This document shows positions 1-64,000 of a stretch of DNA of 64,000 bases, piece by piece. The DNA is taken from assembly GCA_029582265.1 (NCBI GenBank), contig CM055816.1, forward strand, positions 96,002,809-96,066,808, read 5' to 3'. The notes under the pieces are model-generated. The model searched no databases and was not told the DNA's origin. It was given only the letters and a program-made list of their open reading frames with translations. Positions within the stretch are counted from its first letter, which is position 1, and each line of letters begins with the position of its first letter. The translations under genes and the position numbers were made by a program. This stretch comes from Zoroaster sp. YZ-2022 (Eukaryota > Echinodermata > Asteroidea > Forcipulatida > Zoroasteridae).

Positions 1-1300
1 CGGCGATAGGAAAGCCTGGTCCGATACCAATTCCCCAATTGCCGCTGTGGCTGTGATAAATATGTCGTTAATGGCATTTATTGGTGAACTGTGATAAAAA
101 TGCATGTTCATTATTTTTTGCTGCTGTACATACGAAACAATCATCAGCGAAGAGATCAGTGTTTTTAAACAGTGAAGTGAATAAAATACAGACAACATAC
201 CTGGCAGCATTTATTGACGTGGTTACCCAAAGGATTGGCTATGAATATGCCCTGACGTCAAAACTGTGTGCAATGCCAGTACCTTTGTCCAGACTGCTTT
301 GGTAACGTGCCCAGTACCAAAAAGGTAGCGCTCATTATGGGCAGCTTTACTTTATTGTTGGTTTTAACAAATAGTTGAAACATTTTGAGTTAAAGGGAAG
401 GGAGTATGGGTATGATTAAGAGTGGCGAATCGAAGTACACTGTAAATATTTCTTTGTCTGTTATTTTTTAACCGTTAATTTTGTAAAATATAATTACAGA
501 CCTGTTAAGTTATTATTAAAAAATACAGAAATGTTAGTATATTAACAGTACAAACTGGTTTTTGAATTGACAGAAATTGTTTATTTGATTTGGGGAAGAT
601 TGCTTTTTATTTTTACAAACGTTCGTAAAATGTGCATTAATAAAATAAAATCCGTAAAATGATTGTATTTTGAATTTTTTTTTTAAAGCTTTATTTTGTT
701 TTTTTTTCCCTTTTATAGAATTTTCGAAAATTTTAAGGTTTTCGTTTGTTTTCTACTTTTATTAGAACATCTCCAACACAAAGAAAAATCTGATCAAAAA
801 CATTATTATGCATTACAGATTACAATAACCATCACTACTCTGTAAAACACCATCGTGCCCATGAAACTGCAAGTTTGTTTTTGTTTTTTTAGATCTATAA
901 TACATTTTCCTAGTTCAGATGACCAAAATACTTCAGCAAATGCACAACACTTTAAAGTCTGATTAACTTTGTTTTCCATTTTGCAAACACAAAATTATTT
1001 ATTTAAAACAATTACTTATTCAATTATCTAACACCAGATCAATACAAACAACAATTCTCTCAACAGTGTACCAACTTTCCGTGATACTATGTGTAATCAT
1101 CACAAATCAGTATCCAATTTATTTTGGAAAATGTTGGTTCTACTTTTCCTAATTAGGCCATAGCTACAGACGACAAAAACGAAAACTTTTATCGTTACTT
1201 ATGGAAAATTATCATGCTGAAGTTATCTTGCATACAAAAAAAGATTTCACATGTTTAGAAACTTCCCTTTACTCACAAAGTTTTATTTCAATTACAGCCC
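1..1300. other. AT-rich intergenic stretch, nothing recognised
   Basis: This stretch is AT-rich with many T and A runs. Short open frames exist (for example 81-305), but none shows a recognisable motif, a repeat or a splice context. I see no RNA gene here. Confidence 0.5.
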
Positions 1301-1619
1301 CCCATGTACAGAGACATCAGGGCTGCAGGGACCCAGGGGTGCAAAAAACAAAATGAGTGGTGTAAATGCGCAATGTGCAGTGTAATGCGGGGCCGAGTGC
1401 TGCGGTCGAGCGGTCCGCACGTGGCCAGGTCTCACCACAGGCACAGTTGACAGCTAGACCTACTGACTGGGACAGACACCTGGACCATGACCGCGACCAG
1501 CATTCCTTCGCAACATTCAGCGGTTTACAGGTTACGATTTGTAAAACATGTAATATAATTTGTTTGTTGAACAGAATAAACAAAGGGATAATCCACCGAT
1601 ACCGTAAAGAATAGTAAAC

Positions 1620-3810
1620 GTATTCGGTTGTGCCTGATGAGCTGACAAAACCGGCAGTCTGGGAGAACAGCACGTCAGCCCGAATGCCCGCCCGTCGCGA
1701 CGGACGGTCCAAAGCGTTTGCCGTGCAAACCGCGCCTCGACTGGCCTGATACCGACGGACCAGCGCAGCCTGCCTGCGGGATCACGCCCGCGACCGCCCG
1801 CGAGCACATCCCCGCCACAGCCTGAGTTTGCCTCAGACCGACGCAAGATTACACGACGGTCGAACCTGACGAGCAACCAGTGCCCATAGCCCGTCTGCCA
1901 TCTTCCCCGCCACTGAGTCGTGCGGTTCATTTGACTGCGTGCACCACCACCATCTGCCGGCGCGGCCGCGAGGAAAACTTGTCAACGTGCCACCCAGTGA
2001 TCACCGGCACAATGATCCGGGCGTGAACAAGACGGATTAACTGTTGCGAGCGACCGGCGATCAGTACACTCAGGTGGCAACGAACCACTGACCGGTCGAC
2101 CAGACACGACACTGCCGTAGCTCGAGCCGGGCACGTCAAGAACACACACCGGGATAACCCGAAAGTCAGATCTGGTGATGTTACGCTAAACGCCCCGCGA
2201 CGCCCTGCCATCAGCGATCTCGACAGCCGGTCAGCACACCGATGATACAGCCGACGATGCCACAGTCTGAACAGAACACAGCCCATTAACTTTCGCCACC
2301 GCCACCGCCGAGGTCAGACGCACACCACCGGAACAGGACCCCCGACCAGATCCAGCCGGATCAAAACCAGCCGTGGCGCCGTCAGGACCACCAGCCGCGG
2401 CGACGAATCGGCTCACCAGCACCAAACAGCGGCGACTGAGCGTATCCGACAGCGGCGGACCAGACGATCGCCAGCGACTCTGACAGTCACCGCATCAACG
2501 TGACCTCAGGATCGAACACCGACTGCGACGCCAGCGCCGTTCGTTCGCTCTCACGCCTCATATCTGAACTGATGAACGCTGGTTTCACTTTGAGATGTCT
2601 CCGAACGCCCATGAACGTTTTTTCTGTTGTCAGCGACCAGCAGCCATCGTAATATTGCATTGTTTTAAAGACACGATGTCCCACCATAACAACACCGACA
2701 GGTTGCTTTGCCGAATGGTTTAATGTGAAGAACCAAAACATTGCAGCAGTAGCCGGAGCTGCGTCATAAAGACCCGTATCAGCGTCCTGCGTCCCGGGTA
2801 TGAGCAGCAGCCATATTTGCGAGCAACACGCAACGAGTTCACCGACCATCAGAATTTTGCAGTCAATGGCGATATAACGGTTCATATTTTGCTCATCAAA
2901 CATCAGTCTCCATCAACACCATCAATACAAACAAACGGTCCGGGGCCACCACCAATGGCCCAAACAAACCCTCACTGGCAAAGACCCCTGACAAAGCCCC
3001 AGATAGCTCACCGTCACACCCCCGCGAGTGTTTCGGAAAGAGCCCATCCGCACCATATCCGGGCTGACGAAACACCAGCCATCTGTTCACGCTCACCGCA
3101 CGATCTCACCGTCACGACGCGGCGAATCGCTCAGAATTGTCAGGTAACAAAACAACGAAACAAACGGTCGGCTGGCTTCGCCACCATTCCACATGGAATA
3201 ACGGCTCGCTTTATCGTCAGGCTCGTAGTTCACACAGCACCGTTTGAAGACGGGGAACAGGGGCACCGCCGTTGTTCACTGCCCCGATGCATCGGTCAGC
3301 GTAAACCGCGGTCAATACGCGGCACGCCTGGCTCGAACCCCCACTACAGATGTTTTAACCACACGTCTTTCTGAACATTTCCCACTGCCGTTCATCCCCA
3401 TTTGCCGAAGTCCGTCAGCAGCCTGGCATCACCAACCAGCCGCTCCACGCCCAGCCTGCCTCTTCGATTGAATCAATTTCTTCAGACGGTAATCTCGACG
3501 AAAACTCAGAGCTTCATCTGTTGACCGGTCTGGCTCCCATTGGCTTTGCTCCGATCTTCACGCCACCCCTCACATCGATTCTCGACCTCTCGTTCAGCCT
3601 GTTTTTCCCGTAGTTTGTTGCCCCGCTTTCGACCAACCACGTTTTGTAATGTCGACGACTGCTTTAATCAGACCGTCGTCGGTCCCTCATCCGTTTTGAT
3701 TTCATTACGAACAGCCTGTCCGCACCGGCGACAGCACCTCTGATGCCACCGATCGATTTGCCAGGCCCAGTTGAACAGCCAGGCTAACAGTTCGCGTCAT
3801 TTTTCACCAT
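1620..3810. other. GC- and CpG-rich block without a convincing gene
   Basis: Base composition changes sharply near 1,620 from AT-rich to GC/CpG-rich, then drifts back near 3,800. Several medium open frames occur on both strands, the longest being 2,817-3,374 on the plus strand. They overlap each other and show no domain, so they look like a by-product of low stop-codon density. The block could be an old transposon leader, a CpG island or inserted foreign DNA. Sequence alone does not decide. Confidence 0.4.
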
Positions 3811-4070
3811 TTCGCCGCTCATTTGCCCAGCCATTTGAAAGAGTTGCCGTTACCAGCCCCGCCGCTCATTTGCCTTTTCACCGAAACAACAAACAACGAA
3901 AGCGGTACTCTGCACGCAACGAGCAAGCAAAATGAGCGAATGAGCAGCGAAATGAGCAAATGAGCACCAAAACGAGCAAACGAAATGAGCATGTAGTGAG
4001 CAGCAAAGGAGCAAATGAGCAGCGAAATGAGCAAATGAGTAGCGAATGAGTAATGAGCAGCGAAATAGTT
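3800..4070. repeat. Minisatellite of GAGCAAATGAGCAGCGAAAT-like units
   Basis: Imperfect tandem units of about 10-20 bases built from the words GAGCAAATGAGC and AGCGAAATGAGC fill 3,910-4,070. Reverse-orientation words (CGCTCATTTGCCC) lie just before, at 3,810-3,870. The words resemble the reverse complement of the minisatellite at 58.24-58.67 kb. Confidence 0.75.
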
Positions 4071-4119
4071 TTATACAAAAGTATTTCTTCCGTTTCTTGT
4101 CAGTCGGAGATTAAGCATC

Positions 4120-4760
4120 AGAGATTCAACATGAATTTACATTGCTGTCAAACCCTGCTTGTCACCAGTGCGGCAAAAGCTTTGGACGGAGATATAACTA
4201 CGGAGGCATGCAGAACATGTACATAATGAAGAGAAATTCAAACGGGGATGAAGTTGACGATGATTCTGAACAGCCATCCAATCTTGGACACCTTGACGTC
4301 GATAATTCCGAACCCGATTTTAAAAAGGTAGATTGAAGATTCGGAAATAGAAACTCAGAAACTGAATCTACGCAGGATGAAGACGAAGATTTCGAGGAAG
4401 ATGATTCAGAATCCGATGGAGGTGGAATAGACGAATCATCGGAAGAGGACGAGTCTAGTTCTGAATTGAAGACAATGCCACTTTTCGAGACTGGTTGGAA
4501 GAGGCTAAAGAGGCTACTGATAAGATGTGGTGTGAAAATATGAAAAGTACGTCAACGGGGGTATGAGTGAAGATCGTCATGAAAAGCCACAGGGAAAACC
4601 CTTCGGGCAGTCGTTGAATCTTTTTCAACAAATAAGGATTTTTGTCAAGTTACCACATCTGAAAGATAATGGCACCATCAGGATATTGCGGAAGATCTCG
4701 AAGAAAAAGTAACAAAGGCACAGCAAACAAAGCTCTGAACAGAGTAATGCCTAACACCAT
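4120..4760 (+). pseudogene. Decayed zinc-finger/acidic protein fragment
   Basis: The frame around 4,142-4,336 starts with a C2H2-type half-finger (ACHQCGKSFGRRYN) whose His pair is lost, and runs into Asp/Glu-rich sequence (DEVDDDSEQ). It stops at 4,334-4,336. The acidic character then continues in a neighbouring frame (DEDEDFEEDDSESDGGG, about 4,375-4,470), followed by Lys-rich pieces broken by stops up to about 4,760. This looks like one coding region degraded by frameshifts. The parent family is not recognised; a transposon-linked zinc-finger protein is possible but unproven. Confidence 0.4.
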
Positions 4761-5689
4761 ACCAAATTTGACGGACTACTAACTAAATGAGGATGAGGAG
4801 AACGAGGAAGGTGGATGATGAAAGACTAGATGTTTCAAGAAAGACTATTGTAATTTTTAAAAAAAACATCTATAATAGTGGGGTTTTTTGTAGAAAAATC
4901 TATAAAATAGCCACCCCTGTTAGTCTTACAGTAATCCTTTATGGTTATTTTACATTATTGGCTGTTGACATCAAGGGCAGTGACAACTTAATTTCGAAGA
5001 AAATGAGTTGCTCTGCATGGGTTCTAAACTTGGGTGACTTTTCATTCATCTTTAAATAGACAGTGTATTGTGAACTACAGGCCTGACATTCCCCAAAGCG
5101 GGGGCCCTTGTTGTCGCATGTGTAAGATAGACAACTGTATTATGAGCCCTAATATCCGACTTCTCATTTACGGTTTCAGTTGGCCAGTACACGCAACGAA
5201 ATTCCCAAGTCTCTGAGCAGTTCATTGAAGCGGAAATATAATCCAAAACACTTCGTCCCATGTGCTCGGTAAGGAACGAGTGAGATGTAACTATCCGCGA
5301 GAATCGAGCATGAACAAGATTAAACAAATTGTTTTCTGTCGGATACAATGGATAATGGTTTGGATGTAAATAACCTTATTAGGAAACACTTTCCCTCGTA
5401 TTAAAACAGAAGGTATGACGAACAATTTATTATACGTCAAATATCTAGGGTTTGTTACATCAAAATTCTTTTACCAAAGTAGGTTTTGTTTTATTTAAAG
5501 AACCAGTTAGTTGGTGCGTTATAATTGTGTTATTTAATATTGATAATTATTTGATAAATTTGAATAGGCGGTTTTGATGATGAATAAAATACTTTGAAAC
5601 TGTATATCGCCTGTTGATTCACTAAAGGGAATTCTGATGAATTCAAGTTGGTTTTAGGCACCTCTTGTCGTTTTTATTATGTGTGATTG

Positions 5690-5810
5690 TGTTTATCACT
5701 CCCAAACCCCTTGTTAACCCCAAATCAAATTCCCAAATTAATACCCTAACCATACCCTATTTTTTACTGTCTTCACCCTACCCATACCCATACCAGACAC
5801 AGACACTAAT
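5690..5810 (+). repeat. Degenerate CCCTAACC / CCCATACC-rich tract
   Basis: A short stretch rich in ACCCTAACC, ATACCCT and CCCATACCC words resembles degenerate telomere-like or simple repeat DNA. It is too short and irregular to call an interstitial telomere. Confidence 0.35.
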
Positions 5811-6199
5811 CTAGGTCTTTTATATTAATGACACCAAAATAAAAACACACATATACACAATGTTTTTTAGTTCTTCACATTTATTTTAAACCCATTTCAA
5901 CAAAGTAATATTAATACAATGTTATGATTGTTTATTTATTAATTTAAAGGACATCATTGATATTTTCAAAACCAATTACAGATGTTAAAAAACACTTTAA
6001 TTTTAATCAATCCATTAGCAATTTATTAAACAAACAAAGAATAAAACGATTTCACAATAAACTTGTTCAATGGACATTCCAAAGTAAACGATACATTATG
6101 CATCCAACTGTTCAATAGCAATACCAATCAGTTCCGTTAAATTGTTAAAAACGTAAGAGAACGAACGGGCAACATCAAGCCGGGTCCGCCCTCCGCACC

Positions 6200-7580
6200 A
6201 TTTACGATTTCCTAATCACAGAATGCTTTCATTAATGTTCAATCCCCTCGTCGCTTGATTCAATTTACATTTAGATAGGTGCTGGACTATATCAAGAACG
6301 TCAACAACTTTGTCCGCGTTCACAATCTCCGCCGCTTCTTCGTAATAATCAGATACATAGTCATAAAGACGGTATGGCGGATGCATACCGAAAAACGCAC
6401 ACTCATGATCAACAGACTGGCCATGTTATTTCGCATCCTTCACAACCCAGTTGTTCCTGAGCAGCATACACGAGCTTTGTATGTGATCCGTAACGATCTT
6501 GGTCAGAATTTCTTTGATAACCATTTTGCGGGTGATGCGTCTTCTACGATATCAACGATGGGCGGTGATTCTGTCACCTGGAACGAGTAGTAAACAAAAG
6601 TTAACAAGAGCTGTGTTTACACCGTTTCCCCTAGGTTTTGGGTAATGTTGGCGCTCTTGTCCGGTCAGCATCATCCACTCTTCGGTGGTGATTCAACCCC
6701 TTTCTTCCCAGCCAGCACCGGGTCTGTTCGTTCCAATAATACCTTTTCGATATTAACGTAGGGGGCGTCCCTTGAAACGTTTTACATAAGCGTAACGCTC
6801 ACCTCCGATTCTGAATTTTTTGGCTTTCTTCGATTGTCCACCTCGGGGGTCCGGGCTGAAACACTGATTCTGACGTTGCCCTTCGTTTGACGCCCTGAGA
6901 AGCTGCAGTGGTGTCGAGGTTGAGGCAACTTCATTATCTACGTTGACCTGGTCATGGTGATTTCGTTACCCTGCCTGGAGTTGGTACCGTCACCGGTCAA
7001 CCCATACATAGCAGATTGAAGTATGTCCGATGTGCTGTCTCCATCCTTCTTGTTCACGCTGGATCGGTATGCCGTCGGTGTTGATGGTCCACCGCTTCGC
7101 AAACACGTTGTAGAAGTAGGATTTTCCCCGTCACACCGAAAGATTCACGCCAATTCATTTTTAACTTGATCGTGGGTAAGTTTGTTCACACAATCAACGG
7201 GCTGTACGCACACGACTCAGATGTAGGGGAAGATGGCGAGCTGCAGATTGGGGACACTTCTGGGGTTGCTCATCTTGGAGAAGTTCGGGCCATCGCTATA
7301 TTAATCTTGCGTCGGATACAGAATAAATGTCGCTGTCTGGCAGTAGTTGTGCTCTGCAGGATTCGTCCGCGGGAAAAATGATCCACAAGAGCCAAAACTG
7401 CCTTTTTATTGTCTCCGTCCGTGGATGTTTTAATTATCGACCAATCAGAACACGGGTTTACTTTACAGTTAACCAAACAACTGGCCCGTCCGAACTTGTC
7501 CGTGAGGTCACGACCAAGAGCAGAGATTGTCAGGCTGAAGAAGTCTTTGTTCTCCCAGACTTGCCCGGTGCTGTCCAATG
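6200..7580 (-). pseudogene. Decayed minus-strand coding relic with a PC4-like domain
   Basis: Reading the minus strand from 7,578 downwards, protein-like sequence recurs in changing frames. An open piece covers 7,270-7,578, another (FYNVFAKRWTINTDGIP) lies near 7,100, and about 6,845-6,630 carries FRIGGERYAYVKRFKGRP followed, after stops or indels, by TTEEWMMLTGQE. That order (a basic beta strand, then a Lys-Gly strand, then an EEW helix) is characteristic of the PC4/p15 coactivator single-stranded-DNA-binding domain. A further open-looking stretch (MHPPYRLYDYVSDYYEEAA) lies at about 6,460-6,250. Several stops and frame changes make it a pseudogene. PC4-like domains occur in animal transposon-associated proteins, so a mobile-element origin is plausible. 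The other parts are not recognised. Confidence 0.4.
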
Positions 7581-7919
7581 GTCATCAAGACGGTAGTCCT
7601 TTTGTTTACCTAACAACTTACGAGTAATTATATCCATTTAAGATTTCTAGTTATCCTTTGTTTACCTAATAAACTTATTTTCCTGTTCAATGTAATAGTA
7701 ATAAAATTTATATGTACATGTTTTTTACAATCTCATTGTATTATATTATAAACCGCTGAATCATGTTACTGAAAAGGGAATTTTTGAAATGTCATAGGCT
7801 AATTCACAGGTCAAAGGTTATTTTCCCCATAATTCAGTAGGTCTACGTCAACTGTGCCCTATAGTGAGAGACATTTTGGCATGACGTCACGGACGTCATA
7901 GTAGTTTGCTCCTCTGCGC

Positions 7920-8055
7920 CAGCGCGCTAACATCATTTTTGCACATTTGCACCACACACACATTTTTGCACCACACTCATTTTGTACATTTTTGCACCAC
8001 AATTTTTTTTTTTGCAATATTTTCCTCCACCAACGGGGTTCAGAAACGTCCCCCA
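7920..8055 (+). repeat. TTTTTGCACCACA-type short repeat before the gap
   Basis: The phrase TTTTGCACCACA recurs about four times between 7,935 and 8,015 with variants (TTTTGCACATTTGCACCACA). The assembly gap follows at 8,056, so a longer tandem array may be collapsed into the gap. Confidence 0.55.
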
Positions 8056-8555
8056 NNNNNNNNNNNNNNNNNNNNNNNNNNNNNNNNNNNNNNNNNNNNN
8101 NNNNNNNNNNNNNNNNNNNNNNNNNNNNNNNNNNNNNNNNNNNNNNNNNNNNNNNNNNNNNNNNNNNNNNNNNNNNNNNNNNNNNNNNNNNNNNNNNNNN
8201 NNNNNNNNNNNNNNNNNNNNNNNNNNNNNNNNNNNNNNNNNNNNNNNNNNNNNNNNNNNNNNNNNNNNNNNNNNNNNNNNNNNNNNNNNNNNNNNNNNNN
8301 NNNNNNNNNNNNNNNNNNNNNNNNNNNNNNNNNNNNNNNNNNNNNNNNNNNNNNNNNNNNNNNNNNNNNNNNNNNNNNNNNNNNNNNNNNNNNNNNNNNN
8401 NNNNNNNNNNNNNNNNNNNNNNNNNNNNNNNNNNNNNNNNNNNNNNNNNNNNNNNNNNNNNNNNNNNNNNNNNNNNNNNNNNNNNNNNNNNNNNNNNNNN
8501 NNNNNNNNNNNNNNNNNNNNNNNNNNNNNNNNNNNNNNNNNNNNNNNNNNNNNNN
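8056..8555. other. Assembly gap of exactly 500 N
   Basis: Five hundred unknown bases, a round number typical of a scaffold gap of unknown true size. Every open frame crossing it is an artefact. Confidence 0.99.
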
Positions 8556-8849
8556 AGGAAAACACGGTCTAAACGAACAATTTTGAACGTTACGATTATT
8601 GACAGATTTCAAATCAAACCATCGTCCAACCACATAAACTTAAAGTAGGCCTAACGTTAGTCAAAGTATCTAACTTTTGCACTGAACTTCTAACGTTAAT
8701 GAACTAATGAAGTCCCCAGAACGTTTTGGTTTGATTGTTTTACTTTTGGTGTCAATAACGAAAGCAAGCTTACCTTCCATCACACACCAGCGAAGTGCAG
8801 AATGCGCGCGAAAGCTAGCTAGCTCTAAGCGTGTTTCGTTGGTACTCTT

Positions 8850-9420
8850 CGTCCCCATAATGTGTGTGTACATTCAGGCAGTGTTGAACGTTTACCCACG
8901 AAGCGGCCAGGGGGTCGTCGTGGTTTTAGGGGACGCCAGGAGACGCGTCGACGATAGGGGGCAGCACCGTATATGTGCATGGCATGCAGAGAGCTGACGG
9001 CTCGGTGCTATGGGGACGACCGCCGAATAGTGTGTAAACATCTATACTATCTATACTATAATGATCGTTAAGTCGCCATCTTTGTTAGTGCAAACACGGG
9101 GCGCCGCCATCTTTGTTTCAGGGCGCCGCCATGTTTTTTTCAGGGCGCCGCCATGTTTCTTTCAGGGCGCCGCCATGTTTCGCGTCAACTGGCGCCCGCA
9201 CCCTGCTGAATTGATGCGTCCTGGGGTCAATTTCGGGGTACCCGTGGGTTGGGGTCTGCGTTGTTGGTGTTCCGACGTCTACCCGCGATTGCGTGGATTG
9301 CGTGCAACGGCAGCCGGACACCCGCAATGATCGTTAAGCTTGGTCGGGTGACTTCGCGGCTATCCTCGGTGATCGAGGGGTCGGGCGGGGTGCCAGATGA
9401 GGCGAACACTCCCTGACTGC
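8850..9420 (+). promoter_or_regulatory. CpG-rich segment with tandem GCGCCGCCATNTT array (YY1-like)
   Basis: The segment is rich in CpG inside AT-rich surroundings. Between 9,070 and 9,190 a 22-base unit (CAGGGCGCCGCCATGTTTC) repeats about four times, and GCCATCTTTG variants stand just before it. The core GCCGCCATNTT matches the reverse complement of the known YY1 consensus (AANATGGCGGC). A promoter or enhancer role is inferred. No downstream coding exon was identified with confidence. Confidence 0.4.
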
Positions 9421-9990
9421 TGTGGTTCGAGATGTCTGGTTGGCTGTTTCAGACGGACCCCCTGATTGGTCTTATTTTTCATCAATGAACTCCCGTACCT
9501 ACACGTGACCTTTGTGCTCAAAAGACAATTTTCATCAACATTTACAACACGTTTGGAATGTTTGTTGTTTTGTTGTTTGATAATAAAACAATAAAATACC
9601 AAACATCCGTAAACATTTTTAATCAACATGAGCAACATTGGTTGGGTTACTCCGCGGTTTTCGGTGAGGGTTTGTCGAGGAGGGCGTGTGTCACTTACCT
9701 GGAACAGTACCGAACTGCCGCGTTGCGAAATGTCTGATTCTCTGTTTCAGACGGACCTCCTGATTGGTCGGTAATGACGTCGGTGTGTCGAGGTCGACTC
9801 TTTGTTGATGCATTTATTTCGCGTAGCTCTTTTAGTCCTAGGTCTTAGGGACGTGACCAAGAGCTACGATTATCACAGCTATCTCCAAACATCAATAAAC
9901 AATTTTAATCAACATGATCAACATTTACAAAACCCTTTTTTGTTTGATATTTGATAATAAATACCAAACATCAATTAACCTCAGTACCCA
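9320..9990 (+). repeat. Tandem duplication of a ~320-base unit
   Basis: Two diverged copies follow each other. Shared landmarks are TTGGTCGGGTGACTTCGCGG / TTGGTTGGGTTACTCCGCGG, GTTTCAGACGGACCCCCTGATTGGTC / GTTTCAGACGGACCTCCTGATTGGTC (about 9,447 and 9,745), and the block with TTTAATCAACATGA and ATAATAAATACCAAACATC. No coding capacity was seen. Confidence 0.65.
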
Positions 9991-10049
9991 TGTAATACTT
10001 TTGAAAGCCTGTAGTATCCAGACGCCATGTCCTCGATTGTGTACAAAGT

Positions 10050-10200
10050 CTATGGAGAGTTCAGTGCACTTTCAAATAATTTCTTAACACAATGTGAATT
10101 ATTTCTCAGTCCCAGATTCATGTCTTTTGGAGAGTTCACTGCATTTTCACAGTAAAGTTTAACACAATTTAAATTATTTCTCAGTCCCAGATTCATATAA
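10050..10200 (+). repeat. Two-copy ~73-base direct repeat
   Basis: Two neighbouring units share GAGAGTTCA(G/C)TGCA, TTAACACAAT and ATTATTTCTCAGTCCCAGAT, ending near 10,125 and 10,199. It is non-coding. Confidence 0.65.
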
Positions 10201-11560
10201 TATATATTATAAGATATATTATAATATAGGCCCTATGTTATAATATATATTTTATAGCAGTTCTGTATTCCTCAGCTTGCTGATTTGTGAAAACAATTTT
10301 CAACCGATGAAATAGGGACTCTGACCTTTGATTTTACATACATAGAAGTAGAACTTGAACTGTTAGAAAAGCCAAAATGATTTCACAATTGCCAGTGTAG
10401 ATACCATCAGTCTTTCAACTTTGAGGTAATATAAAACGATTTCAGATCTGACAATCACAACAGCTTATGCACTTAGGTTTCAGGACATTTCTCACTACAA
10501 AACAATTTTGGGAATCTTTTCTCCCAATTTTGAATATTTTAAAAGGTTTTAAAACCTACAGCGCCATGGCAACAATTTAAACTCAAACTGCGTCCTATTT
10601 TTATATTAAGGGGTGGGGCCTCAGGAAACAGTGCAGATTTCATCTGCAAATTTAATATTATTCATATTTATTTCCCCTTTTTCATGACTTGAAGGGGCCA
10701 TGCAATCAATTTCCAAAAGAGACATTTTGTGCACATATCTGTGTCTGAACTGTACGAAAATACTAGGATACCCGTTTTCTGTGTACATGTATTTCTTTTC
10801 AGTACATTTATTTATTCAATATTCACTGTCCTACCATGTTAAAAACCCCGAGGGCGCTGTTGTGTTATGTCACTTTGACTTTTACATGCCCCGCTCAAAA
10901 TTAACCAATCACCAAGCTCATTCTAGAAAATGATGACCCTTGAGTGCCCCTGCAAATTAGACCCCGTTACCCCATATTACATTACATAAACCAAGAAGTC
11001 GGCACAAACCCGCAACATTTAATACTCACACATCACCCACACCTGGCGGGTGCCGCGCGCCTCATCCCACTAGTCTATTATTATTCACACACATTAATCA
11101 AATCAACCGCTGGTGGCGCTCTTCACTTTGTTATTTTTTTAATAAACCGGGTAAAGCGCAGTTATCACGTACGTTCTGTGGCAAAGTTTAGCTTGTGCGC
11201 ATGCGCGACTTCAAGGCTTATTAGCATACTAAGTAGGCTATGTAAACAAACGAGGTTTTCGCGGGGTTTTTCGTCATCACTGTTAGCCGCATTATTCATG
11301 ATTGTATCAGTGTATTGACCCTTATTATGTTAACAAGGACGCTTTCACGTCATGTTGAGCCTAATTTCCACAAAATCCAAACAGAAAATCCCTGCAATTT
11401 GTTCGTGGATAAAATAGTCAACTCAGGGACATTTTTGTCATTGGATATTAAGGCACTTCTATTTGGGCTATAAAACGATGTTAAAGTTTTTAGGGAAAAA
11501 TATAAAAAATAGAAATGATTCATGAGGGTATGAAGTTCACGGATGTGCAAACATTGCGTT
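10200..11560. other. Intergenic, no gene recognised; one NRF1-type palindrome
   Basis: I find no convincing coding region here. The open frames at 10,700-10,933 and 10,944-11,318 show no motif. A TGCGCATGCGC palindrome at about 11,196-11,206 matches the known NRF1 consensus. A single site is weak evidence of a promoter. Confidence 0.4.
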
Positions 11561-11576
11561 ACTATCATATTTCTTT

Positions 11577-12158
11577 TGGTAGTGACTAGACGTTTGCATA
11601 CATTGAAAATTCTGTTGTTACCCTCCCGAATGATGTGGTTGTCTTTAGTACATGGGTGGCAATTCTCTCTATATCCTTTGTGATGGGAGCTGTCAGGGGC
11701 CTTTGTAAGATTTGTTCAATCTCTGTTGGTTGATCCAAATGTCTCGTAGGGTCAGTTGCTGCTGGCCTTTCTCGCTTTCTCTTGCATGACCTACCACCTA
11801 TGCTTTGCTGTGAAAACTCCCGGCAAATTTCACAAGGATTTCCATGTTCAGGCCAGTGGTTTTTGCTGATTTTTGACAGACAGCTTAAGCAGATATGAGA
11901 AGGGTGCTACTGTGGGTTATCACATGTCAAATCTAGTGAGAAAGTGTCCTTGATCCTTGCATACAAACGCGGCTTGAGTTTGATGTAGAGTTCTCTCGTA
12001 CAAGTGATTGCAAATGACTTCGTGCTAAGTACGGGGTTTATCGATTGAGCCAAAGATTGAATAAACACACAACAATGAGACAGGATTACCAGTTGACGAT
12101 CACTTCTTTTATTAGTCACTGATGCAAACTCATCAGTTCCTCTCTTTATCCCAATCAA
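11577..12158 (-). pseudogene. RAG1-like N-terminal zinc-binding fragment (broken)
   Basis: On the minus strand an open frame at 12,158-11,907 ends in a TAG, and the same frame stays open after it to about 11,580. The order reads LYARIKDTFSLDL, a short linker with the stop, HPSHICLSCLSKISKNHW, then PEHGNPCEICREF, then a basic run (SCKRKRERP), then PITKDIERIATHVL. A D-L linker, an HP-x-x-x-C-x2-C pair, a Trp/His spacer, a second C-x2-C pair and an Arg/Lys patch in this order resemble the N-terminal zinc-binding region of RAG1, upstream of its RING finger. RAG1-like N-terminal segments are known in invertebrate mobile elements (N-RAG-TP of a sea slug) and in RAG1-like genes of deuterostomes. No RING or catalytic core follows in the window. 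It is a fragment with at least one premature stop. The assignment rests on motif order read by eye. Confidence 0.5.
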
Positions 12159-12229
12159 TCTCCGCCTGACTTCTTATTCCATCAGCAAACATATTTAACC
12201 TCTTTACTTATTTATTTTCATTCTAGAAC

Positions 12230-12310
12230 AAAATATTTTTTCTTAGAAAGATCAACTCACGCATACGCTTACGCACGCATGCAGCACGCGTATGCATGCA
12301 GCCTCGCGTG
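12230..12310. repeat. Alternating CGCATACGC / GCATGC purine-pyrimidine tract
   Basis: A short run of alternating purine and pyrimidine words (ACGCATACGC, ACGCACGCATGC, CACGCGTATGCATGC) is able to adopt left-handed DNA. No gene lies next to it. Confidence 0.5.
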
Positions 12311-13029
12311 TAAAGCAAGGGAATCATTTTAATAACAATAATTAATTTTCTGATTAATTTATGTTATATCACCATATCACTACAACTGTTTTAGATTTTC
12401 GCTTCGCTTTATAGGCACAGCTCATTTGTCTGTTTCCACAGATTCGACAAAGTGCTTCCAGAACAGTAAGATGATGCTCCATTTTATAGTTTCTAAAATG
12501 CCCCAAAAAGGAAAAGGAAAAAATGTAGTAAGAAAGTGTAAGCGTGTTGGTAAATTCAAACCATTCATCTCGTGAAAACTATTTTCCAATTCTTCACACA
12601 AACTTTTGAAACTGAGAAATTATGGATTTAAATTAAGTGTTTTTTAACCCTTACTTAAAAAAAAAAAAATTACCTTAGTAACCAATTTCTGGTCCATTAC
12701 ACATCTTCTTGGTAGTTTTGTCACTCAATGTGCTTGTGTGTCGTTTATTCATGAGTTGGAGTGTTTGTAACGTCAATTTGAAGGAAAAGTTATTTAAACT
12801 CGGCGCGCTAGATAGTGTCAAAGTTGATTGTTTACACTTGGGCGACCTCTGTTGTCAAGGAATGTTGCAGTACCGCGGGAACTGTACTTGCCTGCGCGGG
12901 TACCAGCACGCTGGTGCACGATTCTAAACTAAATATTGCAGGGCCAATGGGAGCAGAACGTACGTGTTATGGGGACATTGTCATTATATTATTATTTAGA
13001 TTTCTACGCATCTTGCGGACATTTTAAAC

Positions 13030-13095
13030 TTACAAACGTTGTGGGGACCAAACAAATGTCCCCACAACAATTTAAGTCCCCATAGTGTTGGTGTG
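13030..13095. repeat. GTGGGGACC...GTCCCCAC inverted repeat
   Basis: TTGTGGGGACC at about 13,038 is mirrored by TGTCCCCACAA at 13,060, with another GTCCCCAT shortly after. This short foldback belongs to the same GGGGACC/GGGGTCC sequence style as the tandem array that follows. Confidence 0.6.
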
Positions 13096-13129
13096 TAAAC
13101 CTATCATTGTCCCCGCTACGCAGCTGAAA

Positions 13130-13770
13130 CACGCACACACTCACTCACACACTCACTCACACACTCACACACTCACACACTCACACACTCACACACCCTC
13201 ACGCACATTGATTTGTGGGGTATTCCTTTGTTCGTTCTATTATCCCTTTTCCTTATAATTCTCCTGTGGGGTACAAGATTTTCTATAGTTACCTTGTGGG
13301 GTCCAATTGTTCTATTGTGTTTTGGACCCCACAACGAATGGTGTGTACGTTCACACACTCACACACTCACACACCCTCACGCACATTGATTTGTGGGGTA
13401 TTCCTTTGTTCGTTCTATTATCCCTTTTCCTTATAATTCTCCTGTGGGGTACAAGATTTTCTATAGTTACCTTGTGGGGTCCAATTGTTCTATTGTGTTT
13501 TGGACCCCACAACGAATGGTGTGTACGTTCACACACTCACACACTCACACACACACACACACACACACACCCTCACACCCTCACGCACATTGATTTGTGG
13601 GGTATTCCTTTGTTCGTTCTATTATCCCTTTTCCTTATAATTCTCCTGTGGGGTACAAGATTTTCTATAGTTACCTTGTGGGGTCCAATTGTTCTATTGT
13701 GTTTTGGACCCCACAACGAATGGTGTGTACGTTCACCCTCACACACACACGCACACACACACACAGCGAT
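13130..13770 (+). repeat. Three ~178-base tandem units within CA/CTCACA microsatellite
   Basis: A unit starting CCTCACGCACATTGATTTGTGGGG and ending GGACCCCACAACGAATGGTG occurs three times (about 13,195, 13,373 and 13,577 onward). The copies look identical over about 150 bases and are separated by (CACACACT)n or (CA)n. Inside each unit GTGGGGTCC and GGACCCCAC form a foldback. The apparent open frames here, including 13,307-14,086, come from the repeat itself. The array ends about 200 bases before the LINE ORF1. Confidence 0.9.
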
Positions 13771-13976
13771 AGGACGTGTGTATTTGAGCTCTGGAGATTC
13801 TAGTTTTTTCGTTTATTTTGAACACCTAATGGTAACAGTTTTTATACTATTTGCTTACTTATTACTCATAGGTTACTATAGGTCCCCTCATATTGTCGGG
13901 TTTTTCATCAATTTCGTATTTTTTAAGGTAAATTCTTTTCGTTTTCTGTATAGTTTTAGGACCTTGGTTGGCCACC

Positions 13977-15788
13977 ATGGCCAGCCAAGCACAACAAACA
14001 CAAAAGGCTGCGTCCCGATAGGAAGAGTGGGGTTACATTCCAAGCCGATTCCAGTGTGTCCGTCAATGCATACATCGACGCCATGACGGATACACTGGCT
14101 TCGGCGGCATACATCCACTCGGCATCACGAATCTCCCATGGCCGGGTTGCAGTCTACTTCGACTCGAGGCAGGTAGCCCTTAACGCTGTACAAACTGGTT
14201 TTTCATACAAGGGCTCCTACCTCGAGTTGACACCCCTGGTCCAGCCTACCGTACGCCTAACACTTAGCAACGTTTACTCAGAAATACCCGACTATGTTCT
14301 CGTACACGAGCTATCACCTTTCTGCAAAGTCGTCTCTCAGGTAAAGCCTCTACCCCTGGGTTGTAAAAAAAAAGAAAATTCCCACATCCTTTCTTTCAGA
14401 AGGCAGGTCCATGTGATTATGCCCCAGAACGTCACACCCCCGAGTGCCATAACCTTTCAGCACTCGGGGAGAAACCACCATGTATACATCACTACTGAAT
14501 TTACTGTAAAATGTTTCAATTGTGGCGGACTGGGGCATATTTCTCGCTCCTGTGAGAAGAGTAGGGCCCCTAACAAAACAAATGACTCAAATCCTCTCAA
14601 CCCACCCCCAGGCTTTGCAAATAAGAAATCCGATCCTAAACACCCTGCTAAAAACGCACAAACGCACAATCCCACCGCCAAACCCGCACACATAACCAAA
14701 CCTACCCACTCTTCTACCACTGTCCACCCTCCCTCACCAGCCCAACCCTCTCCCACCTCAAGACCACCTACCTCCCATATTCCTTCTCCTCCCATATCCC
14801 TCTACCTCCCATATTCCTTCTCCTCCCATATCCCCTCTACCTCCCATATCCCCTCTACCTCCCATATCCCCTCTACCTCCCATATCCCCTCGCCCTCCCA
14901 TATCCCTCGCCTCCCATATCCCTTCGCCCCCACACCCTTCAACTTCCGTCAACATCTGGGGAACTCCACCACCTGCCCCCCCGTCTTTTCTCAGATGTTG
15001 TTTCCAAACGTAAAATTACCCCTCCAACTCCCGCTCCCCGCCAAACACCCCTCCTAATTCCCCTCAAAGCACCCTCTCCCCCTAAAAAAATAATGAAAGT
15101 TCACATTGCTTCACCCATGCACGTTGACCCCACTGTCTCTCCTCTCCCTAACACCATACATACCATTTCCCCATCACTCCCTAAATCCTCCCCACCACCT
15201 GCACCCAAATCCTCCCTCCTACCTGCACCCAAATCCTCCCCCCTACCACCCGCGCCCAAATCCCCTCCCCCGCCACCCGCTCCCAAATCCCATCCCCTAC
15301 CACCCGCTCCTAAAGCCCCGCCCCCCCCCCCCGCTCCTAAATCCCCTCCCCCACCACCCGCTCCTAAACCCCCTGTTATCACAGTCAAATCCCCTCCGAA
15401 ACCCACCCGCTGTAGCAAACCATCCCCACTCCCATCCGAACCCGCCCCAACGCCCACTTCAAAACCCAGCCAGACCCCTCCTACACCTATGTCCACTTCA
15501 CCCTCCAACTACCCCGACACCGACTCGACAATGTGGGAAGACTCTCAGACGGACGGCGACGAGCCGTTCTCTGAAGTGTTCTCTGAAAAGGGCCCGCTCT
15601 CTCACAGCGAGCTTGTACATTTCCTGTCTTCTGTCAAGGGCAAAAGAAAACCCCTGCCGATTGCTCGTAAATTTACGAGCAATCTGCCGGGGTTAGCCAA
15701 ACAATTAAAACCCCTCAGAACCCACCCAAGCGTTTCTAAAAGCATGCAGCAGAGACTAGTGAAACTCGTAAGGACTCTACAGAAATAA
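13977..15788 (+). pseudogene. LINE ORF1, gag-like RNA-binding protein, frameshifted
   Basis: A start in strong context (GCCACCATGG, ATG at 13,977) opens a frame that stops at 14,019-14,021. The protein continues one frame over from about 14,011 (KSGVTF...), so a one-base indel lies near 14,010. The main open part (to 15,057) has an RRM-like nucleic-acid-binding region (VRLTLSNVYSEIPDYVLVHE, about 14,250-14,310) and one CCHC zinc knuckle (CFNCGGLGHISRSC, about 14,513-14,555). A long Pro/Ser/Thr-rich tail with repeats (TSHIPS; PPPPAPKS) follows. A second shift near 15,050 moves the reading to the frame of 15,093-15,788, which ends in a basic stretch. The Pro-rich DNA is of low complexity, so indels there are expected. 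Its role in the intact family would be binding element RNA. Confidence 0.75.
14775..15380 (+). repeat. Low-complexity Pro-coding minisatellites inside LINE ORF1
   Basis: CTCCCATATCCC(TT/CT) units repeat from 14,775 to about 14,925, and CACCCGCTCCTAAATCCCCTCC-like units repeat from 15,180 to about 15,370. They encode SHIPS and PPAPKS repeats. The Gly-rich minus-strand frames over them (14,758-14,955; 15,101-15,508) are shadows. Confidence 0.85.
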
Positions 15789-15825
15789 ACATTCCTTTCT
15801 ACATGTTTTTTCACTTCTCTTTGCG

Positions 15826-18800
15826 ATGACGCTGTCGTTGCTCAGCCTCAACACAGGAGGGTGTACGGCCACTTTAAAAAATGCCTCCATTAAAACATAT
15901 GTTGAAAATATTTGTAATTATCCACAAATAATCTTCCTTCAGGAAACACATTTCCTAACTTCACATAGTCCCTCTTGGAAACTGTGGCCATACTCCCTGT
16001 GTGCCCCAAGCCCCACCCGTGGGTCGGGAGTGACAACCCTGATTAAAAAAACACAAACACAGTTATTGTTACTTCACAAATTATTTCTAATGGGCACATT
16101 CTTTTTACAAAAATCAAGACTAATAACACCTTTTTCTATCTTTACAATTTTTTAATTCCTCAAAACGACAAACTCGCTTTAGATTCCATCCAGTCCTTCC
16201 GCGAGCATTGTGCTCAACTTGCTAACGACGGCGTCATCGTCATCGGAGGTGACTTCAACTGCACGGAAGACCCTGTCGTCGACCGTCTGTGTATGCCAGT
16301 CGAGCATCGACCCACAGTTGCATGTGCCCTCAGCGACGCGGTGAGTGCACTGTCGTTGCGTGATATCTGGCGCAGTCTCAATCCGAATGTTCAAACATTT
16401 ACATGGTTCAGAAATAATCCCTCGTCTCAGTCTGGCTCATCCAGAGCCAGACTGGATCGTTTTACAGCCCACAGACTATTTTCCTCTGTCCTTTCCTCCA
16501 AAATCATACCTTGCACTCTTTCTGACCATTCTGCTATCTCTCTTCAAATTAAGCTGCCCTCTGCTACCCAGAGGGGTAGCGCCTATTGGAAATTTAACAA
16601 CTCCCTTCTTTCCGACAATGCTTATAACGATATCATCTGTAACTTTTGGGCCAATTGGCAACATGAAAAAAATAATTTTCCAAACCTTTCCTTGTGGTGG
16701 GACTTCGGTAAGTCCCACATTAAATCTCTTACTCTAAAATATAGTCAAAAAATTGCAAAAGAAAGACGAGGGATTATTTCTGAACTGAACCAAAAAATTG
16801 AAAAGTTACAAACTGCGCCAGATCTCACGTCTCAAGCCAAAGAGGTCCTCCGGGAACAAAGGAATATATTAAACGAACATTTTAAAAATAAAGCTCAAGG
16901 CGCTCTCGTCAGATCGCGCTTTAAACACCTTAATGAAACCGACTCTTCCACATCCTACTTCTTTAACCTTGAAAAAAAAAAAATCAATATCTAAATCTAT
17001 CAGTAAAATACGTCTCCCCTCTGGCAATATCACCGAAAACCCAATAGAAATAAAAACCCACATACACACCTTTTACAAAAATCTCTATAGTCGAGTACCG
17101 ACTGACGAGAGCGCTTTTGATGAAATCACCGAGGACCTCAATAGGCTTGAACCTCAAGATGCGGAGGACCTTGACTGCCCTCTTTCTCTTGAGGAACTTG
17201 ACCTTGCTGTCGAGCAACTTGGCAAAAATATATCACCCGGTCTCGATGGCCTTAGTTCTGAATTTTTTCAGTGCTTTTGGCCAATTCTTAAAAATGACTT
17301 TCTTTCTGTCCTCAACTTTTCTTTTACTTCCGGCTCACTTCCGCGTTCTTTCTCTCGTGCTGTTATTACTTTAATTCCGAAGAAGGGAGACCTCTCAGAC
17401 ATTGCAAATTGGCGCCCGGTCTCCCTTCTTAACACGGACTATAAAATTTATGCCAGGTTGCTCGCCAGCAGGCTCAAACAGTGCATTCACAGCGTCGTTA
17501 ACGAAGATCAAACCTATTGTGTACCGGGGCGGTCGATTTTTGATAACATCAATCTGATCCGAGATATTATTTTGTACTCGGATCTCAACGACGCCCCGTT
17601 AGCAGTGGTCAACCTCGACCAAAAAAAAGCCTTTGACAACGTTGACCACTGCTATCTTTTCAACACAATGAGGGCCATGGGCTTTGGGGAGTTGTTTCTC
17701 CGTCATTTACGGCTCCTGTACAGTGGTTCCGAGAGCCTGATCAAGGTGTGCGGCTCCTGACGTCGCCCTTCTCCTTTGAGAAGGGCATACGTCAGGATGC
17801 CCCTCTCGGACTGCTGTACTCGATCACTATAGAGCCACTCTTGAACAAACTTCGTTCTAACATCAATAAGAGTGGCTTCAAACTTCCTGATACGGAGAAA
17901 TACTGCTCGGTTTCGGCATACGCAGACGACGTGTCTGTGTTTGTCACCTCCGATGCGGGTTTCGCTGCGGTCGAGGAGACTTACGACCTTTTCGGCCGCG
18001 CCTCTGCTGCTTGTTTAAATGTAAAAAAATCCCAGACGCTATGGGCCGGATCGTGGGTCAGACGGGTTGATAGGCCCCTCGGTTTCTTGTGGAACAGCGA
18101 GGGGCTAGAGTTCACTTGAGTTCATCTAGGAAACAACTCTAGTTATGAACAACTTAATTGGAAAAATGTAAAGAAAAACTCAAAAAACGTTGACTTCTTG
18201 GAAAAACTTTCCTGTCCCTCTCTTTCAAAGGCAGAGTCCTTATTTGTAATCAACTTGCTGCTTCCAAAACTTTTCAAACCCTCGCTGTCCTTTCTCCCCT
18301 GCCTACATCCTTGACGAACTCAAGGAATGCTATTCGACTTTGTCTGGCCCAATCCAAAACACCTGCTAAAGAGACGACTTGTACTTCAAAACCCGACAAG
18401 GGGGACTTGGTTTAACCTGCCTCCAAGCACGCACCCTCAAATATAGATTTAATCGCATACAAGCTTTTCTTAATAATCGCTCACACCCCTCTCTTTCCCT
18501 CTTCGCTCATTTTCTACAGAATTATCAAAACTTAAAATTCGATTTTCAATTATTTTTCTAAAACAAACATTGAATCCTTTGTAACCCTTCCCAGTTTCTA
18601 CAGCGATGTGTTGCGTGCTTGGACGGCCTCCGGAGCTCAAATTATAATAGCATACGACAACACAAGTCACGTCATAAATCTCCCCATTAACAGTTCTATC
18701 CTAGCTTCTCTTGCAGCTGACGATGATCTAGATACTGATCGCCTCCTGGCATGCGGATTCAAACAAGTTCGTCATCTCCTCCATCCATCCAGTGGGCGTT

Positions 18801-19662
18801 GGTCCGACGCCAGCGACGTCATCCAATCTACGTGCGGACCACGTCCACTCTCATCTCGTCTTCTCCAACGTCAACTCCTTCGTCTTCGTTCTATTGTCAT
18901 CCGTCTCTTCCCAAATGTCTTCAATCTTCACGGTCTCATCCAGTCTTCTCCTCCCGCAAGTTTCAACTTAAAACCAGATCTGCCCCTCGGAATCAGTTTG
19001 TCATCCAACATCAACGGAATCTCCGCACCATCCAAAGCTATATATGAACAAATCAACAAACATATCAACGAGCTCCCAGAATACACACGAACGCACTGGC
19101 ACGACGTCGGCTTCCTGAACCATCCCAACGAAATAAACTGGAAGGAAGCTTATGAACTGCCCTCCTCGAAGGAGGGTGATGTTCAATATAAACTGTTCCA
19201 TAACATTTTGCCGTCGTTGCCAGTGCTTCATCATCTCAACAAGGACATTCCACCTTCATGCGGATGGTGCGGAGAGAGGGGTACGATCTGGCATCTTTTC
19301 ATCCTGTGTCCGTCCGTACAACCAGCTCTAACGCTCCTTCACACCCTCATCAGCCGTCTCCTTCCAAGCCTTCCTCTCAACTTCAATACCTACTGGTCTC
19401 TGATTCCGCATGCCAGAAGACGCGACAAACAAGCCGTGCGAATCGCAAATTATCTCATCGTCAGCTGCAAGAACGTTACCTCTATAGAACTTGCCACTTT
19501 GTAAATCCCATTTTAATTTGGGAACAACGTTTGAAAAACAAAATTCTATTTGATTTTTATTTCTTTAAACTTAACAACAATCTTAATGACTTCGAAAAGA
19601 AATGGTCCCCAAAAAACGCACTTGTTAAAACTGTTAATGGGGAATTAACGTGGCTTTTCTGA
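15826..19662 (+). pseudogene. LINE ORF2: endonuclease + reverse transcriptase, frameshifted
   Basis: Domains in order are as follows. The APE-type endonuclease has SLLSLNTGGC at the start, FLQETHF, GGDFNCTEDP near 16,240 and LSDHSAI near 16,520. The reverse transcriptase has ISPGLDGLSSEFF, ALITLIPKKGDL-like AVITLIPKKGD, NWRPVSLLNTDYKI, VVNLDQKKAFDNV with the first catalytic Asp, GIRQDAP and AYADDVSVF with the YADD box near 17,920. The C-terminal part has CGWCGERGTIWHLFILC near 19,260. Frame changes occur near 16,100, 16,980, 17,750 and 18,110-18,600, so several indels or stops inactivate it. The GIRQ motif lacks a residue compared with the usual GIRQGCPLS, another sign of decay. The intact protein would nick target DNA and prime reverse transcription of the element RNA. 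Confidence 0.85.
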
Positions 19663-20824
19663 CCGCTTTTCAGTTTAACAAAAAAAAATGAAGAAAAAAA
19701 ACCCCCAACATTCAAACAAAATTATTTATAAAAATTAATAAAATAAATATATTGTTGTATGTTTGTTTTTTATGTTTACCTATATTTATTGACGTGTGTG
19801 TTTTATACGCTTTTCGTATTAAACAAACCTAAAAACCAAACAAAATTATTCCAAAAAAATGTAAAAAATCACAAAGCGCTTCTTGTATTTTATTGTTTTT
19901 TGACTGTGCCCTTTCATCTATTCAATGTACCTTTATTTCAAACCAAACATTTGATATCTCCATCATTTTAAACAAAAAGTCATATTTGCTTTTATTCAAT
20001 ATTTCTTATCTAAAACCATTTGTATTTTTATACCTCGATCATGTACATTTTACTCAAACATTGTTTTTGTTATAATACACCAGCTTTCCGTTTTAACAAA
20101 AATCCTTTTTCATCTATATAATAATTTTTGTACATATTACTTCACTGGAATTTTTTACAGAATGTGCCTTTCATAGTTTTAATTTTTATCACAATTTATA
20201 CAATGTCATTTTCTGTAATGTTTGGTTTTTAAAAATGTTTGGTTTTTAAAAATGTTTCGAAATGAAGATTATATTTGTAAAGTCTCTCTTCTCTCTCTCT
20301 CTCTGTCTGACCCCTCTCGGTCCACCTTTCCCCCTCTTCGACCCACCTTGTGAACAGCTACTCCAATCTCTCTCTGATTGGAGGCAAGGTCTCTACCACT
20401 GTTCACGAGTGGGGTCCTCTCTCTTTCCTTTCCTTTTCTTTTCCTTTCTTTTATTTCTCTTTGGGAGCCGCTGGAGTGGGTTTAAGACCCACACCAGTAA
20501 TGCCAGTGGCTCCCCACCCCGGGAATCTTTAGGGGAGTCTGCTTACACCATGGTGCTTGCAGTCTCCCTTTTAGAGGATCCCTTCCCTTTCCTTTCCTTT
20601 CTCATCCTTTCTTCCACTCTACCTTTTGTTTATTTCGTTTTGTTTTGATCTTTTAATGTTTTTGTCTTTCTTTATTGTTGTTATTACCTTCGTTAAACAA
20701 AGTTTACAGAGTTTTGTTACTTTTACAGTAATATTGGAAACCACAATTTTTTGTTAAACATTGTTTTCTATTCTGTAATTTTGTATTGTTCTGCTTTGTA
20801 AATAAAGTTTTCTTTGAAAAGTCA

Positions 20825-22250
<1,426 letters not shown>

Positions 22251-22279
22251 TTTTATGTTTTACGGGAGGTTAACGTGCG

Positions 22280-23200
22280 AACCCTTGCCATATGATGCCT
22301 TGAAACCACAGACTGACAGGGAGAGTCTGAGCAAAAAAATGTTCAGTTTGTGGTCTAAGCTTATAAAATTCAAATTAAACTGCCTTTTTGGCTCTAACTT
22401 TGAAAGGAGTGGGGAATATAATATTCCAATTTATTCACCAACTTAAAATTTGGAATTTGCTCTTTGGTTGAAAAGTAATTGCCCTCAAAAGGTCTTGCCA
22501 ACACCCAATGTTACCATCCCGTTAGTTTGTGCAGAGGCGTTCAGCGTTTACAAGCGCATCTACGTTAAGCACAAAACTTTACATATTTTAGTAGAGAGTA
22601 CGTTTTAAGTATAAATACATCCGAAGTAAGTTAGAACAAATATTATACTGTGAAATAAAGCAATATCTAGCCAAATTGCTTAATTTTGTGCAAAATATGA
22701 CCTTTTCTGTATGCCACTTTTTAAACCGAACTTTAAAAATATTAGTGTCATTCTGTGGCTCATTTGGACTGATTTTAAAATTATATAAAATTACAATATT
22801 ATAACCAACGTGTGATGCATTAACTTGAAGAGAGTAAGCACATCTTGCTTCCTTCTTAAAACTGTGCAATTTTTTTATTCTAAATATTTTTAATTCAGCT
22901 AAATCAAAGCCCCAAAATTGTCATTCTGTGGTTTGCTTCAATTTTTCCCAATGTTTCTAGAGAATTTGTGTGTTTTGTGTATGCATTTTTTAGTATTTTT
23001 GGATGATTTTTGAATGATTTTGAACGAATTGCTGCATTTTTTTTTTTTTTAATAAAGTGCATCGCCGAAAAGGAGATATACAGTGAAAAAAAACCTCCTG
23101 CTAATGGACCCAAATTTGTCAGTAGAGGGCTCTGTTTTTGTCAGTCTGTGGTCGGGGGAATAACCACCTCGTGCAAAAACATTAATTTCAAATTTTTTGA
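22280..23200 (+). repeat. Diverged third copy of the CCACAGASTGACA-motif repeat family
   Basis: This segment shares landmarks and order with the pair at 46.9-49.2 and 55.9-58.2 kb. These are CCACAGACTGACAGGGAG near 22,305, GTCATTCTGTGGCTC near 22,748, GTCATTCTGTGGTTTG near 22,920, and GTCAGTAGAGGGCTCTGTTTTTGTCAGTCTGTGGTC near 23,120 followed by ACCTCGTGCAAAAAC. It looks clearly more divergent than the other two are from each other. It is non-coding. Confidence 0.6.
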
Positions 23201-23409
23201 CTGAAAAGGGTGTTTTTAACTAATATTTAGAGTAACTTTATATTTTTTTAGAAGTGAGAAAGGGCATCTTGAATTATTTTCTTTCGGTTTTCCGTATTAT
23301 AAAAGCCTATTTGGTAGTTGTTAAATTTAATGTTGTTATCATGCGCATGAAACAAATGGGAAATTTATATAAAAAGTGAACATACGATAAAGGGATGGCC
23401 AAAACCATT

Positions 23410-23442
<33 letters not shown>

Positions 23443-23483
23443 CAATAGATAATTGGCATAAGTGGACCGCCCACCAACATAGG

Positions 23484-23556
23484 GGCTGGTTAGCTCAGTT
23501 GGTAGAGCGCTCGTCTGGTATTCGAGAGGTCGCTGGTTCGAGTCCGGCATCAGCCA
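23484..23556 (+). tRNA. tRNA-like sequence, anticodon GGT (Thr), possibly a SINE head
   Basis: A full cloverleaf can be drawn. The acceptor GGCTGGT pairs with ATCAGCC, the D arm is GCTC/GAGC, the anticodon stem CTCGT/TCGAG has one U-U mismatch, the loop is CTGGTAT with GGT at 23,517-23,519, and the T arm is GCTGG/CCGGC with TTCGAGT. The A and B box promoters (TAGCTCAGTTGGTAGAGC; GGTTCGAGTCC) are good. Threonine GGU is unusual among eukaryotic tRNA genes, which normally use AGU, and the stem mismatch is a flaw. A tRNA-derived SINE head or a tRNA pseudogene is therefore about as likely as a working tRNA. Confidence 0.55.
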
Positions 23557-24127
23557 ATTTTTCTCTCGATTTATATAAATTAAATCGAGAGGGTGGCCTT
23601 AACTTTCGATCCAATCCGGACCTATATATATATATTCAAGCTGTAGGCCTACGCTGTAAAGATAAATTGACGGTACGTGTGGGGTGGTAGTGGGAAGGGG
23701 CTACAAGACCATCAGCCGTATGCATCAGCCGTGTGGCTCTGCTTGATTCCCGTTTCAGCTTGCTATTCAGTGAGCGTTTAAGAATGTGTTTGGCCGGATA
23801 CAACGCGCCCTGATTTAGGCCTATTTTTACCTTCACAAACTTTTGTGTAGAGGGCGTTTGCGCCAACACGCGACTCCAAGACCAACCGTTTACCAAAACA
23901 AACAAAAAGGTAAACAAACGAGCTACAAATAGCTGAAAATGCTTGAAATTCCGTAATAAATTTGAAATAGCGAACATGTATTTTGAATTATTTTCTTGTG
24001 AATCTCCCATTAGCCAACAAAAAGCTTTAAACCCCAGTTTGTTCTCTTCTGCCAGCTAATTATAAAATAGACACTGCACCAGCGTACTTATAAAGTAAAC
24101 AGTGCCCCAAGGCACCACATGTAGGCC

Positions 24128-24265
24128 TAATTGATTTAATTTTGCCCTACACCGACGTGTGTTTAGCACAGTTGACTCGGGCGGGATTCGAACCCACGAC
24201 CTCCTGCTTACTAGTGCAGACGTCTTGGACTTAATTAACCTATCAACCAACGAGCTTGCCCGTGG
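24128..24265 (-). mobile_element. tRNA-derived SINE, copy 1
   Basis: On the minus strand an A-box-like GCTCGTTGGTTGATAGG is followed by the B box GGTTCGAATCC (reverse complement at about 24,184-24,194), then a body ending AGGGCAAAATTAAATCAATTA. The same B box, CACACGT(A/C)GGTGTAGGGC block and end occur at 38,111-38,265, which identifies a repeated family. Confidence 0.75.
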
Positions 24266-24319
24266 ACGATTGCCCAGCCTGTGCATGTGACGTGCATGTG
24301 ATCAGCATTATTATATGAC

Positions 24320-24560
24320 CTGGGATGGGCGGCGTGACGCGTGTGGGGCGCGCGGGGTTCTGGCCGCCATGTTGTGTGTGCACGCGCATAATATTTGTAC
24401 AGTACAGTACATCGGCGCGGCCGCGGTGCACATCGGCGCGGTGTTACGTGTACGTGTGGTGGTGGCACGGCCGGACTTTGTCGTCACGCGCTCGCTCGAC
24501 ATGCTCGACGGCTTCTTGCTGGCTGGCTGGTGTAAAAACGAGTGTACATGTGAGTACCTT
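24320..24560 (+). promoter_or_regulatory. CpG-rich possible promoter and noncoding first exon (gene A?)
   Basis: A compact CpG-rich island (GGCGGCGTGACGCG, GCGCGCGGGG, CGGCGCGGCCGCGG) contains a GGCCGCCATGTTG motif of YY1 type near 24,362. It ends with a good splice donor, ACAT|GTGAGTACC, near 24,550. Gene A needs an upstream noncoding exon because its first coding exon seems to start at a splice acceptor, and gene B has a comparable CpG-rich donor at 49.3 kb. The link from here to 28.7 kb spans a LINE and is inferred only. Confidence 0.35.
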
Positions 24561-24712
24561 AAAACGACACTTTTATTTAGTGACGAAACGAACTTGTTTA
24601 GCCATGTGTGACCATAGACAGGACAATGTGTGACTAAGTCTAACGTTACACCAGTCCTGTATAGGCCTAACTGGTTAGGCTACTGCTACTACTGTGAAAA
24701 CGTTTGATTATG

Positions 24713-24799
24713 CCTAGCCCAGGTTGGACTCCTCTGTTGCATACAAATTTTTACAATCATCTGATAATGCAGCTGGCTGGACGTCCAACCTGGGCTAGG
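24713..24799. repeat. Foldback with perfect 17-base arms
   Basis: CCTAGCCCAGGTTGGAC at 24,713-24,729 is exactly mirrored by GTCCAACCTGGGCTAGG at 24,783-24,799, with a loop of 53 bases. It could be a small nonautonomous element. Confidence 0.8.
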
Positions 24800-25259
24800 T
24801 CCTATCTAGGCAGAGTATATCCTCATTCATTGTTATTATTGTTTTTAAATCCCATAAAGCAATACAAAGTTGTGTTTCACATAGGCTACATTTGAAATGA
24901 TCTGAATTTGCATGTGGGTACAACTTTGTGACATTTCAGTCAATCAATAAATTATATTAACATGTTAGACCTAGGGGCCTATCACTTTCAGAAAGAAATT
25001 TCTGACCTTGTCATGAAAGTAAATGTTTGAAGATGACCCTCTGTATCCAAAAGAATTGACAAATTGTTTGGTGAGCACAATAACTAAAGGCATAGGAATG
25101 TGCTGGGAAAAATTGGGACAAATTGATTTGATTTTACCTACCCATGTCTCTATAAATTATGGTTGTGATTTGTAGAAGTTGTACCCCATTATTAGTGTTG
25201 AAAGATCCATTTACATAATAAGTTAGAAACTTTTTTCAAACTTGTTTTGCAAACCTTAG

Positions 25260-28200
25260 GGCGCTGTTTTGCGGCGACCAGTCGACTTGCTCACTTGCTC
25301 TTAATTTTGTTTTACCTTGTTACTTTTCTAGTTGTTTGTGTCTGCATAAATGATTATTTAATATATACACAATGGTTTATTATTCAACCAGCATCATCTG
25401 GATACGGTGTGCTGCATTACTGCTAGTTCTTCCGCTAGTTTATTGGTGTTTTGAGGACCCCAGTCAAGCATCGTTGCCGATCACCTATGACCGCCATTTT
25501 CTTTATCTGCTTGCCGATGCGTCAGCGTCCAAGTTAACACCAGCAGACTTGCCCGAATTCACACCGACAAGAGGTGAATCTACAACAAGTCATACCATGC
25601 CACGTCGGCGTGGCAAGCGTGGAGGAGTTAAACAAAGGGTAAGACGGAGAGCAAATAGACCCCCTCTTCCATGTTTAACTCTTGGAAATGTTCGTTCCAT
25701 AAACAATAAAATGGATGAAATTCGGGCACACACTAGATACATAAATGACTTTAGAAACTCCAGTGTATTGTGTTTTACTGAAACATGGTTGCACTCAAAT
25801 ATTCCTAATGATTCTGTTGATATTGATGGATTCAATTTGATTCGACTGGACCGCTCATACGAAAACACTAATAAAAGCCGTGGTGGTGGAGTCTGCATGT
25901 ATGTTAATAATCAGTGGTGTAATAACTTCAAAGTAAGGACAACAGTCTGCAACTCAAACATAGAACTACTTTGTGTGTCCTTCAGACCTTATTATCTGCC
26001 AAAGAATTTAATCAAGTTCACATCTTCCTTGTGTACATTGCACCGGATGCTGATGCAAATGAGGCAGCAGGTGTGATATATGACACAGTTCAACAAATGG
26101 AGGACTCATCACCAGACTCACCAAAATTCATTCTCGGTGACTTCAACCATTGTTACCTTAATGGAAGCCTTCCCCATTATTTTCAATATGTTGGCGAGGC
26201 TACAAGGGGAGATAACATACTTGACCGCTGCTATGGTTCAGTAAAGGATGCCTACAAGTCAATCATCAGACCAGGTATTGGCCGTTCTGACCATTACATT
26301 GTTCATCTTTTGCCGAAATATAAACAAAAACTAAAAACGGAAAAACCTCAGAAAAAAGTCATCAGAGTATGGAACAAGAAATCAATTGAAAATTTGCGAA
26401 CATGTTTTGAAATCACTGATTGGGAAGTATTTCTGAATGGATCGGGAAACATTGATGAGGCGACGGACGTAATCAACGAATATGTAAATTTCTGTCAAGA
26501 TCTACATATCCCAGTAAAGACCTCTAAATTATACCCTAACAATAAGCCCTGGATCTCAAATGAACTAAAAGCTATCCTAGCTGAGAAGAAACATGCTTTT
26601 AAAATGAAAGACCAAAATAAACTAAAAGTGCTCCAATCAAAACTGTCATCAACAGTTAAGAAAGCCAAAGAAAACTACAAGGAAAAAATGGAAAACTGCT
26701 TTAAGACAAATAATCCACGAGAGGCCTGGCAGGGTCTACAAACCATAACAGGTTTTTCTAAAAAGAAAAAACATGACTCATTTGCAAATTTAGAAAACCC
26801 TTTGTCTACAGCAAACGAACTAAATGTATTCTACAGTCGCTTTGACACTCAAAGTTTCAGCGATCAGATCTCATTACAATGCTCGGCTCTCTCCACTGAT
26901 ACAGAAAGCCAGCGTATTGTCATCAAAGTCAGAGAAGTCGAAAAACTGTTTAAGAACTTAAATCCCCGCAAAGCAGCTGGCCCTGATAGAATCTCTGGAA
27001 AGGTACTTAAAGTTTGTGCCAAACAACTGGCAGTTCCCTACTCAGTTCTTTTCCAGCAGTCAACAGACTCACATTTAATTCCATTTTGCTGGAAATCTGC
27101 CACCGTCGTTCCAGTGCCTAAGCGAGCTCGACCGTCCGAGTTAAACGATTATCGACCAATCGCATTAACTTCACTGACAATGAAATGTTTGGAGAGAATC
27201 ATTCTGAGATTTATTTTACAGCCGCTACTCAATCGTATTGATAAATTCCAATTTGCCTACCAACCAAACAAATCTGTAGATGATGCAGTTCTTTGTCTGG
27301 TGAATGCTATACAGCAACATGTCGATAAGGTTGGTTGTTATGCACGGCCACTTTCATTGATTTCTCATCTGCATTCAACACAATCCAACCTTACCGACTA
27401 CTGGAGAAGCTACAAAACCTGAATGTTAATCCATCACTCATTCTATGGATAAGCGATTTTTAAAGGATCGGACTCAGCGTGTATTAGTGAACAATACTTT
27501 ATCTGGACAAATAACAATAAATACTGGTGCCCCTCAAGGGTGTGTTCTTTCACCATTGCTTTTTATTTTGTACACAAATGATTACATCAATCACTCTAAC
27601 AATGTCAGTATTTTTAAATATGCAGATGACACTGTGATTGTTGGCTTTCTCAAAGATAGTGAACTGGATTATAGAAATACCATTCATAACTTTGTTACAT
27701 GGTGTAGCAACAATTTTCTGAAGTTGAATACTGAAAAGACAAAAGAGATGATCTTTGACTTCAGGAAGTTCAAACCTCATTTACATTGTATTACAATCAA
27801 CAATGATGATATTGATATTGTTCATTCCTATAAGTACTTAGGAACAACCATTGATAATACCCTATCATGGTCTGACCATTGTAAATCGCTCGTCGCCAAA
27901 GGACAACAGCGTCTATACTTTCTTAGGCAATTGAAATCATTCAAGGTCGATAAAACTATATGAAGCTTTTTTATACTTCAGTCATTGAGAGTGTCATCCT
28001 GTACAGCTGCTGTGTCTGGTTTAGTAGTGCAAAAAAGGGGGATTTAGTCAAAATTCAGAGAGTTGCTAAGCGGGCGGGTAAGATGTTTGGTAAAGAACAG
28101 GACATAAGCGCAATATGTCACGAACGAATTTTAATTAAGGCCAAGTCAATTTTAATCAATAATACACATCCATTGCATGATTTTTATGAGGAAATGAGGT

Positions 28201-28695
28201 CTGGTAGGAGGCTGAGAAGTCTGAAGTTCAGAACTAGTAGATATTTAAACTCTTTTTACCACACTCTATTCGTATTTTTTAATGATAGTCAGTAACTTGT
28301 ACAGGGAACAGAGGATACAGGCCGAGGGGGAGGAGGGGCTCCATGAAATAACATGAAATAGTGGTTTCCTGGATACAATGTTGTACATGTATTTGTATTT
28401 TTCAATGTGTTTGGTCCAATGATGTCTTCTGTTTTAGTCTGGTGAGTGGGTAGAGGTTTTTAGGGGTAGAGGTTTGCCGGATAAACCTACCCGAATTTCT
28501 CTTGTTTTTACTAAATCTTATTTTGTATGCCCTCTTGTGTATAATATATATGGTTTTTAGTTCTTTTTTTATTTTTTATTAGGTGTAATAATTTGTTTTT
28601 GTAAACAATTTTAAATATTTTTAATCTTATATATGAGCAGGATCGACAATACAAATTTCCATTTTAAGGACAATAAAAGATGAATTGAATTGAAT
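25260..28695 (+). mobile_element. CR1/L2/Rex1-type LINE with (TTGAA)n tail, broken
   Basis: The element is a LINE with one long endonuclease-RT frame, a 3' UTR, and a tail ending GATGAATTGAATTGAATA, the short 3' tandem repeat usual for CR1/L2-type elements. The 5' end is estimated, near a change to GGGCGCTGTTTTGCGG at 25,259. The 3' tail directly abuts the first coding exon of gene A, on the same strand. Confidence 0.8.
25372..28295 (+). pseudogene. LINE endonuclease-reverse transcriptase, frameshifted
   Basis: The endonuclease part shows LGNVRSINNKMDEI, LCFTETWLHSNI and GGVCMYVN, then (after a shift near 25,990) LGDFNHC near 26,135 and GRSDHYIVHL near 26,280. The RT part shows NPRKAAGPDRISGKVLK near 26,960, DYRPIALTS near 27,150 and FAYQPNKSVDDAV. 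A shift near 27,355 leads to [10 protein letters not shown] with the catalytic Asp. Another one-base loss near 27,460 is followed by GAPQGCVLSPLLFILYTND and KYADDTVIVG near 27,620. A last break at 27,961 precedes the C-terminal piece. At least four frame breaks make it a pseudogene. The catalytic Asp residues are still readable, so decay is not very old. Confidence 0.85.
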
Positions 28696-28716
28696 ACAGG
28701 AGTTTGAAAGATCAAG

Positions 28717-31700
28717 ATGGAAAAAAACGTAAGTAGCATATGATTAAATAGGTTAAATAAACCTGTTTTCTTTGTTTTTGAATAACATAAGATTTTGGTT
28801 GATAAAACATTCACATCTCACAGACCGATGGGCATTGCAGTATGGAAACACAATTTAAGCTCAACATTGTTGGAACATTTAAAAAAATTATATTATTTCC
28901 AAAAATGAAGGGACTTGTGAATAACTAATAAAAAGAAGTCATGCCTAATTATACCAACAAACAAAAGAAGTAATTAAAGAAAATTATTAATTTTATTAAT
29001 TCAATTAAGGATATCATTCTGATTGTCAAGAAGTGATCATAAAAAGTCACTGATCATTACAGAGTTGTAGTCGAGTCGCTTTGGTTTAGTCCGAGTCTCG
29101 AGTCACTGGGTCGAGTCCGAGTCATGAGTCACATGTTTAAATCATTTGAAAAAAGTGTCAAAAATGTAAAAGAATACTTAAATCAGACAGGATCACTTTT
29201 ATTGCTTGTATACAAAACAAATGTGCATGTTACTTTATTGTTACAATTTAATACTTTATATACATGTTTGGAAATACACACATAAAACCCTGAATCATAC
29301 ACTTTTATACAGCTTTCAGTTCATTTTTTTTAACCAATGCCATTTCCCCAGAATGTCTTTTCACTGAAGTAAAACTGAACAATTTGCTCAAGTAAACAAA
29401 TCTCGTTGACTGTAAAATGGATATTTACTATTACGAAGTACAGAGCACTGTACATAGACGGCCTACACATACTTAATATGTACAGGATGTGCCGTATGTT
29501 ATTCTTCGCCATGACGATCGGAAAATAAACATTGAAATTGTTTTTTATATTTTCAAAAAAGGTATTGTTGGTTTAAAAAATGTGACTCACAAGTACTCAG
29601 TGTCAAGTTCGAGTCATGATAGTTGAGACCGAGTCCAAGTCTTTTGCCAACATGACTCACTCGAGTCCTAGTCACCAAATCTGAGTCCTGGACTCGAGTC
29701 CTACAACACTGCTATTTAATATTTGTGCCATTTTAAAAACTATACAAAATGTAATACATATAATAACACATGGGCATATTTGTGTGTTGACCCAGTTAAT
29801 AATGGTCCTAATGAGCTAGGCAGAGACATGAATGGCCTCTTTATCAACTCTTGTCATAAAAGCCAATTACTAGCCTGATCAGTGAACTACAAATGTATCT
29901 CACCCCTATTTTTTTAAGGCCAATTGGTTTTTCAACCGAATACAAGCTGGTATACCAGATACAGGAACAAATCTGGAAGGGGATGAGACAGAGTCATTGG
30001 AATATCATCAGCAGGAGATCAGCGATGAAGATGTCACTACACAGTCAATCAACGACGACAACCGTTCAGAATATCACCATGAGGAGATCAGCGATGAAGA
30101 TGTCACCACACAGTCAATCAACGACGACAACAGTTCAGAATATCACCCTGAGGAGATCAGCGATGAAGATGTCACCACACAGTCAATCAACGACGACAAC
30201 AGTTCAGAATATCACCCTGAGGAGATCAGCGATGAAGATGTCACCACACAGTCAATCAACGATGACAAACGTTCAGAATATCACCATGAGGAGATCAGCG
30301 ATGAAGATGTCGCCACACAGTCAATCAACGATGACAAACGTTCAGAATATCACCCTGAGGAGACAGAAATCAGCCAGGAAGGCAACTCAAGCTCGAGAAA
30401 AGCCCACCCCCGAATGTATCTCCCTGTAAGTATCTCCCATTATAAATAACTTATATCCATCATTGCCAAAAACAAAAATTATGTTTTCACCCCGGTTTGT
30501 TTGTTTGTTTATGGACGGATTTCAATGAAACTTTGTGAGAAGGTGGATCATAGTCTAGGGAAGAAACGATTAGATTTGGTGGTGATCCAGATCTGGAATT
30601 TTTTGAAGGGTTTTTCATAATTGCTAGATAGGGCAAAGTGGACTGTTCAGCTTTCTGTATAGGTCTTCCTTTTTATCCCCTTTAATTGTTTTTTACCTGT
30701 TTCATCTACACATTTTAACTTAAATTCTTTCTTATTCAACTTCATTAGGGTGTTAGAAAATCACGGAGATGCAGCATGTGTGGGATCTTTTTTCTGTACT
30801 TGTCACAACACTTACAAAGGCAGCACCGCATAAAGGATCAAAGCCAACTGAAACAACTAATGGGAAAAGCCAGAGAGATGTGAGTAAATGGTATTTATTT
30901 ATTAATTGGTTCATTTATGTTGTTTGAAGAATTGTTTTGTGCGCCAAAAGATAACAGGTTAAAAATATCTGAGGGCGGATCGGACAGGTAAATGAAAATG
31001 ATATTTGATATTTCGTGGTTCACGGTCATACATGGCGCCGCAGTCCTTCATTACACTTTCTTTACCATTCATAAATAATAAGTTATACAAAATATTTGCA
31101 AAGAAGACATTAAAAATATGCATGCTGCCTGAGTCTTGGATTTATTTCACAAAAATTACATCTATATAGTAAAGATTTGACTTTAAAATTCAAACCCCGG
31201 TGCCCCAATTTTTTTGGTCATGGAAAGTTCAGGAACTGAGTCTAGTTGCTTATCAAGTGTTAGACTTAAATTATTTAAGAAACAACATTTTCAGCCCTGA
31301 AAATGATGCCTCATATTCTGGACATCATGTGTAGCCTGGGGGCTATGTGCTACCATGTGTTGATATTTAACTGTTTAATTTAAATTTTATTTTACACAGA
31401 GAACCAATAACCCATTCTAAAGGAAGATCAAAAACCAAGAGGGGATACCCATGCCCTTATCCAGGTTGCTACTCAAGAGGCTTAAAAAGAATGGATGTAT
31501 ATCTTGAATCGCAACATGGTTTAAAGGTACAGTCATGTGACAACTTGTTTTTAAACCAAATAGCAGAACACCCAGTATGACTTTGTAAAGTTGATTTTTG
31601 GGGTGTAATGAAAGGGTAGTAATACCTCAAAAAACACTGATGTCTGACTTTGCTTGACTGTCTACATTTGCATTAATTTCTTGAAATGTGATTCATACAT

Positions 31701-34700
31701 ATTTCAATTCATTAAAATTTACAGCGCAAAGGACCTCAGTACACCTCACTTCTGAAGAAAATAAATTTCAGGAGAGGTTCTCCTTTTAAAAGGTCTAATA
31801 AGTCTCCAAAGCAGCCTGCCGATGATAACTCCAGATACATGAAACCTTCAAAGGGTAAATTTATATTCTTTCAGAATTGTAAAATTAATTTATTCAGATT
31901 GTTTTCAGCATTCTTAGTTGTGAATTTTGTTTGATAGAACCAGAACATTGATTTTCCTAACAATTGTGTTTTTTCATCATTACTTATTTTGCCATGAAAA
32001 GTATATGGTTATTTTATACATTGTGACTGGTATTATCAGCTGGTTCATTATTTGTATTGCAACACAATGTACTTTGATTTTTGGCAGATTCTTGTTCAAT
32101 GATTTGCATACTAAAACCACTCTGGGCCATACAGAAATCTTTAAACAAAGTCAAACATCTATTCATTGCAACATGTATAAAAGGGATGGTTCATCATTGG
32201 TTTTTGGATGAGTACATTTATTCCAATCCTTTAATTTTCAAGAGAATATACAATCAACCAGTGAACACTTCATCACATAGGTGCTTACGTTTTTGGAAAA
32301 AAAATAAAAGAAAAGAAAAAAGTAAATAACAGTTATGTTCTGTTATGTTTTTGTAAACACCACGCTTATATTAAAATACAATTTTCAAAAATATGACAGT
32401 ATTACAGACAAGACTTTTTCAAGGCTATTGGTGCCAGTACCATCTTCATACTTTAAAAAGTAAGCTTTTTATAATCAACAATACCCAACTCTGTCTTTAA
32501 TTTGTACATTTAAAGATGCATCGCCTATGCTTTCGAAAAGGGGAATTTTTTAGAATTTTCTGAAAAAAAATTTGAAAAATGATATCGTTTCAAAACGAAA
32601 AACATAAATTGTAAATAAAAGTGGGAACTTATTCACAACAATTAGTTGCAACGCGTTGTATACACAGACAAGCACTGAACAAAGAGGCTGACACTGCAGT
32701 TGAGTGCGCGCATGCCACGCGCCATGTGCACAATACTTACAACATGCAAATTATTTCTAGGGACTGGTCGACAAAAACGCATTGTGTGTTTTTAATTAGT
32801 AATTGAATTTTTTACCGACGATGCATCTTTAAGCTTTGTTGTTTCCATTACAGAAGATGTTTTATCCTCCTTTGGAGAGTACATATACGCCTCGCATGGC
32901 TGTAACGAAAGTGCACGGATAACTGCTAAAGGGACTGTCAAGAACTTGCATCTCCTCAGCAACCATATGCAAGTTGAAATTCCTCAGCTTCTATCACCAC
33001 AAATGCCCCAAAAGTAAGAAAATGAGTTATGATAATTTTACAATGCAACTGTAACCAAGAATTTGTGGCCTTTGTAAGATTGTCTGTTAGCTTGGCTGCT
33101 GTATTCCTCTTCAATACAAGTATGTTTTTGATAAGCAATTCTTTATCATTTTCTGGATGGCTGCATTAGCATGACGAGTTGGTAAACAATTCAAAAGTAA
33201 TGAAAGAATTGCCAAAAACAGGTTCAAAATATTTATTACAAACAAGTGAAAATTTTAACAACTGGAGCGTTAAAGAAAATCTAATGAGTTCATCATCTGA
33301 GAGTGGGCTGCATAGAAAAATATTCACAATTGTTCATATTGTGATAAAATACTAAGATTAATAAGAATACTTCAGTAATTTTTTGTGGAATTTGTAATGG
33401 GAAATAAACAATGGGCCTGCATAGGACCAAAACACCAATACCCCAATATCCAGATTTGTTCAAAATATATTTTTACCTGTGTGGCAGGTTTGGTGCTTTA
33501 TCACAAAATGCACAATAGGTTTGTTATGCCGCCCCACTATAATGAATTCACCTGAACAAAATTGGAATGCATTTTATAGAAGTTGTTACACGTTCGTGTA
33601 CATAGCACTAGTGCACAACCTCTTATTACATGCATGTGAGGTGGCAGTATTTATTTTAAAAAAACTAAAAAACTAAAAAAACATCAGACTAAGAGATGGC
33701 ACACGTAGCCTATCTTTTCACAGAGAAATTTTTAAGCATTTTCTTTTTTCTTTCGCTCTTTCTCTATAAGAATTGTGACGTCTCTAAATAGCACAAACAA
33801 GCAACCAGGAACTGTTACTAAATACCTGCACAGTTTGAAAAAATTGTGCATGTTTCTCACTTTATACGATGAAAATGCCAAGTTCATGGAGGTTAGCCAA
33901 GTTGTCCTACACAAACTACTGCTGCTGGAAGACTTCATCAAGAGTACGAGATATCGTTTAAATGTCAGACAGGCAGAGCTGAAGTCAAAAATCAGTGGTA
34001 CGTGTTTGGAAAGTTTTGTCTTAATGACAAATTCGTCCTAGACCTATATAAATTTATTCTCATTATAAGTATCATCCCTTCTAATTCCACTACCACAATG
34101 CTTCAGTATATATATTTTTTTTGGGGGGGGGGGGGGGGGTTGTGCACTGTTTATGTAAACTTTATGCATCTGATGAGATTTCTTGTGCATATGTGCTAAC
34201 TTTAGCACAGAAATATACTAACTTTGCACAGTTTTCTTTTGTTACGCAGACTACATGGTTCTATTTAAATCCAAAAAACTATGTGACCATCATAACAGTG
34301 ATGTCGCAAGAAAATTAGCGATGTGTAATTTATTTATACAAGGTGCACACGTATGATTCTTTTAAATGAGATGCTAAAAATGTTCACATCAACCTGTTAC
34401 AAAGGCAATATGCTGTTACAAAGGCAATATGCATGTCTAATTTTTGTGGCACCCGTTTCTTTGTTTCTTAGATCTCATAATCAGTGGAGCAGCAGTGAAA
34501 AAAAGCCTGGAGAAACTTGACCAAGAGTTGAATAATTTCATGAATGGTATGTTTCCCCATTTTGTGCAAAAATTATTCCAAGCTATTGAACATCCACTTG
34601 AGTATAAATTTATGATGCTTACTTTATATGTTTTTGCTATGTTGCATTTTTTGTGCACAATGTAAGGGTAAGATGAGGTAGCTCATATTTATTCCTTAAC

Positions 34701-37700
34701 ATACTTTTGAATCAAGCAAAGGAGCTGCTCCCTGAAAATGCAGCCACTGGTTATTAAAGCACAGTTATTGTCTATGGTCTGCAAAAAATGCTCTAAATAT
34801 TGCTCAGCCAAACAGATACAAGACTGATGATGTGTTCTTTTTTGTATTTCATTTTCATGGTTTAGAGAATTCATCAAAACCCAACTGGGGAAACATCAGA
34901 AGGGTCAGAAATCTGATTATTCTGAAGATCCTTCTGACGCAGGCGCCAAGGTCTGGGGTGTTAGAAAATGCCACCCTTGGCCAGTACAGAAATCGCAAAA
35001 CTGTTGTTGCTCCAGAGACATTCGAGGAGGTGTACGTCATAGAGGTAATCGGGTCAAAATTAGAGGATAAAAACCACATGCCAAATCTTGCTTAAGGATA
35101 TTGCCTATGTATAGGCCCATGCCTACATATTAAAATAAAATAAACCATGTCTTTAGTTACTAACTGTTTATTATTTGGATTTGAGAAACTTGCAAACAGC
35201 ATCTGGCATTATTCCACATGATCACAGTCAACAAAAGAGTACCTAAACCTGTTTAGAACATGAACATTTACTAAAGTAACTGAAAAAACAAAAAAACAAA
35301 ACATGAAAGATAATATTATACAATTAATTAAATGCACCTATTCAGGTTGTACAACACAAAACTTCGCAGACTGGACCGGCAACTTTGATACTAAATGATG
35401 TTCTGGAAAGTCACTTGCGATTCTATGTCCGGCATTGCCGCCCACACACAAAGGACTGCCTAGGTATGTATATTAAACATTCTTATACATGTACCATGCA
35501 TCCCTAATTTGAAACATTTCTGTTTTTGATATAATTTTGTTTATTAATTATTATTTTAAGCAAATCAATCATTGTTGACAATTGGTCAATCCCAAAGTAC
35601 CCCCATTGAATATAAACCCATATACCTCATCCACTAGATGTCTACATCAAATGTGTTAACATAGAAGCTGCTTACCATGCAACGTTGCAAAATGGGGTGC
35701 AGATAAGCACTACAGTTTTTACTTCCATTCACTCAAACCAGTATGAAGATTTACAGTCAATTGAATGAATCTTAAAGGAATATTCAACTAATCTGACTGA
35801 CAGATCTGTGACCTATGGTGTAACCAAGTGGTATGGTCATTATACATGTATGGCAGATCATAAGTGATCTTAAATTGTCACTAAATTTGATACAAAGCTT
35901 GATGCTGAAAAAATGTGATCACTATTTATTTTATGCAACAAGAACATTTTAACAAAACATACTGCTTCTAAGTGTTGGTAGACTTTGGTAGCATATTGAA
36001 TAACTGAGCTTCGCTACCTCCCCGTTTCCATTCGGGGATATTCTGCTCTGTAATGGCCTAGTACAGTTTATTAAAAAAAGTTAAGTATGCTACTTTGATT
36101 CCTTATAATAATTTAATAGCACATTAAATCATTGATGTAATCTTGTTCTCAATGGTACATAGATAAAGACATAAGGGGAGAGAAGACCAATCTCTTCCTC
36201 GGTGCCAACGGAAGGCCAGTTTCTAAAATTAGCCAGGAGATAGAACGAACATGGAAGTCATTGGGCAATGTGGGAATAAAATGCACGCCAACTATATTAA
36301 GGAAAACTGCAGCCACAAAAGTAAGATTAAGTGAATAAAAGTGTTTCATAGTGTCTAAATTGGTACATTTATTTATAAATTATAGATAAATTAGTTTTAC
36401 CCAATTTAAATTTAATGGTTACCAATGTGTACCACTTAACTGCACCTTGGGCAGTATCAGCTGTTTGGCGTGTTGGGATCTGCGTCGATTCTGGTTCTTT
36501 TCAGGGCCGCCTTTTTCTCCAGGAGGGAGATTGGTGTTGCATGTGTTCTGCTGTTTGGTTTGTGCCAAATCGATATTAGTTTATTTTAATGGTTTCATTC
36601 CTTTTTATACATCATTTCTGCTGTGCGGGGCCTGGCTGGTCCCATTTTTTGTGTTTTTATTTTTAAATACTCTATACCATATATACTGAAAGTGTTTTAA
36701 ATAGTAGGCATTATTTTTTTATCCTCACTTAATTTTGTTTTTCTTTTCTGTTATAGTCCGTTGGGTTGTTCGAGTGTGAGGCACCTTATGAATCCTACTA
36801 TTATTATCATTAACTGCTTCATCACACTTGCCATACAATCTATAACTCCTGTTAATTATTATTATATTTATTTAATGATACAGAGACATTACTTCATATT
36901 TTCACAGCCAATTAATTAGGATAACTAAAACGAAAATTAATGATTACCATTTTTGTCTGTACTCTTGCACAAATATTTATTTTGAGGAAATTGTTTGTAT
37001 TCGCTCATGCAGATCAATGAAAACAATTATTTTTACATTTCTGTCACCCTGAACAGGCAGTTAGGGGACTCTCAAGGAAGGATGCCAATGCTGTGGCAGA
37101 GTTAATGGCACACCGTCCAGAAACTCAAATGATGTACTATGTTGCGGAGCAACAAACACGTGACAAGGTTCGGGCCTCTAGCAATCTCTCATCTATAATG
37201 CAATCGGTAAGGACATTCTGTGCATCTTGTAGGTTTTATGAAGTATCTGTTGAGTTAATTAAAAAAAATTGTAGAGTAGCATTTGTTGTGGGCTGCTTTA
37301 TGTAAACATTTTGAATACCATTTGAAGGTTTTTTGGTATTTCCATATAAATGACATCATGTGTGTGTCATTTGTGAAACTGATAAGCTGTTCCTTTAGGC
37401 ACCATTCTCTGTTTTAAGGAGACCACTTGACTGTCATGGACTAAAATGCTTTTTGTCTGAAAATAAAAAAAAAAATTATTATACAGAATAATGATTTGAT
37501 AGTCATGAGTTACATTCTTTATGTGAGTATTATATCAATTTAGATTAAGATGCAAACATGTAAATCATGAATACAGTAAATTATGTTCATATTTTGCAAA
37601 TAATTGGTCAAAAATGTTTGGCAATCCAGAATGTACACTGTGTCTTGTTTTGAAATTTCTATAGGATGATGCAGATCCCATGAGCGGTCTAGAAAAGGTA

Positions 37701-40700
37701 AGCTGATCTTCAGATTCCAGATAATGTTAGAGGAATTGTGCCTTGTTAATTCATAAAATAAACAAAAAAGGAAGATAAAAATCACATGAATTACTAATAA
37801 AAAATAATTTTGTTTTACCTTATGCATTCAAATTAAACTTTGATTTGCTATTTGTTTAACCATGAACAATTTCATCAACTAGTGTTTGGACAATGAGCTA
37901 TAATATCAATTTCAGGTGAACAAAGAAAAAATTACGAGAGATATCTTAGCCCTTAGGTGACAGTCTCCCGATTTTGTTATGTATATCTTTGCTCTTTATT
38001 ATGCACAAAATACTATGCCCTGTAATAAGATAAGGACTTTTTGCATTATCACAGCAACCATCTCCTTGGTTTGTCTCAGATAATAAAATAACTGAGGAAC
38101 AGTGCGTGGTTAATTGATTTAATTTTGCCCTACACCTACGTGTGTATTGCACTGTATACTCAGTACATTCCGAGTGTCTGTGATAAAACACACAAGCGAC
38201 TTGGGTGGGATTCGAACCCACAACTTCCTACCTAATAGTGCAGATGACTTAACTGCATGGTTATTTATCCAAAATTGTACACAGACAAAAATAATGTCAA
38301 CAAAATCTTAAACATTTGTGTATTTGCTCTTTCAATATTTATAAGGAAGCATTACAGCAGACATCTCCAACCTTGGATACAGTTGCCCCAAACACCTTGG
38401 TAAGTTCATTGTGCATTTCAAATTTCTGTCAATGAATACAAATTTTTAAGAATCACACTGACTAACCATTGCAGTTGGATTAGCACTTTGACATTTGTCT
38501 TTTGACGATCTTTGCTAACATCTTTTTGCTCTCAGAGTATTTAAACTACCACATTAGAATAATGAAGCAGCCAAAGAAACTGCTTTATTAAACAACAATG
38601 CACTATATATACACAAAGCTGCCAAATTAAATGTTGTCCAAGGGTGTGGTTATATATACATGTTTATAATAAACAGCTAGAGGAAATGGATTGAACAAAA
38701 TATGTGGATAAGTTTATTCTGGCGCAGCCTTGTAATATTATTTTGTATGGCATGGCACAAATACAAAAATAATAATTACAAAATGAAAACCATCTCGTCT
38801 AAACTGATTCATCTCTTTGTGAAAGATATGCGTTCTGCATCCTATTTTCTGTGCAATAAAAGGATAAATCACTTATGGTAAAATTCCATTAGCTCATATA
38901 CCCAGATGTCTGTGTCTGCATATGTGTCCACTTGTTGTGATGGCAGCCGACTGGAATTTTTGGTTAGTACATCACAATTAATGTTTGTATTTTGCATTGT
39001 ATAATACTGACAGGTCCCAGTGAATTCATTTTATAAATGCAAGCACAGTGCCAGCAACGAATCCCTGAAGAAAAGATTCACCAAAGAGCAGGAGGTGCTG
39101 CTGATAGAATCGTACAAATCTTACAAATCCAAAGATATTGGTGTTGGATTTATGGATGCGGTTAGTTTTTTTTTTAATTTTTTTATGATTAACTGATCAT
39201 TGCCCCTAAGTGTATCACATAATGGCTTGGTGAGGAAGGTCAAAGTCACGACTTACAGCCAAGCCTTTGAGAAGCCAGGCCCTGGCTACCTAGGCTCCCT
39301 AATCTGTCTTTTGTGATTCCTAATCCTATAACAACAACAGTACATTCCAATAAACATAACCTGGGCTTCTGGAGGCTTAGCCAGCCAAGAGTGAAACTCA
39401 TTATACTGACTGCAAAGGTGTCAGTCAGATCCGTGTTAACAATAAGAGATATTTGAGATCTATCCATTGGTAAAAGTTCTTCAGCTAGGGGTTTAGGCCT
39501 GAGCAAAGCTAGGGCCTGGCCACGCTTCTCGAAAGCTTGACTGTACCAAGACTTTGGCCCTTCTCCCTTAACTGTTGTACAAGTATTGCGCTAATCACAG
39601 GCATGCTGTATTGACTGGAGTGCATTTGGAAATAAAGACATTACATTTTGTTTCTCTATATACAGGCAATTCTCATCAAAGAGAATCATATTCAATTTGA
39701 CACCTACACAGCAAAACAGTTGGCCGACAAAATTCGCCATACCATCGACAACCTTCGATTTAAAGGTAATGAACAGCAATAGCCACAGTATACCATATCT
39801 GTTTGGATACATGTATATCAGCTCGTACGTCCTCGATCCAAGAGAGTAAAGGTTCCCTGCGTGATTATTGGGATATAGGTGGTAGTTGGGTACATCCTCA
39901 TCTAAAGGGACAATATCGTCATGATCATTAGGGAATGGAATCATAGTGCTTGTACCTATAAATATCCTTGTACATAATATCCTGTTGTATCATACTTCAT
40001 GTCCAATTGTTCACTGGAATCCATGGGTGGACATTTCCAGTAAGAGGTTCGGGGCCCAGCAGTTGACCAATATATATTTTTTTAAATAAAGAATTAACAA
40101 TGATCAAAGAAGACACAACAATAGTAAGTTACAAGGGTGGGGACACACCTCCCTACTTGTTTTGGCCTCTTCCAGCTTTTTTCATATGAATCCATGCCAC
40201 TGATTCGAACAGTACCCTAAGGATGTATTTTGATATCCATTTGTGTTTCAGATCAACACAACTCAACCCAGGCATGCCCAAGGTAAATATTTGTATTAAA
40301 ATAAAATTGCTTGTAAATGTTAATGTGATTGTCAAAGGTAAGAATTGTTCAGATACCTCTCCAGTTTGATTTTTGATCAGTCAGGTGTATGAATTTTAAC
40401 TTACGTTGTAATTCATCTTTGCTGTATAGGGGTACATTTTACGGTATACTTTGTTTAATTTACACATTTGGTACTTTAATTGTTATGGGACTTAACAGTT
40501 GGAGTAAATTTTAGTAAACATACATCAATCACAATGTGGCATTTAAACCGAGTCCCTAATAAAGCACTTCAAATGGTTTTGTAAATGCAGTAATCTTTCT
40601 TAAAGCATTAGCATGAAAATCATGTCATAGACTCATTGCCCACTCCCATAGCTACATATAGTTGACAGAAAACATCTTACAGGGGATACAATTTCTTGTA

Positions 40701-43700
40701 ATGTGCTTTTTGGAATGTCGCTATATGCAACAAGTTGATTTGACATGACTCCATTTAAATGTGCATAGGGAAACTTTCATGGAACATTTTTTAAGGGAAG
40801 TGGATGCTATTTGAAATCTTAAATAGGTAGATATTTATTGGATTTATTTTAAATCTTTTAACAGGCCAGGACATCAGCATGTCATTGTTACTATCTCAGA
40901 TGACGTGTAAGTATAACAATAAATTTTGGTTTTCAAAACTATTGAAACCTGGATGGATGGACCTTGTGTTCCACTTATATTTTTGTTCGGTTTTGGATTT
41001 GACAGAGCTCCATCATTCTGTGTTCTGTAGTTATGTTTTATGCCATGGTCGAGCGGTTTAGTGTGCATCGGATTTGTGTTCTGATGGCTGAGGAGTCAGA
41101 ATGTGGGTTCGAATCCCAACCGCGACCATGGTGCTTGTGTCCTTTGAGCAAGACACTTTGCCATAATTGCTTCTCTCCACCCAGGAGTAAATGGGTATCT
41201 GTGAGGCAAAGTTGGTTGTTGTGTTTGATTAGCCCTATATGCGCTGTAATGGCAGCAATTGAGCTGTATACTCCCCAGGGAGCTGAGATGATTTCAGGAA
41301 TGATTTATGAGCCTGATGAGCAGGGGTAATAATATAATGCGCCTTGATGAGCACCCGTTTGGTGGATACGTGCGCTATATAAGTCCACATTATTATTATT
41401 ATTATTAATCTGTATTACACAAATTATGGTTAAATGAAACATTCCTGTATTCAAGGAATGTAAGAGGTAATCCCCCTCCTCCATTTCTGCTGGTAGAATA
41501 ACAAAGTGGTTGCCAATGGTGGTCACAACATGTAGGGGTGAGGGTGCTAATACTGCATACACCCTTATTGTCAGTGCTAAACTTGAGTTTTGTGTTAAAT
41601 ATATTATGTTGTTGGAACCCCTAAAAAGGCTGTTTGAATTTGTCGTAAAATAAATCAACAGGTCTGTCAAAAGTGTTAACAGAAAATGTTGGCTTCAAAA
41701 ATAACTTAAGTTTGACTCCAAGTAATGTACCAAACTTCATAGCCGAGTTGTTAAAATTGGGGTTAAGAACCAAGTACATGTATATAGCTATTGTGCCATG
41801 GTCCCATCATGGTGTCAATATACTTAAGGTGTCCAACTTTTTCTAAATGAGACACAGGCCTGGCACTGCATGACTCAACCATATATATCTTACTCTTCAC
41901 AAGAAAAGCATTACATTGTGAAAAATGTAAAAGAAACATTTAATGAACAAGTCTTTTTGATGAATGAAATAATTGTTGTTTTTCTTATTGCAGTTTAGCA
42001 CCAGTCTCTTTCCGTAAGGATGTTGGAGAAGTATGTGCAACGGAACATAGCATACCTGAAAAAGGGTGTTCTCTGGCAAGGTATAGTACCTTAATTACGT
42101 AGTTCTTAGCCCACTTCTAATGTGCTAATATAAAGAAGTTTTAGGGTTCTCCCAAAGTTCTTCAAAGTTTGATGCCATGAAATGAGGGTCCAGAGTAGGT
42201 TTTCCATTGGATGTTTATTTTCATTGTAGATGGTCTATTGTGTCAACGTGGGCTTCAATCTAAAAACCAAATATCATAAATTAAAATGTTTTGTTTAGTG
42301 TGGGGTTTCAACCCGGGTTATAAGGACCCTACTATCAGTTGAGGTAGAAATTTGATATTTAAGAACTCAAGGGTAGGGATACCTGTTTCTTGAGCATTTC
42401 ATCCAGGTTGTTGGTTACATGCTAGGTCCAAGAAGTGTACAATCAGTCATACAATTGTACAATGAGCATGTGTTAAATTACATTTGGCATTCCACATCGA
42501 CATTGATGATCAGTATTTCCAAGTGTGGAACTGTTAAGTTCTTCAGTATAAATGCTGAGAAGAATATTACAAATGTCATGCCCACCTAATTAAAATGGCC
42601 CAACCGTTGAGTGGAACACTAAAAAAAAAATATGTTTTTAGTATTCTGAATTTAAATGTACTGCCCAAAAGAAAATCTTATTAATTATTTACAAATTGTC
42701 GAAATGAAAAAGTGTCAGTTACAATAAAATTATATTTAAACACTGCATGGTGCATTTGTTTTGAGGCAGGCGGAAAGTTGGAGGCATTGTCTCTACAAAC
42801 AAGGAGGCAGGAGCCGAGGTAGGCATAATTTAAAAAAAAATCGGAGTGCTGTATATATTACCTTGACTGGTCAATTCAAATACATTCCACCCTTGTGATT
42901 GTAGTTGTACTTGGAATCTCTTGTAATGAAGGTGTTTGTAACATAGTGAGCTGGTGGACACCATGTTGGTTACATTTTTGCTTGGATTATATAGTATTAT
43001 AAGTTCAGTTGTTTGTTGGTTCCACATATTATGTCTCAACTGTACTTGATAATGATGTTCCTATCTACTTGCTGATTTGTTCCTGATATCTTGATGATTT
43101 GTTCTTGCTGTACACTTGCTGATTTGCTCTTGTTATACACTTGCTGATTTTTTCCTGCTATCTTGCTGATTTGTTCTTGCTATACACTTACTGATTTGTT
43201 CTTGCTATAAAATTGCTTATTTGTTCCTGATAAATGTTGCTATACACAGTTCAGTGAAGTTCACCAACATGCAGTTGATAACGCTACATTTGTTGGTATG
43301 TACTTCAGTCATACATGTTTATGTGTTCTAATGACACATGTTCTTACCACAGTTGTTGATATTTATTCTAAAGTAATTATTTGAACACCCCATGTGACCA
43401 GTAAGCATCAATAAAATATATAACCAATATATTTATAATTAGTAATGAATGATGTTGGATTGGGCAAGGTCCATGAAGGTACTTTTTTGGTAAAGCCATG
43501 CAGTTCACTGATACATAATGTATTGGACATGACACTACAGTTTGTCTTTTCACCAGATTTGCATATTGGAGACGAAAGCTTGCTGATTGTTTTAATACAT
43601 TTGTTTTGTAGCAAATCTTCGATATCATGTTTACGGACCTCCTTTTACAGAGGAGCAGCAAGAGGGCATCCTGTTGAAACTAATGAATGAGTTCAGCCCT

Positions 43701-44248
43701 GGCAGTACTCATGTAAGTTTATTCAGACAGTTTCTTTGGTCTAGTTATATCTTTTAATAAATAAAATGTCAAAACTCTCTAAATTTTGTAACACATATTG
43801 TGTGCTAAATATTTGGGGGAAAAAATTAAAATAAAAAAATTAAGCAAATCCCCTTCTAAATAAAATCAGTAAGTGTACCATCAGATATGAAATACAAAAG
43901 ATCTTACAGGCATTTTCCAACATGCTAAATGTATCTTGCATGCAACTGCAAATGAAATATTAATTTCGTCATTCAATTTGAATTAATGCTGATAAGATTT
44001 AAGTTGATTTATACAGTATATAATATACAGTATAACATTGTGCATATATTTATCATATGACCTCCACTTGGTTTTATAGGTTGGCCTATGAATTGTTTGT
44101 TTCCTATCATTTGCAGCTCTTGGATTACATATCTAACGTACTGTTACAAGAAGCAATGGTGAAAGTCTGCCAAGATGCACTCAGTATCCCCAAAGCCGAG
44201 GCACAAACACTTTTAGAGCAAAAGGGAAGAAACTTGAATGAGGTTTAG
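28717..44248 (+). CDS. Gene A: zinc-finger / tyrosine-recombinase / Myb-like multi-exon protein
   Basis: Model of 23 coding exons, 931 residues, all junctions in phase: 28717-28728, 29919-30425, 30749-30879, 31400-31526, 31725-31854, 32854-33013, 33771-33997, 34472-34546, 34866-35044, 35346-35463, 36163-36320, 37057-37206, 37665-37697, 38346-38399, 39014-39160, 39666-39765, 40252-40282, 40865-40906, 41994-42080, 42770-42818, 43250-43295, 43612-43712, 44117-44248. Residues 5-173 are acidic with five 23-residue repeats. C2H2-like fingers lie at 181-199 and 235-256; the second has Tyr251 where gene B has His. The tyrosine-recombinase domain spans about 356-658. A Myb/SANT-like segment lies at about 708-769, and 840-931 is an unrecognised helical domain. 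The start is MEKN followed by a donor, matched by MEND in gene B. It may be a domesticated Crypton-like recombinase or a member of a mobile family. Expression is unknown. Confidence 0.75.
29060..29711. mobile_element. Nonautonomous element rich in GAGTC, hAT-like ends
   Basis: The ends CAGAGTTGTAGTCGAGTC and GACTCGAGTCCTACAACACTG are inverted, with further GAGTCCGAGTC / GACTCGAG words inside both ends. CAGTGTTGTA-type termini are typical of hAT elements. I could not see a clean 8-base target duplication. It lies in the first intron of gene A and has no transposase. Confidence 0.6.
29997..30363 (+). repeat. Five 69-base coding tandem repeats in gene A exon 2
   Basis: The unit encodes EEISDEDVTTQSINDDNSSEYHP and recurs five times with small changes (N/K, H/P, T/A). 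The unit length of 69 bases keeps frame. All three forward frames are partly open, but the acidic frame fits the flanking splice phases and the YLP|GTAAGT exon end shared with gene B. The repeat has an acidic, disordered character with possible phospho-acceptor serines. Confidence 0.85.
33771..37206 (+). other. Exons encoding the tyrosine-recombinase domain of gene A
   Basis: Exons 7-8 encode a helical core-binding-like part (TVTKYLHSLKKLCMFLTLY). Exon 9 carries LLTQAPRSGVLENATLGQY with catalytic-type Arg485. Exon 10 carries VVQHKTSQTGPA with the beta-hairpin Lys521. Exon 11 ends TPTILRKTAATK with Arg602; the usual His of HxxR is Thr599. Exon 12 carries ELMAHRPETQMMYYV with His627 and Tyr635/Tyr636, Tyr636 being nine residues after the His as in phage integrases. 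Five of the six typical positions are kept, so strand cleavage is conceivable. The family's known job is site-specific DNA breaking and joining through a phosphotyrosine link. Confidence 0.7.
38111..38265 (-). mobile_element. tRNA-derived SINE, copy 2
   Basis: Same family as 24,128-24,265. It has the shared end TAATTGATTTAATTTTGCCCTACAC in plus orientation and GGGATTCGAACCCAC (B box on the minus strand) near 38,209. It is inserted in a gene A intron, opposite to transcription. The A-box end is weaker than in copy 1. Confidence 0.75.
41035..41407 (+). mobile_element. tRNA-derived SINE with (ATT)n tail
   Basis: The head CCATGGTCGAGCGGTTTAGTG holds a Leu-type A box, and GGGTTCGAATCCC near 41,107 is the B box. 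A conserved-looking body follows (TTTGAGCAAGACACTTTGCC; CTCTCCACCCAGGAGTAAATGGG; GTGCGCTATATAAGTCCA) with an (ATT)n tail at 41,386-41,407. This body type is common in marine deuterostome SINEs. The open frame at 41,033-41,329 is a by-product. It lies in a gene A intron. Confidence 0.85.
43066..43250 (+). repeat. ~27-base intronic minisatellite TTGCTGATTTGTTCTTGCTATACAC
   Basis: About seven imperfect units fill the end of the intron before the exon at 43,250. The last unit provides the splice acceptor region (GCTATACACAG). Confidence 0.85.
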
Positions 44249-44300
44249 TTTCTAAAATAATATACAGTGTAGTTTGATATGAATCAAATATTAAGACAAT

Positions 44301-44508
44301 CCTTACAGAAATTTCATGGAGCTTGCAGGATTTAAAAAAATGTAAATTAGTTTCAGGCTTGCAGCAAGCTTGCAGGACAACGCTGCAGACAAGCTTGTCT
44401 GCAAGTAAAAGCATTATGTTGTATTATGTAAAGCTGTAATTAAACTCAATTCCACTATGGTTACTCGCATTACATTTTGAGCTTGCGGCAAGCTAATTTT
44501 CTGTAAGG
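44301..44508. mobile_element. Foldback MITE just after the gene A stop codon
   Basis: CCTTACAGAAATTTCATGG...AGCTTGC at the left is mirrored by GCAAGCTAATTTTCTGTAAGG at the right. The interior is rich in GCTTGCAGCAAGC palindromes. It probably lies in the 3' UTR or directly downstream of gene A. No canonical AATAAA was seen close to the stop; one lies near 45,870. Confidence 0.7.
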
Positions 44509-45221
44509 TTTGATACAATAGTTATGCGCTTGGTGTGTTGATCTTTGATTCAGAAATGTTTTCAATATTACTGTTAACAGTTTTAAAACTGATTTTCAAA
44601 TGTAATATTTAATTGCCTTTAAGGTAATTGTTACATGTTTGTGTTTTTTATAAAAATGGCTGCTCATTATGTAAATTGAATGTGGTTTGGCCACATAGGG
44701 CAGGTAGTCAGTTGGTCAATCCTTTGCTAATTCGTAGGGCAGTCAATTGGTCAGTTGACTTGGCCCACTAAGGCATAATAACAAACATATGACGATGAAA
44801 CAAGCTCTTTACAGTATACATTTATTTTAAGGGAGGAAATGGATTCATATATATTTTTCATGAAATTGTGTTTGTTAAATTGTACTACTACTTGGTATTC
44901 AGTGTAAAAATCTTTTTTACACATTTTAAATCGGTGCAATACTCACAGGGCATGGAATCTGAGTGTTAGTTTTAGATTCACTTAGTGAGTGACTGAAAAT
45001 GATACACATCGTAATATTATAGGTCCTATATTACCATTGCTGCTGATAAATGAGCCAGTAATTATCAGTCACTGTGTTCATCTTAAACTTGGACACCGAT
45101 TACATGCCCTGACCCATTGAAAGTCTGTTTTGATCGTGACGATATTGTCCATTTAAAGAAATGGACTCTTAAACATAAATTTCCATAAATTTATGTCGAT
45201 AATTTACTTATATGGGCAATA

Positions 45222-45595
45222 CCATGGTTACTCACGTTACATTACTGTGTATTGGGTCCACTCTTAACTCCATAATTTCCTTACTGTCATATTTCAATGA
45301 TCATTTTTTTCACAGAAGTTGCATTATACCCAGACCGTACTTGGCACAAAATAATAGTTTCAGAAATTTGTTATATGTATGCTATATAAGAGAAAAAACC
45401 TGGTTACATTACATTTTTCGAACATGTATAAAATGTCACGTTTTCTTTATATGTAGCATACAACATATTTCTGAAATTATTCTGTGCTAAGTATGGTCCT
45501 GGGTATAATGCAACTACTGTGAAAAACTGATGAGATATTATGGCACTAAAAGTGGGCACAAAACCTCAAAAAATGTAACATGAGTAAACCATGGA
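45222..45595. mobile_element. Foldback element with ~150-base arms
   Basis: The left arm runs CCATGGTTACTCACGTTACATT ... AGTTGCATTATACCCAG ... TATGTATGCTATATAA. The right arm is its imperfect reverse complement, ending AATGTAACATGAGTAAACCATGG. Most of the element folds on itself and no coding capacity remains, so it looks like a MITE. Confidence 0.8.
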
Positions 45596-46439
45596 ATTAT
45601 GTATTCAGTGTAATTGTGAAATTTTGCAATAATTGTTTGCAGTAAGAATTTTGAAGATATAGTTTGTTTTAAATTTACACATTTAGACTGAAAGAAATAG
45701 TAGTATTTTAGTTTGTATGAATTTGTGAAAACATGAAGTCATATTTTATTTGATTATATTTAGTGTGAAGGATTGTGATATCCATATCCCAGCAAATGAG
45801 TTTTCATGGTAATAATGGAATATTGTTATATTGCATAAATGATTTCATCCTGATAACAAATAATGTAACCAATAAAATAAGTGAATGCCAAAAGATATTC
45901 CTTTTCAGCGAGTGAAATTTGTAATTGTTGTTTTGTCTTGACGGTATAATACAACACATAATTTTAGCAATGAGACACTTATTTATGTGTTATGTTTATG
46001 TACACAGCTCGCAACAGGTCCTGCTGGGACCTTTTTAAAACCCAGTTTTGTTAAAAATGTACATTTTCAAGTGATTCCAATCATGATTTTAATTGCAGTA
46101 AACGATTTGGGTATTAACAATTGGAGGTGGGTGGTGACTAATGCAGGACTATAGGCTTATTGCCAGAAGGATGCTTTTCTGCTAAGTTTGAAAATGGTTT
46201 CAATTTATTATTTTGTGAGTTTGGTTTTTGTTGTTTTTTGGGGGGTGTGGGCAGCGCAGGTACCCATCCAGATGAAGGAGTGGATACAATCAACATACAG
46301 AAATTGTCAGTATGTGGCTGCGAAAAATTGAGTACGCTTAACAAAACAGGTGTATTACTAATTATTTTCGACAAAATTATGTTTCAAGCTGAAAAAAAGA
46401 TGTTTTAGATACCATATTATGAAAATAATTAACAATATT

Positions 46440-46888
46440 GAGTACAATTCATTACGTTTTGCAAAAGAGAACAATATATAAGCATTTTGAAATTCCAAGA
46501 TATTGCTCAATTCTCACTGGGCAATTGCTTAACCACAGAATGACAACTTCTTCCAAATTACTAAAATATAAAAATACAAACATTAATGAAATGTTATCAA
46601 TGAATGGAATGATAAAATACTCTTAACAATTGACACAAATCTAAACACTTTAGTTTCTGCATGAAAAAATTATAAAACGTTTAATATCATAGCCAAATAA
46701 AAGTCATATGCACATCATGTCATGCAGAGGTCAATCAACATACTGACAAAAACCACAGAGTGACAAACTTAAGATTGCTCAACCCACAGAGTGACACAAA
46801 CTTCATACCAAATAATGTCAGTCTGTGGTTGTTGATGTCAATTGCTCAACCACTTACTGACACGCTGTGCACAAAAATATAGGCGTGG

Positions 46889-46890
<2 letters not shown>
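46440..46890 (+). repeat. CCACAGAGTGACA motif cluster, left part of repeat copy
   Basis: CCACAGAATGACA (46,533), CCACAGAGTGACA (46,753 and 46,784) and the opposite-strand TGTCAGTCTGTGG (46,816) cluster here. The phrase TCAATCAACA...CACTTACTGACA is shared with 55.48-55.89 kb, but with clear divergence, unlike the part after the (CT)n tract. Confidence 0.65.

Positions 46891-46891
<1 letters not shown>

Positions 46892-46938
<47 letters not shown>
46892..46938 (+). repeat. (CT)n microsatellite
   Basis: A pure CT tract at the left edge of the near-identical part of the duplication. Confidence 0.95.
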
Positions 46939-46941
<3 letters not shown>

Positions 46942-47816
46942 CTTTGTCAATTCGTGGCTCCTGAGCTGCCATTTGAGTATTTGTTTTCTCCTGTCACTCT
47001 GTTGTTTTAATAGACATTCGGATTTTACCTGTCCGTTTACTGTAATTTCACCATGAACGGTCATGTTTATACTTCCACAGGTCTCAATTAAAACTCCACT
47101 CCGTAGAATTATGCCAAATTTGTACAATAAACACAAACAGAGATCCATGTCCTTACAGGTGACCACCCCACCCCAGAAAAAAAAAACAGGAAAGAAATTA
47201 CAAAAAACACACACACACACACACGTAACAAACAGAAGTGTAATAAAAGATGCTAAACAGAATAAGAGCTCTTCTTGAGCGTTTCACAAATACTGTTACC
47301 TATACATGACGACCCCTCCCCCACTATCGCCCAAACCGTACACAGAACGACTATTACGTATCCGGAATTATCGTCGGCAGCTGAAGCACCTACTGGGTGT
47401 GTACAGATACACGACGACGGACTGGGATCGAGCAGATTTCCAAGTGACATGCAGGTGGGTTTGAAGTACAGGAAGGGCTGGGACAGATTGTGTCCCCCCC
47501 CCCCCCGAAAAAAAAAATAAATAAAATAATAATAAGTAAATAAATAAATATTAAAATAAATATTAAAATAAATATTAATAATAATAATAATAATAATAAT
47601 GGGCATAGTAGAGACGTAAGCTGCCTATAGGCTTAGTAGTATTTTCTGAATTATGAGATTGTGACGAGTGTTTTTTATTTATTTTTATTTTTATTTATTT
47701 TGTTTTTAAATTTTTTAGGGTAAAGCCGCTTTTTTCTAGTTGTAGGCATAATTTTAATTTGTTCTTGTTTTTTTCTATATTGTTGTTTTTTCGTTGGTTT
47801 CCTAAATTGTTTGTTT

Positions 47817-47908
47817 ATTAACCCTAACTCCCTAGGCATTGCATTAAAACAATAAAAATCCTTCAAAATCCTCCAACTGGCTTTGTTGTCTAGGGAGTTA
47901 GGGTTAAT
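47817..47908. mobile_element. 92-base hairpin with perfect 19-base arms (copy 1)
   Basis: ATTAACCCTAACTCCCTAG at 47,817-47,835 is exactly mirrored at 47,890-47,908. The arms contain TTAGGG-like words, but as a defined hairpin this is a tiny foldback element rather than a telomere repeat. Confidence 0.8.
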
Positions 47909-49139
47909 AGAATTATAAAGTAATGTAAAGCAAAGCAGCTCTACAGCCACGCCACGCTGCGTAGTTTCCACGCACGGGCCGTGTGTGCTACTTGCGGGCT
48001 TTGCCGAAATGTACCGGGGCAAAACGCAGCGCGCCACGGGTGATCATTCCGTGCTAGTTGCGCTGCTGGACTTTGCTGCCGTACAATGCCACTACACCCA
48101 CAGAGTGACAGGGAATAAATGAGCCGAAAAAATGGCATTGCGTGGTTTGGTTACAGAAAATGGGTAAACTAGGCAACTTTTGGGCTAAAATGCAAAAAAG
48201 GAGGGGATAATAATATATTCCAAGTTATTCATTCGGATTAAATTTAAAAAACACACTTTGGTTATAAAGTTATAAGCCCAAGAAGATCCTATCAACCTCC
48301 TACATTCATTACACCATTATTTTGTTTACACACTGGTTGTTGAAGTTTGTCTTGCATACGGAAAGTGTCAAACCCAAACAATTTAAAGGAAACTGCGCGT
48401 GGAGCCATAATATAGGTATAAAAAAATAGAGAATTTCATACTCCTTAAATGTATGCAAACATTATCAATTTACCGTCATATTAGTGTAAGTTATGACATT
48501 TTTCTAGATGTGTCTGATACCACAAAACTATAACAAAATCGATGTCAGTCTGTGGCTCCTTCCAAATATTTTCCAATTTATTTAAAAAATGGAAATCTCT
48601 TTCCACATTATCGAATGTCTCAAGGAATTGGATACAAAATTAGTTAATTTTCCTTGAGGATGAATCGATTTGCCCATTGATTATATTTTTTTATCTGTAA
48701 ATTGCATCTACAAAAGCGTCATTTTGTGGTTTGATGTGATTTTTAAACTTTTTGTTCAGCAACATGGCATAGATTTCTGGGGTAATTTTACTGTTGTTTT
48801 GAATAATTTTCTTGTTATATCATTTATAAATCACAGGAGGCTTCCAAATGTATCTCTTTGGCGAAAAGGAAAAAATGTACTAAAAATCGATTCTTGCTCA
48901 TTGACAGTAAAGTGTCAACAGAGGGCTCTCTTTTTGTCAGTTTGAGGTTTGGGAATGACTACCTCGAACAAAAACTTTCATATTTGAATTTACGTTTGTT
49001 TGAAAACCCACACTTTATTACTAAATTGTTATGTCATCTAAATTTACAAGTTGCAAAGGTGTTTTGTTATTTATATTAACAGTTCAAACTGGATATGATT
49101 CACATTCAAAGATAAAACACAGTGCGGGCATAGACCTAA

Positions 49140-49325
49140 TCAAGTAACGGTTAGTAGTCGGGCAGCGCGCGCGAGTACTGCATGCAGAGGGCACATGATG
49201 TACATTACATGTACTGTACATGTACATGTACATTCACGTTTTGGCCCGCAGCGCGCAATGCACACACGTACACATGCAGCGCTTTCTTTTGCATGCTGCG
49301 ACCATAGACTACAGACGAGGTAAGC
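49140..49325 (+). promoter_or_regulatory. Probable gene B promoter and noncoding first exon
   Basis: A CpG-rich stretch (GGGCAGCGCGCGCGAG; GCCCGCAGCGCGCAATGC) is followed by a strong donor, CAGACGAG|GTAAGCC, near 49,320. The next acceptor (TTTTTTCAG|ACATT, 50,040) opens the exon with the gene B ATG. The first 65 bases of this segment are shared with the duplicate at 58.15-58.21 kb. The promoter role is inferred from composition and splice context. Confidence 0.45.
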
Positions 49326-50072
49326 CTGACTCGCGTCAAATATACATAATTTTCGTTATTTTAATTTTGGAAAGCCTTTTGGAAAGTTTTGAGTGAAACT
49401 AAGGGTAGCACTTGTAAACAATTTGTCTGTTTGGAAACGTTTGTTGTGCGAGTGAAACTTAAACAAACAAAAAATAAAACAACTTAGGCCTGCCCTAACG
49501 ACACGTGAACGTCAGTTGTGCCAATGTTAAAAATGACAATGTTACTAATACTAGGCGTAGCTAGCGTGTGTTAATGCCTGGTTCATGGTTGGTGACGTTA
49601 ATGATATGATCGTTTCGTTTGGATCCATTGCAAATGCTTGATAATTTGTACTAACACACTATTGGGGAGGTGTATTGATTTGTGTATTGATAGGGAAACC
49701 TTTACTTTTATTTAGCCCCTAGCGTTAGGCAAATAAATCCATCATAAGTAATGCACGTAAAAAGAACCCAGAACACTTATCGTGGAAGAGTAAGGGGTTT
49801 ACCCCGGTGTTTCTGGTTCACATTGCAAGCGCCCTTGTTTACAGGTTTCCTCAGGCTTTCGAGCTTACAGTGCTTAAGTGTGCTTTTCTGAGGCTTCCTT
49901 GGTTTCATTACCAGAATAAAATATATATATAGGCCTAAATAATAATAATCATTTGTGCTATATATTATCAGTAGTATTCAGAGCACCGAGCACTTACTTA
50001 GGCCTATACTCACTTTATGTTTGTTTGTTTGTTTTTTCAGACATTACCATTGTAGGTCAACACTACAGTATA

Positions 50073-52949
50073 ATGGAAAATGACGTAAGTAGAATTCAAT
50101 CCCAAGCAACATTTTTTAATTATGTAGGCCTAGGCCTACACAAACCTAGGCTTAAAGTTTAACACAGATAATCAGTCCATTTGATTGAATAATTTGGCTG
50201 ATTTTTCTTAGAAATTAATCAACAAAAAAGAAGCAAGCTGTCCACCATTAGGTCATCAAAAGTATTTAGGCCTATATTTTTTTAAATTTAAGTTAGGGAG
50301 TGGATATTTTGCCGGCACCAGCTAACATTTAGTAAACGATATAAAGCTGGAACGGCACTGAATATGCGCAGTGACTGTTTTTTGGGACTTGGAAATTTGA
50401 CCGTGACAAATGTTAGTCTGGTTCCGCACCAACATTGTCATTGTGACTTTGTATTAACGAGATGGGATTCAGACCATTTACAATGTCGGACTTTATTTCC
50501 CTTTAAAAAAAAATTCCTCGGGTGCCACAAATCAGAAAAAGAAAAGGTAGTAGGCCTACTTACTATCCATTTAAATGAGTACATTTTTAATAATAAAAGA
50601 ATCTTATTTTTTGGGATGAAAAATAAATCGAAAACATGGTGAGGCTCGATCACAGACGGTGCTGGTTGAAAGGCCGTGATGCTGTCCACTGTGCTACGTG
50701 GTAAACTAAAACGTTATATAATGTTGGCTACTCGTGTACGCGTCAAAGAGGGCTCTATATGATCTGCCGGCTTAATAGTGTTTAATAAAAGTTAGCTGGT
50801 GCCGGCAAAATATCCACTATCTTTAAGTTATTTACATGTCTGTAGGCCACTGTAGGCCTTGCTAGTCCAACAACAGTTTGCATGACATGGACATAATCCG
50901 TGTCATGGATACCGCCATCTTGAATTAGAATGCATGAATGAATTTGGCGATCACGTAACATCTCATATGGGGCAAACACATATACTGAGACGCAATAGAA
51001 ACTTAACCACTTTTTCGACCTTAAATTATCAGTAATCACAATGCACAAATGTAATATGTGCACTCGCGGTGAAGTGGATACAGATGGGATCGAGTACAGT
51101 GGACAAAACGTGGACATTTCCTCAATAAAATGCCAATTCATTTTTAATCCAAATTGTTGTGTTTTATTTTGAACCATTACAATTTTATGCTATTCCAAAA
51201 CAAGTGGTAAGTTTCTATTGCGTCTCAGTATAGATTGCAAACAAAACAAGTGTTTCCCCCAGAGAGACCATGATTGCCGAATTCAGTCAAGATGGCAGTA
51301 TCCATGAAACGGCTTATATGTGTAATGTTGTCATGAACAGTGATTTTTCCTTTGTGTAATTTGCATCTTCTCATCAATTTAATTAGGCCTTTCAGTTGCT
51401 CAGCAGCATTGAGGAAGGTGTTTTGGAAAACAAGGACAACGACAACGACCTTCACCTATCGGACCAAGAAAAGGACCACCTACCAGTAAGTTTTTACATT
51501 TTATGTATTTTATGTGTATAATATATTAATATTTAATTTTAGTTGGTAACATGGAAAAAGACTAATTAGAAATCAATCCTAATCACATTTTTTATGTACA
51601 TTTTGGGTCATGGAGTAATCCTTCCTTCATGGTTGGGCCTAGGCTAGTTAGGCCTAAATGCTTCATTGTTTTCTGATCGATTAATCAGGCCATTTGATTG
51701 AATAATCAGGCAATTTTATTTATAAAGATTAATGAACAATCAAAAAGCAAGCTGTGTGCCTCTAGATCATGATAAAGAAAAAATTTTCTTGAAAACTATA
51801 GATGCATGTCACCTACTATTTGTGCCTTTCAACTGATGTAGGTCGGGTTGGTGTTGTTCAACAACAATTTGCATGATAATAGCATGTGTAAGGTGTATTT
51901 TTTTCCTTTGTGTAATTTGAATATTTTCCTCAATTTAATTGTGCCATTTAGTTGCTTAATGACGATGAGAAAGAATTCTCCGAAGAAGATGACAGTGTGC
52001 CAGAATTAAATGACAGTTTGCCAGAATCATGTGCACCACAAAAAAAGAGCTACCTACCCGTAAGTTTTTACATTTTTGTGCAAAAACAGAGCAGGACATG
52101 GATTAGACATGATTTTTTTTATCAAACTCAGTCTCCCTTTTCACTTACCATTAATGTTTTATTGGCTTTGGAAGTTAAACCCGGATAATGCTTAAAGGTA
52201 TGATACAGGCTTGGCTATAAATAATCGCCCTGTAAAATGTTTTCATCTGTAATCCACTAGAAAATTTTTCCTTTCTCAAAACAAATGCACCGGATGGTTT
52301 TGATTGCAGCCCTCAAAATCTCAGTTTATCAGATAGCAGCTCTCGGGGACCCTGAGAACAATATTTATCTTTTTTATTTATTTTTATTTTTTTATTAAAA
52401 AAAATTTTTTTTTAATGAAAAAAGCATTAGGTCCTGAAATCAAAGACTGGTAGACTAAAATCAATAACTCATACAATTCACTTTACTTTACAGGGTCATA
52501 GAAAGCAACGGATGTGCTCGATGTGTGGCAATTATTACATGTATCTGTCTCAACATTTAAGGCGGCAGCACCGTGTGAAGGAATCTGCCACGCTCAAAAA
52601 GTTGATGGGGATAGCCCGCGAGAGGTAAGGAAACCGTTCTTTTATTGTTCACATAAAGGTGCTGCAAAATTAATTTAGTCAATAATTAGTCAGTAAAACA
52701 CCATTTTATGTACTTTCTATGTATCAAATCAGAGATCCAATAGAGCACTCAATGAAGCAGGGAATTTCGAAGAATATCAGAGGATACCCCTGTACCTACC
52801 CCGGATGCTACGCCAGAGGAATTAAAAGGCTTGATGTACACTTACATAGTCAACATGCATCTTTAACTAAAAAAAACATTTTCTTAGGTATGATTATAAT
52901 AAGCCAGTACGGGTCATTCCGTATACTTCAGGCATGCATGTCGCACTAA
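50073..52949 (+). CDS. Gene B: acidic zinc-finger paralogue of the gene A N-terminus
   Basis: Coding exons are 50073-50084 (MEND), 51396-51485 (or from 51387), 51952-52059, 52494-52624 and 52733 onward. The 131-base finger exon has the same length and phase as in gene A, and the first exons (MEND|GTAAGT, MEKN|GTAAGT) correspond. The two acidic exons look like a tandem duplication of one exon with its intron: both follow GTGTAATTTG...CAATTTAATT and end (H/Y)LP|GTAAGT. Finger 1 is CSMCGNYYMYLSQHLRRQH. Finger 2 is CTYPGCYARGIKRLDVHLHSQH with a complete C2H2 set. No recombinase exon was found before gene C. Reading through the last exon stops at 52,947-52,949, giving about 185 residues. A donor at 52,888 exists but leaves a phase unlike gene A. 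It is either a finger-only protein or a truncated copy. Confidence 0.6.
50277..50835. mobile_element. ~560-base element with ~55-base terminal inverted repeats
   Basis: GTGGATATTTTGCCGGCACCAGCTAAC near 50,300 is mirrored by GTTAGCTGGTGCCGGCAAAATATCCAC near 50,790, and the similarity extends outwards (TTTAAGTTA) and inwards (AGTAAAC). No transposase lies inside. It sits in the first gene B intron. Confidence 0.8.
50875..51350. mobile_element. Large palindrome with inner TATACTGAGACGC foldback element
   Basis: The inner element 50,981-51,232 has arms TATACTGAGACGCAATAGAA and its mirror TTCTATTGCGTCTCAGTATA, with TA at both tips as in Tc1/mariner-type insertions. The outer DNA is also inverted: CATGGATACCGCCATCTTGA near 50,915 mirrors TCAAGATGGCAGTATCCATG near 51,290. 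It lies in a gene B intron. Confidence 0.75.
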
Positions 52950-53289
52950 CTTGCAAGCCCGTGTACAGCCCGCTGATTGGGTAAATTTTCTGCATTCCTA
53001 TTGTTTGTCCCAAATGACCTGTATATTGTAAAAAACAATTAACAGACGAGAAATTCTTAAAACTGTGTATAAAAATAGCAGGTTAGCAAATATTTTTCAA
53101 GTTTAACAGTCGATCGTATTCCGGTTTATATCTTACTTTAGTCGCTGCTGTTTTACAGATGATGGTTGGTGTGCATCTGATTCCTGTGTTACCGAAAGAC
53201 TGCCATGTCCTCTCTGCTTCTTGGCTTATTTTAGATACCGAAGTCCCATTGGGGCACAAAAAGAGATGAGAAGTGTCGGCATTATAGTC

Positions 53290-53655
53290 AACAACTTTCT
53301 GTGAAGCTTAAGGGAAAGGATAAGGTCATCACTAAAAATCCCCTCATTTCACTAACGTGATAAGAGTGTGGTAATTTTAAAAAACGGTTTAAGACACACC
53401 TTTTTAGAAATGTTTTTAATTTGTAATCTCAAAGTGCAATTTTAAAATGTATTTCATTAGTGTATTATTATAATATTTATCTATCATTGTAACTATTATT
53501 ATTGTCTCCTTTATAGATAGCTCGCATTTGTAATTTGTCATTTATTGTAAGACAATCATTCTTTTTAGTCTAAAATGTAAAGCTCTATTGGGCATATTTG
53601 GAAATAGTGCTATATAAGTAATTAAATATTATTATTATTATTATTATTATTAAAC
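53290..53655 (+). mobile_element. 3' end of a CR1/L2-type LINE or LINE-linked SINE with (ATT)n tail
   Basis: Near 53,380 the frame reads KRFKTHLFRNVF and then stops, the usual C-terminal phrase of jockey/CR1-group LINE proteins. A 3' UTR and GTGCTATATAAGTAATTAAATATTATTATT follow. Only the 3' tail is present, a typical 5'-truncated insertion. Confidence 0.6.
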
Positions 53656-53659
53656 AGGT

Positions 53660-53790
53660 TTGACCAGGAAGGGGTCTCAGCGCCATTAGGTCAGCAAGGT
53701 CCCTTAACGGCACTCGAACCCCTACCCGGTCATCACCTGATGTTATAAACCTTCTCACTACACTATCATCTCATTCATGCAAACTCCTTT
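53660..53790 (-). mobile_element. Weak tRNA-SINE-like fragment
   Basis: The minus strand reads GGGTAGGGGTTCGAGTGCCG, a B-box-like phrase, near 53,720-53,700. An upstream AGTGTAGTGAGAAGG could be a degenerate A-box region. No second copy was found in the window. Confidence 0.35.
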
Positions 53791-53870
53791 TTATTGAAAA
53801 CAGTTTAAATTGTCTGAAGTATGATCCGTAGATTTGACAAAATACTCTCCATCTGTTACATTGCGCGTAT

Positions 53871-54405
53871 CAGACGTTTGTTGTTTGATAAACTAGCACG
53901 AGTAAGCCAGCTCTAGGGTGGAAGATGAAGTTAAGAACAAGCTTTAATAGGCTTTATGCTTTAATGTTGTGTGCATTTGGTAAGTCACTTTACCATTGAT
54001 AATCATTAGGTCATTCAGACGTTTGTTGTTTGATAAACTAGCACGAGTAAGCCAGCTCTAGGGTGGAAGATGAAGTTAAGAACAAGCTTTAATAGGCTTT
54101 ATGCTTTAATGTTGTGTGCATTTGGTAAGTCACTTTACCATTGATAATCATTAGGTCATTCAGACGTTTGTTGTTTGATAAACTAGCACGAGTAAGCCAG
54201 CTCTAGGGTGGAAGATGAAGTTAAGAACAAGCTTTAATAGGCTTTATGCTTTAATGTTGTGTGCATTTGGTAAGTCACTTTACCATTGATAATCATTAGG
54301 TCATTCAGACGTTTGTTGTTTGATAAACTAGCACGAGTAAGCCAGCTCTAGGGTGGAAGATGAAGTTAAGAACAAGCTTTAATAGGCTTCATGCTTTAAT
54401 TTTAT
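53871..54405 (+). repeat. 145-base tandem repeat, about 3.7 copies
   Basis: CAGACGTTTGTTGTTTGATA begins at 53,871, 54,016, 54,161 and 54,306, an exact 145-base period. The copies look virtually identical, with one change visible in the last (GGCTTCATG), which breaks off near 54,405. This implies recent amplification. Confidence 0.95.
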
Positions 54406-54409
54406 GTGA

Positions 54410-55480
54410 AATTCGTAAATGGATTTATAGATATATAAGTACTTATTTGCTGTACACATTTATTTGACTTGAGAAAATGGACTCATAAACACTAAATTTT
54501 AATGAATTGTAATAAATTTTTACAAATATAATGCATTTTTTTATTTGAATTCACGGTAAAAGTAATGCAGGTTGAAGATTTTTTTGTTAAATTACGTTGA
54601 AAAATAGATTATTGAATTTCAGTTCGTGTGAACATCATATTGCAATTTACGATATTGTCATCCTGGCAAATGGGTTTATCCGTTAACATGTGAATATTTT
54701 AATAAATTGATGAGTGAAAGCCAAAAATGTCTTTGTCATAGATTTATTAAATGTGTTATGTTTTAGGTGTCCCTAAAAGTATTAGAATTTTCAGTGAAAT
54801 ACACATTAAAAGTCTAATATCTTCAATAATTTAATTGAATTGGGGATATTTACCCTTTACATTTATGAACTTGTGCAATTTAATCAATTCATTTTACCAT
54901 AACATGGTTCTTTACTGAGATCATTTATTGGGTTTAACTCGCATTTAACAGTAATATTTCCATTTGTGAAATGGTGGCGCTTCCAATGGTTTCAAACAAT
55001 AATTAATGGGATGCGCATCTTGATATTGTAAAAAAAGGGATAAAATACCAACGGAGGCTCCCCTCCCTCAGGTTGTATATACACCGCTGGAAGTTTTTTG
55101 TTTTTTTCGGGTTGGCTTGGCTTTTGGGGTTATAAAGGGGCTTATGGAATCTTATCAGTCGCTTTAACAGGGTTATCAAAGGCAGTAAATGATAAAACGA
55201 GGTAATCGTGTCTCATTTCCTCCACCGCACCCAAGCCACCTTGCAGAGGTGAACTTTTTGCCCCAGGTCATACACCTGCTTATATTAAACAAAAAAGGTC
55301 AGTTTGTGGCTAACACATTTATGAAATCTTCACAAAATCGGAGTATAAAATATCATTTGAGAGAAAATAAAGCCCTTTTCAGCAAACGGGTGCTATAATT
55401 AGTAATATTAGTACCAGAATCTTCAGGTTTATTACATATATACCCACAATTTTTAGCAAAAGAGAGTAATTTATAACCAG
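54410..55480. other. AT-rich intergenic, nothing recognised
   Basis: No gene signal was found. A GTCAGTTTGTGGC motif of the repeat family appears near 55,298, so the left flank of the second duplicated copy may already start here in diverged form. Confidence 0.4.
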
Positions 55481-55905
55481 GTTGAAATTTCAGGATATTG
55501 CTCAGGGAAAATATTGCAATTGCTCAACCACGAAATGACATATCCTTCAAATTTTTCAAATTCATAGAAATGAAAATATTAATAGGTTCTATACAATAAA
55601 TAAAATGGTAAAAATATATAAATTCATTTGGCCCTGATATTATAACCATAATTGTTACATGGAAGAAATTATAACCAAGTGAAGTTCATGTATAAAGTAT
55701 AAGTTATTGGCACATGATGTCACGCACAGGTCAATCAACAGAGTGACAAAAACCACAAACTGAAAAAAACCACATTTTGACAACATGGAATTGCTCAATC
55801 AACAGAGTGACAAATTTTGTATGGTATTTTTGTCACTCTGTGGTGGCCTATTATACGAACTGCTCAACCACTTACTGACATGGTGTGCACAAAACTATAG
55901 GCGTG

Positions 55906-55908
<3 letters not shown>
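55480..55908 (+). repeat. CCACAGAGTGACA motif cluster, left part of second copy
   Basis: Variants of the motif occur near 55,526, 55,735, 55,752, 55,776, 55,800 and, reversed (GTCACTCTGTGG), 55,832. The order resembles 46.44-46.89 kb but the sequence is clearly diverged. Confidence 0.65.
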
Positions 55909-55980
<72 letters not shown>

Positions 55981-58209
55981 TACATTTGTCAATTCGTGGC
56001 TCCTGAGCTGCCATTTGAGTATTTGTTTTCTCCTGTCACTCTGTTGTTTTAATAGACATTCGGATTTTACCTGTCCGTTTACTGTAATTTCACCATGAAC
56101 GGTCATGTTTATACTTCCACAGGTCTCAATTAAAACTCCACTCCGTAGAATTATGCCAAATTTGTACAATAAACACAAACAGAGATCCATGTCCTTACAG
56201 GTGACCACCCCACCCCAGAACAAAAAAACAGGAAAGAAACTACAAAAAACACACACACACGTAACAAACAGAAGTGTAATAAAAGATGCTAAACAGAATA
56301 AGAGCTCTTCTTGAGCGTTTTCACAAATACTGTTACCTATACATGACCCCCCCCCCCCCCCACTATCGCCCAAACCGTACACAGAACGACTATTACGTAT
56401 CCGGAATTATCGCCGGCAGCTGAAGCACCTACTGGGTGTGTACAGATACACGACGACGGATGACTGGGATCGAGCAGATTTCCAAGTGACATGCAGGTGG
56501 GTTTGAAGTACAGGAAGGGGTGGGACAGATTGTGTCCCCCCCCCCCCGAATTTTTTTTTAAAATAATAAGTAAATAAATAAATATTAAAATAAATATTAA
56601 AATAAATATTAATAATAATAATAATGATAATGGGCATAGTAGAGACGTAAGCTGCCTATAGGCTTAGTAGTATTTTCTGAATTATGAGATTGTGACGTGT
56701 TTTTTTTTTTTTTTTGTAGGGTAAAGCCGCTTTTTTCTAGTTGTAGGCATAATCTGTATTTTTTCTTGTTTTTTTCTATATTGTTGTTTTTTCGTTGGTT
56801 TCCTAAATTGTTTGTTTATTAACCCTAACTCCCTAGGCATTGCATTAAAACAATAAAAATCCTTCAAAATCCTCCAACTGGCTTTGTTGTCTAGGGAGTT
56901 AGGGTTAATAGAATTATAAAGTAATGTAAAGCAAAGCAGCTCTACAGCCACGCCACGCTGCGTAGTTTCCACGCACGGGCCGTGTGTGCTACTTGCGGGC
57001 TTTGCCGAAATGTACCGGGGCAAAACGCAGCGCGCCACGGGTGATCATTCCGTGCTAGTTGCGCTGCTGGACTTTGCTGCCGTACAATGCCACTACACCC
57101 ACAGAGTGACAGGGAATAAATGAGCCGAAAAAATGGCATTGCGTGGTTTGGTTACAGAAAATGGGTAAACTAGGCAACTTTTGGGCTAAAATGCAAAAAA
57201 GGAGGGGATAATAATATATTCCAAGTTATTCATTCGGATTAAATTTAAAAAAAAAACACTTTGGTTATAAAGTTATAAGCCCAAGAAGGTCCTATCAACC
57301 TCCTAAATTCATTACACCATTATTTTGTTTACACACTGGTTGTTGAAGTTTGTCTTGCATACGGAAAGTGTCAAACCCAAACAATTTAAAGGAAACTGCG
57401 CGTGGAGCCATAATATAGGTATAAAAAAATAGAGAATTTCATACTCCTTAAATGTATGCAAACATTATCAATTTACCGTCATATTAGTGTAAGTTATGAC
57501 ATTTTTCTAGATGTGTCTGATACCACAAAACTATAACAAAATCGATGTCAGTCTGTGGCTCCTTCCAAATATTTTCCAATTTATTTAAAAAATGGAAATC
57601 TCTTTCCACATTATCGAATGTCTCAAGGAATTGGATACAAAATTAGTTAATTTTCCTTGAGGATGAATCGATTTGCCCATTGATTATATTTTTTTATCTG
57701 TAAATTGCATCTACAAAAGCGTCATTTTGTGGTTTGATGTGATTTTTAAACTTTTTGTTCAGCAACATGGCATAGATTTCTGGGGTAATTTTTACTGTTG
57801 TTTTGAATAATTTTCTTGTTATATCATTTATAAATCACAGGAGGCTTCCAAATGTATCTCTTTGGCGAAAAGGAAAAAATGTACTAAAAATCGATTCTTG
57901 CTCATTGACAGTAAAGTGTCAACAGAGGGCTCTCTTTTTGTCAGTTTGAGGTTTGGGAATGACTACCTCGAACAAAAACTTTCATATTTGAATTTACGTT
58001 TGTTTGAAAACCCACACTTTATTACTAAATTGTTATGTCATCTAAATTTACAAGTTGCAAAGGTGTTTTGTTATTTATATTAACAGTTCAAACTGGATAT
58101 GATTCACATTCAATGATAAAACACAGTGCGGGCATAGACCTAATCAAGTAACGGTTAGTAGTCGGGCAGCGCGCGCGAGTACTGCATGCAGAGGGCACAT
58201 GATGTACAT
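55908..58209 (+). repeat. 2.3-kb segmental duplication, copy 2
   Basis: Near-identical to 46,890-49,204. It starts at a longer (CT)n tract (55,911-55,977), includes the hairpin 56,818-56,909, and ends GGGCACATGATGTACATG. After that the two copies differ completely. Copy 2 leads into the minisatellite and gene C. Confidence 0.9.
56818..56909. mobile_element. 92-base hairpin with perfect 19-base arms (copy 2)
   Basis: Identical arms to 47,817-47,908, carried along in the segmental duplication rather than by independent insertion. Confidence 0.8.
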
Positions 58210-58239
58210 GTATGGAACGCTACAGCTGCCTTCGGTGCC

Positions 58240-58670
58240 CATATCGCTTCATTCGGCTGATTCACCATTTCATTCGGCCGATTCACCATTTCATTCTGCT
58301 ATATCACCATTTCATTCGGCTACTCATCATTTCATTTGCCCAATCATCATTTCATTCGGCTAGTCTTCATTTCGTTCGCCTTTTCGTCATTTCATTCGGC
58401 TAGTCGTCATTTCATTCGGCCATTCACCATTTCATTTGCCCAATCATCATTTCATTCGGCTAGTCTTCATTTCATTTGGCTATTCACCATTTCATTTGCC
58501 CAATCATCATTTCATTCGGCTAGTCTTCATTTCGTTCGGCTTTTCATCATTTCATTCGGCTATTCACCATTTCATTTGCCCATCATCATTTCATTCGGCT
58601 AGTCCTCATTTCGTTCGGTTGTTCATCATTTCATTGACCCAATCATCATTCTGCTCGGCAAACCATCATT
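58240..58670 (+). repeat. ~20-base minisatellite CATTTCATTCGGCTATTCAC
   Basis: About twenty imperfect units alternate between TTCATTCGGCTAGTC, TTCATTTGCCCAATCAT and TTCGTTCGGC forms. Frames over it (FHSASLHF repeats) are artefacts. It lies directly upstream of the gene C first exon. Confidence 0.9.
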
Positions 58671-58706
58671 CGCTGCAGAACATCGATCACCGCGCGCTGC
58701 AGCCAC

Positions 58707-58740
58707 CGGTTTAGGGCTCCACTGGTTTAGCCCTAAACCG
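58707..58740. repeat. Perfect 12-base inverted repeat upstream of gene C
   Basis: CGGTTTAGGGCT and AGCCCTAAACCG are separated by 10 bases, about 120 bases before the gene C ATG. A regulatory or structural role is possible but not shown. Confidence 0.7.
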
Positions 58741-58859
58741 ATTAATATTGTACACGGGTTTGTTATAACGGCAAGCATAGTTTTGGAGGCTGGTGTAAGG
58801 AGACTATACTTGACCGTGGCCTCGATCTAGTAAACAACGGACTGTCTGTCACCATATAC

Positions 58860-61800
58860 ATGTGCGATGTCAAAATGGCTGCTGCCGGCAACGGGACGCG
58901 ACCGGGTGGTTTACCTGGTTCTGGTTTCAGTGGATTACGTCAAGTATTACAAGATCTTGACTTGTCTCATCTGGAAGAGAATTTTGTTTGTGAAAAGGTA
59001 AATAATATAGCATACTTACAGAGGTATAAGATATTATTTTTGTATACCATATCAAGTGTGACAAACATATCAATTTCTGACTCATTTTTGACGACAGATC
59101 GTACGTGCAATGGCATTGAAGTTAACGTTAAAAAATATTCAACACTTAAACATGGAGGTAAACATAACAAATCCTAATCAGTGTCATAGGCAATACTGCT
59201 TTGCAGCTCGGACTGTTGACGGACGTGAATACAAATGTATGTGTTCTCCTTGTTTTATTTTCACGGTCGGGGATAATGGTGTTTTATGGTATGATAAAAA
59301 CGTTAAATATTAGGTTCGGTTTAGGGTGTGATACGGACTAACATCTAGGATCGGGCTAGCGCCCTCGCCTGATACAGACTCCTCGACTAGATCTAGTCCG
59401 TATCACACCCAACCTCACCTAATAACTTATACTTAGTAATAGTATTTTCCTGTAAAGTATATCCAAAGTCCCAGCTAGCACTTTGTAAACATGTATTTTT
59501 ATCAACAGATTACCATTGATTTGATTGAGCATATCACCAATGAAGAATTTCAAATCCTTGGACTGAGAGATGTAGCTACCATGGAGGCTCTGAAGAAATC
59601 ATGCATGGAATGGTTGTCAAATGACCTGAAATGTCTGAAATTTTATATCAGCAAGATTGTGTTGGAAGATTTACTTGAAGTGGGATTCAGATGTGAAGAA
59701 ATTGCTTCGATATTAAGCGTGAGTACACGCACAATATATCGGCGAATGGAAATGTATGGTTTGTCATTTCTGAACTTTAGTGATATAACTGATGATACAC
59801 TAGATCAACAAGTAACCGAAATACAAGAACAGCACAACTGCGGTGAGGTGATCCTCAAAGGTTTTCTGTTTGAACGAGGCATTCAGGTTTCCAGACAACG
59901 TTTGCGTGATTCAATCCAAAGGGTTGATTGGCAGGGTTCGGTGGAGCGCAGGCGGAGACGGTTACACAGAAGGACATACCATGTTGAAGGCCCCAACTGT
60001 TTATGGCACATAGATGGGAACCACAAATTGATAAGGTAAGGTTGTCAGTTGTCTTGATGACTGCATTTCAAAGATGGTAGCAAAATTAATTCTTTGCCTT
60101 ACATTAATGCATGTTATTCTTTATGGCGTGCATCATGGTTTCCCACCGGAAGCCAGTCATCTCGCCCCCAAACAAGCTCGCCCCCAACAAAGTCGCCCCC
60201 AACAAAGTCGCCCCAAACAAGCTCGCCCTGGCTTGTTACAATCTCGCCCCCTGACAAAGTTGCCTCCTGACAAGCTCCCCCAGACAATGCCGCCCCCTAG
60301 CAAAGTCGCCCCCTATAAATAATTATAATTGCTTTTTTTAATATTTCATCCTTGAATATTGTTTACAATAACAAAATTGATTTACAGTTACACTTTTGAA
60401 CTTTATCCATTCATCTATGAAACTTTATAAGCCAAAAATATACAATCAAATCAACAAAACATTAATTTAAAATAAATGATATTTTTTTACTACATTCCCA
60501 GAATATAATTTATAAAATGTCATGATCTTTCCGGGTTTTCAGTGCAAAAATTACCTTTTCTTTTCTTCCAATTGTATATAAACACAGAGGAAACATGTGT
60601 CAGAAAACCAGAAAACGAATAAATGTTTAATGAAAAAAGTGTATTTTATCTATTTTTAAATGCTTTTATAATGTTCCATGACTTTGAAAATCAATTTATT
60701 GTTTCATTTTAGCGTGTTTGCGTATTGATATCAAGGGGGCGACTTTGCTTGGGGGCGACTTTGCTTGGGGGCGACATTGTCAGGGGCGACTTTGTCAGGG
60801 GGCGACTTTGTCAGGGGGCGAGATGACCAGCATTCGTGGCAATTCTTCCCACCAACTCTTGAAATTTGGGGAGAGGTCTTGAAAATGAGTTTCCACTTTT
60901 CCCAGTAGTGTAATTTTTGAGCACATGTGAAAATTTAGGATAGGGATTTATTTTTTAAGTGTTACAGACTGTTGATGTCAGGTGAACTGCATGGTGAAGC
61001 AACAATGTCAACATGTTAATTGTGTATTAATTATCAGTATCTATGTTTCCTGCAGCCACCTCTTTACCTCCCATTAAACCCGTTATAATTAGAAGTATTT
61101 GTCATAGAATTTTTGGCATTTTGCTGGTAATTTTGAGAATTTTGTTTGCAGAAAGTGCTGTGAATGTGTCAGTCATCATGCTCTTAAAACTAAATGCTGT
61201 TGTACATGATTATTGTGTTAATTTGGTAGGTCATATTTTATTCACCATTGTTTTATTATACTCTAGATGGGGTTTTGTAGTACATGGTTGTGTGGATGGA
61301 TTCAGCAGGTTGCCTGTATTTCTGAAGTGCTCAACCAACAACAAGTCCTCCACTGTTCTCCAAGTGTTTCGTGAAGCAGTTGAACAATATGTACTCCCCC
61401 TGCGAGTTCGTTCGGATGCGGGAGGGGAAAATGTTCTTGTATGGCAGTACATGGAACAGGCAAGAGGTACCAAGTTCAAACTTGTTAAAAAACAGCATTG
61501 GTGGGTTGTATGCCAAGTTTTTTTGAAAATTGTTTTCCATGTGGCCATCAAAACTTATGGAGGTTGGAATGATAAACTAACAATGGTAAGGTGCTTGATA
61601 TGGGTTTGCTTTTACTATGTGGATGCAGATGTTGCAGCTGTGTTGGTTGGCAAAAGCACTCACAACCAACGAATTGAAAGGCTGTGGCGTGATGTCTTCA
61701 GCGGCTGCCTCCATCACTTCTACCAACTACTCCACCTCTTGGAAGATAATGGATATCTAAATGTACTGTGTCCAACAGAACTGTTTGCATTACAGTATGT

Positions 61801-62590
61801 GTTTTTGCCGAGGATCAACGCATCATTATCAGCCTGGTGTAGTGCATGGACCACTCACAGGATCAGAACAACATCCAGTTCTCCCTTGCAGCTATGGGTG
61901 GCAGGACAATTGCAAAATCCAGTAGGGATGGATTTTCAGCCACAGGTGACCATTTCACTATTTTACCATTTGTTTGATCTGTTTAGAAGTTGATTGTAGT
62001 CATTGTAGTGTCTTCTAATACTAGTGTTTAGTAGCAAACAATTTCCAACATCAGCAAAATGCAAGACAAGCATGGCCGTTTAGGTTTGAGGATTTGAAAT
62101 ATACATGTACTCTTGCAATCTGGATTCAGCCTTTAGGCTACTAGTTAAATTTGTTCACTGAGTCACAGACAGTATAGTACATGTCACGACTAAAGATTAT
62201 TCATGTTAATAATGTATAATTCAGCAGTGTGTAACAAATTGTCACTTTGGAGAAAAGTACCCAGCAGATCATGGTCAAACGATATGAAAAGTGTGTATTT
62301 TATAGAGGGGGGGCACACAGCCTGAAAAATTGAAGTATTCAAAGATGATCGATTTGTATACAAATTCTGTTCTTTTTCACAAGCATGAAACGGATACTGA
62401 CGATGATGCCGACAACAACATTCCTGATGTCAACATTCCCCAAGTTAATGTAGAAGAGCCTGCTCTACCACTTGTGCGAGATCAGTATGAAAGACTGCAT
62501 CAGGAAATTAATCCAATGAGGGAAAGCCTCGACAGTGGAGTAGATGTCTTTTTTGATGTTTTGGATTATATCAAACAACATCAGGAGTAG
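58860..62590 (+). CDS. Gene C: SAM-like / HTH / DDE integrase-core protein, five exons
   Basis: Exons in phase are 58860-58997, 59509-60035, 61267-61466, 61629-61945, and 62384-62590 (acceptor TTTTTCACAAG) or 62306-62590, giving 462 or 488 residues. The start is at 58,860; the second ATG at 58,875 has better context (AAAATGG). Residues ~20-78, split by intron 1, look like a SAM-type helical bundle. Residues ~98-131 form a helix-turn-helix (EEIASILSVSTRTIYRRM). The integrase core follows with Asp215 (LWHIDGNHKL), Asp272 (RVRSDAGGEN) and Glu305 (HNQRIERLWRD), then the family-typical FLPRINASL and PLQLWVAG. The Asp272-Glu305 spacing of 32 residues is close to DD35E. The C-terminus is acidic. The core belongs to the animal integrase-core (rve-like) family often present in many copies. 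All catalytic residues remain. It may be a mobile-element protein or a host gene derived from one. Confidence 0.75.
59311..59421. repeat. Foldback in gene C intron 1
   Basis: TAGGTTCGGTTTAGGGTGTGATACGGACTA is followed after about 53 bases by its imperfect mirror TAGTCCGTATCACACCC AACCTCACCTA. It is a small nonautonomous-type hairpin. Confidence 0.75.
60155..60830. mobile_element. Foldback element with (GGGGCGACTTTGTCA)n ends in gene C intron 2
   Basis: The left end carries CATCTCGCCCCC followed by about eight CTCGCCCC/AGTCGCCCC units of 15 bases. The right end carries the reverse orientation, (GGGGGCGACTTTGTCA)n, and finishes GGGGGCGAGATG. The centre (60,320-60,730) is AT-rich. The repeated inverted ends are typical of foldback-type elements. 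Confidence 0.85.
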
Positions 62591-62599
62591 TTATTGAAG

Positions 62600-63790
62600 T
62601 CCCGTGCATGTACATAGTTGAATATTTATTATTACAGCTGACTCTCAATAGAAAGCACACATTTTACAAAACTGTTAGAAGAAAATTTGTGTGTTATTCC
62701 TTTCCTTTTTTCACAAAATAACAAGGTTTTAATTTACAACAGTGTAAAATCACGGGCACTAGTTTTACATTTTTAAAATCCTGGGTCGCATTTGTTTTGA
62801 GGCAAGGAACTTGATCACTGAGAATAGCCATGTATTGACATTTCAATAATTTTCCTGTAGAAGAGAGAAAGATTAATTGTCTGTACAATAACCTTCATGT
62901 ACTTAACAACATTTTTCCTTCAGTGGGTTGTTTCCTCACCCCACGCATAATTCAGCTGTTAAAAGTCATCATATTCCTTCAAGAACAAATTGTTGTGCAA
63001 GTGCAAAAACGTTGCATGTCTTTAAATAGCATTTACGTGAAAAGCATTCTTTTTTTCATGACCCGCATGTACTCACAAAATCAGTGGACGTCCTGAGATA
63101 CAACGTTCTGGCACTGAGAATTTTCGCGCCAGATACAATTTTTTTGCATAATTTCATCTTTCAACTAATGACAAAAAAAAATTATTGCACGAATGAAAAA
63201 ACATTATTTGTTTTATATAACGCCTAAAATAGATGATTGTCATTTGATAACTGTGTACTACTGCTGCATTATCAGAGACGTGCGCGCGTCGTGACGGTAC
63301 ACACCGACCGTGCAATAGAACAAAAAATGACGAGAGCGAGGCTGGCGTGCAATGGAACTTTTTGAATGGAACAAAAAATGCACGGTGAATGGAACCAAAA
63401 CGCACGGTTTATGACGTAGATCATAAAATGAATTGAATGGGGCAAATATTCAACGTCATGTGACCTATAATCCTCCAATCAAATGACAAGGATCTGTTTA
63501 GGTGTTATATAATCTTTAATAAGTGAAAGTGGACTTTAAACTGGTCAACATCTCTGAAACAGTTGTCCAAACAAGTTGTAATTTCTATGCACTTCTTATC
63601 ATAGAGTTAACATCGTCAAAGTATAATGAAAACTTACACAGAACCAATTTCTCAACCTGTACGCACAATGTTTTTTAGAAAATACAGCTGTATATGGGTC
63701 ATTTCACCAGGTTGGGACACAGTGTGTGACATTTGTGTGACTTTGTCCATATTATTTAAACTATTTTTTCATTTGACTTGATTTTTTTCA
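62600..63790. other. Downstream flank of gene C, no gene recognised
   Basis: The DNA is AT-rich with a small CpG-rich patch near 63,280-63,360 (GACGTGCGCGCGTCGTGACGG). Frames on the minus strand have no domain. No canonical AATAAA lies close behind the gene C stop. Confidence 0.4.
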
Positions 63791-63798
63791 TGCAACAT

Positions 63799-64000
63799 TC
63801 TCCTTTGAGTGTGGAAGAGTTTTTAAAGTTTGAAGTTATTTCAGTGTATTTTAACAAAAATATGATGAAAGATGTTTTTAGACATAACATGGACACTGTG
63901 TCCGTGTTACGTCTAAATGACACATTTTTCATCATAATTTCCATTAAAATACATTAAAACAATTTCATACTTCAACAAACAATTTCACACTCAAAGGAGA
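63799..64000. mobile_element. Foldback element with ~100-base arms, reaching the window end
   Basis: TCTCCTTTGAGTGTGGAAG at 63,799 and CACACTCAAAGGAGA at 63,986-64,000 mark mirrored arms, with matching interior words (GTATTTTAA / TTAAAATAC; ATGATGAAA / TTTCATCAT; GACATAACATGGACA / TGTCCGTGTTACGTC). The element probably extends beyond both visible tips. Confidence 0.8.

Follow-up and report, generated by a model that had tools for sequence, protein, structure and literature searches.

The 64-kb window, the whole stretch of Zoroaster DNA analysed here, holds at positions 28717-44248 a spliced open frame that we rebuilt as 24 exons totalling 2,889 bases, or 962 codons and a stop (Table 1). All 23 introns of this model are of the GT-AG type and phases agree at every junction; we regard the locus as very probably a real gene under selection. 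The initial annotation gave 23 exons and 2,796 bases, which is the present model minus exon 8 (93 bases), and since that exon was absent its residue numbers run 31 lower than those used here. Two old relatives of the gene, a paralogue of its 5' exons 21 kb downstream and an inverted fragment of exon 12, lie in the same window.

Table 1. Exons of the gene and its paralogous copies, in window coordinates.
Feature	Position	Strand	Basis or comparison
Exon 1, MEKN, 12 bases	28717..28728	+	gtaagtag right after, as in paralogue at 50073
Exon 2, acidic, 5.3 copies of a 69-base (23-aa) tandem repeat	29919..30425	+	
Exon 3, zinc finger 1 (aa 181-199)	30749..30879	+	65% identical to 131-base paralogous exon
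Exon 4, finger 2 (aa 235-256), Tyr in place of one His ligand	31400..31526	+	paralogue comparison
Exon 5, basic linker	31725..31854	+	splice sites/open frame only
Exon 6, presumed start of recombinase core-binding part	32854..33013	+	splice sites/open frame only
Exon 7, presumed helical core-binding domain	33771..33997	+	splice sites/open frame, exon score
Exon 8, doubtful	34250..34342	+	splice sites/open frame; negative coding score
Exon 9	34472..34546	+	splice sites/open frame, exon score
Exon 10, first catalytic Arg516	34866..35044	+	aligned to Patiria P0001
Exon 11, Lys552	35346..35463	+	aligned to Patiria P0001
Exon 12, Thr630-x-x-Arg633	36163..36320	+	Patiria P0001 alignment; inverted paralogous fragment 53137-53289
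Exon 13, His658 and presumed nucleophile Tyr667	37057..37206	+	aligned to Patiria P0001
Exon 14	37665..37697	+	splice sites/open frame
Exon 15	38346..38399	+	splice sites/open frame
Exon 16, Myb-like part, first half	39014..39160	+	aligned to Patiria P0001
Exon 17, Myb-like part, second half	39666..39765	+	aligned to Patiria P0001
Exon 18	40252..40282	+	splice sites/open frame
Exon 19	40865..40906	+	splice sites/open frame
Exon 20	41994..42080	+	splice sites/open frame
Exon 21	42770..42818	+	splice sites/open frame
Exon 22	43250..43295	+	splice sites/open frame; lowest total score
Exon 23, C-terminal domain	43612..43712	+	aligned to Patiria P0001
Exon 24 with stop, weakly RTC4/PWWP3A-like tail	44117..44248	+	Patiria P0001 alignment, sub-threshold profile match
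Paralogue exon 1' (MEND)	50073..50084	+	
Paralogue acidic exon 2a'	51387..51485	+	
Paralogue acidic exon 2b'	51952..52059	+	
Paralogue exon 3', zinc finger 1	52494..52624	+	
Paralogue exon 4', zinc finger 2; 3' end uncertain	52733..52887	+	
Inverted paralogous fragment of exon 12, Cys for the second catalytic Arg	53137..53289	-	

A homologue in Patiria miniata and the gene model

The sole relative among the matches listed comes from the sea star Patiria miniata: the uncharacterised LOC119732635 (P0001), which is 57% identical to the Zoroaster protein in the catalytic domain (106/187) and less so elsewhere (16/61 in the Myb-like part, 23/63 in the C-terminal part, 8/36 and 8/58 in the linkers), making the recombinase core the best-conserved part of the two. 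The P0001 model begins inside the recombinase domain, without fingers or core-binding part, and it forms a single-member cluster from a single contig. It was the one match to the recombinase domain among 3,201 scored candidates and stood alone among the candidates listed for a two-row alignment query (7,997 scored), while the full-length protein matched none of those listed (7,991 scored). The search covered annotated proteins and scored candidates within a length range that shared exact 5-mers, so more distant relatives are still possible. Uncharacterised fish, coral and mollusc proteins may carry similar (T/S)xxRK...LMAH...YY motifs; if this is right, the Zoroaster gene would belong to a broad animal family of unnamed entries. 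Two scans of viral contigs produced 1 and 59 pattern matches, none of them confirmed as a relative.

Alignment to P0001 backs exons 10-13, 16-17 and 23-24, and homology with the paralogous copies backs exons 1, 3, 4 and 12; exon 2 is placed by its position and acidic character, and splice sites with an open frame are the whole basis for exons 5-9, 14, 15 and 18-22. Exon 8 is doubtful as a real exon; it has the sole negative coding score among the 22 exons scored (2-23), and five of 117 in-frame intron decoys (acceptor score 2 or more) outscore it, its total score of 11.0 lying above those of exon 11 (9.6) and exon 22 (6.7, the lowest). A further candidate exon at 37916-37956 was left out: in a frame check by eye, its 41-base length breaks phase with the next exon.

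The chain might have been over-joined: exons 1-4 (zinc fingers) and about exons 5-24 (recombinase) would then belong to two genes with separate transcripts, or some of the short exons would be false. Homology supports neither exon 8 nor any of the short exons (14, 15, 18-22), decoys beat exon 8, the paralogue is made up of exons 1-4 alone and P0001 has no finger part, all of which point this way. However, phase is intact through all junctions and P0001 has its catalytic, Myb-like and C-terminal regions joined in the order seen in the Zoroaster gene, and we hold over-joining to be quite improbable.

Zinc fingers, Myb-like part and C-terminal tail

Counted by eye, finger 1 reads C-x2-C-x9-H-x4-H and is retained in the paralogue; finger 2 reads C-x4-C-x10-Y-x4-H, with tyrosine where the paralogue has histidine, one ligand being lost. 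A classical C2H2 zinc finger has the form C-x2-4-C-x12-H-x3-5-H, a pattern that neither finger fits, and neither has a Pfam match. The Myb/SANT-like part gave three sub-threshold matches, two of them unrelated (E 0.015 and 0.039) and one to a GeBP-like DBD (E 0.042). Of the labels first proposed, those of finger 2, with its lost ligand, and of the Myb-like part, which has no match above cut-off, are weak.

Exons 14-24 encode about 270 residues, partly common to P0001. In a comparison with PWWP3A/B C-terminal and RTC4-like domains, P0001 gave E 3.9e-5 with PF20886 over residues 438-480 and E 0.01 with PF14474 over residues 446-482, and the Zoroaster tail aligned with almost identical positions of the RTC4 profile (E 0.14), all three below the gathering cut-off; no PWWP domain is among the profile matches listed. 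The tail appears weakly to resemble the C-termini of RTC4 and PWWP3A, a likeness absent from the initial annotation.

The recombinase domain

The tyrosine-recombinase catalytic set is present in order and with the usual spacing as R516, K552, R633, H658 and Y667, with T630 in the place of the HxxR histidine. These are the residues first noted as Arg485, Lys521, Arg602, His627, Tyr636 and Thr599, displaced by exactly 31. Tyr666 and Tyr667 are adjacent, and Tyr667 was picked as the nucleophile by spacing, H658 to Y667 being nine residues as is H270 to Y279 in E. coli XerD. The third residue after the first arginine is valine in the Zoroaster gene and P0001, where XerD has an acidic one (R148, E151). 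All five catalytic residues and the threonine are shared by P0001; since the inverted exon-12 copy also carries the threonine, Thr630 is inherited, and its origin by decay is ruled out. The inverted copy has itself lost Arg633, which counts against the reading we favour below. Identity between the gene and P0001 is 30/44 near the active site and 76/143 elsewhere, a mild rise (Fisher p 0.055).

We consider it highly probable that the protein has a recombinase fold. The NCBIfam XerA_Arch profile matched the second half of the catalytic domain with E 1.3e-6 and 28.2 bits, not reaching its curated cut-off of 220 bits (E 0.002 with the catalytic part alone), and recombinase matches were absent from one reversed and two shuffled control sequences. 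Pfam Phage_integrase gave E 0.019 to 0.0016 and 15.2-18.6 bits against a cut-off of 27.1. Against a profile built from four E. coli recombinases the domain reached 1.0 bit, under several of 1,000 shuffles, and hhalign returned a probability of 0.4% (E 0.14). P0001 as query matched no recombinase model, Foldseek with a poor P0001 structure model (mean pLDDT 45) gave no match at E <= 0.001, recombinases were absent among the matches of a PDB sequence search, and PHROGs held no match.

Paralogous copies and the age of the gene

The paralogue repeats exons 1, 3 and 4 in the same phases, the 12-base exon 1 and the 131-base exon 3 being common to both. Over 82 codons of exons 3 and 4, pS is 0.81 (saturated) and pN 0.24, and over 51 codons of exon 12 the gene and the inverted copy differ by pS 0.80 and pN 0.22; with synonymous sites at saturation and the amino acids under constraint, the exons compared are old, as is the selection acting on them. 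The paralogue is flanked by 2.7-kb direct repeats, 91.5% alike, which might be the ends of an element; their right-hand edges carry no sign either way. That the gene is a long resident with many exons, as had been suggested from its structure, is well supported, because its exon 1, 3 and 4 boundaries and phases are shared with a synonymous-saturated paralogue and its core is conserved in a sea-star homologue.

The gene could instead encode the recombinase of an intron-bearing mobile element, Crypton-like or of a new kind, or be an immobile remnant of one, the copies in the window being products of transposition. Several relatives do occur within 64 kb (the gene, the 5' copy at 50073-52887 and the inverted fragment), other mobile elements lie nearby, and nearly all recombinase residues are retained. 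Yet these copies are old and saturated, at about 65% amino acid identity, with no near-identical copy in the window; the larger one stands in tandem on the same strand with exon boundaries in common, and one Patiria protein was found among the annotated proteins listed. Animal Cryptons, moreover, are without a C-terminal domain in the excerpts of PMC3212892 used here. We judge the mobile-element account improbable and the gene to be probably host-owned, not mobile.

Interpretation

Tentatively, we favour a gene with many exons that has long been resident in the animal genome and most likely belongs to the host; its protein would bind DNA, and the recombinase domain may have kept the ability to cut it. 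The anatomy of the gene, its conservation and the age of its first exons are observed; the DNA binding, the chemistry, the choice of site and the role in the host are what we infer. An acidic N-terminus is followed by one good and one degenerate short finger, a core-binding and catalytic module, the Myb-like part and the weakly RTC4/PWWP3A-like tail. The fingers and Myb-like part would choose the DNA site, which the recombinase module would clamp, and Tyr667 with R516, K552, R633 and H658 could still form a tyrosyl-DNA link, so that the protein might nick and rejoin, or recombine, particular host sites. Threonine for the HxxR histidine would be expected to weaken rejoining more than cleavage. 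Several Cre His-289 variants, H289A included, stay active, and Flp His-305 mutants cleave yet leave recombination unfinished, as given in excerpts of PMC4381057. The earlier suggestion that catalysis remains possible thus seems fair, given the active Cre H289A and the R, K, R, H and Y kept in Patiria; the chance that the chemistry persists falls somewhat short of even.

Another possibility, which we rate somewhat less likely, is that the domesticated recombinase only binds DNA or chromatin as a regulator, its active-site residues holding the backbone and fold with no strand cut. DUF3504 proteins such as ZMYM2 are said to act as regulators. Both sea-star proteins have lost the HxxR histidine and have valine for the acidic residue after the first arginine, identity rises just mildly around the active site, as binding alone would allow, and the fingers, Myb-like part and tail resemble those of chromatin factors. 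In contrast, Patiria retains Tyr667 and both arginines; in the human DUF3504 domains described in PMC3212892, the tyrosine and the second arginine are lost throughout. Beyond the host gene, perhaps able to cleave, that we favour, it would be a further and unlikely step to a still-active host-encoded animal tyrosine recombinase selected for a cellular task (programmed DNA rearrangement, site-specific nicking or topoisomerase-like relief), with the threonine favouring cleavage with slow rejoining.

With the tyrosine and both arginines retained in two sea-star proteins, this long-resident, many-exon gene lets one ask by experiment whether animals possess an active tyrosine recombinase, and on which DNA it acts; the threonine common to both adds a naturally occurring change in a much-studied active site.

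Comparison with known systems

LOC119732635 of Patiria has the same R-K-TxxR-H-Y set and domain order as the Zoroaster gene. XerD's HVLRHAFAT, LLGH and Y correspond to TILRKTAAT, LMAH and YY at matching places; XerA, XerC and XerD differ from the Zoroaster protein, which has threonine for the HxxR histidine and valine for the acidic residue and scores far below the cut-offs. CryptonA transposons also bring a tyrosine recombinase into animal genomes, that of the sea urchin included; the Zoroaster gene has 24 exons and a long C-terminal part, unlike the animal Cryptons of the PMC3212892 excerpts. The lack of terminal repeats says nothing on the mobile-element account because animal Cryptons have none. 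PF12012 (DUF3504) gave no match at E <= 10, in a search where HMMER filtering discards most matches weaker than about E 0.1 and the model's presence in the Pfam copy is assumed. Derivation from a Crypton is a candidate origin, to which this missing match and the long C-terminal part lend no support. The Crypton-derived DUF3504 genes (ZMYM2/3/4, QRICH1, KCTD1, KIAA1958 and WOC) are likewise multi-domain animal genes with a recombinase-derived domain, but those of vertebrates, so far as the same excerpts describe them, have lost the catalytic tyrosine, while the Zoroaster protein keeps both it and the second arginine.

Gene model

Reading of positions 28000-46000, with the exons joined by script, gave a 24-exon frame of 2,889 bases encoding 962 residues, in which every intron is GT-AG and between 129 and 1,190 bases long. 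The 2,796-base total of the initial annotation equals this model minus exon 8, and phase is kept both without the exon, as that annotation had claimed, and with it; the catalytic residues it named are all found, shifted by +31, at R516, K552, T630, R633, H658 and Y667. Two tyrosines, Tyr666 and Tyr667, are neighbours, and the latter is taken as catalytic because of its spacing from His658.

Among the 22 exons scored, the coding score is negative in exon 8 only; exons 11 and 22 fall below it in total score, 5 of 117 in-frame decoy exons drawn from introns outscore it, and the XerA profile score drops from 28.2 to 26.7 bits when it is left out. Exon 8 is a doubtful member of the gene model. Exons 5-9, 14, 15 and 18-22 are predicted from their splice sites and an open reading frame. 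Exon 2 carries an acidic repeat array (period 69 bases, 5.3 copies, 95% matches), which the paralogue lacks and which looks recent in origin.

A predicted tyrosine-recombinase domain with a sea star homologue

Homology settles much of the predicted frame. The sole homologue found, Patiria miniata LOC119732635 (P0001, 483 aa), aligns, in preserved order, with exons 10-13, with exons 16-17 of the Myb-like part and with exons 23-24 at the C-terminus. Identity is 106/187 in the catalytic domain, 16/61 in the Myb-like part, 23/63 in the tail, and 8/36 and 8/58 in the linkers, so the recombinase core is the best conserved of the comparable parts. Within four residues of the R, K, R, H and Y there is only a mild excess of identity (30/44, against 76/143 elsewhere; Fisher p 0.055). 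The start of P0001 appears truncated, and the fingers and core-binding part therefore have no Patiria counterpart in this comparison.

The XerA_Arch profile matched residues 303-688 in two stretches (E 1.3e-6), but the catalytic part by itself at only E 0.002. Phage_integrase matched at E 0.019 to 0.0016, and none of these matches reached its curated cut-off. No recombinase match came from the control sequences, one reversed and two shuffled, although one of the shuffles gave an unrelated match at E 0.053. Counting against the domain, a thin XerD/XerC/FimB/FimE profile gave it 1.0 bit, a score surpassed by several of 1,000 shuffles, even though the box II motifs aligned as expected; hhalign gave E 0.14. 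No recombinase model matched P0001 in the profile search, and its structure model (pLDDT 45) is too poor for judging the fold. Because motif order, spacing and conservation concur with the profile match, we accept the predicted domain as a tyrosine-recombinase domain.

Fingers, Myb-like part and tail

The zinc fingers proposed earlier hold in part: finger 1 keeps its C, C, H and H in both gene and paralogue, with the unusual spacing C-x2-C-x9-H-x4-H, but finger 2 of the gene has Tyr where the paralogue has one His, and a Pfam profile search recognised neither. The proposed Myb-like domain is a weak call: three Pfam matches fall there, all sub-threshold, and only GeBP-like DBD (E 0.042) is of Myb type, the other two being of different kinds. 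Sub-threshold matches also fall in the tails, to the PWWP3A/B C-terminal domain in P0001 (E 3.9e-5) and to an RTC4-like domain in P0001 (E 0.01) and the window gene (E 0.14).

Paralogous copies

The protein was searched against the window by tblastn, and its exons were searched one by one after the gene had been masked. These searches revealed another, partial copy in the gene's own orientation, its exons matching the gene's in phase with the frame open, and an inverted relative of exon 12 in which Cys replaces the second catalytic Arg. The remaining extragenic matches in the single-exon search, those listed being for exons other than exon 2, are at chance level. Between gene and paralogue, exons 3 and 4 (43 + 39 codons, exon 4 being alignable in 39 of 42) give pS 0.81 and pN 0.24; exon 12 and its inverted relative (51 of 52 codons) give pS 0.80 and pN 0.22. 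Synonymous sites are saturated, so a dN/dS ratio cannot be given. To judge from these sequences, the predicted protein has clearly been under constraint between copies, and the predicted first exons and their boundaries are older than the duplication.

Features of the gene, its copies and their surroundings
Feature	Position	Strand	Remarks
500 N	~8050-8550		assembly gap or masked stretch
Non-LTR retrotransposon	13960-19660	+	CCHC knuckle, endonuclease-like, RVT_1 E 4.5e-18; frames overlap
tRNA gene	23484-23556	+	65 bits
Non-LTR retrotransposon	25354-28700	+	reverse transcriptase, RVT_1 at a sub-threshold E 5e-5; reading frames seem disrupted; 3' end, with short TTGAA repeat, ~20 bases 5' of proposed start codon
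Gene	28717-44248	+	24 exons
Exon 8	34250-34342	+
Imperfect palindrome	45306-45526		220 bases, self-complementarity 78%; a short way 3' of gene
Direct repeats	46521-49205, 55516-58209		2.7 kb, 91.5% identical; flank partial paralogue
Exon 1' (MEND)	50073-50084	+	then gtaagtag, as at exon 1; spotted by eye
Paralogue acidic exons	51387-51485, 51952-52059	+	phases match, frame open
Exon 3'	52494-52624	+	131 bases, as exon 3
Exon 4'	52733-52887	+	3' end uncertain
Exon-12 relative	53289-53137	- (inverted)	donor site at equivalent place
Tandem array	53870-54408		145-base unit, 3.7 copies, 99% matches
Tandem array	58248-58635		20-base unit, 19.3 copies
Integrase core domain gene or element	59479-61993	+	PF24764 rva_4 E 4e-56; perhaps spliced

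Active site and comparison with known recombinase genes

Thr at the His position of HxxR, the active-site motif of tyrosine recombinases, is common to the gene, P0001 and the inverted exon-12 copy. According to PMC4381057, this histidine is conserved less than both arginines in Cre and Flp, and a few recombinases have tyrosine or glutamine there; several variants of Cre His-289 retain activity, and Flp His-305 mutants cleave and do not complete recombination. Because such variants retain activity or cleave, cleavage would by analogy be compatible with Thr630, perhaps with slow rejoining. Val, in both gene and P0001, replaces the acidic residue three places past the first Arg in XerD, which would count against full activity. 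We infer DNA binding, cleavage and a host role for the gene product.

No published description of the gene was among the matches listed from the open-access literature, at most 20 per search, by titles and abstract openings. PMC3212892 describes DUF3504 genes as Crypton descendants, with the catalytic Tyr and second Arg lost in all human ones, and a Crypton-derived recombinase near the ATF7IP gene that may retain activity in some birds; animal Cryptons are there without a C-terminal domain or terminal repeats. No DUF3504 match to the gene product was listed in Pfam profile searches at E <= 10. Unlike the human DUF3504 genes so described, the Zoroaster gene retains the Tyr and both Arg, and unlike animal Cryptons it has a long C-terminal part; for these reasons, with the lack of a DUF3504 match, we class it as neither, and in its predicted anatomy the product would work like a tyrosine recombinase.
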